Assembly (NCBI GenBank): GCA_038880555.1
Contig: JAVZRN010000004.1
Span: forward strand, 1 to 37,226
Length of the DNA stretch: 37,226 nt
Source: Candidatus Bathyarchaeia archaeon
GTDB taxonomy: Archaea; Thermoproteota; Bathyarchaeia; Bathyarchaeales; Bathycorpusculaceae
Direction: 5' to 3'
Each line of letters begins with the position of its first letter. Within the stretch, counting starts at the first letter, position 1. The notes under the pieces were generated by a model, which saw nothing but the letters and a program-made list of their open reading frames with translations, had not been told where the DNA came from and ran no database searches. Shown piece after piece: positions 1-37,226 of the stretch. The position numbers were made by a program, and so were the translations under genes.

Positions 1-71
1 TGTGCTGAATATCCAAGGATAGCATAGATTATGGCTGCAGCGACCCCTAAACCTACATTTAGTCCATTCAT
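1..71 (-). CDS. Start of a small hydrophobic viral protein (partial)
   Basis: Reading leftward from an ATG at 71, 23 codons run off the window edge. The visible residues begin MNGLNVGLGVAAAII and continue with YAILGYSA, a glycine/alanine-rich hydrophobic stretch that looks like a membrane segment. A good ribosome-binding site (GAGGAGGTG, about 84-92) precedes the ATG. It lies directly downstream of the portal gene on the same strand, so it belongs to the late operon. Small membrane proteins here in head-tail viruses may be holin-like or tail-assembly factors, but nothing visible decides the function. Confidence 0.6.
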   Translation of the reverse strand, partial: MNGLNVGLGVAAAIIYAILGYSA

Positions 72-116
72 TTTTATGCTTTTTCACCTCCTCTTAGCCT
101 TTTAGAGATAAAGTGG

Positions 117-1364
117 CTAAGCTTGAGTTTCAGTTTTGGGCTGGGCTTCTTGTTCCCATAATTCCCACCCGAACTTGGCTGCGTTTTTGCGGAACTCTTC
201 TTGGCGAATCAAGCCCAACTCTGCAGCCTTAAGCATGTCAGCCATAACAACTTCGGGCACTTCTGGACTGCCCCAATTAAGGCGAACCTGAGCCTTTGCC
301 GGGTCATATCCGGCTTGGGCTAAAACAACATCAAAAATGTCTCTTTCCACTTGCCTTTTTATGTAGCGTTGTATGGGCTTTATCAGCATGTCTTGGAGGT
401 CTAGGGCTGCGTTTGCTGAGGCTTCCGTAAAGCCCGGTGTGCTGAAAAGGCGGGGTAGGGGTGTTTCACATCCAAGGTAAAACTGATTGATAATATGGTC
501 GATATAATGTTCAAAGCGGCTGCGCGGGTCTATTGTTACCGGAAAAACGTTTGCTTCCTGTTTTCCCGTGTAAAAGAGCCATGAGCCTTCTTCAGGCCTT
601 TCTTTTATGGCCTTTTCAAACTTGCGTATGGTTTCCTCGCTTGCGTTTGGCAGGTGAGCCAAAACATCCGGACCAGCATACTTCTCAAAAATTTTCGGCA
701 TAACCTTCTCCAGTTTACCCTTCATCCAAGCATAGCTGGGCCGCTTATCCGAGTTAACAGTCAAAGTGTGAAGCAGAACCTGCAATATGCCTATGCCGAA
801 GACGGACTGTCCAACACAGTTTATCCGCCAATGAATAACCGCTTCGGGCTTAAGAGATTCACTACTGTAAGAATGCTTTAGCTTGTAGGCCTCAACCTTG
901 TAGGGAACTTTCAAATCTTCTTGAATGTAGCTTCTCTCAATTTTTTCTATGGCGTCTATTGGAAGCCTATGCAGTTGTGTTAGGCGTTTAGGCGTGATTT
1001 TAAGCCAAAAATCGTTTCCACAAGCAATCAAAACACGAGCCATATCATTCAAAAGCCCATCCAAATTAACATCCTCATTAAACCTATCCACCGCTTCCTT
1101 TGCTTCCTCGGCCTTCTCATATTCCTCGTTAACGGTTGTGTAGAAGCCCATGCCCACAGTCGCAGAAGCCAAAAGGTCAACGCTTGCCTTGCATGTTGGG
1201 TCTCGCTCGTAAAGCTGCATAACATCTGCAAGCGGAATTAAAGCCGTTTCACTGAAAGTCTTAGAACTTGGGTAGGCATAGCCCGCAGCCTCACGCCTTG
1301 TAAAGGCTTCGCGTAGTCGGGTCCAGAGGCTTGGTTTTCTGCCATGTGGGTCAGGTTGGCTCAA
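117..1364 (-). CDS. Phage-type portal protein
   Basis: A 415-residue protein with the general features of HK97/SPP1-class portal proteins: a charged N-terminal region, a central alpha/beta part rich in aromatic residues, and a helical section near residues 290-350 with QFYLGCETPLPRLFSTPG followed by DLQDMLIKPIQRYIKRQVER, which resembles the portal stem and clip region. The portal is the dodecameric ring at one capsid vertex through which DNA is packaged. The start is a TTG that overlaps the upstream TGA, with GGAGG about 10 bases before it. It comes after the capsid gene in the operon, not before it as usual. Assignment is from overall pattern and context, without a search. Confidence 0.75.
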   Translation of the reverse strand: MSQPDPHGRKPSLWTRLREAFTRREAAGYAYPSSKTFSETALIPLADVMQLYERDPTCKASVDLLASATVGMGFYTTVNEEYEKAEEAKEAVDRFNEDVNLDGLLNDMARVLIACGNDFWLKITPKRLTQLHRLPIDAIEKIERSYIQEDLKVPYKVEAYKLKHSYSSESLKPEAVIHWRINCVGQSVFGIGILQVLLHTLTVNSDKRPSYAWMKGKLEKVMPKIFEKYAGPDVLAHLPNASEETIRKFEKAIKERPEEGSWLFYTGKQEANVFPVTIDPRSRFEHYIDHIINQFYLGCETPLPRLFSTPGFTEASANAALDLQDMLIKPIQRYIKRQVERDIFDVVLAQAGYDPAKAQVRLNWGSPEVPEVVMADMLKAAELGLIRQEEFRKNAAKFGWELWEQEAQPKTETQA

Positions 1365-1609
1365 CTTGAAAGAGCCTCCAGAAACCGTTTGCCCTTCTCT
1401 GTGATTTGGTAGGGAGCCGTGTGTTCTGCAGAGGCTTTTGTTATGTAGCCTTGATTTTTGAGAAAGGCGAGGATGCTGTCAAAGGTAGCTCTTGTTCCAC
1501 ACTTTATAAGCGTGTGTTTTTCAAGGTCTCTGCGTCTAAGAGAGCCAGCCTTCACAAGCTCCGCTAACATTATGCGGGCAAGGTGCAGGTCTCTTTCACG
1601 CTTTTTCAT
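1361..1609 (-). CDS. Small winged-helix DNA-binding protein in the head operon
   Basis: About 82 residues. The pattern is that of a winged helix: basic start (KKRERDLHLARIM), helix 2 with an Arg/Lys-rich recognition region (RRRDLEKHTLIKC, then RATFDSILAFLKNQGYI), and a beta-wing ending in a typical YQITEKGKRFLEAL tail. The C-terminal 'ITEKGKRFLE' is common in archaeal PadR/ArsR-like winged-helix proteins. I chose the ATG at 1609 because GAGGT lies about 9 bases upstream; a TTG at 1615 is also possible. It overlaps both the zinc-ribbon gene upstream and the portal downstream, so translation is probably coupled. Role inside a structural operon is unknown; a late-gene switch is one possibility. 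Confidence 0.65.
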   Translation of the reverse strand: MKKRERDLHLARIMLAELVKAGSLRRRDLEKHTLIKCGTRATFDSILAFLKNQGYITKASAEHTAPYQITEKGKRFLEALSS

Positions 1610-1875
1610 GTGCAAACAACCTCAACCGGCTTTTGAGTGCTATAAAATGGGGAGTCATCTGGGTGCTCGGCGGTGTTATTGCAAACCATTAGGATTTTAA
1701 AGTCGCGTGTGCCGTCCAAGCCGTAAGTGTCTGGCGTTAATTCAGGCGTGTGAAGCGTCATTTCAGCCCCGCAAAGGGGGCAATGTTTCCAGCAGTCGCA
1801 GATGGCGATGTCGCCTTTACGGTCTGAGCAATGCACTTTTCCACATTTGCTGCATTTTCCGCTATATTTTGTCAT
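1606..1875 (-). CDS. Small zinc-ribbon protein
   Basis: An 89-residue protein with many cysteines arranged as CxxC pairs: CSKCGKVHC near the N-terminus and CDCWKHCPLCG around residues 27-37, plus a later single Cys in MVCNN. This is a zinc-ribbon-like pattern, probably binding one or two zinc ions. It lies between the capsid gene and the winged-helix gene and overlaps the latter by a few bases. The family is not recognised. Small zinc proteins of this kind in archaeal viruses are usually of unknown role; nucleic-acid binding is plausible but not shown. Confidence 0.6.
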   Translation of the reverse strand: MTKYSGKCSKCGKVHCSDRKGDIAICDCWKHCPLCGAEMTLHTPELTPDTYGLDGTRDFKILMVCNNTAEHPDDSPFYSTQKPVEVVCT

Positions 1876-1893
1876 GGGCTATCCTTGGATGGC

Positions 1894-2847
1894 TTATAGT
1901 GTTGTGCTTATGTTGGTCATTTTGGCGACCGCTTTGCTGCGTAAGACGCCTAGGCCAAAGCGTGTTGTGGCTCTAACGCCATACTTGCCAGTTTTCGGGT
2001 CTTCCCAGTCTTCTACGGTTACGTCTCTGCGGAGAAGCATGACTGCTGCCACGCGGGTGTCTATGGCGTAGGCTGTTCCGTTAGGCACGAGAGTGCTTGC
2101 TAGCACTTTCATTCCTAAGACGCTTGTGATTATGCCTTGTTGGATGTTTGTTTCTTCAGAGGGCAAGTATTGGGCGTGAATGAACTTGTCATCGTTGAGT
2201 AGTTGGTGAAGTTGTGTTTCGTGTAGGACTAGGACGTTTGGTCGCCAGTTTTCGCTTCGGACAGCGTGGTGGAGTTTAAGGAGTCCAGACCAGTTTAGGG
2301 CTACGCCTCCACCGTTTATTGGTGCTCCGCCGGCCAAGTCCGAGTTTGCAATGTTTCCATAAAGCGAGAGTATTTTGTTTGTTTCCGCTTCGCCTAAGGC
2401 TCTGCCAACTTTCTCAACCATGTTGTCCATAACATTCCATGTTGCATCTTCAACAAACTCGCGGGTCCATTCTTCGCTGGCTTCAGCCAAAATGTTTGTT
2501 TGAATGTCAACCGTGCTATGTTTCTTGCCGCTTAGCCTTGTGGTTCCGCCTTCAGCATACAGGTAAGCCACTGCTTTCTCGTCGAGCGGGAACCGTTCAA
2601 GCGGCTCTGTGGTTGTGCGGACGTTGATTATGTTTCTGCCTATAAGCTCTGGATAGGCAGCCTCAACAAGTGTATCATGCATTCGCCCGATGGCGCTGAC
2701 CATGTCGCTGAACAAGCCTTCTTTAACGCCCACTTCGCAGTAGTGTTTGAAAAACGGATGGGCTGCAGCTTTTTCCTTGAGCTTTTCATAAATTTGCTTG
2801 TGTTCCGTGTCCTTCTGCATTAGGCTTTCAAAAAGTTTTGGCTTCAT
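1894..2847 (-). CDS. HK97-fold major capsid protein
   Basis: A 317-residue protein with features of HK97-fold capsid proteins: a helical N-terminal part, an extended E-loop-like strand region (DEKAVAYLYAEGGTTRL, residues about 89-105), a spine-helix region (EEWTREFVEDATWNVMDNMVEKVGRALGEAE), the P-domain pattern NVLVLHETQLHQLLND, and a C-terminal A-domain ending in an ATTRFGLGVLRSKAVAKM tract typical of capsid C-termini that describe a viral variant 'overriding' allele. Its place next to a decoration protein and one gene from the protease supports this. It would form the icosahedral shell. The start ATG follows a GTGATGA motif. Confidence rests on sequence pattern and context together. Confidence 0.82.
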   Translation of the reverse strand: MKPKLFESLMQKDTEHKQIYEKLKEKAAAHPFFKHYCEVGVKEGLFSDMVSAIGRMHDTLVEAAYPELIGRNIINVRTTTEPLERFPLDEKAVAYLYAEGGTTRLSGKKHSTVDIQTNILAEASEEWTREFVEDATWNVMDNMVEKVGRALGEAETNKILSLYGNIANSDLAGGAPINGGGVALNWSGLLKLHHAVRSENWRPNVLVLHETQLHQLLNDDKFIHAQYLPSEETNIQQGIITSVLGMKVLASTLVPNGTAYAIDTRVAAVMLLRRDVTVEDWEDPKTGKYGVRATTRFGLGVLRSKAVAKMTNISTTL

Positions 2848-2853
2848 GGCTCA

Positions 2854-3282
2854 TCACTTATCCACGTAAATGAAGATGAGGTCTCCATCAGCACTTGCGG
2901 TTTCAAGGGCTATTCCAAGCTTTCTGGCATAGTATATTGTGTATGTTGCTGAGCCTCCCTCGTTTACCGCTTGGTCAACAAGCTGTGTTACTTTTCCATT
3001 GGCTGCGCTGCAAACAGCTTTTCCCCGGTTTATAGCTCCGGCAGCCGTAACCTTAACCCTGCCTCTGATGAGCACAGGGCATGGTTGCCCTGAGCTTACG
3101 GTTTTTAGGGCTATGCCTATGGCGTCGTCTCCACCCGGGCTTGGGGAAACCTTGTCGTCCGCGCTTAAGTAGACTGGATAGCCCTTTGTTATGTTGGCTG
3201 CTGCTTCAAAAGTTTCGATTATAGCGTTTGGGTCGTCTGTTTCGCCAGCAGCCATCCAAGGTTTACCCGTCAAATCAGCCAT
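2854..3282 (-). CDS. Capsid decoration/stabilisation protein (DUF2190-like)
   Basis: A 142-residue protein rich in Gly, Ala, Val and small polar residues with alternating beta strands. The patterns TKGYPVYLSADDKVSP, GDDAIGIALKTVSSGQPCPVLIRGRV and INRGKAVCSAANGKV match the small beta-barrel proteins (DUF2190 type) that sit on HK97-type capsids and strengthen them. The gene directly precedes the capsid gene in the direction of transcription, separated by only 6 bases, which is the normal neighbourhood. The ATG start has GGTGGAG about 9 bases upstream. No transmembrane or signal segment is present. Confidence 0.72.
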   Translation of the reverse strand: MADLTGKPWMAAGETDDPNAIIETFEAAANITKGYPVYLSADDKVSPSPGGDDAIGIALKTVSSGQPCPVLIRGRVKVTAAGAINRGKAVCSAANGKVTQLVDQAVNEGGSATYTIYYARKLGIALETASADGDLIFIYVDK

Positions 3283-3313
3283 GAGCTGTCACTCCACCAT
3301 TTTTCTTTTGGTT

Positions 3314-3493
3314 TCAGCCAATTCGTCTTGGCTTACTCCCAGCCACACGAGGTGACCGTGATTCTGGTTGTGTATAACATGAAATGTGGAAATGGTTGCC
3401 TTGGGCGTCTGTAATGTAGCCTTCAACAGCGTTGTCTATGGGTTTGCCACACGCCTTGCATTTTCCAACTATAAAGCTGGGTTTCTCACTCAT
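3314..3493 (-). CDS. Small LIM-like zinc-binding protein, possibly frameshifted
   Basis: A 59-residue reading frame too short for most gene callers. It starts with ATG at 3493, just after the stop of the concanavalin-like gene. Residues 12-15 are CKAC and residues 34-39 are HFHISC, giving a C-x2-C ... H-x-H-x2-C cluster like half a LIM domain. After codon 41 the frame loses protein-like character, whereas the +1 frame continues as NHGHLVWLGVSQDELAETK and stops at 3289-3291, next to the following ribosome-binding site. One inserted base, or a +1 shift in translation, near 3370-3375 would join them into one protein of roughly 67 residues. Confidence 0.6.
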   Translation of the reverse strand: MSEKPSFIVGKCKACGKPIDNAVEGYITDAQGNHFHISCYTQPESRSPRVAGSKPRRIG

Positions 3494-3506
3494 TATTTAT
3501 TCCTCT

Positions 3507-4523
3507 TTACATGGCGTAAACACGGCTGCTAAGCCTAAAGCTGGTTTGGGCTGTTCCGCCATTTCGATATGCTACACGAACATAACGCAAGGTTATGGCA
3601 TGCTGCTGTATAGATACCACCTGCACCGTTGAGCCGTCAGGATTTGTAACCGCTTGAGTTGCTTGATTACGCACTGTAACCCATGTTGAGCCGTCTGGGC
3701 TTTCCTGAATCATTAAAGTGCCAGCTTGGTCGCTGACCGCATGGACGTTAATAAAGGCGTAATGGTCGTAGGGTGAACTGCTGCTTATCTGCGTGTCCCG
3801 AGAAGTGCCAGTAAAGGAAGCGTTAGCTCCAAGCGCAGTTGTGGAATCCGTGTAAGGCGTGGCCAAGAGACGGGCTGAAGGCACAATTATGCCTATTCTG
3901 TTGGTTCCAGCGGCGAGGGCTCCAGCATGTAATATGGGTATGCCAACGTTTGCTTGGGCTCCGCCAGAGCCTACGCCGAGCCATGTTCCAACAAGCTCCG
4001 GGTAAACAGCTACAAGGTCTATTTGGCTTGTTCCTGTGCTGAGGTTTTTGAGGCTTATGGATAACGGCTTGTTGGGTATTTTGCTTCCCTGGTATGGTCC
4101 GTAGAAGGTTCCGTTAACCCATATTACTATGGCGTCTGGTTCCCAGAGGATTACGAAAACGTTGTAGCTGGTTTCTGTGATGGAAACGGTTGTTGTTCCT
4201 TCTGTGGGGTCAACGGTGCTTTTGTAGCGTAGGTTTCCTCCGCTCCAGACAACATAATCGTTTGAGCCGTCGTCGAAGCCTATGCGCAAGTTTCCAGAAG
4301 CAGAAGCCTTTGCAACAACTATTAAAATGCCGTAGAGAAACTTCCTTTTGCTTCTAACTTCTGTGTTGGCTCCTGAAAGCGAAAGAATGCTGTTCGCTAT
4401 AGTTGGTTGCCCCGCAACTATGTCCCATTGTTCAAGGCTGTCAAAATCATCCCTAAACACGTAACGTCCAGAAATTGCAGCCTGCCCCACAGGTTCCGGG
4501 ATGTTAGCCAGCGTTTCAGCCAT
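3507..4523 (-). CDS. Concanavalin/LamG-like virion surface protein
   Basis: A 338-residue beta-rich protein. Residues about 22-175 follow the jelly-roll pattern of concanavalin/LamG lectin-like domains: FRDDFDSLEQWDI, ILSLSGANTEVRSKRK, LRIGFDDGSNDYVVW, VFVILWEPDAIVIWVNG. Residues about 230-338 form a second beta domain with DHYAFINVHAVSDQAGTLMI and RYVRVAYRNGGTAQTSFRLSSR, similar to domains in phage tail or fibre proteins. It may act on the capsid or tail surface and bind host glycans; that is inference. Its ATG overlaps the stop of the protease gene. Low sequence specificity makes a precise family name unsafe. Confidence 0.6.
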   Translation of the reverse strand: MAETLANIPEPVGQAAISGRYVFRDDFDSLEQWDIVAGQPTIANSILSLSGANTEVRSKRKFLYGILIVVAKASASGNLRIGFDDGSNDYVVWSGGNLRYKSTVDPTEGTTTVSITETSYNVFVILWEPDAIVIWVNGTFYGPYQGSKIPNKPLSISLKNLSTGTSQIDLVAVYPELVGTWLGVGSGGAQANVGIPILHAGALAAGTNRIGIIVPSARLLATPYTDSTTALGANASFTGTSRDTQISSSSPYDHYAFINVHAVSDQAGTLMIQESPDGSTWVTVRNQATQAVTNPDGSTVQVVSIQQHAITLRYVRVAYRNGGTAQTSFRLSSRVYAM

Positions 4524-5818
4524 TAGGCGGCTCTCTCCTTAAGCTTCCAAATAGCCCTGCGGAGATCTTGGCACATACGCTGCGGCCCTAAACCCCAGCT
4601 CCGTTCAACTGCAGGCGAAGGCAACACGCCTTCAAAGGTTTTGATAATTTCAGAAGCGGGTATCATTGGTTCTTTGGGCTTTTGAACAAGGCTTTCGGAA
4701 ATGTTGGCTTGGCTTTGCTTGGACTTTAATTCTGCAACTTGTTTTTCCAGTTCTTGGATTTTCGCCATTAAGGATTCTTTTGCTTTTTCGCATGGCGACT
4801 TTTCCTGTGCTTGCGTTAAGGTTTCTTCGGCTTCACTGCAAACTTCGCTTTCTATTCCGGCTTCTTTGGCGTGAGCGCACAAATGCCTTTTAGCTTCAGC
4901 CCTTTCCTCAGGCGTTAAGTCAGTCTGAGACAACCGTGCCAAAGCGTTGCGCAAATGAGGCAGGTCTAAGCTGCCATCAGCCTTGTGGTGGGGTAGATGC
5001 CTGAGCGTCCTTGGAACAGTTTTGCCCTGCTCATCCTTCGTTCCTCCCTTGCTGATGACGGCAAAAGCTGAATCTGGCAAATCGTTAATGTAGGCGGTAT
5101 CCCACTCCGCCTCCTTCACATTTTGCTCATGCTTCAAGCTTTCTAAAACTTGAATGTTGGTTTCGGGTATGCCCGGCACAGCTACAAGACTTAACTCGGC
5201 ATTGTGCAAGCCATGAGGCACTTTGCCGTCTAAAATATCTAACGTTTCATAGTCTGCGCCTACGCTTACATGCTGTATTAAGCCTTTACGGATTTTCTCG
5301 GCTGTTTCATCATCGTAAATTTCAGCCTCATACCATAAGCGTTGCCCATCCCACTCAGTTTTTGTGACTTTGCCCACAGCGTTTGGAACAGCAACATGCT
5401 CAATGTAAACTGGCGCGGAAACAAGTTTCTGGGCGAAGTTTTGCAGTTCTTCAGGCGTGTAAATGTTAAAGTTTCTGCTCATGCCCGCAGTCATGGCTAT
5501 GCCTTTAATGCGTAGGGGCTTGTCAACAATTTTCTCCAAAACCTTGAAAGGCAGAATAGCGCTAACATGCTCTTTCACTGTGGCTTCACGGTGCTTCTCA
5601 AACCAAGCCTTAGCCTTCTCAACATTCCAGCTCTTGGCCTTGTCAAAAAGGTAGCTCTGCACTGTTGTTTTGTTTTCGCCCTTAAGCTTACCTATAACGG
5701 CTTTAATGCCCTCATCCTCGCTTAACGTTATAGTGCGAAAACTGTTCTGCTCAAAATCTTCTGGGTCACGGTGTCCAGAACGAATGTATTGGTCAGTTTC
5801 TTCCCAAGGCAGAGCCAA
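4523..5818 (-). CDS. Prohead protease fused to scaffold, with XkdF-like and DUF6582-like domains
   Basis: A 431-residue multidomain protein. Residues 1-78 (LPWEETDQYIRSGHRDPEDF, then GIKAVIGKLKG, then KAKAWFEKHRE) resemble the start of XkdF-type phage proteins. Residues 85-225 resemble a herpes/HK97-type capsid maturation protease with a candidate His at 141 (YIEHVAVP) and Ser at 185 (QHVSVGADY), then HNAELSLVAVPGIPETN. Residues 246-322 match the DUF6582 pattern (LRHLPHHKADGSLDLPHLRNAL). Residues about 340-370 form a coiled coil (MAKIQELEKQVAELKSK), the likely scaffold. It would cleave itself and capsid subunits during maturation. Start is TTG; a TATA-like run lies about 30 bases upstream, so the transcript leader is short. 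First gene of the late operon. Confidence 0.75.
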   Translation of the reverse strand: MALPWEETDQYIRSGHRDPEDFEQNSFRTITLSEDEGIKAVIGKLKGENKTTVQSYLFDKAKSWNVEKAKAWFEKHREATVKEHVSAILPFKVLEKIVDKPLRIKGIAMTAGMSRNFNIYTPEELQNFAQKLVSAPVYIEHVAVPNAVGKVTKTEWDGQRLWYEAEIYDDETAEKIRKGLIQHVSVGADYETLDILDGKVPHGLHNAELSLVAVPGIPETNIQVLESLKHEQNVKEAEWDTAYINDLPDSAFAVISKGGTKDEQGKTVPRTLRHLPHHKADGSLDLPHLRNALARLSQTDLTPEERAEAKRHLCAHAKEAGIESEVCSEAEETLTQAQEKSPCEKAKESLMAKIQELEKQVAELKSKQSQANISESLVQKPKEPMIPASEIIKTFEGVLPSPAVERSWGLGPQRMCQDLRRAIWKLKERAA

Positions 5819-5843
5819 AACCCGCCTCTCGCCTGCTCTGCCC

Positions 5844-5880
5844 TATAAAAATATATGCTTCAAAACATAAATTGAATTAT
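5844..5880. promoter_or_regulatory. Divergent promoter between head operon and RHH gene
   Basis: The 81 bases between the leftward protease gene and the rightward RHH gene are A/T-rich. The run CTATAAAAATATATG at 5843-5857 is centred about 32 bases from the protease start and fits an archaeal TATA box for a near-leaderless late transcript. A second A/T run (AATTGAATTATAC, about 5867-5879) lies about 25 bases before the RHH GTG. The RHH protein could therefore act on the late promoter. Confidence 0.5.
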
Positions 5881-5899
5881 ACAACAGGATGGTCAAAAA

Positions 5900-6064
5900 G
5901 TGGCAAGAAAACATATTGTAAGGGTTGTTTTAAGCCCACAACAAAAAGAACTGCTCGACAGAATATGTGAAAAGCTGGGACAGAGCGAAAGCGAAACCCT
6001 ACGCATAGCATTCCTACAATACGCAGAAAAACTAAGCCTAATAACGGAAAGAGTCCATAGTTGA
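5900..6064 (+). CDS. Short RHH (CopG/Arc-like) transcription regulator
   Basis: A 54-residue protein starting with GTG at 5900 and stopping at 6064. The sequence ARKHIVRVVLSPQQKELLDR gives a beta strand followed by helix A, and LGQSESETLRIAFLQYAEKL gives the turn and helix B of a ribbon-helix-helix fold. An SD-like GGATGGT lies about 9 bases upstream. It is divergent from the head operon and is the only rightward gene in this part of the provirus, suggesting control of late genes or its own expression. A leftward open frame covering the same bases has no protein-like features. Confidence 0.7.
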   Translation: MARKHIVRVVLSPQQKELLDRICEKLGQSESETLRIAFLQYAEKLSLITERVHS

Positions 6065-6111
6065 ATGCTCTCTATCAGAAGAACAAAAGTATACACATAT
6101 ACTATTTACTT

Positions 6112-7071
6112 TTAGAAACTGTTAAGATCTAAATTCCTAATTTTATAAACTTCAATGTTAGTTTTGAATAAATTTAGAAGAAAAGTTACTTCTTCAGTTT
6201 TACGGAGGTAATGCTTGCTCTTTTTCAGTAATGCCTTATAGCCTGCAAGTGTTTGATAACATGCCTTTAAAGCTTCTGGAAGCAAAGGAATAGCAATTGC
6301 GGAAAAATTCGTGTTTGCCAACCAAAGTAGAAAACTTAAGGCCAATTTTGATAAAATAGAATAACTAGAGACTTGAAGGTCTATTTTGTAAGCGTTTCGT
6401 ATAGCTTGTTCATACTCATAAAAAATCATGCCTCTTTTCGCTAAGTAATTAGCCATATCAATACAGATGGACTTGTATTCAATCAGAATTTTATTCAATT
6501 CCTCGATTTTTTCGCAAGTGCACCTATCCCAGATAGCTTTTTCAATATCCATTAACTTCGCCATAATTTCTAAATTTTTTAAGATCAGCGAGCAATTCTG
6601 AATGACATCAGAATCTAATTTCTTCAAAATTTCATTATAGGCCTTTTTTGCTGGATCGTCATTTTTATACAAATTACTTTCATATCTCTTCTTGCAATTA
6701 TCCAGACAAAGCTGCAATGCCTTTTTCAAGTTCATGAAAAACCTCTCCTTAAATGGAATGTATTTTATTAAAGGGCGTAGGTATAAGTGACGCCAAACAA
6801 AAAAGTCACGGACTGCTCTTTGACAGAATTTTTGATCTTTGACGACCTCAGCGTTCTCATCGATGATTAAAAAGCCTTCGACCTTAAAATTCCTTGGAGG
6901 AAAGAAACTTTTTGCATATATTGCTATAAAAAATGTTTTATTACCACAATTATATGGCCAAAGTTCAAATTTTTCCCCATATTTCTGCTTACTAACCGCA
7001 ACATTCCATACTTTATGTTTTCTGAGTTCTAAAGTAACAAAAGGCTTTAACTCAGACAAATTGCAGCCCAC
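6112..7071 (-). CDS. Unknown 319-aa protein in A/T-rich cargo
   Basis: The family is not recognised. The N-terminal third is beta-rich and aromatic (KHKVWNVAVSKQKYGEKFELW, YNCGNKTFFIAIYAKSFF, KVEGFLIIDENAEVV), and the rest is mostly helical, with a possible buried or membrane-associated stretch (KLALSFLLWLANTNFSAIAIPLLPEAL) near residues 245-270 and a Cys-containing CTCEK at about 183. Start is GTG at 7071. It is flanked by an RHH gene and a toxin module, and its A/T content is higher than that of the viral structural genes, so it is likely accessory cargo. A defence or superinfection role is possible but unsupported by any visible motif. Confidence 0.6.
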   Translation of the reverse strand: MGCNLSELKPFVTLELRKHKVWNVAVSKQKYGEKFELWPYNCGNKTFFIAIYAKSFFPPRNFKVEGFLIIDENAEVVKDQKFCQRAVRDFFVWRHLYLRPLIKYIPFKERFFMNLKKALQLCLDNCKKRYESNLYKNDDPAKKAYNEILKKLDSDVIQNCSLILKNLEIMAKLMDIEKAIWDRCTCEKIEELNKILIEYKSICIDMANYLAKRGMIFYEYEQAIRNAYKIDLQVSSYSILSKLALSFLLWLANTNFSAIAIPLLPEALKACYQTLAGYKALLKKSKHYLRKTEEVTFLLNLFKTNIEVYKIRNLDLNSF

Positions 7072-7180
7072 CTACTACATCTGCTGATATTATGAGAAAA
7101 AGTTAAGCATTATAAATAATATCTCGAGCACATAATTTATAATAATAAATTTAGTTTTAACAGAAAAATTATCGGTGAAT

Positions 7181-7570
7181 TTATTTTTTCTTAATGTGAT
7201 TTTGCAACCAGTTCGTAACTTCATCAAAATTCATACTGCATTTGGCAATGTTCAGTAAAAGATTGACTGCTTCAGATATCTCCGCTTTAAGCTCAAAACC
7301 GTTTAAATCGAGAAACGTAGAGGTCGCACTATAGGCTGTTCTTTTGTTACCGTCCACAAATGGGTGAAGTTTATTAATTTCATAAAGTAATGAAGCAGCT
7401 TTCTGATAAATGGTTGAGCAAGGCTCGTATCCAAACTCGTTACGCTGTGGAGACTCTACGCATAGTTTGAGATTCCCAATGAATAAAATACCAGCTTCGC
7501 CACCTGTGTTTTTTAAAATTTCGTTATGAATCTCTAATATTTCTTCAAAGGTCAAGTAGCGTATGACCAT
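7181..7570 (-). CDS. doc: Doc/Fic-family toxin
   Basis: A 129-residue protein of the usual Doc length. The Fic motif is intact: H69-P-F-V-D73-G-N-K-R77 (HPFVDGNKRTAY), which matches HxFx(D/E)GNxR. Known family members transfer AMP or phosphate to target proteins; Doc itself phosphorylates elongation factor Tu. The N-terminal YLTFEEILEIHNEIL is also typical of Doc ('death on curing') proteins. The gene starts 3 bases after the stop of the upstream partner gene, the expected antitoxin-toxin order. Which modification this one carries out cannot be read from sequence. Likely a stability or anti-phage module of the provirus. Confidence 0.85.
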   Translation of the reverse strand: MVIRYLTFEEILEIHNEILKNTGGEAGILFIGNLKLCVESPQRNEFGYEPCSTIYQKAASLLYEINKLHPFVDGNKRTAYSATSTFLDLNGFELKAEISEAVNLLLNIAKCSMNFDEVTNWLQNHIKKK

Positions 7571-7573
7571 AAT

Positions 7574-7825
7574 TTAATATTTTGACAGTTCTTTCAAAAT
7601 ATTTATGTCTCTTGCTATAGTTCGTTTTAGAGCTTCTTTAAATTTTTGCCTTTCAATTTCTAATTTCAATGTAGGTAGTTTCAATATTATATTAACAATT
7701 CTCTCATCCCTTGAAGTAGCATTTTCATACGCATTTCTAATTCCATCCGTAACATCTACAATTTGCATGGCTGAGGTTAACCCTGACGTGCTTCTTGTCG
7801 GATCTTCGTGAATTTTAAAAGCCAT
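7574..7825 (-). CDS. Putative antitoxin partner of the Doc toxin
   Basis: About 83 residues from the ATG at 7825, chosen because GGAGAGG lies 9 bases upstream; a longer frame to 7870 has no such site. Sequence: an N-terminal DPTRSTSGLTSAMQIVDVTDGIRNAYENAT segment, then a helical C-terminus (KLEIERQKFKEALKRTIARDINILKELSKY). It does not look like the usual AbrB-like Phd/Doc partner or an RHH protein. Gene order and tight spacing suggest it neutralises the following toxin. The family is not recognised, so the antitoxin call is inference from position. Confidence 0.55.
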   Translation of the reverse strand: MAFKIHEDPTRSTSGLTSAMQIVDVTDGIRNAYENATSRDERIVNIILKLPTLKLEIERQKFKEALKRTIARDINILKELSKY

Positions 7826-7901
7826 TTTCTTGTTCCTCTCCGTCCATATATAACATGAAGTAGATTTCATTTATTTAGTTTACGAATTTCTCTTATCCTT
7901 T

Positions 7902-8915
7902 TCAGATGGAATTGTCCATAATCCAACTTTCGCTCAAAATCTTTTCTTGATACCCTATTGTTGGAATGGGAACTTGAGGCGGAGCTATCTGGATTCTTCT
8001 AATTTCCTTTATAGTTCTAAAAACGTGAGTAAGGTCTAACGATTCAATTATAGCTCTATTGAAGACGCCTGTAGATACTTCATCGGAACCTAAAATGGTT
8101 TCAGGATTATAAGGAGTGCTCATTTCAAGTAAATTGTTGTATTGTAAAAATAGGCCTATCATATCCTTCTCAAAATCCGGATCTGGCTCTATCACGGGCA
8201 AACCTATTTCTTTCGCCTCCTTTCGTCCGATAATATAGTCGTGTGAAAACCTACCTTTGTATATGGTGGTAGTTATCTGTTCTATTTTCTGTTCCTCCCG
8301 CATATGATAGCTTAAAAGTTTCTTCGCAAGAAAAACAATTTCTTGCCTAGTCCTAAACACTTGTCCTAATATAAGTGGGTGAACCTTTTTGGACAACACC
8401 TCAAAAACTTTAACTAAAGATTCTTCGCTTTTCAAACCTTGGTCCTTTGCTAAGTCTAGATAGCCTATCACGTCTTCAACGCTTACAGGGATAGGCCCAG
8501 GCGCATATGTTGGAGGGATTCCTTTAGGTAATGGTCCGAGAGGTGATTGCACGGAAGGGTCGATGGGACTTAATTGAGCCATTTTAGACAATATTATTCT
8601 GTCTGCCCCTAATGCAACAAGCGTTGCACAACTTAATGCCTTGAACGGGATAATTACATCAAATGAGTCACAATATTCTCTTATAAGGTTGACAAGCGCG
8701 TATCCAGCCATAGTAATTCCACCAGTGCTATATAAATACAAAGATATTTTCCTTTGATGTCCAATCTGAGTTAGATGCTGTAAGATGAAGGGGAAGGTGT
8801 CAAATGCTATTTTTGTTTCAAGCCCCCTGCGGTCTCCAGTTATGTATACTAATAATCGAGAGTTAGTTTTATCCTCAATATGACGGATAAGCTCCATTCG
8901 CTCATCTCTTGTCAT
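7902..8915 (-). CDS. Serine dehydrogenase proteinase-like (SDH_sah, ClpP/crotonase fold)
   Basis: A 337-residue protein of the SDH_sah family (ClpP/crotonase fold). Signature segments are LYSTGGITMAGYALVNLIRE (glycine-rich oxyanion region, residues 62-81), IIPFKALSCATLVALGADRI (residues 88-107, candidate nucleophile Ser95), and SKMAQLSPIDPSVQSPLGP (residues 110-128). Family members are proposed serine proteases related to SppA and are cytosolic when, as here, no signal peptide or membrane segment is present. ATG start with AGGGAG 6 bases upstream. It sits between the Doc module and the replication genes. The family is common in archaea and also in mobile islands; substrate unknown. A role as a protease effector in cell-death defence is a guess. 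Confidence 0.75.
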   Translation of the reverse strand: MTRDERMELIRHIEDKTNSRLLVYITGDRRGLETKIAFDTFPFILQHLTQIGHQRKISLYLYSTGGITMAGYALVNLIREYCDSFDVIIPFKALSCATLVALGADRIILSKMAQLSPIDPSVQSPLGPLPKGIPPTYAPGPIPVSVEDVIGYLDLAKDQGLKSEESLVKVFEVLSKKVHPLILGQVFRTRQEIVFLAKKLLSYHMREEQKIEQITTTIYKGRFSHDYIIGRKEAKEIGLPVIEPDPDFEKDMIGLFLQYNNLLEMSTPYNPETILGSDEVSTGVFNRAIIESLDLTHVFRTIKEIRRIQIAPPQVPIPTIGYQEKILSESWIMDNSI

Positions 8916-8978
8916 GAGTAACTCCCTTAAAATTTACTATGCATGATTGTTTATAAAAGTAGTTGCTGCTTTGTTTGA

Positions 8979-9617
8979 TTAATTTAAATTTTCAATTACT
9001 GTTATGAAACTTGTTTTGAGTCCTATTTTCCAGTAGCCTTGTATGTCTGAGCGGTATAGGTATATTATGTTGTCTTGTCTTAGGTTTTTTAGGGCTTCGA
9101 GAACTTCTGCCGGGTTTGCCTTTAGCTTTTCAGCAAGCTCAAAGTTATCTCTTATTAGGATAAATTTTGAGCCTGTTTCATTGTAATGTTTTAGCAATAA
9201 TTCTACTACTTCCTTTTCCACATTGTCTAAGCCAGAATTTTGAAGCCACAAACTGATTGGAATCTGTTTTGTTGTTTTTGGCTGGTTACTTTCTACTTTC
9301 TTTTTATTTTCTTTTGATTTTCTTTCTACTTTCTTTCGATAGTCATTTATATTATTATATACGAAATCCAGATACTTAACAAATTCAACCCCAGAATCAG
9401 TTAAAAACCAAAAATCGCCATTTTTCATGGCTAAACCATATTTCTGCATGTTCTTTAAATATCTCCAAACGTAATTCTGGCTTTTTCCGCTTCTTTCAGC
9501 CAGGTCGCAGCAGCGACCACCACCGTCAAACAACATGTAAAGAAGCGTTATTGTGAAACCTCTAACCCGTCCAAGGGTGGTAGAAGTAGTATATAATAAG
9601 GTATAGTTAATAGCCAA
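8979..9617 (-). CDS. Winged-helix DNA-binding protein at the end of the early operon
   Basis: A 212-residue protein. Residues about 15-80 form a winged helix: TLLYMLFDGGGRCCDLAERSG, then KSQNYVWRYLKNMQKYGLAM as recognition helix, and NGDFWFLTDSGVEFVKYLDF as wing. A charged linker with many Lys/Glu (residues 92-112) leads to a second helical domain ending in NLRQDNIIYLYRSDIQGYWKIG, which resembles another winged-helix segment. The start is a TTG 5 bases after the helicase stop. The two-domain layout and position after the helicase suggest an origin-binding or loader protein, but this is inference. Confidence 0.6.
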   Translation of the reverse strand: MAINYTLLYTTSTTLGRVRGFTITLLYMLFDGGGRCCDLAERSGKSQNYVWRYLKNMQKYGLAMKNGDFWFLTDSGVEFVKYLDFVYNNINDYRKKVERKSKENKKKVESNQPKTTKQIPISLWLQNSGLDNVEKEVVELLLKHYNETGSKFILIRDNFELAEKLKANPAEVLEALKNLRQDNIIYLYRSDIQGYWKIGLKTSFITVIENLN

Positions 9618-9621
9618 AAAA

Positions 9622-11118
9622 TCATCTCACAAATTCTATTCTGAAGCCTCGCTCGGTTATGGCGTAAAGCCTCTTCTGGTAGTTTTCAAACTCCTCTTCA
9701 GTCATCAGAATAATGTGTTCGGGTTCTTCTTTGGCTGAGTGCATTATCCTTCCAAATCTTTGGCTTTCCTGCATTCTGCTACCATAAAGGAAGGCTACTT
9801 CTATTACTCGTTCTATTCCTGGAAGGCTTACGCCCTCATCGCCCACACGGCTGACGACGCAGGCTTGGCTTTCCCTGATAATTTCAAGCCTATCCTTTGT
9901 TTCTCCGTAAACGAAGGGTATGTTGAAGGTTTTGGCTATCTTCTCGCCCAAATCAAGCCAGTCGCAGAAAATTAATGTTTTAACTGGGATTTGTAGCAGC
10001 TCGCTGAGCTTCCGTATTTTCTCACGGTTATCGCTTAAAATGTAAACTCGGAAGGTTGGTTTTCGCACTACCTGAAGCCTTATCAGTTCTTCCCAGCTCA
10101 TGCCCACTGGAAAGCCTGTCAAGGCGATGATGTAGTTTTCACGGCCGTCTTCACGGTATGGCGAGCCGCTGAAGCCCATGCGGTATTTAGTCTTTAATGT
10201 AGCCATGCGAACAAAAGTGTTAGCTGGAAGATGTTGTGTTTCATCCCAGATTACCAAGGTGTATTCGTTGTTTTTAACTTTGTCATAGGCGTGGTATGTG
10301 ACAACTTCTATTTCGTGGCGGTATTGCGGAATGTATTTGTTTATGCGTTCCAGCCACTGCTCCTTAAGCGTCAAAGTTGGCACGACAACAAGCTTTCTGC
10401 CTTTAACCCTTGCGAGGGCATATATCCCGAAAAGGCTTTTTCCGCTACCAAAAGCCCAGAAAACGCCTATGGCACCTTTGTTGAGGAACTCGTTCCAAGC
10501 GTATTCTTGATAGCTTCTAAGTTTTATGCCATCCCAAGGACGTAGGTCTTCCTCTTTAACCGGGGTTGGCATGAATGGAAGTGTGCCGTCTTCGATCATT
10601 TGGGCGATGAGCTTAAACTCGTAGCCCTTCTTTATGCGTAATCTATCCTCGCCTTCACGCCTCGTAATAAAATGTTTATATCGGCGTAAGGCTTCCTCTT
10701 GCAGTTCCTTACCAGTCAGCAGCATACCGTCATAGACCTTGAAGGGCAAGGGCTTAGCGAACTTGAACTTGTCTTCTAGGCTTGCAGGTATTTCGCTGAA
10801 CCATTTAACATAACGGTTCACAACAAAAATGTTGTAGCTTTTAGTGCTGCGTTCCAGCCAGCCAATCTGAAAATTCAGCCATTTAGGCGCAATAACATAC
10901 CATTCATTAGCCCTTTTTGGGATAATCACATAGGGCTCTTCAAAGAAAGGTTGTAAAAACTCCTTTCGCACTTGACTGAAGCGGAACAACTCCATTTTCC
11001 GCTCAAAATCGCTTTTAATCTGAGCTTGCAAAACATCAACGGAATGCTTCAACTCATCCAGCTTGGCTAGGGCTTCCATGACGCTTTGGCGGACCTCAGC
11101 CGTGTCAAGCTCGTTCAA
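9622..11118 (-). CDS. SF2 helicase, XPB-like, of the viral early operon
   Basis: A 498-residue helicase. Residues 1-40 are a coiled coil, residues 40-195 an N-terminal domain, then RSYQEYAWNEFL (Q-like region, 201-212), Walker A AFGSGKS (222-228), the motif II variant WDETQ (291-295), motif III FSGSP, and motif VI ESQRFGRIMH in the second RecA domain. The order and DETQ box are like XPB/Ssl2-type helicases. It overlaps the upstream small zinc gene by 4 bases. It probably unwinds viral DNA in replication or transcription. A gene with about 87% identical N-terminal 125 residues begins at 36851 in element B, so this helicase is a shared core gene of this virus group. Confidence 0.88.
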   Translation of the reverse strand: MNELDTAEVRQSVMEALAKLDELKHSVDVLQAQIKSDFERKMELFRFSQVRKEFLQPFFEEPYVIIPKRANEWYVIAPKWLNFQIGWLERSTKSYNIFVVNRYVKWFSEIPASLEDKFKFAKPLPFKVYDGMLLTGKELQEEALRRYKHFITRREGEDRLRIKKGYEFKLIAQMIEDGTLPFMPTPVKEEDLRPWDGIKLRSYQEYAWNEFLNKGAIGVFWAFGSGKSLFGIYALARVKGRKLVVVPTLTLKEQWLERINKYIPQYRHEIEVVTYHAYDKVKNNEYTLVIWDETQHLPANTFVRMATLKTKYRMGFSGSPYREDGRENYIIALTGFPVGMSWEELIRLQVVRKPTFRVYILSDNREKIRKLSELLQIPVKTLIFCDWLDLGEKIAKTFNIPFVYGETKDRLEIIRESQACVVSRVGDEGVSLPGIERVIEVAFLYGSRMQESQRFGRIMHSAKEEPEHIILMTEEEFENYQKRLYAITERGFRIEFVR

Positions 11119-11342
11119 GTCTTGGCCTCCAATAAGCTTCTAATTGGGCCTAAAAACCAGAATGAAACCTTGAGACGGAATGGTTTTGGTAAACAAATTA
11201 TTTGGTTAGCGTTAAATCCGAGCAGCTTTAAGTCTTCTAAACACCACTTGCAGACATGAAGTTGCTTTTCATCATTACCAAAAATAATCAAAAACTCTGC
11301 TTGGTTTTGTGTAAATGGATAGCATAAAACGCAACGGGTCAC
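11115..11342 (-). CDS. Small zinc-finger protein
   Basis: A 75-residue protein with two CxxC pairs: CVLC at residues 4-7 and CKWC near 31-34, the layout of a small zinc finger (CxxC-x23-CxxC). The C-terminal half is hydrophobic and basic (KPFRLKVSFWFLGPIRSL). Start GTG at 11342 overlaps the upstream stop, and the end overlaps the helicase start, so it belongs to one tightly packed early operon. The family is not recognised. A similar CxxC protein (31196-31381) lies in element B, but the two are not clearly homologous by eye. Confidence 0.6.
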   Translation of the reverse strand: MTRCVLCYPFTQNQAEFLIIFGNDEKQLHVCKWCLEDLKLLGFNANQIICLPKPFRLKVSFWFLGPIRSLLEAKT

Positions 11343-11662
11343 GATTCACGCCTTCTGCTGAGTATTCCTTCAAGGTGCGGCTTTACCTGGTGTAATGAAA
11401 AAGCGTATTCGATTAGCAATCTCCACAAAAGTTTGCTTTTAGTCTCTAAACGCTTGGCAAGTTTAGGTCCAAAAGTTGGGCTTATGTCCAACATTTTCTC
11501 AACAACCTCAATTATCTCGTCATCTCGTGGACACCAGTCGGCCTCAAACATGCTACGGATACGAAAATTGTCATCCTTTGGTAGTTCAAACTCGATGCGT
11601 AATGTGGGATAGTTTGGATTAACCCTGTGCGAATCAACATCTTTGGTCACCCTCAAACGCAT
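11339..11662 (-). CDS. Conserved-looking small early protein, unknown
   Basis: A 107-residue soluble protein. The first part is beta-like (MRLRVTKDV, then TLRIEFELPKDDNFRI), followed by helices (DDEIIEVVEKMLDI and KLAKRLETKSKLLWRLLIEYAFSL). It ends with a basic HLEGILSRRRES tail. No catalytic motif can be seen. It overlaps the next gene by 4 bases in the operon leading to the helicase, so a role in replication or as a helicase partner is possible. The family is not recognised. Confidence 0.55.
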   Translation of the reverse strand: MRLRVTKDVDSHRVNPNYPTLRIEFELPKDDNFRIRSMFEADWCPRDDEIIEVVEKMLDISPTFGPKLAKRLETKSKLLWRLLIEYAFSLHQVKPHLEGILSRRRES

Positions 11663-11671
11663 AAAAAGGCG

Positions 11672-11932
11672 TCAGCCCTGCTGGACTATGCGGACAAAAC
11701 CCTGAAACTCATCAACCTCTACGGAGTCAACCCTATGCCCTAAGGCTTTGACACACTTTGCTAAGGCCTCGTCAACCTTGCCAACAAACTCCACAACCCT
11801 TGAACCGCTAAAATAAACAACCTTCGTGATGTTGCCTTCGCCATCAGCCTGATAAAAAACTGTTCCAAGCTCATGCATACTCTTACGCAGAAGCTCAGCA
11901 TCCGTTATTTTGGCTAAAAGCTGAAGCTTCAC
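11672..11932 (-). CDS. Small early protein, unknown
   Basis: An 86-residue protein with alternating strand and helix: KLQLLAKITDAELLRKSMHEL, then VFYQADGEGNITKVVYFSG, VVEFVGKVDEALAKCVKALG and VDSVEVDEFQGFVRIV. It looks like a compact alpha/beta domain. Start is GTG overlapping the stop of the upstream gene. No motif links it to a known family. Its position in the early operon is the only functional clue. Confidence 0.5.
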   Translation of the reverse strand: MKLQLLAKITDAELLRKSMHELGTVFYQADGEGNITKVVYFSGSRVVEFVGKVDEALAKCVKALGHRVDSVEVDEFQGFVRIVQQG

Positions 11933-12120
11933 TCTACATGCCCTCCAGCCACTGCTTTCTCAACAACCCGCGATTCTACATCAGCAAAAAAGCCAAGCTT
12001 CTCCTCAAGCCGCTTAATACGACGCTCATGATCAGCCAAAACATCAAGCGTATCCCGTAAGGCATAGGCTAAATCCTCAGCAGACTTCGCAAGAACCTTC
12101 AAGTCGCCTTTCTCACTCAT
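11929..12120 (-). CDS. Small coiled-coil early protein
   Basis: A 63-residue, mostly helical protein with a heptad-like run (DTLDVLADHERRIKRLEEKLGFF) suggesting a short coiled coil that would dimerise. It lies between the RHH gene and the next small gene, with 4-base overlaps at both ends. The family is not recognised, and no catalytic residues are visible. Confidence 0.5.
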   Translation of the reverse strand: MSEKGDLKVLAKSAEDLAYALRDTLDVLADHERRIKRLEEKLGFFADVESRVVEKAVAGGHVE

Positions 12121-12308
12121 CTGCTGGCCTCCCTTTTAGCTTTAGGCAATCTGCTTGTGGGATGTGGAATTGGATTCTCTTCCTTGTAGGATTTCAGCCC
12201 AAGCTTTATGATATATTCGATGAATGTGCTGCGTTTTGTTATTCCTCGCAGCTCGTCTATCTCCCGTAGCAGTTCAGGCTCGATTGTGAATCCGATTTTG
12301 ACTTTCAA
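12117..12308 (-). CDS. RHH regulator, first gene of the early operon
   Basis: A 63-residue protein. VKIGFTIEPELLREIDELRG forms the strand and first helix, and KRSTFIEYIIKLGLKSYKEE the turn and second helix of a ribbon-helix-helix domain. A basic C-terminal tail follows (RLPKAKREASR). Start is TTG at 12308 with AGGAGAA about 7 bases upstream. A TATA-like TTTATAAAT lies about 50 bases upstream between two matching half-sites, so it probably represses its own operon and perhaps the divergent gene. Confidence 0.7.
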   Translation of the reverse strand: MKVKIGFTIEPELLREIDELRGITKRSTFIEYIIKLGLKSYKEENPIPHPTSRLPKAKREASR

Positions 12309-12339
12309 GGCGATGTTCTCCTAAAGGTTCTTTGGATAC

Positions 12340-12397
12340 TTGGTATACATCGAAGAATTTATAAATCTAATTCCACTAATCATACTTGTAATACCAA
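12340..12397. promoter_or_regulatory. Early promoter with flanking inverted half-sites
   Basis: Between two divergent RHH genes, TTGGTATAC (12340-12348) and GTAATACCAA (12388-12397) are near-perfect inverted half-sites. They bracket the TATA-like AATTTATAAAT at about 12357-12367. A related GGATAC lies at 12334-12339. Binding of an RHH protein to both arms would block the leftward TATA box and could also affect the rightward gene. The operator call is inference from symmetry and position. Confidence 0.5.
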
Positions 12398-12438
12398 AAA
12401 CGAAATAAACCATAAACAACAAAAAAGGACGGATAAAA

Positions 12439-12864
12439 ATGAAAACCCTAAAAATCTCAGACGATATTCACCAGAAGCTTACAGCCTTACTGGGCGAGTT
12501 AACAGCCCAAACAATGAAAATGCAAACCTACCAAGACGCCATAGAAGCCCTCCTAACCCAGTCAGTAATAGTTCCGCCTGAACTGCTCCGCGAAGTCGAA
12601 GAGTTCATAACCAAAAACAAACATAAAGGCTACACACGAAAAGAAGAGTTCATACGCCAAGCAATACGCTTCTTCCTAAAATGGGAATCAGAAGAATACG
12701 AATACATAGAAATCCCAAAACAAAAATACGACAAACTAAACAAAGCGGTAAAACAAATGAACACACCTTACTACAACGCAGAAGAGTTCATAGACGACCA
12801 AGTAAACAAAATCCTTGACCAATACGAAAAATACCTTGAAGAAAGCAAGGCAAAGTTAAAGTAA
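12439..12864 (+). CDS. Tandem RHH-like regulator (two RHH-like repeats)
   Basis: A 141-residue protein. Residues 1-40 (KTLKISDDIHQKLTALLGEL, then YQDAIEALLTQ) and 45-80 (VPPELLREVEEFI, then KGYTRKEEFIRQAIRFFLKW) both read as ribbon-helix-helix units. The third part (EIPKQKYDKLNKAVKQMNTPYYNAEEFIDDQVNKILDQYEKYL) has the same strand-helix-turn-helix feel, so two or three repeats may have arisen by duplication. ATG start with AAAGGACG upstream. It faces the early operon and probably controls the switch between early and maintenance states, by analogy with divergent repressor pairs. Confidence 0.6.
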   Translation: MKTLKISDDIHQKLTALLGELTAQTMKMQTYQDAIEALLTQSVIVPPELLREVEEFITKNKHKGYTRKEEFIRQAIRFFLKWESEEYEYIEIPKQKYDKLNKAVKQMNTPYYNAEEFIDDQVNKILDQYEKYLEESKAKLK

Positions 12865-12934
12865 GATCGGCATCACAAATCTTCGTTAAGCAAATCGATC
12901 TGAACTACCTTGCCATTAAAAAAAGGCCATAACT

Positions 12935-14032
12935 TTACGTCGCCGAATTGTTCAATTGATTTTTTATAGTGTTGATGGCTTTTTCTAAACTCTCTTTGTG
13001 AAAAGTGAACGTATACACATCAGCTTCCAAAATTTTCTTAGCATCACTCCACCTTGCTATCCATCCTGCGCCGTCCATCAGTGCAAATATTTTCATGAGT
13101 CCCTTTTCTGATTCAGCGACTATCACCTTTCTTTTGTTGGTCATACCGCTTGAAGTTGTAATCACATACATCACTTCAATGACGATTTTGGGATTAGATT
13201 TGTTGGGGATATATATGTCCCATTTTCTGGTTTGTTCACTCGTCTCTTCATTTTCATCTTCTTCATTTTTTTCTTCAAGCTCATGAGGAATTCCGTGAAA
13301 ATCTAAGACTTCCTTCAAAACTTCTTCGTATTTTATTCCTTCTTTAGCTTTTAGCATACCTTTACTTTTTGATGAATATATTAACTGTAACAAGTCTAAT
13401 ACCTGCGATTTTACTCCAGGATGATTTCTAATTAATTCTGGAAGCATTTTTAGGGTAATTATATTCTCACAAAAACGAGTTATGGATTTTCCAATTAATT
13501 CATAAAGTTCTCCATTAGATATGTTCGCATTATAGTATTTCCCAAAATCTTCTGAGAACATTTTATAGAGAAGAAAAACCAGCAAATTCTTAACCGATTT
13601 TTTTTCATTGAGTTTCTTTTTTAGATCTATACTTGTTTTGGGAAGGAATTTACATCTATCCTGCTTTACTTTGGTTATGAGTTCTTTTAATTCGTTATCT
13701 TTTATTTTGTTTTCTTCGTGATGCCTATCCAGCAGCATGAGAATTCTACAAAGAACTTCGTAAGATTCTAACGCGATCGTTACAAATAAGTCAATAAAAA
13801 TTTGATTCTCAGCAAATGTTTTTAAAAAATCATTTTTCGGTGGGTTTTGACCCAAAAAATCCAGGAATTGCTCTAAATCATTTCTTATTGAGGAGCTTTC
13901 TTCTTTGAATGCCTTCTTTTCAATAAGCCCTACTTGGGCCAAATATTCCCTCAATAAAGAAGGTGTCAGAAGAAACGTGTTTTTGCTAATGTAATCTTCC
14001 CTAATTTTTTCAGAATTTTCTTTATGCCACAA
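12935..14032 (-). CDS. Type II restriction endonuclease, PD-(D/E)XK-like
   Basis: A 365-residue protein placed directly after a DNA methyltransferase. Residues 1-225 are helical. The C-terminal part resembles restriction nucleases of the DpnII/MboI kind: a glutamate-rich loop, then KWDIYIP with Asp272, then PKIVIEVMYV with Glu286, and TTSSGMTNK ending at Lys300. This fits the acidic-acidic-Lys core of PD-(D/E)XK enzymes, although the ExK spacing is not classical. Start is TTG at 14032. The gene is much more A/T-rich than viral structural genes, so it was probably acquired. It would cut unmodified invading DNA; the recognition site is not deducible. Confidence 0.65.
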   Translation of the reverse strand: MWHKENSEKIREDYISKNTFLLTPSLLREYLAQVGLIEKKAFKEESSSIRNDLEQFLDFLGQNPPKNDFLKTFAENQIFIDLFVTIALESYEVLCRILMLLDRHHEENKIKDNELKELITKVKQDRCKFLPKTSIDLKKKLNEKKSVKNLLVFLLYKMFSEDFGKYYNANISNGELYELIGKSITRFCENIITLKMLPELIRNHPGVKSQVLDLLQLIYSSKSKGMLKAKEGIKYEEVLKEVLDFHGIPHELEEKNEEDENEETSEQTRKWDIYIPNKSNPKIVIEVMYVITTSSGMTNKRKVIVAESEKGLMKIFALMDGAGWIARWSDAKKILEADVYTFTFHKESLEKAINTIKNQLNNSAT

Positions 14033-14068
14033 CGTTACAATCCCTTATTTCAGTATTTAAATGAAAAC

Positions 14069-15661
14069 CTAATTAGCATATCGGTTCAGATCTGTTTGTA
14101 GCGTCAATTTTGCAAGTTTCAGTGCTTTACTCCAGTTTGGAAAAATCTCACTTAGCTTGTCTTTACTCACTCCTAGATATAAACTTGCTTCATCTATTGT
14201 CGGAAGTCTTCCAAATTTTTTGGCAAATTTCTCCATTTCAACTTGCACCCATTTTTTTGTAATTCCAAATTTTCTATCTCTCAGATTATTTTTGCTTGGT
14301 TCTTCTAAAATTTCTTCGAGCTCACCCGCCAACCTTTTGTTTGCAATTTCTACATAAGTGGGGTCAATGTCGATGCCTACAAAGGCTCTTTTTAATTTTT
14401 TTGCAACAACCACCGTTGTTCCAGTTCCCACCATCGGATCTAAAACTATATCCCCATCGCGAGTAGTTAACTCAATCAAAAAACGTAAAAGCCTCTCCGG
14501 CAACTGAACTGGGTGAAACTTGAACCTTTTATGGCGATGTTTAATTCTGTGGATGTCCCACCTTACATCCCTCACGCTTATCTTATCTCTTATCCCTAAA
14601 CTCCTTCTCACTTTAGCGCATTTTATTCTTAAACAATAATTCATGGAATCTTGGTCCTCTTTCAATGGATAAGTTTTAACATCACTAGTTTTAGAAAGCC
14701 ATAACAGTGCATAATGAGCAGGAATCAATTTTCCCCTAGGTTCAGCAGTTTCATCCCAAACAATCCATCTAATTAAATAATAATTAGGAAGCAATTCAAC
14801 TAAGATTTCGTGTGCCCATTTCGGAATGTTTAAAAGAAACAAGCTACCATTTGGTTTCAAAATTTTAAAACACTCATTCAACCATTTTAGTGACCACTCG
14901 ACATAATCTTTTCTTTCATCTTCGTAATTTAGATATTTTTTCCCCAAATTATAAGGGGGGTCTATAAAGATCATGTCAACTGAGTTTGAAGGAAATCCTT
15001 TCAAAACCTCTATTGCATCGCCTTCCAACACTATATTCTTCATATGTGCAGGAAAACTGTTTACCTCAAAAATATTCTGAGTTTCATTGTGCAATACTTC
15101 TTTTTCACCTTTAATAATATCAACTTTACCAAACATATTCTCTAATCTTTTAATCACGATAGGCGGGCAACTTCTTCCAACTATATCCTTGTAAGTTAAA
15201 GGCATATCCTTCCAAACATCAGAGATAAGAGATCCCTCAGGATGCATAAGATGAGTTTTACCTCCCCAATCTTTAAGGGGCTTTTTACAAAATGAACAGT
15301 ATTGATGAGGTATTCTTACTTTATTTGGCGCAAATTTTTTAGACAGCAGCAAAAGGCCGACATGCGATACAAGCAAATTGTTAGCCTTAAATTCATTTAA
15401 GGGATCAAAGTATACAACGATATGATACTTAAAATCATATTTCCACATCTTGAATTTATTAAACCAAAATGGCAAAAATGTTGGAGCGTCGTAAATTGCA
15501 ATCGTGTCATAGTTGCTCAAATTAGGAACACTAGTAATCTTAACAGTCCCTCTAAAAGGTTTGAGGAGACTTTCTGGGGATATGATGTTATCTATTAGTA
15601 GAATAGATTGTGTAATATTATGTTTTTTGCTTAGCATATTGACCTTCGCCTTTAACTCCAA
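14069..15661 (-). CDS. Beta-class DNA methyltransferase of a restriction-modification system
   Basis: A 530-residue protein. Residues 228-237 contain motif IV MIFIDPPYNL (DPPY at 234-237), and residues 405-417 contain motif I VLDPMVGTGTTVV, in the IV-before-I order of beta-class N6-adenine/N4-cytosine methyltransferases. A CSFC pair (122-125) may bind zinc. Residues about 450-525 form a helical C-terminal domain (LPTIDEASLYLGVSKDKL) like a helix-turn-helix. The N-terminal 60-180 region looks like a second, degenerate copy of the 300-390 part. TTG at 15661 immediately follows the controller stop; an ATG at 15637 is an alternative start. It modifies the site cut by the downstream nuclease. Confidence 0.85.
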   Translation of the reverse strand: MELKAKVNMLSKKHNITQSILLIDNIISPESLLKPFRGTVKITSVPNLSNYDTIAIYDAPTFLPFWFNKFKMWKYDFKYHIVVYFDPLNEFKANNLLVSHVGLLLLSKKFAPNKVRIPHQYCSFCKKPLKDWGGKTHLMHPEGSLISDVWKDMPLTYKDIVGRSCPPIVIKRLENMFGKVDIIKGEKEVLHNETQNIFEVNSFPAHMKNIVLEGDAIEVLKGFPSNSVDMIFIDPPYNLGKKYLNYEDERKDYVEWSLKWLNECFKILKPNGSLFLLNIPKWAHEILVELLPNYYLIRWIVWDETAEPRGKLIPAHYALLWLSKTSDVKTYPLKEDQDSMNYCLRIKCAKVRRSLGIRDKISVRDVRWDIHRIKHRHKRFKFHPVQLPERLLRFLIELTTRDGDIVLDPMVGTGTTVVVAKKLKRAFVGIDIDPTYVEIANKRLAGELEEILEEPSKNNLRDRKFGITKKWVQVEMEKFAKKFGRLPTIDEASLYLGVSKDKLSEIFPNWSKALKLAKLTLQTDLNRYAN

Positions 15662-15862
15662 TCAAGTAACCATAGAACTTTTCGCGTTTTGTTTTTCGGG
15701 CCTCAACACTATTACAAGTTTGCCTTCTTCAGCTCGAAGCTCCCAGATTAATCTGTCTCCTTCCGCGAGGTTAAATTGTCTGACTATTCCGATTGGAACA
15801 GTGGTTCTTAACGATCTATTGCTTTTAGTCGAGGCTCTGGTTAGAACAGTTATTTCGACCAT
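15662..15862 (-). CDS. AbrB-like (SpoVT fold) DNA-binding controller
   Basis: A 66-residue protein with the swapped-hairpin AbrB pattern: RSLRTTVPIGIVRQFNLAEGDRLIWEL followed by EEGKLVIVLRPEK. Such proteins bind DNA as dimers. It is the first gene of the restriction-modification operon, and a methyltransferase start follows its stop without a gap, so it may act as the controller in place of the helix-turn-helix C protein used by many type II systems. A strong palindrome containing the TATA box lies 30 bases upstream. Target binding is inferred. Confidence 0.75.
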   Translation of the reverse strand: MVEITVLTRASTKSNRSLRTTVPIGIVRQFNLAEGDRLIWELRAEEGKLVIVLRPEKQNAKSSMVT

Positions 15863-15891
15863 AATAGCCCACGTATGCTAATTTTAGGTAA

Positions 15892-15910
15892 AAAAGTTTA
15901 TAAAACTTTT
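15892..15910. promoter_or_regulatory. Palindrome with embedded TATA box upstream of the RM operon
   Basis: AAAAGTTT (15892-15899), ATA, AAACTTTT (15903-15910) is a perfect 8-bp inverted repeat whose centre TTTATAAA is a good archaeal TATA box, placed about 35-40 bases from the controller start. A protein bound here would compete with TBP. This is a likely autoregulatory operator of the AbrB-like controller, giving delayed nuclease expression. Confidence 0.55.
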
Positions 15911-16334
15911 GACTAATTTCACAGACGCCCACCAATTCATATCATAATTAAAGTTAAAACATATGATAACTTTGTAAGAACATGGAGCGTTTTTACTTCT
16001 TTCCGTGGTGATCTGCTAAAAACATGTTTCTTTAACCACAAAATAATGACTCAGACTTTTCGCTTGGAACTTTATTAGGTTGGTGGCCTATGTAGTATCA
16101 CAGTCCATGCCTTGTATCCAGTCGAGGAAAAAGGGTGAATTCAAGATTAGCAAAAACAAATTCACAAAATTAAAAGATTCCAGCCTTTCAGCCTTGAAGA
16201 TAATACATGCTCAGGGATGTGGCATAGGTCCAAAATGGCGCACATGAAAAACTGTTAGAATCAAATGGCACGTAGCTACTTTGGCATTATAATAATGCAA
16301 AAATTTTTCTGCCGATCTGTTTTAACAATTATAC
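15911..16334. other. Intergenic stretch without a convincing gene
   Basis: About 420 bases between the leftward RM operon and the rightward nucleoside-enzyme operon. Several short open frames exist (for example from a GTG near 16082), but none shows protein-like composition with a ribosome-binding site. At its right end the inverted repeat GCATT-ATAAT-AATGC (about 16284-16298) contains a TATA-like element roughly 40-50 bases before the next gene. Otherwise no structured RNA, repeat or attachment site was recognised. Confidence 0.5.
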
Positions 16335-16718
16335 ATGCAAAGGAAAAAAGGCTTAAGGATTTATGTGTGCGGTCCATATACTGCTGAATCAGAGGCGCAA
16401 ACAATTCAAAATGTAATGAAAGCCATAGACGTTGGATTAGCTTTATGGAAAAAAGGTCATTATCCCTATATCCCGCATTTAACTCATTTTGTAGACTTAA
16501 GGGCAAGAGAGAAACGTATTGAAATGAAATGGGAAGATTACATCGAATGGGATAGAGTTTGGCTTGAAGTTTGTGATGCCCTATTGTTTTTAGGTAATTC
16601 CAAGGGAGCTATTAAGGAACTCGAATATGCGAAAAAACTTGGTAAGATAATATATTATGACATCAAAGATGTTCCCAATATTTACGAAGAAACAGGATGT
16701 TTAGTGCATGAACCCTGA
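16335..16718 (+). CDS. Nucleoside 2-deoxyribosyltransferase-like enzyme (DUF4406-like)
   Basis: A 127-residue protein with the nucleoside deoxyribosyltransferase/DUF4406 pattern: RIYVCGPYTA near the N-terminus, HYPYIPHLTHFVD in the middle, and DALLFLGNSKGAIKELEYAKKLGK (residues 81-104), in which Glu95 is a candidate catalytic residue. The fold is related to nucleotide- and NAD-processing effectors (TIR/SLOG group). Family enzymes cleave the N-glycosidic bond of nucleosides. No ribosome-binding site is visible before the ATG, so the message may be leaderless. It overlaps a membrane-protein gene by 11 bases and sits by the integrase in provirus cargo, hinting at an anti-phage nucleotide-depletion role, which is inference. 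Confidence 0.75.
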   Translation: MQRKKGLRIYVCGPYTAESEAQTIQNVMKAIDVGLALWKKGHYPYIPHLTHFVDLRAREKRIEMKWEDYIEWDRVWLEVCDALLFLGNSKGAIKELEYAKKLGKIIYYDIKDVPNIYEETGCLVHEP

Positions 16719-17352
16719 AAATAACAAAACTAATGTTGACATTAAGAAAGAAACATCAGAGATTTATGCACATTTTATTGATATATTGTTTGCAGTTGTA
16801 ATTGGCCAGAGCTTCGCGCTTCTTAACTCCCAAGAAGGATACAAATCTTGGCTAGCTCAGCCATCAGAAAACACTTTTGGTATAGCCACTCTTCTGCTGA
16901 TATATGGACTCGTTATAACAAGTTGGGTTGGATATCACCGTTCAATCCGCTTTTACCCAATTAAGAATCCATTAAGATTTGTCATTGATATTTCCCTTCT
17001 ATTTGTCTATTATATGGGTTTTGTTAACGCAAAAAACTTTGAAATCATAATAACATGGATATTTCCTTCTAGTTTTCTTTTGTATACTTTTTGGGATGCC
17101 CTTCGGTTATGGGAATATCACACAGAGAAAAGTTCGACGCGAAATCTTATCAAACGGTTCTTGATATCCTTATTTTTCACTGCAGGTTTTTTCACAATTG
17201 CCATAACATATAATTATATCTTCAAAGAAGCAGAAAAGAAAGTAGAGTGGTTCAATGGTGCATTGTTTATAATACTACTATTGATGCTGGTCGTATATAG
17301 GTATTTAAAATGGTATAAAGAGCCTGTAAAAACTTCCAACTTCAAAGTTTAA
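16708..17352 (+). CDS. Six-helix membrane protein paired with the nucleoside enzyme
   Basis: A 214-residue protein with about six hydrophobic segments, near residues 23-39, 58-75, 91-106, 112-130, 151-171 and 184-200, and a charged soluble N-terminus (about 20 residues) and C-terminus. No signal peptide, transporter motif or ligand site can be seen. It is translated from an ATG inside the end of the deoxyribosyltransferase-like gene, so the two are almost certainly co-produced. The family is not recognised. Membrane partners next to nucleotide enzymes are typical of effector-sensor pairs in defence modules, but no direct evidence is in this sequence. Confidence 0.7.
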   Translation: MNPENNKTNVDIKKETSEIYAHFIDILFAVVIGQSFALLNSQEGYKSWLAQPSENTFGIATLLLIYGLVITSWVGYHRSIRFYPIKNPLRFVIDISLLFVYYMGFVNAKNFEIIITWIFPSSFLLYTFWDALRLWEYHTEKSSTRNLIKRFLISLFFTAGFFTIAITYNYIFKEAEKKVEWFNGALFIILLLMLVVYRYLKWYKEPVKTSNFKV

Positions 17353-18380
17353 ACTTTCTGGTGAAGGGGAAAGTTTAATACTATTCCTGCTTTTTGCCTT
17401 AGTTCCGTTACGTATTGTGTGTATCTTGGGTAGTATTGGTCTGCTTTTCGTTTAAGCTTCATGTAATGCTTAGCCCCAATGCTTTTCGGAACTCGCCCCT
17501 GAATAAAGTCAGCGACACTTTCCGGAATGTTCAGCCTTTCACTTGTCATCATATCGTTGGCAAACTTCCTCAGATACTTTGCCCTTGTATATTTATGGAG
17601 TTGATGCCTTCTTTTCAGCCTAATTTCTGAAACTTTCTCGTTCAGCTTCTTTATCAATTGGTATGTGTATTCTGTCATGTAGCAGTAATACGCTTGTTTC
17701 GAGCCTCTGAAAAACCCAACGGGGCAGCGGTAGAAGCCTTCAAGCCGTTCAGCCTCTGGAAAATTGTTCAAAAGCCTAACAACTTCCACAAGCCTCAAGC
17801 CAGAATCTAAAAGTAGGTTATACTCTGCTTGAAAATTCAAAGGCTCAGAAACTATCCTTTTCAAGTCTGAAATTATCTGCTCTTCCTCTGGCACTTTAAT
17901 GTCTATGCCCACTTCATCTTTAGGAATAGCTTTCCTTAAGCTGTCAAGAAACTCTTTAAACTGTCCGTTTGGACGGTTGATTTCTAGGCATTTAAACCAG
18001 GCCCGCATAGCACGGTTCAAGTGATGTCTCTGCCCCACAGTTAAAGGCGAAAACAGTCGCATAACATCTAAAGGCTCTTTTATAGGCGTCTTAACAAACC
18101 TATCTAAATAGCCAATCATATTCCTTGCATTGGCAGGCTCATAACGCTTAAACTCTACATACTGCAGAAACAACTCCCTCGTTTCAGGCCAACTTAAAAC
18201 AAAGCCTTCAAAGGAAACACCACCAGCAGCCAAAGAGCTTAAGGCTTCGCAAGGCTTTTCGACACGCCTCACCAACTCTCCAAGCCTAACCTCGCCTTCC
18301 ATGCTTGAAGCTAAAGAACCCAAAGCCCTAGCTTGCTCCTCAACCCGTCTTTTCAACTGTTCTATGCTGTATCCGGCCAT
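17349..18380 (-). CDS. int: Tyrosine recombinase (provirus integrase)
   Basis: A protein of about 343 residues. The C-terminal half has archaeal tyrosine-recombinase features: LLLDSGLRLVEVVRLLN with the first catalytic Arg, KRRHQLHKYTRAKYLRKF as the H-x-x-R-like region, and HYMKLKRKADQYYPRYTQYV near the end with the nucleophile Tyr. The N-terminal region is a helical arm-binding and core-binding part. I chose the ATG at 18380 because GGGAGG lies about 7 bases upstream; the frame continues to 18476 without such a site. It lies next to the tRNA-Glu 3' end and so catalyses integration there. The 3' end overlaps the membrane-protein gene by 4 bases in the opposite direction. Confidence 0.88.
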   Translation of the reverse strand: MAGYSIEQLKRRVEEQARALGSLASSMEGEVRLGELVRRVEKPCEALSSLAAGGVSFEGFVLSWPETRELFLQYVEFKRYEPANARNMIGYLDRFVKTPIKEPLDVMRLFSPLTVGQRHHLNRAMRAWFKCLEINRPNGQFKEFLDSLRKAIPKDEVGIDIKVPEEEQIISDLKRIVSEPLNFQAEYNLLLDSGLRLVEVVRLLNNFPEAERLEGFYRCPVGFFRGSKQAYYCYMTEYTYQLIKKLNEKVSEIRLKRRHQLHKYTRAKYLRKFANDMMTSERLNIPESVADFIQGRVPKSIGAKHYMKLKRKADQYYPRYTQYVTELRQKAGIVLNFPLHQKV

Positions 18381-18381
18381 A

Positions 18382-18424
18382 GGACGGTCCTCCCAATGTA
18401 TCTGGGACGGTCCCAGGACGGTCC
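18382..18424. repeat. Three direct copies of GGACGGTCC at the integrase start
   Basis: The 9-base near-palindrome GGACGGTCC occurs at 18382-18390, 18405-18413 and 18416-18424. The first copy lies between the integrase ribosome-binding site and its ATG, and the others just upstream, in the roughly 110 bases between integrase and tRNA. Spacings are 23 and 11 bases. They are likely binding sites for an integrase or repressor that controls integrase production, or arm sites for recombination. Function is inferred. Confidence 0.65.
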
Positions 18425-18488
18425 CAAAAGCCAGAGGGCAAACAAGCCCGTTTCTGGCTTCTTTCTGCTGAAGCAAGCAGATTTGGAG

Positions 18489-18563
18489 TGCTCCGGGCGG
18501 GATTTGAACCCGCGTCTCCGGCTCGAAAGGCCGGAATACTTGACCGGGCTATACTACCGGAGC
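18489..18563 (-). tRNA. tRNA-Glu (anticodon TTC), attachment site of element A
   Basis: A complete cloverleaf on the reverse strand: acceptor stem GCTCCGG with CCGGAGC, anticodon stem CCGGC/GCCGG enclosing loop CTTTCGA with anticodon TTC (18527-18525), and T arm GCGGG-TTCAAAT-CCCGC. The discriminator base is A; no CCA is encoded. A 12-base palindrome GCAAATATTTGC (18592-18603) about 30 bases upstream is a good TATA box. The 3' end faces the integrase, the standard arrangement for a virus integrated into a tRNA gene, with the intact tRNA restored at this border. Confidence 0.95.
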
Positions 18564-18619
18564 GCTTAGGCCTTTTGCTTGTTGGCATCATGCAAATATT
18601 TGCGGGTTTCGTTTAAACC

Positions 18620-19729
18620 TTATTCTTTTAGGGCTGTTTTTAAGCATTCTTTCAGTGGCGCCAAAATGGTTTCTGCTTTGTTTAGTGTTGGCGCGTAGTG
18701 GGCTGTTTTAGCTGAGTTTGTCATTATTGTTTTGATTCCAAGCTGGTCTGTCCATGTGACTACGGCGCATGTGTCCGTTAGGATTTTGGCTCCACTTGCC
18801 TCAATTGTGCTCACATAAGCCTTGGCCTTTTCTTTTACGAGGCGGGAGGTGCAAATCCAAAATTCGACGTCACTTTTGACTTTTCGGTTGCTGACGATGT
18901 CTGCGATTTCTTTGATTTCGCGGAGGGAGCAGTGGGGGCACCCAACGAAAATTAGGTCTGGTTTTAGCGTTGAGGCTGTTGTTAGCTCCGCCACCGTCTC
19001 TTTAATGTCCCTTACCTCCACAGTTATCTTTTCAAGCTTTCCCTCCATTTTGACCCTTTCTTTATAGTGGAACATGTTCGCCATTCCGGCGGAGGCAAGA
19101 GCGGCACCCAACTGTTTCAAGTCTTCCAGTGACGGATTTTCTAAGCCTTTGATTAGCGGGATTTTGTCTTCCAAAATTTTGCCTAAGAATATGCCTAAAG
19201 CTCCATAATCGACTTCACTTTTCAAAGAAGCCTTAACTTCGGCGACAACTTTTGGCTCGCGATTCTCGGCCTTATGTATTCCGCAGTTTGGTGTTTTACC
19301 TATGATTGCTGCTGCCAGAGCGCTTGGGCCTCCTTCGCGGTTTGTCCAAGCTCCCAAAACGGAGTTGGCGTAAACAACTGCTGAGGATTCAGCCCATGCC
19401 AAGTGGGCCCCTTTCCTCGGCTCTTTAATGTAGTAGGGTGTGCATGTGAAAGATTTTTGAAAGCCGAGCTTATCGAAAATTTCGCAGAGTTTCAGCTGCC
19501 TTTCAACAAGATTTTTGGGGAGCCTCTCTGCCAAGTGTTTTGGGTCCAAACTTTGAGGGTTAAGGGTAGCCTCTACACTGACTTTTTCGCCCATACCCGC
19601 CAATGTCTCTAGGAAGTCTGTTGGCGCCTCGCCGAGGGTTTTGTATGAAACTCCGGAAACATGGGCGGAGTCGATCGGTATAAGCCTAGACGCATCAAAA
19701 AGCTCTCCAAGCTTAATGAGTATTTTCAT
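18620..19729 (-). CDS. Phosphomevalonate dehydratase large subunit (aconitase X catalytic)
   Basis: A 369-residue protein of the aconitase X catalytic family. Features include LIPIDSAHVSGVSYKTLG, SFTCTPYYIKEPRKGAHLAW and the Cys-containing ILTDTCAVV and VGCPHCSL segments that help hold the iron-sulfur cluster. In archaea this subunit with the small partner converts mevalonate 5-phosphate to trans-anhydromevalonate phosphate on the way to isoprenoids. The family N-terminus usually starts about 22 residues earlier; that part is readable here (YLTREEERIYDGEFGWAKQ) from 19792 but has no ATG, GTG or TTG. Either an ACG at 19795 is used or the start is the ATG at 19729. Small subunit lies directly upstream. 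Confidence 0.9.
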   Translation of the reverse strand: MKILIKLGELFDASRLIPIDSAHVSGVSYKTLGEAPTDFLETLAGMGEKVSVEATLNPQSLDPKHLAERLPKNLVERQLKLCEIFDKLGFQKSFTCTPYYIKEPRKGAHLAWAESSAVVYANSVLGAWTNREGGPSALAAAIIGKTPNCGIHKAENREPKVVAEVKASLKSEVDYGALGIFLGKILEDKIPLIKGLENPSLEDLKQLGAALASAGMANMFHYKERVKMEGKLEKITVEVRDIKETVAELTTASTLKPDLIFVGCPHCSLREIKEIADIVSNRKVKSDVEFWICTSRLVKEKAKAYVSTIEASGAKILTDTCAVVTWTDQLGIKTIMTNSAKTAHYAPTLNKAETILAPLKECLKTALKE

Positions 19730-19781
19730 GCAAACCTGCTTTGCCCAACCGAATTCGCCGTCGTAAATGCGTTCTTCCTCT

Positions 19782-20216
19782 CTAGTTAAGTACGTGTCCT
19801 CCGACCCCCACCGATTTTAAGATTTTGACAGTTCCTTTGTAGGCGTCAACCTCAACTAGGTCGCCACTCCTAATCTTGCTGACGTCTATCTTGTCCACCA
19901 TGGGAATGTTAGCCATAACCGCGCCAACAACGATGACTGGGTCAGCCTTATGGTTTATTATGGCTTTTGGCGCCAAACCTTTTTTCGCCAAGGAGTATAG
20001 GACGTAGCTTCCGACGGTTGATCCATGCCCGTGGGGAAAGCATAAAACTTTATCCCTTATGGATTCGCCGTACAAGTCGTGCCTCTTTTCAATAATCTTT
20101 CCGGTTTCTGGGTCAACATCTCCAAGGAAACTTATAGGCTTAGCGGAAACAAGCGCCTCTGCTTTGCAATATCCCTCGACGATTCCGCGTCCTCGCAGAA
20201 CCACACATATTGCCAT
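19782..20216 (-). CDS. Phosphomevalonate dehydratase small subunit (aconitase X swivel)
   Basis: A 144-residue protein of the aconitase X swivel (DUF126) family. Characteristic parts are GRGIVEGYCKAEALVSAKPISFLGDVDPETG at the N-terminus, VLCFPHGHGSTVGSYVLY and a C-terminal IRSGDLVEVDAYKGTVKIL. It forms the enzyme with the large subunit encoded next on the same strand; its stop overlaps the extended N-terminal frame of that gene. No signal or membrane segment. This is a host metabolic gene, not part of the provirus. Confidence 0.9.
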   Translation of the reverse strand: MAICVVLRGRGIVEGYCKAEALVSAKPISFLGDVDPETGKIIEKRHDLYGESIRDKVLCFPHGHGSTVGSYVLYSLAKKGLAPKAIINHKADPVIVVGAVMANIPMVDKIDVSKIRSGDLVEVDAYKGTVKILKSVGVGGHVLN

Positions 20217-20228
20217 TTTTAGGCGCCT

Positions 20229-21509
20229 TCAATAGGATATTTTGGCTGATGACGGAATTTCACCGAGGATTTTTGAGGCTGCTTCCGCAACCCTTCCACG
20301 GCTCTTTTCGTCTGTGTAAACCCTTAAAATGTTTATGAAACCTTTTAAGACCTCAAATATGCCAGAAATTTCGCTAAGTCTTTTAACCTCCTTCTTCCCA
20401 TCCCTAGTTTTTCCAAAAACCGGAATTTCCATGGGCTCCATAAACATGGAATGGTGGTATGGAACAGAAGGCACCGTTGGCACATCAATTATTATGGCTT
20501 CAGGGTCAACTTTTGCATCTTTTGCGATTTTGTTCCTTATCTGGTTGCGGAACTCTTCGGCGCTGAAAATGTTTGAAACGGTCTTATCCTTAACGTAGAA
20601 GGTCTGCTCGTAGGCGCATTTCAGCATTTTCCGCCTTTCAAGATTCCTTATGATCGAGCTCGATTTTTTGCAGTTTTTGAGCATGGTCCAAACCGTATAG
20701 TCATCCATCGCCAAATACTCCTCAGTCGTCTTAAAGGCAGACAAGCCCAGCTCTTCATCCGCCTTTTCAAGGGCTGTTGCTAGCATTATTTGGGCTGCTC
20801 TTCCCACACGGTGGAAGTATATGCTTTTAAAGGATTCTATTCGGGCTATTATGAAGGATTCGAGGGTTGAGAGCGCCCCAATGTCAACGGCTAAGTTCCC
20901 ATCCAGAACGTCGAAGGTGTGGATTAAACGGAAAACATCCACAAAACCATATTCAGCACCTGTGTGGTAAGTGTCCCTAACAACAAAATCTAGCTTATCA
21001 ACATCTATGGAACTCCTTATTATCTGGTTTAGGAAAGTTTTTCCGCACATGCATGAGGAGCCCACGGCAAGCTCAGCTATATCTTCAGCCTTATATCCAA
21101 AACTGCCAAGCACGTCTTTTAGCTCGCTGTGTTTGATTATCCATGCGGTTATATCCTCGTGAGTTTTGTTAAGCTTCTTTGTCAGCAGGTGTTCAAAAAC
21201 GTGGGAGAAGGGACCATGCCCAACATCGTGGAGCAAGCCTGCAATCCGCACAGCCTCAGCCTCTTCATCACTTATTACTTGGGAAATGTTGGGGTTTTCC
21301 GTCACTTTGCCAGCCAAGTACATGACACCTATGGAGTGCTCAAAGCGTGTGTGATTGGCTCCGGGATAAACGTATTCGGCACCCGCCAACTGCCTCAGCC
21401 TACGAAGCCTTTGAACGGGATAAGAGTCGATTATTTCCTTCTCTTCCTCTGTTATGTAGACGTATCCGTACACGGGGTCTTTTATTTCGCCCCAATAACT
21501 TTTCGGCAT
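20229..21509 (-). CDS. HD-domain phosphohydrolase (dNTPase-like)
   Basis: About 426 residues from ATG 21509, which has GGAGA about 7 bases upstream; the frame could extend 11 codons further. The sequence starts PKSYWGEIKDPVYGYVYI and has the HD-domain metal residues in RFEHSIGVMYLAG and AGLLHDVGHGPFSHVFEHLL, then RSSIDVDKLDFVVRD, the arrangement of archaeal dGTPase/SAMHD1-like HD proteins. Such enzymes remove triphosphate from nucleotides; the exact substrate is not shown. It is a host gene, 12 bases downstream of which the small phosphomevalonate dehydratase subunit starts, so the three genes may be one transcript. Confidence 0.85.
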   Translation of the reverse strand: MPKSYWGEIKDPVYGYVYITEEEKEIIDSYPVQRLRRLRQLAGAEYVYPGANHTRFEHSIGVMYLAGKVTENPNISQVISDEEAEAVRIAGLLHDVGHGPFSHVFEHLLTKKLNKTHEDITAWIIKHSELKDVLGSFGYKAEDIAELAVGSSCMCGKTFLNQIIRSSIDVDKLDFVVRDTYHTGAEYGFVDVFRLIHTFDVLDGNLAVDIGALSTLESFIIARIESFKSIYFHRVGRAAQIMLATALEKADEELGLSAFKTTEEYLAMDDYTVWTMLKNCKKSSSIIRNLERRKMLKCAYEQTFYVKDKTVSNIFSAEEFRNQIRNKIAKDAKVDPEAIIIDVPTVPSVPYHHSMFMEPMEIPVFGKTRDGKKEVKRLSEISGIFEVLKGFINILRVYTDEKSRGRVAEAASKILGEIPSSAKISY

Positions 21510-21595
21510 TGCCGATTCTCCAATAATTGCGTGGCTTAACAATTATAAGTGTATGCTCCTCTTATAATGTCTAATGCTGACCAGGGGACAAAACA

Positions 21596-22195
21596 TTGGA
21601 AAAACAAGGTTTCTTCGTATGTGTCGAAGGTTTGGACGGTTGCGGAAAAACAACCCAGGCTAAAATTCTTGTGAGAAGATTGCGGAGGATTGGCTACCCT
21701 GCAGTTTACACAGCTGAGCCTAGTGCTGGAAAAATCGGGAAGTTCATCAAGAGGTATTGTTTACATGGCGGGAAGCGCGTCTCCAGCATAGTTGAAGCCC
21801 TACTTTTTGCGGCTGACCGGTATGAACATGTGGAAACTGAAATAATCCCCGCCTTAAAAAATGGAAAAATAGTCGTTTCCGACCGCTACCTTTACTCTTC
21901 TCTGGCTTACCAAGGGGCCGCCGGGCTAAACCTGGACTGGATTAGAATGATAAATGAGCATGCAATCCCGCCAAATTTGGCAATTTTCATAGACGTAGAA
22001 CCAAACATCGTCATCAAAAGACTGAAACCTAAAAAGTCCATTATGGAAAACCTTGAAACCCAGCGTAGAGTTCGAGAAGTCTATCTGAAATTTGTTGAAA
22101 ATGGCGAACTTGTCAGAGTTGATGGAAACAAATCAAAAGAGGAAGTTGCCAAAGAAATTTTGTCAATAGTTTTAGACTGCTTAAAAGGCGGTTAG
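21596..22195 (+). CDS. tmk: Thymidylate kinase
   Basis: A 199-residue P-loop kinase: FVCVEGLDGCGKTTQAKIL (P-loop, residues about 7-25), YTAEPSAGKIGKFIK (DRX-like substrate region preceding), VVSDRYLYSSLAYQGAAG with the DR(Y) motif, and the lid region after RLKPKKSIMENLETQ. It phosphorylates dTMP for DNA synthesis. The start is a TTG at 21596, the first start after an in-frame stop, with AGGGGAC about 6 bases upstream. It converges on the next gene with a 4-base overlap of stops. Confidence 0.93.
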   Translation: MEKQGFFVCVEGLDGCGKTTQAKILVRRLRRIGYPAVYTAEPSAGKIGKFIKRYCLHGGKRVSSIVEALLFAADRYEHVETEIIPALKNGKIVVSDRYLYSSLAYQGAAGLNLDWIRMINEHAIPPNLAIFIDVEPNIVIKRLKPKKSIMENLETQRRVREVYLKFVENGELVRVDGNKSKEEVAKEILSIVLDCLKGG

Positions 22196-22689
22196 ATAGC
22201 CTTCAAAACTTTTCTTGAGAAAAGCTTGTTAACCCTTTCAGCAATTAGGTTGATGAGATCTTCTGGTGGCACGTGTCTTGGTCCCCTCTCATGAAAAATG
22301 AGCACTTCCACAGAGCCCGCGTTAAATATTAGGCGGAGCATGTAATAGTCAAATTTTAGCGGAGATCGTTTCCCGTCATGCTCTCTGTAGTATCGTATAG
22401 CACAGAAAAAGTCCATTATCCGAAGGGGCGCCCGACGAATCTCTCCTAAAACTTTCTGTGTTTCCTCCAAGTCAAGATAGTTGAATGTGTCGCCATCAGC
22501 TATCCCAAACTCGAAGATAACAGTGCGGTCAGAAGCTGAAGGACTTGCGTTTTCGAAGCTTAAGTTTTTGCCATTAAGTTTTTCTAGGCATTGGACCAAA
22601 GCCCTTTGAAGTGTTTTATTGGAAATGGTTGTGGCGAAGCGCATTACCTTTTGCACGTTTACAGGAAAATTTTCGTATAAGCCAAGCAT
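22192..22689 (-). CDS. Conserved archaeal protein of unknown function
   Basis: A 165-residue soluble protein. It begins with a hydrophobic, helical segment (VNVQKVMRFATTISNKTLQRALVQCLEKLN), followed by a beta-rich half with RTVIFEFGIADGDTFNYL, LKFDYYMLRLIFNAGSVEVLIFHERGPRHVPPEDL and an ending helix. No catalytic motif was recognised. It is divergent from nothing nearby and lies downstream of UPF0148 on the same strand, a common kind of archaeal neighbourhood. Function unknown. Confidence 0.6.
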   Translation of the reverse strand: MLGLYENFPVNVQKVMRFATTISNKTLQRALVQCLEKLNGKNLSFENASPSASDRTVIFEFGIADGDTFNYLDLEETQKVLGEIRRAPLRIMDFFCAIRYYREHDGKRSPLKFDYYMLRLIFNAGSVEVLIFHERGPRHVPPEDLINLIAERVNKLFSRKVLKAI

Positions 22690-22710
22690 GCCTTAGCCCT
22701 CGCTTACCAG

Positions 22711-23097
22711 CTAGATTCTTTTGGCTTTTCTTACTTTTTCCAAATTTTCCAGAAGCCCAGAAAGCGCCGAGCCGAGTTTCTGAAGCTCCTCAACATTTGT
22801 TTCATGCAGCATCTTCTCTTGAATTTCTTGTATTTTCGCCAATAATGTGGCCTCAAGGGTTTCAAGGCTTAAGGCGCTCGTCACTTTTGTCAGTTCCGCC
22901 TCTTCTTTAACAATAATCACTTTTTTCTCGCATCTTGCGCACCATAACTCCCCACTCTTAAGCCTGAAAAGCGGAGAAGCACAAATCGGACAAGCGAGCT
23001 CCGTAAGGGTTTGACCTTGACGGAGTAGGTCAGCCATACGTTTAATGTACTGCTCTTCAACAGCTTTCGCGTCTGCTTCCTTTGTGTTTTGTGACAT
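22711..23097 (-). CDS. UPF0148 family zinc-ribbon protein
   Basis: About 128 residues from the ATG at 23097 (a TTG at 23112 is also open). The zinc ribbon is CPICASPLFRLKSGELWCARC, with two CxxC pairs, and the rest is helical and charged, ending with a coiled-coil-like NVEELQKLGSALSGLLENLEKV. This matches UPF0148, related to human autoantigen p27. Function is unknown. It shares a divergent promoter with the UPF0147 gene. Confidence 0.8.
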   Translation of the reverse strand: MSQNTKEADAKAVEEQYIKRMADLLRQGQTLTELACPICASPLFRLKSGELWCARCEKKVIIVKEEAELTKVTSALSLETLEATLLAKIQEIQEKMLHETNVEELQKLGSALSGLLENLEKVRKAKRI

Positions 23098-23118
23098 CTC
23101 CTCATGCCTCAAAAATAA

Positions 23119-23136
23119 ATAGGCATAAAAGCCTAT
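23119..23136. promoter_or_regulatory. Inverted repeat in a divergent promoter
   Basis: ATAGGC (23119-23124), ATAAAA, GCCTAT (23131-23136) is a perfect 6-bp inverted repeat overlapping the TATA-like elements between UPF0148 and UPF0147. It may be a coincidental symmetrical TATA region or a shared operator. Confidence 0.35.
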
Positions 23137-23172
23137 ATAACTTGATTATCTGAGATTGATGTGGTGACTGGC

Positions 23173-23451
23173 ATGGTTAGGAAGAAGAAGCTGGAGGAGT
23201 ATGAGGAGCGAATAAAGCAGGCTATGGCTGTGCTTGCGGAGGTTTCAGAAGACACCACAACTCCCCGCAACATTAGAAGGGCGGCTAAGGACTCGATGAA
23301 CGCCCTGCAAACAACAGAGTTCACACCAGCTGTTAGGGCTTCAAACGCCATATCCATATTAGACGAGATTTTACAAGATCCAAACATGCCGCCCTACACG
23401 CGTGTGAAGCTTTGGAATGTAATGAGTATACTTGAAGCCATAAAAGATTAG
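23173..23451 (+). CDS. UPF0147 family small helical protein
   Basis: A 92-residue helical protein of the UPF0147 family: VRKKKLEEYEERIKQAMAVLAEVSEDTTTPRNIRR, TPAVRASNAISILDEI and NMPPYTRVKLWNVMSILE. I chose ATG 23173 because GGTGA lies 5 bases upstream; GTG 23161 is open too. It is widespread in archaea with unknown role. Five bases separate its end from the frame of the cupin gene, which suggests co-transcription. Confidence 0.88.
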   Translation: MVRKKKLEEYEERIKQAMAVLAEVSEDTTTPRNIRRAAKDSMNALQTTEFTPAVRASNAISILDEILQDPNMPPYTRVKLWNVMSILEAIKD

Positions 23452-23492
23452 GAAATTTGACGTTAAAATACACTTTACGGGGGAGCATCCTC

Positions 23493-23843
23493 ATGAAGGT
23501 TTTCCATTATAGCGAGGTTAAAGCCGAAGAAGCCCAAGAAGAGGGGGCTTCAAAGTTGAAAGTTAGATGGCTTATCACAAGGGACATTGGCGCTCCAAAT
23601 TTTGCCATGCGGCTTTTTGAAATGGAGCCAGGAGGACACAGCCCATTACACACTCACCCATGGGAACACGAAGTCTTTATTCTAGAGGGCGAGGGCGTCG
23701 TCATCGGCGCTGATGGGGAGAGAAAGTTTAAGCCCGGCGATGTAGTTTTTATTCCGCCCAATGAGAGGCACCAGTTTAGAAACAGCGGAAATAAAACCGT
23801 AAAGTTTCTTTGCCTCGTTCCTCATCACAATAAATCCAAATAG
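23493..23843 (+). CDS. Cupin-domain protein
   Basis: A 116-residue single-domain cupin from ATG 23493 (GGGGGAG about 7 bases upstream). Motif 1 is HSPLHTHPWEHEVFILEGEG with the metal-binding His/Glu set, and motif 2 is FKPGDVVFIPPNERHQFRN. The fold binds a metal ion; the substrate cannot be told. A neighbouring A/T-rich gap and TATA box separate it from the flavoprotein gene. Confidence 0.85.
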   Translation: MKVFHYSEVKAEEAQEEGASKLKVRWLITRDIGAPNFAMRLFEMEPGGHSPLHTHPWEHEVFILEGEGVVIGADGERKFKPGDVVFIPPNERHQFRNSGNKTVKFLCLVPHHNKSK

Positions 23844-23944
23844 GTTTTCTTGGTTAATTCTACGACATCGCTGTAGTTTCAAGATTCGCTAAAAATATAT
23901 GCTTGTTGTCACATCTAGTTTTGGGCTTCAAGAGGTATGAGGCT

Positions 23945-25330
23945 TTGAAATATGATGTGATAATTGTCGGTGCTGGTCCAGCCGGGATATTTTCAGCCCT
24001 TGAAATTGTTGAAAAAGCAGATCTCAACATATTAATGCTCGACAAGGGTCCAGATTTAGAGCGGAGAAAATGCCCAGCAAGCAGGGGCTTCGGCTGTGTA
24101 AACTGTGAACCATGTGGGCTTCTATGCGGGTGGGGTGGAGCTGGAGCCTTCAGCGACGGCAAACTAACCATATCCACGGAAGTTGGCGGCTGGCTAAACC
24201 AATATATTTCAGAAAAGGAGCTGGGCGAGCTGATAAATTACGTGGACAGTGTTTACATCAAATTTGGCGCTCCAAATCGAGTTTACGGAGAAGACGTAGA
24301 AAAAGTTGAGGAAATCGAGAGAAAGGCATCATTAGCTGGACTAAAACTTATTCACCAGAGGATTAGGCACATGGGAACTGAACGTTGCGCCCAAACACTG
24401 CGAAAAATGCGCCAAGAACTCAATGGAAAAGTTGACATTAAAATGAGGAAAGATGTTAAGGGGCTAATAGTGAAAAACGGCGTGGTTGAAGGCGTCGAAA
24501 CAGTTGACGGAGAAAAGTTCTTCGGCAAATATGTAATTGTGGCGCCTGGAAGGGGTGGAGCGGAATGGCTTCAAACAGAAGCCCAAGCGTTAGGGTTAAA
24601 AACACTTAACAATCCCGTGGACGTCGGCGTCAGAGTGGAAGTTTTAGCTGCAGTTATGGAGGAGCTAACAAATATCCTTTATGAACCGAAATTCGTTTAC
24701 TACTCAAAGTTTTTCGATGACCAAGTTAGGACTTTCTGCGTGGCGCCCTACGGCGAGGTCATAACCGAATCCTACAATGGGGTCTTGACTGTTAATGGGC
24801 AGAGCTATGCCGAGCGGAAAACAGAAAACACAAACTTCGCAATTCTCGTTAGCACATCATTCACAGAACCCTTCAAAGAACCCATAGCCTATGGAAAATA
24901 TTTGGCTAGGCTCTCAAACCTCCTAAGCGGAGGCATACTCATACAGCGTCTAGGCGACTTAGAAGCTGGAAGACGCTCAACACCAGAAAGAATCGCAAGG
25001 AGCATTGTAGCACCAACGCTAAAGAACGCCACACCCGGCGACTTAAGCTTCGTCCTACCATATCGTTATCTTGCAGATATAAGGGAGATGCTTGAAGCCC
25101 TAGATAAAATCGCTCCAGGAATACACTCACGAGACACGCTGTTATATGGTGTGGAAGTGAAATTCTACTCCTCAAGGCTGGAGTTAAGCAGCGCCCTTGA
25201 AACAAAAATACGAAACCTATTCACAATAGGCGACGGCGCCGGGGTAACTAGGGGTCTAATACAAGCTTCAGCGTCAGGCGTTATAGTTGCAAGAGAAATT
25301 TTGAAGCGTGAAAAACAGAAGGTTAAATAA
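23945..25330 (+). CDS. FAD-dependent dehydrogenase (COG2509-like)
   Basis: About 461 residues from a TTG at 23945. This start is supported by AGAGGT 8 bases upstream and by a TATA run (AAAAATATAT at 23891-23900) that would be too close to an earlier TTG at 23903. The N-terminus KYDVIIVGAGPAGIFSAL is the Rossmann FAD-binding motif, followed by Cys-rich CPASRGFGCVNCEPCGLLCGW, FSDGKL, and a C-terminal LFTIGDGAGVTRGLIQASASG that closes the FAD site. The Cys cluster may bind an iron-sulfur cluster or be redox active. Substrate unknown. Confidence 0.82.
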   Translation: MKYDVIIVGAGPAGIFSALEIVEKADLNILMLDKGPDLERRKCPASRGFGCVNCEPCGLLCGWGGAGAFSDGKLTISTEVGGWLNQYISEKELGELINYVDSVYIKFGAPNRVYGEDVEKVEEIERKASLAGLKLIHQRIRHMGTERCAQTLRKMRQELNGKVDIKMRKDVKGLIVKNGVVEGVETVDGEKFFGKYVIVAPGRGGAEWLQTEAQALGLKTLNNPVDVGVRVEVLAAVMEELTNILYEPKFVYYSKFFDDQVRTFCVAPYGEVITESYNGVLTVNGQSYAERKTENTNFAILVSTSFTEPFKEPIAYGKYLARLSNLLSGGILIQRLGDLEAGRRSTPERIARSIVAPTLKNATPGDLSFVLPYRYLADIREMLEALDKIAPGIHSRDTLLYGVEVKFYSSRLELSSALETKIRNLFTIGDGAGVTRGLIQASASGVIVAREILKREKQKVK

Positions 25331-25331
25331 A

Positions 25332-26084
25332 GTGTCAATAGTTAAGGAATTGAGCTGTTCTTACTGTGGTGCACCCATCTCCTTTGAGCCTGGCGAAATT
25401 ATAGCAACATGCAGATACTGCGGCTACACTGTGGTAATTGAAACCGGAAAGGCCTTCACCTTTGAGCATTCAATGCTGCTGAACAAGTATAGTTTAGTGC
25501 AGGTGGAAGAGCCTGTCAGAGGTTGGATGAGTTCTGGATTTCTCAAACCAGCAGATCTAGCTAAGAGGTCAAGAATAATTGAGAAGACGCTGATGTATCT
25601 CCCCTTCTGGATCATATCGGTTGAGGCGGAAAGCATCTACAAAGGCATTTTTGAAAGGATAACCCCACCCCTTGTGAAGGAGGGGAAAATTGTGAAAAAG
25701 TATGACTGGCTTGTTCTCGCAAGAAAAGCCACACGATTCCCAACAAGAGAATACGACGTTCCATTGGAGGGCAAGATTCCATACGACTTTAGGAAAGTCG
25801 AGGATTTCGCCAAAATATTAAACAGTGAAATTGACAGAGATGAGGCTGTTGAAATCGCCAAACAGCAGATTGTGGAACATCACCAATACCTGGCACAGCA
25901 AGATGTCGACAGAATCATTGAAATGAAAAACGAGATAAAAGTTGGTCAAACGGTTTACCTCCACGCGCCGATATGGTTCATAAAATACGAGTATAAGGGT
26001 GAAATCTACAATTTGTGGCTGGATGGAGCAACTGGAACCGTGATAAAAGGGGATATACCAACAGCCAAATTCGGAATATTTTAG
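25332..26084 (+). CDS. Zinc-ribbon protein of unknown function
   Basis: About 250 residues from GTG 25332, 2 bases past the flavoprotein stop, with AAGGTT about 8 bases upstream. The N-terminus has CSYCGAPISFEPGEIIATCRYCG, a two-CxxC zinc ribbon. A longer helical and beta part follows with YLPFWIISVEAESIYKGIFERITPP and a C-terminal LHAPIWFIKYEYKGEIYNLWLDGATGTVI, similar in style to archaeal proteins with a domain that binds membranes or metal. No catalytic motif seen. Possibly co-transcribed with the flavoprotein gene. Confidence 0.65.
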   Translation: MSIVKELSCSYCGAPISFEPGEIIATCRYCGYTVVIETGKAFTFEHSMLLNKYSLVQVEEPVRGWMSSGFLKPADLAKRSRIIEKTLMYLPFWIISVEAESIYKGIFERITPPLVKEGKIVKKYDWLVLARKATRFPTREYDVPLEGKIPYDFRKVEDFAKILNSEIDRDEAVEIAKQQIVEHHQYLAQQDVDRIIEMKNEIKVGQTVYLHAPIWFIKYEYKGEIYNLWLDGATGTVIKGDIPTAKFGIF

Positions 26085-26166
26085 GCTTACGCATAAAGCT
26101 ACTCTAATAAACATTTTTTATCCACATACTACACATGAATATTGCCGGTAGAGGTTTGAAAACGCA

Positions 26167-27771
26167 ATGGATGGCGGAATTATAGGGCGTGGAACATGGT
26201 ACGATAAAATGGCTCTGAAAATAATTGAAAGAGAGCGAAAGCTAGGCAGAAGCCTAGATATGATAAGAACCGAAATGGGACTGGGAGCTTCAGGTTTTCC
26301 CCACATCGGAAGTTTAGGCGATGCCGCCCGCGCTTTTGCCGTCACCCTAGCCCTGAGAGAGCAAGGCTACCGTTCAGAGCTAATAGCCTTTTGCGACGAC
26401 AAAGACGGACTACGCAAAGTCCCGGCGGGGCTGCCGAAAACTCTAGAGAAATATTTGGGATTTCCTGTCACGGACATTCCAGACCCATTTAAATGCCATG
26501 ACAGTTACGGCAGACACATGAGCCACCTCTTACTTGAAGCCCTAGACAAATGCAACATAGAATACCATTACATATCGGCTAAAGACGCCTACAAAAACGG
26601 CTTACTAAACAATGAAATTCGAACTTTGCTTTTAAATGCGAAGAAGGTTGGGGAAATTGTCAAGGAAGAGGTAGGACAAGAAAGATACATGGAGGTCTTG
26701 CCATACTTCGCAGTTTGCGGAAACTGTGGGAGAATATACACCACAAAAGCGCTTGAATACCTTCCGAAAGAGGATAAGGTGCTTTACGTTTGCGATGGTA
26801 TGGAGATTAAGGGCAGATGGATTGAAGGTTGTGGATACAAAGGCGAAACTGTCATTACAGAAGGTGAGGGAAAGTTAAGCTGGAAGGGCGAATTTGCAGC
26901 AAGATGGAAAGCCCTAGACATAAGATTTGAGGCTTATGGCAAAGATATTGCCGACTCGGTTCGCGTAAATGACAGAATATGCCGCGAGGTGCTGGGCTGC
27001 GAACCGCCAGCCCACGCAAAATACGAAATGTTCCTTGACAAAAGCGGGAGAAAAATTTCAAAGTCAACAGGTAACGTTTTCACGCCGCAAGTATGGTTTA
27101 GGTATGGTTCACCTCAATCGCTCATGCTCCTCATGCTAAAAAGGTTTGTTGGGACTCGCACTTTGGACGTGACGGACATACCATTATACATGAACGAACT
27201 GGACTATTTAGAAGACATATACTTTGGAAAAAAGGCGATACCAGACAAAAAAGAACTAGTAAAACTTAAGGGTTTATATGAGTACTGCTGGGTCTTAAAA
27301 CCGCCCAAACAACCAAGCATACACGTGCCATATAACATGCTAACTTTTCTGGCTAAAATCGCGCCAAAGGGCAAAGAAATAGAGTTTATAACAGAAAAAC
27401 TACAAAGCTACGGCTATCTACAAAAAGGACAACAGCCAGACCAAAACCTAAAAAGACGAATAGAATATGCCCTCAACTGGGTTAAAGACTTCGAAGAAAT
27501 CCGGGAAACGCCCATAACCCTAAAACCGGAAGAGAAAAACGCCATAAAAGAACTAATCGAAACCCTAAAAACAGAAGAAGAGGCGGAAAAAATACAAAAC
27601 GCCATATTCAACACCGCCAAAAAGCACGGCATACCACCACCAGAATTCTTCAAAACCCTATACACTATACTAATAGGCACATCACAAGGACCAAGACTAG
27701 GCCCCTACATAACCGCCATGGGCAAACAAAACGTAATAAACGCCTTACAGCGCATTTTAAACCAAACCTAA
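26167..27771 (+). CDS. lysS: Class I lysyl-tRNA synthetase
   Basis: A 534-residue class I LysRS, the type found in most archaea. The HIGH-like motif is GFPHIGS (His46-Ser49); the KMSKS-like motif is KISKSTGN in the second third; and CGNCGRIYTTK plus GCGYKGE carry Cys pairs typical of the family. It attaches lysine to tRNA-Lys. The ATG at 26167 follows GAGGTTTG about 12 bases upstream. The 3' part is A-rich; T-runs after the stop (27779-27795) probably end the transcript. This is the last host gene before element B. Confidence 0.95.
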   Translation: MDGGIIGRGTWYDKMALKIIERERKLGRSLDMIRTEMGLGASGFPHIGSLGDAARAFAVTLALREQGYRSELIAFCDDKDGLRKVPAGLPKTLEKYLGFPVTDIPDPFKCHDSYGRHMSHLLLEALDKCNIEYHYISAKDAYKNGLLNNEIRTLLLNAKKVGEIVKEEVGQERYMEVLPYFAVCGNCGRIYTTKALEYLPKEDKVLYVCDGMEIKGRWIEGCGYKGETVITEGEGKLSWKGEFAARWKALDIRFEAYGKDIADSVRVNDRICREVLGCEPPAHAKYEMFLDKSGRKISKSTGNVFTPQVWFRYGSPQSLMLLMLKRFVGTRTLDVTDIPLYMNELDYLEDIYFGKKAIPDKKELVKLKGLYEYCWVLKPPKQPSIHVPYNMLTFLAKIAPKGKEIEFITEKLQSYGYLQKGQQPDQNLKRRIEYALNWVKDFEEIRETPITLKPEEKNAIKELIETLKTEEEAEKIQNAIFNTAKKHGIPPPEFFKTLYTILIGTSQGPRLGPYITAMGKQNVINALQRILNQT

Positions 27772-27806
27772 AAACCCTTTTATTGCCATTTTTCTCATAC
27801 TAAAGT

Positions 27807-27832
27807 GGGCCCGTAGTCTAGCATGGATAGGA
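27807..27832 (+). tRNA. 5' part of a tRNA gene only (truncated or split)
   Basis: Right after lysS, bases 27807-27813 are GGGCCCG, followed by TA and a D-arm GTCTAGCATGGATAGGA, which matches the 5' end of archaeal tRNAs such as Arg or Val. No anticodon arm, T arm or matching CGGGCCC end follows within the next several hundred bases. From 27825 the sequence instead forms a perfect hairpin, GGATAGGA-AAAA-TCCTATCC (27825-27844). It may be an attachment-site remnant, an insertion-disrupted tRNA, or the 5' half of a split tRNA. Confidence 0.5.
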
Positions 27833-27897
27833 AAAATCCTATCCGAACTTATATCTATGGTATCGCGCGTTTTCAGATACACTTTCATTTTTGGCTG

Positions 27898-28335
27898 TTA
27901 GGTTTGAGTCAGTTTGTTTTCGAGGTCTGAATATGTTATTGTTTTTATGAGTTTGCTTGCTGTTTTCTTTAGTTTTTCGTCTTCTGTTACTAGGGTGGCT
28001 TCCGCGTTTCTAGCTGTTGCTATGTATGAGGCGTCGTAGAAGGTTATCCCTTCTTTGTAGGCTATTTGGAGTGTGTTGGAAAAGTCTAGTTTTGTGAATT
28101 TTATTGTTTTTATCACGCCTCTTGTGGCTAAGTCTTTTATTGTGGTGGCGGTGTCTATGGCGTCCTCTATGGATATTGATTTCAATAATGTTGAAAGCTT
28201 CCAGAGGCTGTTACATGCTTCATATAGCGCTAGGTCAGTGGTGACCAAATCTTCACGGGAAGCCTCAAATAATAGCTGTTTGCCACGTCTAACGACCAGT
28301 GGCAATAGTGCTGAGGCGTCAAGTAAATACTTCAA
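27898..28335 (-). CDS. vapC: VapC toxin (PIN-domain ribonuclease)
   Basis: A 145-residue PIN protein: KYLLDASALLPLV with Asp6, TDLALYEACNSLW with Glu39, TFYDASYIATARN with Asp101, and LVTEDEKL with Asp119, the acidic set that binds metal in the PIN active site. VapC enzymes cleave tRNA or rRNA when not bound by antitoxin. It overlaps the upstream antitoxin gene by 4 bases, the usual arrangement, and is the closest element gene to lysS. Confidence 0.87.
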   Translation of the reverse strand: MKYLLDASALLPLVVRRGKQLLFEASREDLVTTDLALYEACNSLWKLSTLLKSISIEDAIDTATTIKDLATRGVIKTIKFTKLDFSNTLQIAYKEGITFYDASYIATARNAEATLVTEDEKLKKTASKLIKTITYSDLENKLTQT

Positions 28336-28562
28336 TGTGCTTCCCTATCTTCGCGTACAAGCTTGGCAACCAATTTCGGATCTATTCTGCGGCCCAATCG
28401 CTCCTTTAACCTATCCAACCTTTCCCCGAGATCCCTCAATTCCAATTCTACAAGATATTTTTCAAGCAATTTTCTCACAGTCTCGCTCACGTTAACATTG
28501 TATTTTTCCAACTTTTCCTTAATTTCCCTCGCAACCCTAATGGTTATGACGCTCATGTTCAC
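28332..28562 (-). CDS. vapB: VapB-type RHH antitoxin
   Basis: A 76-residue protein. SVITIRVAREIKEKLEKYN then VSETVRKLLEKYL form a ribbon-helix-helix domain, and a Lys/Arg/Glu-rich helix (ERLDRLKERLGRR) leads to the toxin-binding tail. The start is GTG 28562 or ATG 28556. A TATA box about 25 bases upstream places the transcript start at or near the first codon, suggesting a leaderless message. A palindrome directly before the start is the likely autoregulatory site. Confidence 0.82.
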   Translation of the reverse strand: MNMSVITIRVAREIKEKLEKYNVNVSETVRKLLEKYLVELELRDLGERLDRLKERLGRRIDPKLVAKLVREDREAH

Positions 28563-28563
28563 C

Positions 28564-28594
28564 GTATTACAATTTGTAATACAACTTTATAAAG
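28564..28594. promoter_or_regulatory. VapBC operator and TATA box
   Basis: GTATTACA-ATT-TGTAATAC (28564-28582) is a perfect 8-bp inverted repeat just before the antitoxin start codon. The CTTTATAAAG run at 28585-28594 is a TATA box for the leftward transcript. RHH antitoxins of this class bind such sites between TATA box and start, so this is probably the VapB/VapBC operator. Confidence 0.65.
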
Positions 28595-28635
28595 CTTAAC
28601 CTTTCATTCAAGACCTCACTCAAACAGCGTTCCTC

Positions 28636-30516
28636 TCACAGCTTTCTTATTTTTCCTGGTTCTGGCTGGTATATTTGACCTTGTTGCGTTAAGCGCCATA
28701 TGGCTGTTTCAACAGCCGCCTTTTCCAAGCCTTCTTCTTCGTAGGCTTGTTTGACTATTTCTTCTATTGGGATTGTTTTGTTTGGAAGATTTTCCATAAG
28801 CCATTTCATGGCTTGGCTTAAGCCTTTCGTCTGTATTGTCTGAGGTTTCCAAAGCTCTTTCTTGGGCATAGCCTCCGCCTGCGCCTGAAGCGTTTGAGTG
28901 CTTACAGTGGCTTGCTTTATTTGGGGCTGGTAATCCATTAGAGTTACAGTTGGCGTAGCTTTCTCTTTAAGCAGTTCTGGCAGTTTCCTGTTTAGTTGGC
29001 TTATTATGCGCTTCATTTTTCTGGTTCTTGAAATGCTTGACCAGTAGAAGGCCTCGTCAACGGTGTCTTCGGCTATTAGGATTGTTACTTTTCCTGCTAC
29101 GCGTCTTCCTGTTCTGCCTCTGCGTTGTATGTAGCGTATCTCGCTTGGAACAGGCTCATAAAAAACTACGTGGTCAACTTCTGGAATGTCTAAGCCTTCT
29201 TCTGCTATGCTTGTGGCCACCAAAACGTTTGTTTCTCCGCTTCTAAGCTTTTCAAGGGCTTCACGCTGCTGCTCTTGGCTCATTCCCGGGTCGCCTTCCC
29301 TCTCGCCTTGACCAACGAAACGTTCAACCCTAAGCTTTGAATTGTTGTTTAGAGCTTTTACTAGAGTGTTTACTGTGTCGCGGTACTGCGTGAAAATTAT
29401 CAGCCTCGAGTCGGGTTTGGCTTGGAGCTGAGCCTCCAAAACTTTGACGAGCTCATTTACCTTTGGGTTTTGTGTTGCCATGCTGTTTCTAAGCGCTTTT
29501 CTAGCTTCAATAAAGAGTGGATCGTTTAGGATTGATTTGTGGCCTCTGCTTCCTTCCATGGCCATGCGTTTTAGGCTTTTCTCAATGAAGGCTTCAAGGG
29601 TTTCTGGGCCTTGGGATTCTATTAGCTCTATCATGTGGGCTATGCTTAGGGCTGCTGTGGCCTCCACTTTAAGCTGGTATAGGTATCCGCCTTCGCCTCC
29701 TCCAAGCCTACGCTGCAGTTCATCGTTAAGCTCAATTAAATCGCGCCTTGTTATGAAGGCTGGTTGCTTGTCTGTTAAAACGCCTAAGGCTTGTAGGCCC
29801 TTAACGCGTTCAACAAGCATCTGCCTAAGCCTATCCCGGACAGCCAAATACTCCTCTGGAGGCTTAACCCTTCGCCACTCAACTTCTATGGGCTGGATGT
29901 AGGGCTTAACGTCCTTATCCTCGTCTGTTCGGTGCTCTATGGCTGTTATGCCCAAATTTCTGCAGACTTCAGCTATTTTTTCTTCGCTTCCTCCTGGAGA
30001 GGCTGTCAAACCCAGAACTAGGGGTTTGCGGCACTGTCTAAAGTAGTAGGTGGCTATGCCAACGTAGGCGTAGTTCCCCCTAGCCCTATGAGCCTCATCA
30101 AAAATTATGAGCGAAACATTATCCAGCCTTAAAAGCCCGCTTTTCAAGTCGTTCCAAACACACTGCGGAGTAGCAAAAACAACCTTAGCCCTATTATATA
30201 GGGCGGCTCTATGGTTTGGCGGATAACGCCCAGTAACAAGCGCTAGTTCGGCTTCGTCAAACCATGTTTTGTCGAGAAAGGTTTGGTGGTGCTGCTGGAC
30301 AAGAGGCCGTGTGGGCGCTAAAAAGAATATTTTGCCCTCCTCCGCCCTCTCAATCGCTAAGAGTAGGGCTATAACGGTTTTTCCGAGGGCTGTTGGCAAA
30401 ACAACAAGCGTGTTACATTGGCGGGCTCTTTCCAGAATTTTGTTTTGGTATAGCCTATCCTCTACGGCTTTTTCCTTTAATAGCGGGTGCCAGACATAGC
30501 GTTTCTCAGCCAGCAT
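28636..30516 (-). CDS. Hef-like SF2 helicase without nuclease domain
   Basis: A 626-residue SF2 helicase of the Hef/Mph1/FANCM group. Motif I is LPTALGKT (residues 40-47), motif II is DEAH (140-143), motif III is GLTASPG, and motif VI is YIQRRGRTGRR. The insert with the helical part between the two RecA domains also fits Hef. The usual archaeal XPF-type nuclease half is missing: after residue 505 there is a low-complexity Gln/Thr linker, then a C-terminal winged-helix-like domain (NLPNKTIPIEEIVKQAYEEEG). In the family it remodels stalled forks. It overlaps nothing, but its small upstream neighbour ends 3 bases before it. Confidence 0.85.
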   Translation of the reverse strand: MLAEKRYVWHPLLKEKAVEDRLYQNKILERARQCNTLVVLPTALGKTVIALLLAIERAEEGKIFFLAPTRPLVQQHHQTFLDKTWFDEAELALVTGRYPPNHRAALYNRAKVVFATPQCVWNDLKSGLLRLDNVSLIIFDEAHRARGNYAYVGIATYYFRQCRKPLVLGLTASPGGSEEKIAEVCRNLGITAIEHRTDEDKDVKPYIQPIEVEWRRVKPPEEYLAVRDRLRQMLVERVKGLQALGVLTDKQPAFITRRDLIELNDELQRRLGGGEGGYLYQLKVEATAALSIAHMIELIESQGPETLEAFIEKSLKRMAMEGSRGHKSILNDPLFIEARKALRNSMATQNPKVNELVKVLEAQLQAKPDSRLIIFTQYRDTVNTLVKALNNNSKLRVERFVGQGEREGDPGMSQEQQREALEKLRSGETNVLVATSIAEEGLDIPEVDHVVFYEPVPSEIRYIQRRGRTGRRVAGKVTILIAEDTVDEAFYWSSISRTRKMKRIISQLNRKLPELLKEKATPTVTLMDYQPQIKQATVSTQTLQAQAEAMPKKELWKPQTIQTKGLSQAMKWLMENLPNKTIPIEEIVKQAYEEEGLEKAAVETAIWRLTQQGQIYQPEPGKIRKL

Positions 30517-30519
30517 CGC

Positions 30520-30789
30520 CTATAACTCCGCTGCTAGGCTTTCAATGGCCTTTTTGGCTTTCTCCCACTCCTCCTTAGACCTGAAAACAAACTTTTGCCG
30601 TCTTTTCCAGGAGTCTCCACGCTTAAACCATAGGTATAGGGCTATGTGTTTTCTTCCAAAAGCCTCGAGTAGGCCTGCGGCAGCCCACCAACGCCCACCC
30701 TTAAACAGGGTTTGAAAACGCAAAACTTTCACTTTCTCTGAAACTGGAAGCATTTCTTCCTCAGGTTTCTCTGTCAATAAAGCCCACAT
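30520..30789 (-). CDS. Small basic protein upstream of the Hef-like helicase
   Basis: An 89-residue protein rich in aromatic and basic residues (RFQTLFKGGRWWAAAGLLEAF, HIALYLWFKRGDSWKRRQKFV) ending with a helix (SKEEWEKAKKAIESLAAEL). Its stop is 3 bases before the helicase start, so it is probably a helicase partner or small regulator in the same operon. No family is recognised. It could bind nucleic acid, judging by charge, but this is unproven. Confidence 0.5.
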   Translation of the reverse strand: MWALLTEKPEEEMLPVSEKVKVLRFQTLFKGGRWWAAAGLLEAFGRKHIALYLWFKRGDSWKRRQKFVFRSKEEWEKAKKAIESLAAEL

Positions 30790-30895
30790 TAAAGTTTAAG
30801 GCGTATGGGATTTAAGATTAACGCACTCTTTGGGCTTTTATTTCACTTTAACTCAACTCTCTCCACTGTTTGAAAGGGTCGATTCGTCGCTGCTT

Positions 30896-30933
30896 TTTTA
30901 TACGCTTTTCCATGAACCGCATAATTTGCGGTT
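30896..30933. promoter_or_regulatory. Promoter and inverted repeat at the start of the rightward operon
   Basis: TTTTTATAC (about 30895-30903) is a TATA box for the rightward transcript. AACCGCA-TAATT-TGCGGTT (30915-30933) is a perfect 7-bp inverted repeat close to the expected transcript start and just before GGAGG (30934-30938) of the first gene. This suggests repression of the whole operon by a dimeric regulator, possibly one of the element's RHH proteins. Confidence 0.5.
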
Positions 30934-30948
30934 GGAGGCTGAACGCCA

Positions 30949-31203
30949 ATGCTCTCTAAAGCTTTGAATTTGGAGCTTGAGGGCTTGTCGGTTCTCCAGC
31001 GTAAGCTTCTCCTAGAACTCGTGCACAGATATCCGCATTATTGGGGCAAATTTACAAGCCATGAGTATAGCTGGCAAAGCCGGAAAGAAGCCCTAGAAGA
31101 GTTCCTGCAAAACCACCAAACCGAGTTGGCTGTAGAGTTTGCTAAATCCGGCTTGCATGGTAACGGCTGGAAAACAATAAGGAAGGGTGGAATACGTGTC
31201 TAG
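30949..31203 (+). CDS. Small protein, first gene of the rightward operon
   Basis: An 84-residue protein, mostly helical: SKALNLELEGLSVLQRKLLLELVHRY, then ALEEFLQNHQTELAVEF, and a GNGWKTIRKGG tail. The ATG has GGAGG 10 bases upstream. The end overlaps the next gene. The family is not recognised; the first helices could be a helix-turn-helix, but recognition residues are not clear. Confidence 0.5.
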   Translation: MLSKALNLELEGLSVLQRKLLLELVHRYPHYWGKFTSHEYSWQSRKEALEEFLQNHQTELAVEFAKSGLHGNGWKTIRKGGIRV

Positions 31204-31381
31204 GGCTGAGCATTGCAGGAATCCATGGAACGGTAAATGCAGAAACACGGACATTGAAGTTTTCATACTCTATAAAGGGGATAGGTTGCCCATTTGCAGG
31301 CGTTGCTGGAGCAAAATAGCAGACACCGACATAGAGTGGGGCGAACACACGCACTCAAAGGAGGGTAAGCGATGGAGTTAG
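31196..31381 (+). CDS. Small zinc-binding protein
   Basis: About 61 residues from GTG 31196 (GGGTGG 5 bases upstream). It contains HCRNPWNGKCR and CRRCWSK, giving a C-x8-C-x18-C-x2-C cluster with a His beside the first Cys. It resembles small zinc-ribbon proteins of archaeal viruses. The start overlaps the upstream stop, and its end overlaps the RadA-like start. Function unknown. Confidence 0.5.
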   Translation: MSRAEHCRNPWNGKCRNTDIEVFILYKGDRLPICRRCWSKIADTDIEWGEHTHSKEGKRWS

Positions 31382-32355
31382 AGCAGATTCCAGGCGTAGG
31401 CAAATCCATAGCCAAAAGGCTTAGGGACGCGGGCTTCCCAAACGTTGAAACTTTAGCTGTCACTCCTGCAAGGGAGGTTAAGGAGAAGGCTGGCTACGAA
31501 AAGCTTGAAGCTGCTCAGCGAATTGTTGAGGCTGCAAGGGAGCTTTTGGGTTGCAGGTTCATAACAGCCTACGAGCACTGGGAAATGACCCAAAAACGCT
31601 TGAGATGCACGACTGGAAGCAAGGCTCTTGACGCTCTTTTGGGCGGCGGCATAGAAACCCAGGCCATAACTGAGCTTGTGGGGCAGTATGGTTCTGGAAA
31701 AACCCAGCTCTGCCTGATGCTCTGCGTAACAGCCCAGCTTAAACCTGAACAGGGCGGCCTAGGCGGAAACGTACTTTACTTTGATACTGAGGGGACGTTC
31801 AGCTCCAACCGCGTCTACCAAATAGCAGCGGAAAACGGCTTGGATCCAGGCCAAACACTCCACAACATAATACTATCAAGGGTTTACACATCAGACCATC
31901 AAATGTTCCTACTGGACAATGCCTTCGAAAAATGCGCAGAGGAAAACGTAAAACTCGTGGTTGTGGACTCGGTCATATCCCATTTTAGAGGCGAATACTT
32001 GGGAAGGGAAACACTAGCCGACCGACAACAGAAGCTAAACCTTTACATGCACAAGCTCTTGCGCCTAGCTGAAATCCTAAATCTAGCCGTAGTTGTCACA
32101 AACCAAGCCCAGTCGGATCCAACACCACAATGGGGAAACCACCAAGCCACGGATAGGCCGGCTGGAGGCAACATACTGGCCCACGCATCCACAACGAGAG
32201 TCTGGCTGCGACGGGCTAAGGGCGAAGGTAAACGCATTGCAAGGGTCTTCGACTCTCCATGCCTGCCAGAGGGCGAATGCGTTTTCCGCATAACAGCAAA
32301 GAGCATAGAAGACGCGCCAGAAGAAAAGATTGAGGAAGCTGAAAAAGAGGAGTAG
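31372..32355 (+). CDS. RadA-family recombinase 1
   Basis: A 327-residue RadA-like ATPase. Residues 1-60 hold a helix-hairpin-helix domain (LEQIPGVGKSIAKRLRDAG, NVETLAV), linked by FITAYEHW, which carries the FxxA polymerisation motif. Walker A is GQYGSGKT (104-111), Walker B is LVVVDSVI (Asp199), and ESLGRETLADRQQKLN and VVTNQAQ mark the later core. It would form filaments on DNA for strand exchange. Start ATG 31372 follows GGAGGG, overlapping the zinc gene. The core is a full-length RadA, so this element carries its own recombinase. Confidence 0.87.
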   Translation: MELEQIPGVGKSIAKRLRDAGFPNVETLAVTPAREVKEKAGYEKLEAAQRIVEAARELLGCRFITAYEHWEMTQKRLRCTTGSKALDALLGGGIETQAITELVGQYGSGKTQLCLMLCVTAQLKPEQGGLGGNVLYFDTEGTFSSNRVYQIAAENGLDPGQTLHNIILSRVYTSDHQMFLLDNAFEKCAEENVKLVVVDSVISHFRGEYLGRETLADRQQKLNLYMHKLLRLAEILNLAVVVTNQAQSDPTPQWGNHQATDRPAGGNILAHASTTRVWLRRAKGEGKRIARVFDSPCLPEGECVFRITAKSIEDAPEEKIEEAEKEE

Positions 32356-32377
32356 GCGAATCTTTAGAGGTGAAGGT

Positions 32378-32662
32378 TTGGTTAGAATTCAGCGAAGGCT
32401 TTCAAGGAAACGTTATCTCGGCGGCAAATACGCCTACGAGTATGAGCGCCTATCACTGGATATACCCAGAAAATTTCACAAAAAATTGAAGCCCTTCGTA
32501 GGACAGGATTTAGACGTTGAAATAAGCGTTAAAGGCAGTTGCCTGGTCATAGCTTTAACCCCGAGAAAACGTTTCTGCACGCCGAACACCACCCGAGAAA
32601 AACCAACACCTGAAAGGCTTATTGGAGCTGAATTTTTACATGAAAATGCAAATCCGACTTAA
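32378..32662 (+). CDS. Small basic DNA-binding-like protein
   Basis: About 94 residues from TTG 32378 (GAGGTGA upstream). Sequence VRIQRRLSRKRYLGGKYAYEYERLSLDIPRKFHKKLKPFVGQDLDVEI followed by SVKGSCLVIALTPRKRF is basic, with an AbrB-like swapped-hairpin feel in the second half (IPRKFHKKLKPFVGQDLDVEISVKGSCLVI). The frame extends upstream to 32330, overlapping radA. It may be an AbrB-type regulator, but the pattern is weak. Confidence 0.5.
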   Translation: MVRIQRRLSRKRYLGGKYAYEYERLSLDIPRKFHKKLKPFVGQDLDVEISVKGSCLVIALTPRKRFCTPNTTREKPTPERLIGAEFLHENANPT

Positions 32663-32695
32663 ATATGGGCTGGCCGAAAAATTTGCACCTATAGG

Positions 32696-32715
32696 CGTTT
32701 CTGCAGGCAGAAACG
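32696..32715. promoter_or_regulatory. 20-base palindrome upstream of an RHH gene
   Basis: CGTTTCTGCAGGCAGAAACG is a near-perfect inverted repeat (9-bp arms with an AG centre) in the gap before the RHH gene at 32811. The half-site CGTTTCTGCA occurs also at 32570-32579 inside the previous gene. It is a likely operator. An A/T element at about 32658-32668 may be the promoter. The gap of 148 bases otherwise holds no convincing gene. Confidence 0.45.
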
Positions 32716-32810
32716 TTTTACCCGCAGCTTCAGCATACAAAAACCTGTTCATTAATTTAATTAGCGGCTTCCATGGATCTTGTTTTGGCATGCCACGGCG
32801 GTGAAGGGAA

Positions 32811-32993
32811 ATGGCAGTGGAGAACCAAGCTTTAGAAATACAGGCTTCTTTGAAAGGAAAGGTGAAAGAAAGATTCCTCAAGATTAAAAGGTTCAAGGGA
32901 CTGGCGGACGACGAGGTTCTTAGGCTTATGATCAACGAATATTTTGAGAAAAAATTGGCTGACAATAAGACTGGAGAGAAGACGGAATGTTAA
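32811..32993 (+). CDS. RHH-like regulator, element B family copy 1
   Basis: A 60-residue protein with ALEIQASLKGKVKERFLKIKRF then DDEVLRLMINEYFEKKL, a ribbon-helix-helix pattern. ATG has GGTGA about 6 bases upstream. It is clearly related by eye to the products at 33547-33717 and, on the reverse strand, 32990-33190 (shared RFLKIK, EVLR/EVIR and IN(E/D)Y parts). It ends convergently against the latter with a 4-base overlap. Confidence 0.65.
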   Translation: MAVENQALEIQASLKGKVKERFLKIKRFKGLADDEVLRLMINEYFEKKLADNKTGEKTEC

Positions 32994-33190
32994 CCCTTTT
33001 TTGATGATTTTAGGCTTTTCCTTATTTCTTCTTCGTGTTCTCTCCAATAATCGTTAATTAATGCGCGGATAACCTCAGTGTAGTTTTTGAGCCCCAAATG
33101 CTCCTTTATTTTTAGGAAGCGTTCTGCTATTTCGCCCTCAGCCCTCAAGTAAACCTTTAAAACTTCCCCTTCCTTTGAGCCCTTAGCCAT
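32990..33190 (-). CDS. RHH-like regulator, element B family copy 2
   Basis: A 66-residue protein: VLKVYLRAEGEIAERFLKIKEHLGL as strand and helix, then NYTEVIRALINDYWREHEEEI as second helix. The ATG has GGAGGAGGAG 6 bases upstream. Related to its neighbours at 32811 and 33547. It is on the opposite strand from the operon and is one of at least five RHH genes in 1.3 kb. Confidence 0.65.
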   Translation of the reverse strand: MAKGSKEGEVLKVYLRAEGEIAERFLKIKEHLGLKNYTEVIRALINDYWREHEEEIRKSLKSSKKG

Positions 33191-33288
33191 TTAAGACTCC
33201 TCCTCCTTTTTGTCGCAAAATGTGTACATTTGACACACGCCCCTCAAGGTATAGCCCACCCCATATTTAAGGCTTCTTAGCGTTATGC

Positions 33289-33435
33289 TCATTTCGCCTT
33301 CTCCATCCTAATCCAGTTCTTAACCGCCTCGCGGATAAGCGTTGATAGGCTGCGTCCGGTTTCGCTGTTCTTCTTTTTCAGAAACTTTATGTCTTCTGGG
33401 TCTAGGAATACGGTTACTCCCCTCTTTCTCGCCAT
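33289..33435 (-). CDS. Short RHH-like protein
   Basis: A 48-residue protein: RKRGVTVFLDPEDIKFLKKK and SETGRSLSTLIREAVKNWIRM form the strand and two helices of a ribbon-helix-helix domain. The ATG at 33435 has GGTGA 4 bases upstream. It is divergent from the RHH gene at 33547 and shares its promoter region. Confidence 0.62.
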   Translation of the reverse strand: MARKRGVTVFLDPEDIKFLKKKNSETGRSLSTLIREAVKNWIRMEKAK

Positions 33436-33486
33436 GCAATCACCTTCAATAATGTATTTGAAGCTATTTGTTTATAAGTTTTTCCA

Positions 33487-33523
33487 CTTTTTGCAACTAT
33501 CAAAAGTTTTATATTGCAAAAAG
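33487..33523. promoter_or_regulatory. Divergent promoter with 10-bp inverted arms
   Basis: CTTTTTGCAA (33487-33496) and TTGCAAAAAG (33514-33523) are perfect 10-bp inverted arms 17 bases apart. The TATA-like AGTTTTATA for the rightward gene lies between them, and a TATAAAC-like element for the leftward gene lies to their left (about 33468-33480). An RHH or AbrB dimer on both arms could silence both directions. Confidence 0.55.
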
Positions 33524-33546
33524 CCACAAAAAACTAAATTGTGTGG

Positions 33547-33717
33547 ATGAGTATGTCCGAAGGCAAAAACATCCTGGACATCCGCGTGAAGCTGAAAGGC
33601 GAAGTTAGAAACCGCTTCCTACGGATAAAAAGCGCCAAGGGCCTGACAAACAACACTGAGGTTCTGAGGCTGATCATCAACGAGTATTTTGAGAAGAATC
33701 TTGCAAAGAGGGACTGA
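33547..33717 (+). CDS. RHH-like regulator, element B family copy 3
   Basis: A 56-residue protein: ILDIRVKLKGEVRNRFLRIKSAKGL and TEVLRLIINEYFEKNL, close to the product at 32811. A second ATG at 33553 could be the start. It begins a close set of genes: 3 bases to the next, 12 bases to the third, then the second RadA-like gene. It may control the RadA/ParB/primase operon. Confidence 0.62.
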   Translation: MSMSEGKNILDIRVKLKGEVRNRFLRIKSAKGLTNNTEVLRLIINEYFEKNLAKRD

Positions 33718-33720
33718 AAG

Positions 33721-33882
33721 ATGGGTGGAAGATCACCTGCAGACGTGGTTTCGTTAGAAGACCGCGAGTTTATTCGCGAGGAGCTGGCCTGGCTTGCCGA
33801 GTGGGTTCGCAGCCGATATCCAAAACTCAACTTTTGCGACATTCGACGCTTCCTGACTGAAATGGTTTCCGTGAGCGTTTAG
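33721..33882 (+). CDS. Very small protein, unknown
   Basis: A 53-residue protein with two helices, VVSLEDREFIREELAWLAEWVRSRYPKL and FCDIRRFLTEMVSV. The ATG has GAGGGA about 7 bases upstream. It is flanked by RHH genes in the same operon. Family not recognised; it could pair with a neighbour. Confidence 0.5.
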   Translation: MGGRSPADVVSLEDREFIREELAWLAEWVRSRYPKLNFCDIRRFLTEMVSVSV

Positions 33883-33894
33883 GAGGAAAGGGTT

Positions 33895-34056
33895 TTGGCT
33901 CGTAAAGTCAAGGTTTCAGCCTCTATCGAGCAGGAAGACCTTGAGAGGCTTGAGGATTTAAGCCGTGAAACAGGCAAGTCGATAAGCTCCATTGTTTGCA
34001 TGGCCGTTAAGGAGTTTTTGGAAAAGAGGCTTAAAGGAGGGAAGAGTGTTGAGTGA
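33895..34056 (+). CDS. RHH-like protein upstream of the second RadA
   Basis: A 53-residue protein from a TTG at 33895 with AGGAGG 8 bases upstream: ARKVKVSASIEQEDLERLEDL then TGKSISSIVCMAVKEFLEKRL, a clear ribbon-helix-helix pattern. Its end overlaps the start of the RadA-like gene by several bases. Position suggests control of the recombination operon. Confidence 0.65.
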   Translation: MARKVKVSASIEQEDLERLEDLSRETGKSISSIVCMAVKEFLEKRLKGGKSVE

Positions 34057-35050
34057 AGCTGTTAGCCAAATAAGCGAGTGCGAGTTCGAAGAGTTTAGGG
34101 ATCCCCTCCTAAAGCTCAAAGGTGTAACGCCCGAGTTTGCAGCCCTGCTCAAGGAGGCGGGCTATTATACTTTAGAGTCGATTGCTGCTGAGGTTCCCCA
34201 CTTTCTATTTCAAAGAATCGGCGAGAAAATGGGTTTTAGCCTCGATAAGGCTGAGGCTCTCATTAGGGAGGCGCGAAGCAAACTTGACATCCGCATATTG
34301 TCGGCTAAAGAGCTTTACGAGGAAGAGCTTAGGCGCAAAACAATTCCGACGGGCTCAAGGGCTCTTGACGAGATTTTGGGCGGCGGTATAAGAACTCAGG
34401 AGATTACTGAGGTTTGTGGAAGCTACGCTTGCGGCAAAACAGAGCTTGTATACACAACAGCCGTTTTAGCGCCTAAAGCCTTAGGCGGAGACGTTCTAAT
34501 CTTGGACACGGAGGCCACCCTAAGCGTAACCCGAATACGCCAAATCGCAAAGGCGAGGGATCTTAACCCAGACGAGGCGATAAGCCCCATCCACCTGCGG
34601 AGGGTTCCCTCATCCTCAGACCTTACAGCAACCCTTGAAACAGCCCACAAGTTCATCAAAGAAAAAGGCATCCGCTACCTGGCCATTGACAGCTTTGTAT
34701 CCCCTTTTAGAAGGGAGTATCCTGGACGCGAGCTATTATGCCCAAGGCAGCAGAAGCTGAACTACGCCATCGGCCTACTAATAAAACTGGCAAGGGCTTA
34801 CGACATGGCTGTCCTCGTAACAAACCAGGTTCAGGCAACCCCAGTAGCCCAGTACACAACAACAAGACCCGAGTTTTTGAAACCGCCTATAGGCGGTTAC
34901 GTAATGGCGTATGGAGCCAACAACCGCATATACCTACAAGAAACCGACAAGCCAAACGTCAGCATAGCCACGCTAATAGACTCAAGCTACCTTCCACGGC
35001 AAAGCAGAACCATAAGGATAACTGAAAGGGGAATAGAAGACGCAGATTAG
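34046..35050 (+). CDS. RadA-family recombinase 2
   Basis: About 334 residues from GTG 34046, which has GGAGG 5 bases upstream and overlaps the RHH gene (TTG 34049 is possible; the frame is open back to 33992). It has a helix-hairpin-helix N-terminal part (LLKLKGVTPEFAALLKEAGYYTLESIA), Walker A GSYACGKTE, Walker B YLAIDSFV and VLVTNQV. The linker has ILSAKELYEEEL, in which Ile replaces the Phe of the FxxA motif. It differs strongly from the first RadA-like protein, so the element has two distinct recombinases, perhaps a filament former and a helper. Confidence 0.82.
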   Translation: MLSEAVSQISECEFEEFRDPLLKLKGVTPEFAALLKEAGYYTLESIAAEVPHFLFQRIGEKMGFSLDKAEALIREARSKLDIRILSAKELYEEELRRKTIPTGSRALDEILGGGIRTQEITEVCGSYACGKTELVYTTAVLAPKALGGDVLILDTEATLSVTRIRQIAKARDLNPDEAISPIHLRRVPSSSDLTATLETAHKFIKEKGIRYLAIDSFVSPFRREYPGRELLCPRQQKLNYAIGLLIKLARAYDMAVLVTNQVQATPVAQYTTTRPEFLKPPIGGYVMAYGANNRIYLQETDKPNVSIATLIDSSYLPRQSRTIRITERGIEDAD

Positions 35051-35134
35051 AAAAAGCCAAATTTTCGCCCCTTTTTCGAAAAGAGGCAAAACTTCAACAT
35101 AATATTAACACCGTCGGTAAGGTGATGATAAAAA

Positions 35135-36124
35135 TTGGCGGAAACTGAAAAAGAAGGCAAAATTGAGCGTATCCCTATAGAGCAGTTGAAGCCTCTACCA
35201 ATGCACTTCACGGTTATCGGCAGAGAAGAAGAGGACATGCTAAGAGAAGACATGAAAACCAAAGACTTGAACAGCATAGACCCCCTGCTTGTTAGGAGGA
35301 TGACCCCTGAAGAGATTGAAGAAGCCAAAGAGAAATACCCCTTTGCCAAATACGAAATCATTGACGGACATACAAGATGGGAAATCGCCAAGCTTCTCAA
35401 ATGGACTGAAATGAGGGCCACAATCATAGAGTGCAGCCGCGACGAAGCCTACATCATAAACTACAAGCGAAACAAGGAGAGAGGATTTGTCGACCCAATG
35501 CTTGAAGCCCTATGCTTCAACCACTTTTACCAGAAGGGCTTCACAGCCTCACAGGTTGCAGACATGTTCCACGTCAAAGAGACAACAGTATGGAATACAC
35601 TACAACGCTTAAAAGTGGGGAAAGAGGCGAGACGCAAAATAATCCAGCAAGCCTTCATGGGAAAGCCCATAACAGCAAAACACATTGAAGTCGTAGCCAC
35701 ACTGCCAGAGGATAAGCAGCCAAAACTTGTTGAAACGATAACTGAAAAGGGGTTAAGCGCCAAAGAAGCAAGGAAAGTCGCCAAAGCACTCGTCACAAAG
35801 CCTGAAGTAGCCGAGAGAATCCTTGAACTACCAAAGCCGAAGCTTGTTGAAGAAGCTGAAAAAATTGTAACATCTCCTATAAAGCCGAAACCGCCAGAAG
35901 CAGCAGCCTACGAAAGGATCATGGAGTTAAAAGAGCATTATCCAATGATTTTAATCGACTACATATACACTAGATACAAAGGCAAATACTTGAAAGATGT
36001 CATTAAAGCCTCAATATTCGTCGTCTTCTGGGAAAAGCTAACGGAAAAAGAGAGGGAGGAAGTAGCCCAGAAGGCCATTAAATTGGCCGGAGAAAGAGGT
36101 TTTGAAGAGCCAGTCATTGGCTGA
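35135..36124 (+). CDS. ParB-like nuclease/partition domain protein
   Basis: A 329-residue protein. Residues about 10-110 are a ParB/Srx-type domain (IERIPIEQLKPLPMHF, KYEIIDGHTRWEIAKLLKW). The GHTRW motif takes the place of the usual GERR box. A helix-turn-helix part (FTASQVADMFHVKETTVWNTLQRLKV) follows, then a helical C-terminus. Start is TTG 35135 with GGTGA about 10 bases upstream. It may segregate the element or regulate its genes. No ParA gene is seen in the window. The 3' end overlaps the primase gene by 23 bases. Confidence 0.78.
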   Translation: MAETEKEGKIERIPIEQLKPLPMHFTVIGREEEDMLREDMKTKDLNSIDPLLVRRMTPEEIEEAKEKYPFAKYEIIDGHTRWEIAKLLKWTEMRATIIECSRDEAYIINYKRNKERGFVDPMLEALCFNHFYQKGFTASQVADMFHVKETTVWNTLQRLKVGKEARRKIIQQAFMGKPITAKHIEVVATLPEDKQPKLVETITEKGLSAKEARKVAKALVTKPEVAERILELPKPKLVEEAEKIVTSPIKPKPPEAAAYERIMELKEHYPMILIDYIYTRYKGKYLKDVIKASIFVVFWEKLTEKEREEVAQKAIKLAGERGFEEPVIG

Positions 36125-36752
36125 CAGGCTTTTCCAAATTTTCATCGCTAGAACCGACGTTTTCGGCGTGGAAGATGAAACTGGAGCTTGGCGCACAGAA
36201 AGGGGAAAACTCACGGAAGAAACCGTTGAAAAACACCTAAAAGGCGAATTCACTTTAGGAGTCTATCCATTCAACCAGAAAGGCTACATAAAATGGGTTC
36301 TAGCAGACCTAGACTTCAAAGGCGGACAAGCAGTCTATGAATACATGTGCAAAAAATTCTCTCAAGAATCCACACTAATGGTTGATACAGGCGGAAAAGG
36401 AACCCACATCTACGTCATTCTCCAGCCCACACCCCTATGGCAAATAGCAAACCAAATAGGCCAAATGGAAAAGGAACTGAAAATACGCCTCTTCCCAAAA
36501 CAGCGAGAATGGAGAACCGACACAATAGGCAATTTTGTCCGCCTACCACTAGGAAAACACCAAAAAACAGGAAATTGGAGCCAAATTGTTAAAGGCGACA
36601 TATGGACGGTTAAGCCCTACATCACCTGTGTTCACCGCGTTTACGACCAGTTTGGAGATGGAAACTGCCTAGCCATCGACGGCACAGTAGGTTACTGCCA
36701 AGAAAACCTATGCCCATACATTTTGAAGAGGAGTCAACGCTATGGACGTTAA
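36102..36752 (+). CDS. Archaeo-eukaryotic primase, TOTE-type domain
   Basis: A 216-residue protein. The primase pattern reads FIARTDVFGVED, then KGEFTLGVYPFNQ, ADLDF (Asp69 and Asp71, the metal pair), DTGGKGTHIYV (His102), LFPKQ, and GNFVRLPLGKH. These match the archaeo-eukaryotic primase domain of TOTE conflict systems. It would make primers for the element. The ending has a Cys pair, CVHR and CLA/CQENLC, perhaps zinc-binding. Start is TTG 36102; TTG 36117 is also possible. A small gene and the helicase start follow at once. Confidence 0.8.
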   Translation: MKSQSLADRLFQIFIARTDVFGVEDETGAWRTERGKLTEETVEKHLKGEFTLGVYPFNQKGYIKWVLADLDFKGGQAVYEYMCKKFSQESTLMVDTGGKGTHIYVILQPTPLWQIANQIGQMEKELKIRLFPKQREWRTDTIGNFVRLPLGKHQKTGNWSQIVKGDIWTVKPYITCVHRVYDQFGDGNCLAIDGTVGYCQENLCPYILKRSQRYGR

Positions 36753-36846
36753 CCCGAGGCTTTTAGCCCTCGCCGATAAACTTGAGCGGACGGCTTTAAA
36801 CCTGGAAGCCTACTATGCCCTCATCGAAAAATCAAGGAGAAGCTAA
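36742..36846 (+). CDS. Small linker gene between primase and helicase
   Basis: A 34-residue reading frame from ATG 36742 (GAGGAG about 8 bases upstream), overlapping the primase stop and ending 4 bases before the helicase start. Sequence DVNPRLLALADKLERTALN, then LEAYYALIEKSRRS, is an amphipathic helix. Tiny coupled genes like this are common in archaeal viruses. Expression is supported only by the ribosome-binding site and spacing. Confidence 0.45.
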   Translation: MDVNPRLLALADKLERTALNLEAYYALIEKSRRS

Positions 36847-36850
36847 AAGC

Positions 36851-37226
36851 TTGAGCGAGCTCGACACGGCTGATGTCCGCAAAAAAGTTAACGAAGCCCT
36901 CGCAAAGCTGGAAGAATTAAAACATTCAATTGATGTTTTGCAGAGTCAAATCCGCTGTGACTTTGAGCGTAAAATGGAGCTTTTCCGTTTCAGCCAGGTA
37001 CGCCGAGAATTTTTGGAGCTTTTCTTTGAAGAGCCATACGTTATTATTCCTAAAAGGGCTAATGAATGGTATGTTATCGCCCCAAAATGGCTTAATTTCA
37101 GCATAGGCTGGCTTGAACGCTCAACAAAAAGCTACAACATTTTCGTCGTAAACCGCTACGTCAAGTGGTTCAGCGAAATCCCGCCAAGCCTAGAAGAAAA
37201 GTTCAAGTTCGCTAAACCTTTGCCAT
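36851..37226 (+). CDS. Start of an SF2 helicase homologous to the one in element A (partial)
   Basis: A TTG at 36851 (AGGAG about 11 bases upstream) opens a frame that runs off the window after 125 codons. By eye, the product matches the first 125 residues of the element A helicase (11118-10744, reverse strand) with about 16 differences. Shared parts include FERKMELFRFSQVR, the RANEWYVIAPKWLNF block and FVVNRYVKWFSEIP. The helicase motifs themselves lie beyond the window. Primase and helicase are adjacent, giving a compact replication module. Confidence 0.85.
   Translation, partial: MSELDTADVRKKVNEALAKLEELKHSIDVLQSQIRCDFERKMELFRFSQVRREFLELFFEEPYVIIPKRANEWYVIAPKWLNFSIGWLERSTKSYNIFVVNRYVKWFSEIPPSLEEKFKFAKPLP

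Follow-up and report, generated by a model that had tools for sequence, protein, structure and literature searches.

The window analysed here, 37,226 nucleotides long, is the whole of contig C4 of the genome under study (G000; 1.75 Mb, four contigs). Directly behind lysS it carries 26 bases resembling the 5′ part of a tRNA, which run into a hairpin and a series of genes that we assign to a mobile element, element B. The features of the locus, with the integrase gene on contig C1, are listed below; among the relatives named, G001 belongs to the same genus as the window's genome and G040 to another genus of the same family.

18620–27771: host chromosome block between the contig's two integrated elements, collinear with G001:C103 and G010:C3
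26167–27771, plus strand: lysS, host flank on the attL side (TIGR00467, 276.1 bits, cut-off 147.55; synteny with G001:C103 and G010:C3)
27778–27784, plus strand: TATA-like box TTTTATT, at −29 to −23 of the tRNA-like piece
27807–27832, plus strand: tRNA-like 5′ piece, in which 27822–27832 match the element end (same bases in G040:C412) and not the host tRNA
27807–27821, plus strand: predicted attL core, 15 bp, GGGCCCGTAGTCTAG, identical to the 5′ end of tRNA-Arg(GCG) at G000:C1:27096–27110
27825–27844: perfect 8-bp hairpin, its right half belonging to the arm repeat
27837–27848, minus strand: distal arm repeat GTTCGGATAGGA, 15 nt from the 15-bp core, with an inverted copy at C1:27078–27089
27807–37226: element B, left arm, running to the contig end; its remainder is predicted to be G000:C1:1–27095 plus an unassembled gap
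27898–28335, minus strand: PIN-domain toxin-like gene at the element end (PF01850), 92% identical beside attL in G040:C412
28332–28562, minus strand: small gene with no Pfam match, antitoxin-like by a guess from its place
28636–30516, minus strand: Hef-like helicase gene (NF010337, 626.3 bits, cut-off 610), with a 95% identical sister copy at C2:4877–6754
31372–32355, plus strand: RadA/Rad51-like gene (PF08423), with a 97% identical copy in the sister element
33992–35050, plus strand: second RadA-like gene (NF003301, 250.7 bits, below the cut-off of 259), with a 96% identical sister copy
35135–36124, plus strand: ParB-like gene (PF17762, phrog_4715)
36102–36752, plus strand: primase-polymerase-like gene (PF22548, phrog_5362)
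C1:25746–27038, minus strand: tyrosine integrase of 431 aa (PF00589, 43.8 bits, cut-off 27.1), starting 58 nt from tRNA-Arg(GCG)

An open reading frame on the opposite strand (28363–28599), overlapping the antitoxin-like gene, is 96% identical in G040:C412.

The 26 bases of the piece (GGGCCCGTAGTCTAGCATGGATAGGA) occur only once in the genome when as many as 3 mismatches are allowed, and a reversed control gives 0 matches. ARAGORN makes no tRNA call there, and an Rfam scan of window 27500–28200 at E values up to 5 returns no tRNA at the piece; a tmRNA match in the same scan (6.4 bits against a gathering threshold of 47) was set aside as chance. Aligned with the intact tRNA-Arg(GCG) on C1, window 27807–27821 agrees exactly over 15 bases, after which the two sequences diverge, and upstream they have 0 bases in common. 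The first 32 bases from 27807 are unchanged at the same element end in G040:C412, so the last 11 of the 26 bases belong to the element end and not to the host tRNA. The original prediction had recognized the 26 bases as the beginning of a tRNA, which is refined here to a host match of the first 15 only; the perfect 8-bp hairpin it had described is borne out by the letters (27825–27832, GGATAGGA; loop AAAA, 27833–27836; 27837–27844, TCCTATCC). This hairpin belongs to the element's end.

The site without an insertion can be read in relatives. A lysS match was obtained in 36 genomes, and we read the first 20 of the 30 lysS loci listed. Five of these (G001, G010, G018, G008 and G014) carry an intact tRNA-Arg(GCG) starting 24–41 nt behind the lysS stop, so the piece occupies the spot of a whole tRNA gene in close relatives; the gene in G010 was read from sequence, and the one in G018 has an intron and is called Ser by ARAGORN. 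A tRNA-Arg(GCG) lies 0.9–1.4 kb behind lysS at 4 of the 20 loci, none was found within the 1.0–1.5 kb read behind lysS at 9, and the remaining 2 are G002, cut by a contig end, and the window itself. The empty site of G001 has the order lysS, tRNA, deoC, argS, histone-deacetylase-like gene. Before the intact tRNA, at about the same place as the window's box at 27778–27784, G001, G010 and G018 have CCTTTTAT, a box absent from the sequences read behind lysS in G008 and G014. The window's TTTTATT is presumably the original tRNA-Arg promoter box, now without its tRNA.

The other end of element B lies on C1, where the only Arg(GCG) gene found in the genome stands on the plus strand at C1:27096 behind the leader GATATATAAATGTTCGGATAGGAAAAATC. 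The integrase open reading frame beside it has no internal stop and lies outside att; its residues R156, K187, R272, H294 and Y302, which we take to be the catalytic residues of tyrosine recombinases, are invariant in all six aligned sequences, the query included. The 12-mer GTTCGGATAGGA has exactly two exact copies in the genome, C1:27078 (plus) and C4:27837–27848 (minus), inverted and one beside each end. At one mismatch it occurs at 13 places, more rarely than a reversed control with 36, so only the exact pair and its places are informative. These arms are predicted integrase-binding sites, and the hairpin would form part of the arm set. In both G000 and G040 it is the 5′ part of the tRNA that forms the displaced copy, with the complete gene at the opposite end (the two ends being on different contigs), and a tyrosine integrase gene lies beside the reconstituted tRNA, as in 5′-distal integration. 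The box TATATAAA, at positions −27 to −20 relative to the tRNA and on the element's side of attR, is found in G000 and at both G040 ends; G005 has a close variant, and G162 has no clear TATA box. From its sequence and place, we think it likely that this TATA-like box of the element drives tRNA-Arg(GCG), a case of promoter donation.

Both junctions recur outside the window's genome. Contig C412 of G040 carries lysS, GGGCCCGTAGTCTAGCATGGATAGGAAAAATCATATCCGAA, vapC-like, vapB-like and Hef genes in that order, with 92% nucleotide identity to the window over 1050 bp, and with about 460 bp between lysS and the piece compared with 35 bp in the window. Contig C417 of the same genome carries, at its end, the first 23 residues of an integrase (91%), followed by the attR leader, tRNA-Arg(GCG), deoC, argS and the histone-deacetylase-like gene; from the tRNA on, this is the order that follows lysS in the empty G001 site. 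In G005, which shares a family with G000, a degenerate integrase is followed by the same leader, an intron-bearing Arg(GCG) (by our reading; Cys according to ARAGORN), argS and the deacetylase-like gene, and the 240 nt behind its lysS hold no att piece. In G162, of the same class, attR stands before tRNA-Met.

The attR pattern was found at five places altogether, spread over 4 of 300 genomes (G000 among them); ARAGORN calls three of the five tRNAs Arg or Met, the one in G005 Cys, and the one on G040:C173 not at all. The piece and all five attR tRNAs have GGGCCCGT in common, for the attR places partly because the search pattern contains it and requires those bases, and four have GGGCCCGTAG; beyond these bases each attR tRNA follows its own sequence, so the crossover probably lies in the first 8–10 bases of GGGCCCGTAGTCTAG. 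The place on G040:C173 (8884–9000) is a second attR leader in that genome, before an intron-bearing Arg(TCG)-like gene whose 3′ acceptor looks mismatched and which may be a damaged gene. A match in G131 lacks a tRNA piece and is probably due to chance. A contig scan for the integrase gave four relatives: the G005 contig, with the 5′-end geometry; one in which a tRNA-Ala(CGC) precedes the integrase and turns its 3′ end to it; and two whose integrase piece has no adjacent tRNA. Viral contigs scanned with the integrase, primase-like and ParB-like genes and with two att patterns gave no relative or match, and no circular form or free attP of element B was found in these scans.

A sister element in the same genome (C2:165–6755) has 91% nucleotide identity to window 28638–35105 over 6.5 kb. 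It has an att copy of tRNA-Val(TAC) at C2:7446, with tRNA-Val(TAC) at C1:1214613 (C1:1214613–1216050), and towards the right end of C1 its related integrase adjoins this tRNA-Val. Between the left and the right end of C1 there is an inverted match of 1349 bp at 94.6% identity. Element B and its sister have the same att layout, namely outer arm, 15 nt, core, 6–8 nt, inverted arm, integrase, in which the arm–core distances depend on where the 15-bp core of element B and the 13-bp core of the sister are cut. Their integrases belong to one family (45% and 41% identity in two comparisons). The two elements differ in their arm sequences and in the tRNA end used, which is the 3′ end in the sister and the 5′ end in element B.

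Although a contig-end overlap search, which gave one exact join and two approximate repeats, found no sequence overlap between the right end of C4 and the left end of C1, the two contigs likely join through element B as a single insertion across a gap. We favour this join because the joined gene order and strands are those of G001, because the sister element shows the same kind of gap, and because the stretch next to the integrase, C1:24917–25507, is found again in G050, where it too adjoins an integrase piece. Read from C4 into C1, lysS, the tRNA, deoC, argS and the deacetylase-like gene come in the G001 order and strands, but with 39 kb, polB included, between the tRNA and deoC. In G000 polB comes after tRNA-Arg(GCG), with deoC–argS another 39 kb away, an arrangement that takes one or more rearrangements in addition to the insertion. 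The genes of C1:1.4–24.9 kb look mostly metabolic and could be cargo or host. Compared with the stretches around polB in G001, G005, G008 and G010 (cut at E 1e-10 and 35% identity), the majority give no match that passes this cut. Three match near polB, at 60% (G010:C4, about 223.8 kb, on the far side of polB), 40% (G008, an ABC ATPase) and 32% (G001, before polB), which would fit host DNA.

With both ends, the core and the empty site in relatives in agreement, the piece at 27807–27832 is very probably the left attachment site (attL) of element B, a mobile element integrated here, and not a broken or split tRNA gene. This upholds two of the explanations first offered, a disrupted integration site and an attachment copy. 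The original prediction had also stated that a matching 3′ part at the far end of element B would make the locus a plain integration split; in substance this is what we find, the complete tRNA lying at that end, on C1, across the assembly gap.

The arginine tRNA genes of G000 bear on the remaining explanation, a split tRNA. RF00005 was found at no fewer than 40 places in the genome (at least 40, with 150 of 155 first-look candidates scored), and ARAGORN was run on all 40 and on further tRNA 3′-end matches. Genes for all five Arg anticodons sought were found:

C1:27096, plus strand: tRNA-Arg(GCG), by ARAGORN
C3:7269: tRNA-Arg(TCG), by ARAGORN
C1:1178926: tRNA-Arg(CCT), by ARAGORN
about C1:1065140: tRNA-Arg(CCG), with an intron, read from sequence (Gly according to ARAGORN; not among the 40 RF00005 places)
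about C1:71697–71799: tRNA-Arg(TCT), with a D-arm intron, read from sequence (Ser according to ARAGORN; Rfam match partial, 29.1 bits)

Apparently the same tRNA-Arg(TCT) stands before polB in G010. The sole orphan tRNA 3′ half found, C3:78566 (C3:78543–78589), is a copy of the 3′ end of tRNA-Arg(TCG) and lies ~71 kb from the intact gene. An integrase gene (C3:7386–8501), 72% identical to the window's tRNA-Glu integrase, adjoins that intact gene, and together with the orphan half it likely marks a further integrated element with an ordinary 3′-type att.

That the piece is the 5′ half of a trans-spliced tRNA, its 3′ half encoded elsewhere, was suggested by 26 tRNA-like bases standing alone behind a promoter-like box, and one orphan 3′ half does exist. 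All five Arg tRNAs sought are present, however (CCG and TCT by reading, with Rfam seeing TCT in part), so a split tRNA is not needed. Further, the orphan half is accounted for as the tRNA-Arg(TCG) copy, and pairing between its flank and that of the piece is not in excess (−6.3 kcal/mol, equalled or bettered by 381 of 500 shuffles, for one flank pair); the same piece stands at the element end in G040, where Arg(GCG) is also intact. We therefore consider a split tRNA exceedingly improbable, and this part of the original prediction is abandoned. The absence of an ARAGORN call for Arg(TCT) was dropped as support for it once the gene with the D-arm intron was located.

The locus might also reflect a plain chromosomal rearrangement, an inversion or duplication with a breakpoint in the tRNA and no site-specific integration, and the tRNA now standing beside polB and not deoC does indicate that the genome has been rearranged around it. 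This reading is very unlikely given that G040 has both junctions as well, the first next to lysS along with the element genes seen here and the second next to tRNA–deoC–argS, that an integrase sits at attR, and that arms and core follow the layout of the second element at tRNA-Val; a plain inversion was rejected on the G040 junctions. We give similarly little credence to a decayed scar, left when an element was excised or lost and followed by ordinary host DNA. Such a scar would agree with a piece that no longer folds as a tRNA and with an integrase that is not on the same contig, but over 1 kb the element end and its counterpart in G040 have 92% identity, the integrase open reading frame at the other end is intact, and most downstream genes up to 35050 are common to a second integrated copy. 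Thus, where the locus had been proposed to be a decayed attachment copy, the attachment copy stands and the decay does not: in another genus the piece and the element end are preserved together.

Integration of element B would have proceeded by recombination, through its tyrosine integrase, between attP of the element and the 5′ end of tRNA-Arg(GCG) behind lysS, with the crossover in GGGCCCGTAGTCTAG. The lysS side would then retain the old tRNA promoter and 15 tRNA bases, followed by the element end with its hairpin, arm repeat, vapBC-like genes, Hef and RadA, whereas the whole tRNA would come to lie at the other element end, directly behind the integrase gene and under the element's TATA-like box. 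Because the element would enter at its 5′ end, the tRNA would lose its own promoter. The integrase would read the acceptor stem from the other strand, on which the 5′ strand GGGCCCG, seen as CGGGCCC, would mimic a tRNA 3′ end.

At 11 of the 30 integrase loci listed, a tRNA lies no more than 80 nt from where the integrase gene is inferred to start, with the 3′ end facing the integrase in 8 and the 5′ end in 3. All three 5′-facing tRNAs are Arg(GCG) (the one in G005 is named Cys by ARAGORN), and at one of the eight 3′-facing loci another tRNA-Arg, at a distance of 199 nt, faces the integrase with its 5′ end. In the outward direction, the 3′-type tRNAs examined end in GGCCC or GGTCC and the 5′-type, on the other strand, in CGGGCCC, which makes the flipped acceptor stem a look-alike of a 3′ end. 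Tentatively, and with slightly less than even confidence, we suggest that, within a family of archaeal integrases that for the most part target tRNA 3′ ends, one branch takes the acceptor stem on the opposite strand; the tRNA would thereby be flipped and its promoter lost, without harm because the AT-rich box before the integrase would serve as a new bidirectional promoter for the tRNA.

Integration at the 5′ end of a tRNA is already known, from pTN3 and Caldiarchaeum, and element B, with its intact, oppositely oriented integrase and a twin at a tRNA 3′ end, is a variant. PMC8371274 calls pTN3-like integrases unique in archaea for their use of the tRNA 5′ half and has the tRNA expressed from the integrase promoter; PMC5495485 gives a stretch of 41 bp common to attP and attB of pTN3 and an integrase gene that is disrupted on integration. 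As described there, the pTN3-like plasmids of Thermococcales resemble element B in having attB in the tRNA 5′ half and in leaving the tRNA whole, cut from its own promoter. Whereas pTN3 combines a disrupted integrase with the 41-bp stretch, element B has an intact integrase open reading frame, on the strand opposite the tRNA, and a 15-bp core; its attP does not lie inside an integrase gene split on integration, as it does in the pTN3-like (suicidal) type.

CalSub-E1 of Ca. Caldiarchaeum subterraneum is, in PMC6563490, the only 1 of 39 thaumarchaeal tRNA integrations at the 5′-distal region; it is likened to element B by its description and uses a tRNA-Ser instead of tRNA-Arg(GCG). In PMC3293823, a 5′-terminal tRNA-Thr fragment borders a recombinase element in the C. 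subterraneum clone JFF014_A09, so that there too, by description, a 5′ tRNA fragment forms one element border. Its authors link the scattering of tRNA fragments to the birth of split tRNAs and the gain of introns, and tie the JFF014_A09 case to split tRNAs, whereas nothing points to a split tRNA in element B. The same paper defines the pNOB8 type by an intact integrase beside a reconstituted tRNA on the same strand; in element B the integrase is intact but on the minus strand, with the tRNA on the plus strand. Within the text available, PMC11705971 mentions 5′-distal tRNA targets in general terms only, and PMC10848311 describes no case of 5′-distal tRNA integration.

A lone archaeal tRNA piece can thus arise without a split tRNA, which bears on the proposal (PMC3293823) that mobile elements seed split tRNAs. 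This genome contains two close elements that have related integrases and a common att layout, yet occupy opposite tRNA ends, 3′ in the one and 5′ in the other. The pair provides a natural test of tRNA-end switching, and also of how a host survives the loss of the promoter of what is apparently its only tRNA-Arg(GCG) gene.

At the far side of the host block, window 1–18563 is a provirus-like block with an HK97-type capsid gene (1894–2847), and an archaeal phage integrase gene (17349–18476) directly adjoins tRNA-Glu(TTC) (18488–18563). Window 1–127 overlaps the right end of contig C3 exactly over 127 bp, the sole exact join in the contig-end search, so C3 and C4 are probably neighbours.

Follow-up and report, generated by a model that had tools for sequence, protein, structure and literature searches.

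A putative mosaic replication-recombination block of viral or integrative type in Bathyarchaeia, with a primase-fold protein bearing arginine at the motif III position

Archaeo-eukaryotic primases (AEPs) of mobile elements that adjoin or are fused to helicases are well described (PMC5862659), and are also found in bathyarchaeial proviruses (PMC11705971). Motif III of the AEP superfamily has the form hD/E (PMC10345425). In the Marinitoga CAPP protein (MsCAPP), E260 is a ligand of metal A and also contacts the initiating nucleotide at its 2'-OH; mutations in motifs I and III abolish catalysis (reviewed in PMC10345425). Separate AEP and helicase genes are already known in viruses, for example in Gordonia phage Orchid.

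We analyzed a contiguous stretch of 37,226 nucleotides from a Candidatus Bathyarchaeia archaeon (the window), whose right-hand part encodes a small AEP alongside two RadA recombinases, a ParB-like protein and an XPB-like SF2 helicase, a gene set that fits known mobile-element replication kits. The AEP domain of Marinitoga CAPP (7NQD/7NQF/7P9J) resembles the window primase in its AEP fold, D-x-D and sxH motifs, FPKQ, and GN..K.PLG.H, but the window primase lacks Cas neighbors and a TPR part, has Arg129 in place of Glu E260, and carries a four-cysteine (Cys4) tail. Bathyarchaeal modules that combine an AEP with a D5/SF3 helicase (L033, L036, L039, L040, L042) share the host group, the mobile context and an AEP adjoining a replication gene; they differ in consisting of a 337-aa AEP followed by a 540-600-aa gene, in retaining the motif III Glu, and in that several of the partners are D5/SF3-type rather than XPB-like SF2. 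Their AEPs are longer than the window primase and 25-28% identical to it. TOTE-type fusions, from plasmids of Massilia, Dinoroseobacter, Pseudonocardia and Arcobacter and from the viral L049, share the AEP superfamily and an XPB-like SF2 helicase function, but form one chain where the window has two genes, and differ in clade and motifs. Orchid, a tailed virus with endonuclease VII genes, is comparable in its small stand-alone AEP (gp8) and separate helicase (gp1); its motif III (ELELFPKQ), however, keeps the Glu, its helicase has no SF2 match, and the stretch examined contains no RadA or ParB. Bathyarchaeial head-tailed proviruses match the window in host class, tRNA integration, and primase and helicase genes, and the main text describing them does not mention RadA or ParB (PMC11705971).

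The window is the complete contig C4 of a 1.75-Mb, 4-contig bathyarchaeal MAG. Its first 127 bp are exactly equal to the end of contig C3 and its right end has no match among the contig ends, which rules out a circular contig or plasmid. The left 18.5 kb represent one end of a head-tail provirus, with the other part at C3:153892-172892. A 44-bp exact direct repeat of the 3' part of a tRNA-Glu gene occurs at 18487-18530 of the window and in C3, 1000 bp into its last 20 kb, implying a provirus of about 37.4 kb split across the two contigs. Within the window this provirus encodes an archaeal phage integrase (17349-18476) and a complete XPB-like SF2 helicase (9622..11118, minus strand; ERCC3_RAD25_C 1.8e-12, XPB 8.6e-31), and profile searches of the provirus identified a major head protein (3e-13), a terminase (phrog_2, 3e-37) and a tail protein, together with a weak portal match (Portal_Mu 0.013). 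A related second integrase (73% aa identity), encoded at 7269-8510 of the stretch C3:1-20000, overlaps a tRNA-Arg gene and is probably the sign of another provirus of the same family. From approximately 18.6 to 28 kb the window contains host-like genes, part of which are conserved at 86-88% nucleotide identity in two congeners. Read by eye, 27898-28560 encodes a PIN-domain-like toxin with a possible antitoxin upstream; this region is found at a different locus in genome G001. Elsewhere in the assembly, an inverted repeat of 1.35 kb, with 95% identity between its copies, lies at the two ends of contig C1 and may be an insertion sequence at which the assembly broke.

The block of interest begins at 28.6 kb. 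The closest genome carrying it is G002, a same-genus Bathyarchaeota MAG (JAGTQI010000001.1). On the left, the block is adjoined by a Hef/FANCM-like SF2 helicase of 626 aa (28636..30516, minus strand; NCBIfam Hef, 626 bits) that covers positions 3-555 of the 781-position Hef model and therefore has no XPF-type nuclease part. The helicase holds this position in the window and in a second copy on contig C2 (95% aa identity), and the G002 copy stands alone elsewhere (C32); its membership in the block is uncertain. The genes that follow, on the plus strand unless stated otherwise, start with an 84-aa protein without a Pfam match (30949..31203), common to G002 and two IMG/VR viral contigs, followed by RadA1 (31372..32355; Rad51 4.9e-84). 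Three small RHH-like ORFs recognized by eye (32811-32993 on the plus strand, 32990-33190 on the minus strand, and 33541-33717 on the plus strand) are probable regulators. Next come a 53-aa RHH protein of the CopG/Arc-like kind (33895..34056; Pfam RHH_3 1.7e-6, phrog_3180 9e-7), the divergent RadA2 (34049..35050; Rad51 2.2e-47), an A+T-rich gap (35051..35134), a ParB-superfamily protein (35135..36124; HTH_ParB 9e-7, phrog_4715 4e-16), the 216-aa AEP (36102..36752), a tiny 34-aa ORF (36742..36846), and the N-terminal 125 codons of an XPB-like SF2 helicase that is ended by the contig end (36851..37225). The analysis bore out an earlier sequence-only reading, which had listed RHH, RadA, ParB-like, primase, tiny-protein and helicase genes here, with the helicase visible in part, and both the colinear counterpart in G002 and the low dN/dS values given below speak against a chance result; the same neighborhood also holds RadA1, further RHH-like genes and the Hef-like helicase, all absent from that list. 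The reading had also described the ParB-like protein as having GHTRW instead of GERR, and GHTRW is indeed present at residues 78-82, so that the protein lacks the GERR-type CTP motif of canonical CTPase ParB.

Both recombinases show the Rad51 core, Walker A and HhH features of archaeal RadA, with RadA1 above the NCBIfam RadA equivalog cut-off (381.7 bits vs 259) and RadA2 just below it (250.7 bits). RadA2 keeps the HhH and a Walker A of the form GSYACGKT, and alignment with G002 suggests that it likely starts at the TTG at 34049 rather than at 33992. The genome's best-scoring RadA lies on C1, which makes both proteins extra copies, and RadA1 can be ruled out as the host RadA given the higher-scoring RadA at C1:187845. 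Substitutions between the window and G002, a single pair of species, give a dN of 0.05 vs a dS of 0.57-0.68 for RadA2, and a dN/dS of about 0.1-0.2 for the primase and ParB genes. The ParB protein occurs in 2 of the 121 genomes of the order, and no relatives of it were found in IMG/VR. A search for iterons or an origin in 30500-37226 returned weak, chance-like repeats only.

The AlphaFold model of the primase has a mean pLDDT of 81, with a core above 90. Its closest PDB match by Foldseek is MsCAPP (3.9e-13), far ahead of LigD, RepB', ORF904 and PriS, and a profile search of solved structures likewise returned Marinitoga CAPP (1e-33). The much weaker matches to PriS and LigD structures, together with a Pfam DNA_primase_S E-value of 0.22, rule out that the protein is a host PriS or LigD primase, an outcome that the sequence-only reading had named as refuting it. 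The AEP fold is accompanied by motif I (D69xD71) and motif II (GTH102), but the motif III acid is missing: Arg129 occupies the position of MsCAPP E260, as equated by counting the 7NQD chain against D177/D179, and the G002 protein, the only orthologue, has Arg as well. This position is acidic in 29 of the 31 rows of our motif table. Nevertheless, the primase gene shows a dN of 0.16-0.17 vs a dS of 0.79-1.43 between the two species; this purifying selection suggests that the protein is in use despite the missing motif III acid. Both primases also conserve a C-terminal knuckle, C176-x12-C189-x9-C199-x4-C204. We found no Cys4 tail of this kind in IMG/VR, and outside the two primases it occurred in one stand-alone small ORF only (G010:C9). 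At 9897-10010 of L035, such a small ORF, whose knuckle reads NCLAIDGTVGYC...CP as in the primase tail, lies directly upstream of a 795-aa D5-type primase-helicase. It may represent a free-standing domain absent from Pfam. As a separate observation, positions 1300-3462 of L149 encode a bathyarchaeal AEP in a 1059-aa frame, the C-terminal part of which is MCM-like by eye.

Comparison of the copies points to a mosaic organization. G002 contains one colinear block of ~6 kb (82% nucleotide identity) matching window 30843-36835, with the 84-aa gene, RadA1, RHH-type genes, RadA2, ParB, primase and tiny protein in common; 3' of it lie genes for a 67-aa protein, a methylase-like protein, an ATP-dependent DNA ligase (5.9e-31) and a tyrosine-recombinase-like protein. 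In the host genome itself, contig C2 starts with a 91%-identical copy of window 28638-35105, from the Hef-like helicase to RadA2. At 35105 the homology stops; on C2 this point falls within a perfect 30-bp palindrome (C2:146-175, CAACATACTATACCCGGGTATAGTATGTTG) 3' of the second RadA2 copy, and a different gene follows. The gap in the window (35051..35134) is a probable cassette joint and a possible operator or origin, and the C2 palindrome is a possible operator or recombination site. On the IMG/VR contigs L137 and L138, which also have tail-like genes, the 84-aa gene and RadA1 (83-90% aa identity) lie downstream of genes that share 82-84% and 46% identity with tRNA-Glu provirus genes.

A second joint (36836-36846) is located in front of the helicase and was seen in this copy only. 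Homology to G002 ends at 36835, and homology to the provirus begins 12 bp later, at 36847; the N-terminal part of the tiny ORF matches a 53-aa protein of G002 before its sequence changes at the joint. The 125 helicase codons have no Pfam match of their own, and the gene is recognized as that of an XPB-like SF2 helicase because its product is 87% identical (80% at the nucleotide level) to the N-terminus of the provirus helicase. The XPB-like helicase is kept in relatives, including a terminase-bearing provirus, and is absent from G002. This absence and the switch in homology indicate that the module is mosaic: recombinase, ParB and primase genes move as a unit and the helicase is exchanged. In L139, a 77%-identical helicase gene has genes for pilin-like and large membrane proteins as its neighbors, not head-tail genes; the XPB-like helicase therefore moves between element types. 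No structural virus genes were found beside the right-hand block, where the window and the C2 copy both end within the block; no capsid or terminase was recognized near the G002 copy, and no element ends or att sites of the block were found.

The sequence-only reading had called the primase one of the TOTE kind and had suggested that the locus is a source or relative of TOTE elements, or else a new primase-based replicon type. Such a split system, with AEP and SF2 helicase in a pre-fusion state used in conflict or transposition, is suggested by the match to Pfam PF22548 'AEP-TOTE' (8.4e-17; 62 bits vs a cut-off of 27), by a best viral fold match labeled TOTE primase domain, and by the viral L049, in which an AEP of this kind and an XPB-like helicase form a single chain of 1007 aa; a search of IMG/VR via L049 for further TOTE relatives recovered L049 alone. 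The Pfam name, however, is applied broadly to AEPs of viruses and plasmids. In our 31-row AEP tree, the AEP-SF2 helicase fusions form their own clade (support 100/99) that excludes the window and G002 primases, both of which sit on a long branch. The best tree places TOTE and window primases as sisters, an arrangement without support (78/28), and the data also allow the window primase to group with AEPs of bathyarchaeal mobile elements (p-AU 0.42). The signatures shared by the fusions collected in this analysis (YDRxFPxQD...GNLIALPL) are missing from the window primase, which has IRLFPKQ...GNFVRLPLGKH; the AEP ends at 36752 and a separate gene, beginning at 36851, encodes the helicase, which matches other XPB-like proteins of Bathyarchaeia (6.7e-26) better than it does TOTE helicases (5e-13) and is not retained in G002. 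We consider a split TOTE-type system or source improbable, and neither the TOTE assignment nor the proposed ancestry is supported. What stands of the earlier proposal is a primase-based replication and recombination gene set on mobile DNA with separate primase and helicase genes. The reading had named dispersal of the neighboring genes in related elements as refuting, and this holds by half: RadA1, RadA2, ParB and primase stay together in G002 and the helicase does not. The AEP is best assigned to the broad CAPP/viral/TOTE-like assemblage, outside the TOTE fusion clade.

Loss of the motif III acid in both known members, truncation of the tiny ORF at the joint and the rarity of the ParB protein in the order could also reflect a decaying chromosomal relic whose AEP has lost catalysis. 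The main frames are, however, all open, and purifying selection acts on the primase and RadA2 in the pair of species, so that we regard an inactive remnant as unlikely. A defense or CRISPR-adaptation module with a CAPP-like primase, carried on a mobile element in place of a replication kit, seems more doubtful still: CAPP is both the nearest solved structure and the matching NCBIfam profile, and PADLOC PrimPol models match as well, but the score against the CAPP type A1 profile (NF040561) is 56.7 bits vs a cut-off of 200, no Cas1 or Cas2 homologue was recognized among the neighbors in the window or G002, and the context is one of ParB, RadA, ligase and integrase genes.

The explanation that we favor, with reasonable confidence, is an integrated head-tail virus of Bathyarchaeia, or an integrative element closely related to one, whose replication-recombination block, mosaic in make-up, is the region described here. 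In such a block, the RHH proteins would control the operon, and the ParB-like protein, which has an HTH, could bind a site near its own gene and mark an origin or partition site. The XPB-like helicase would open or remodel duplex DNA, and the AEP would prime or, given the Arg at the motif III position, act mainly as a template- or nucleotide-binding initiator. The RadA proteins may drive strand invasion and restart forks in recombination-dependent replication, with the DNA copied by host polymerases. More tentatively, and with considerable doubt, we suggest that a viral protein of primase fold has been retained under selection without the motif III metal-binding acid, representing either a new active-site solution for primer synthesis or a non-catalytic, origin-binding initiator that works with the ParB-like protein and the recombinase pair in recombination-dependent replication of an archaeal virus.

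How bathyarchaeal viruses and integrated elements replicate has hardly been studied, and the pairing of two RadA proteins with ParB and an AEP, the mosaic joints and the missing motif III acid are new. The joints indicate that primase and helicase cassettes are swapped among elements, a process relevant to the possible origin of TOTE and other fused primase-helicases. The small AEP of this block departs from the active-site rule that its superfamily follows: should it prove able to prime, the motif III rule would need revision; otherwise, it would be a case of an AEP used as an initiator.
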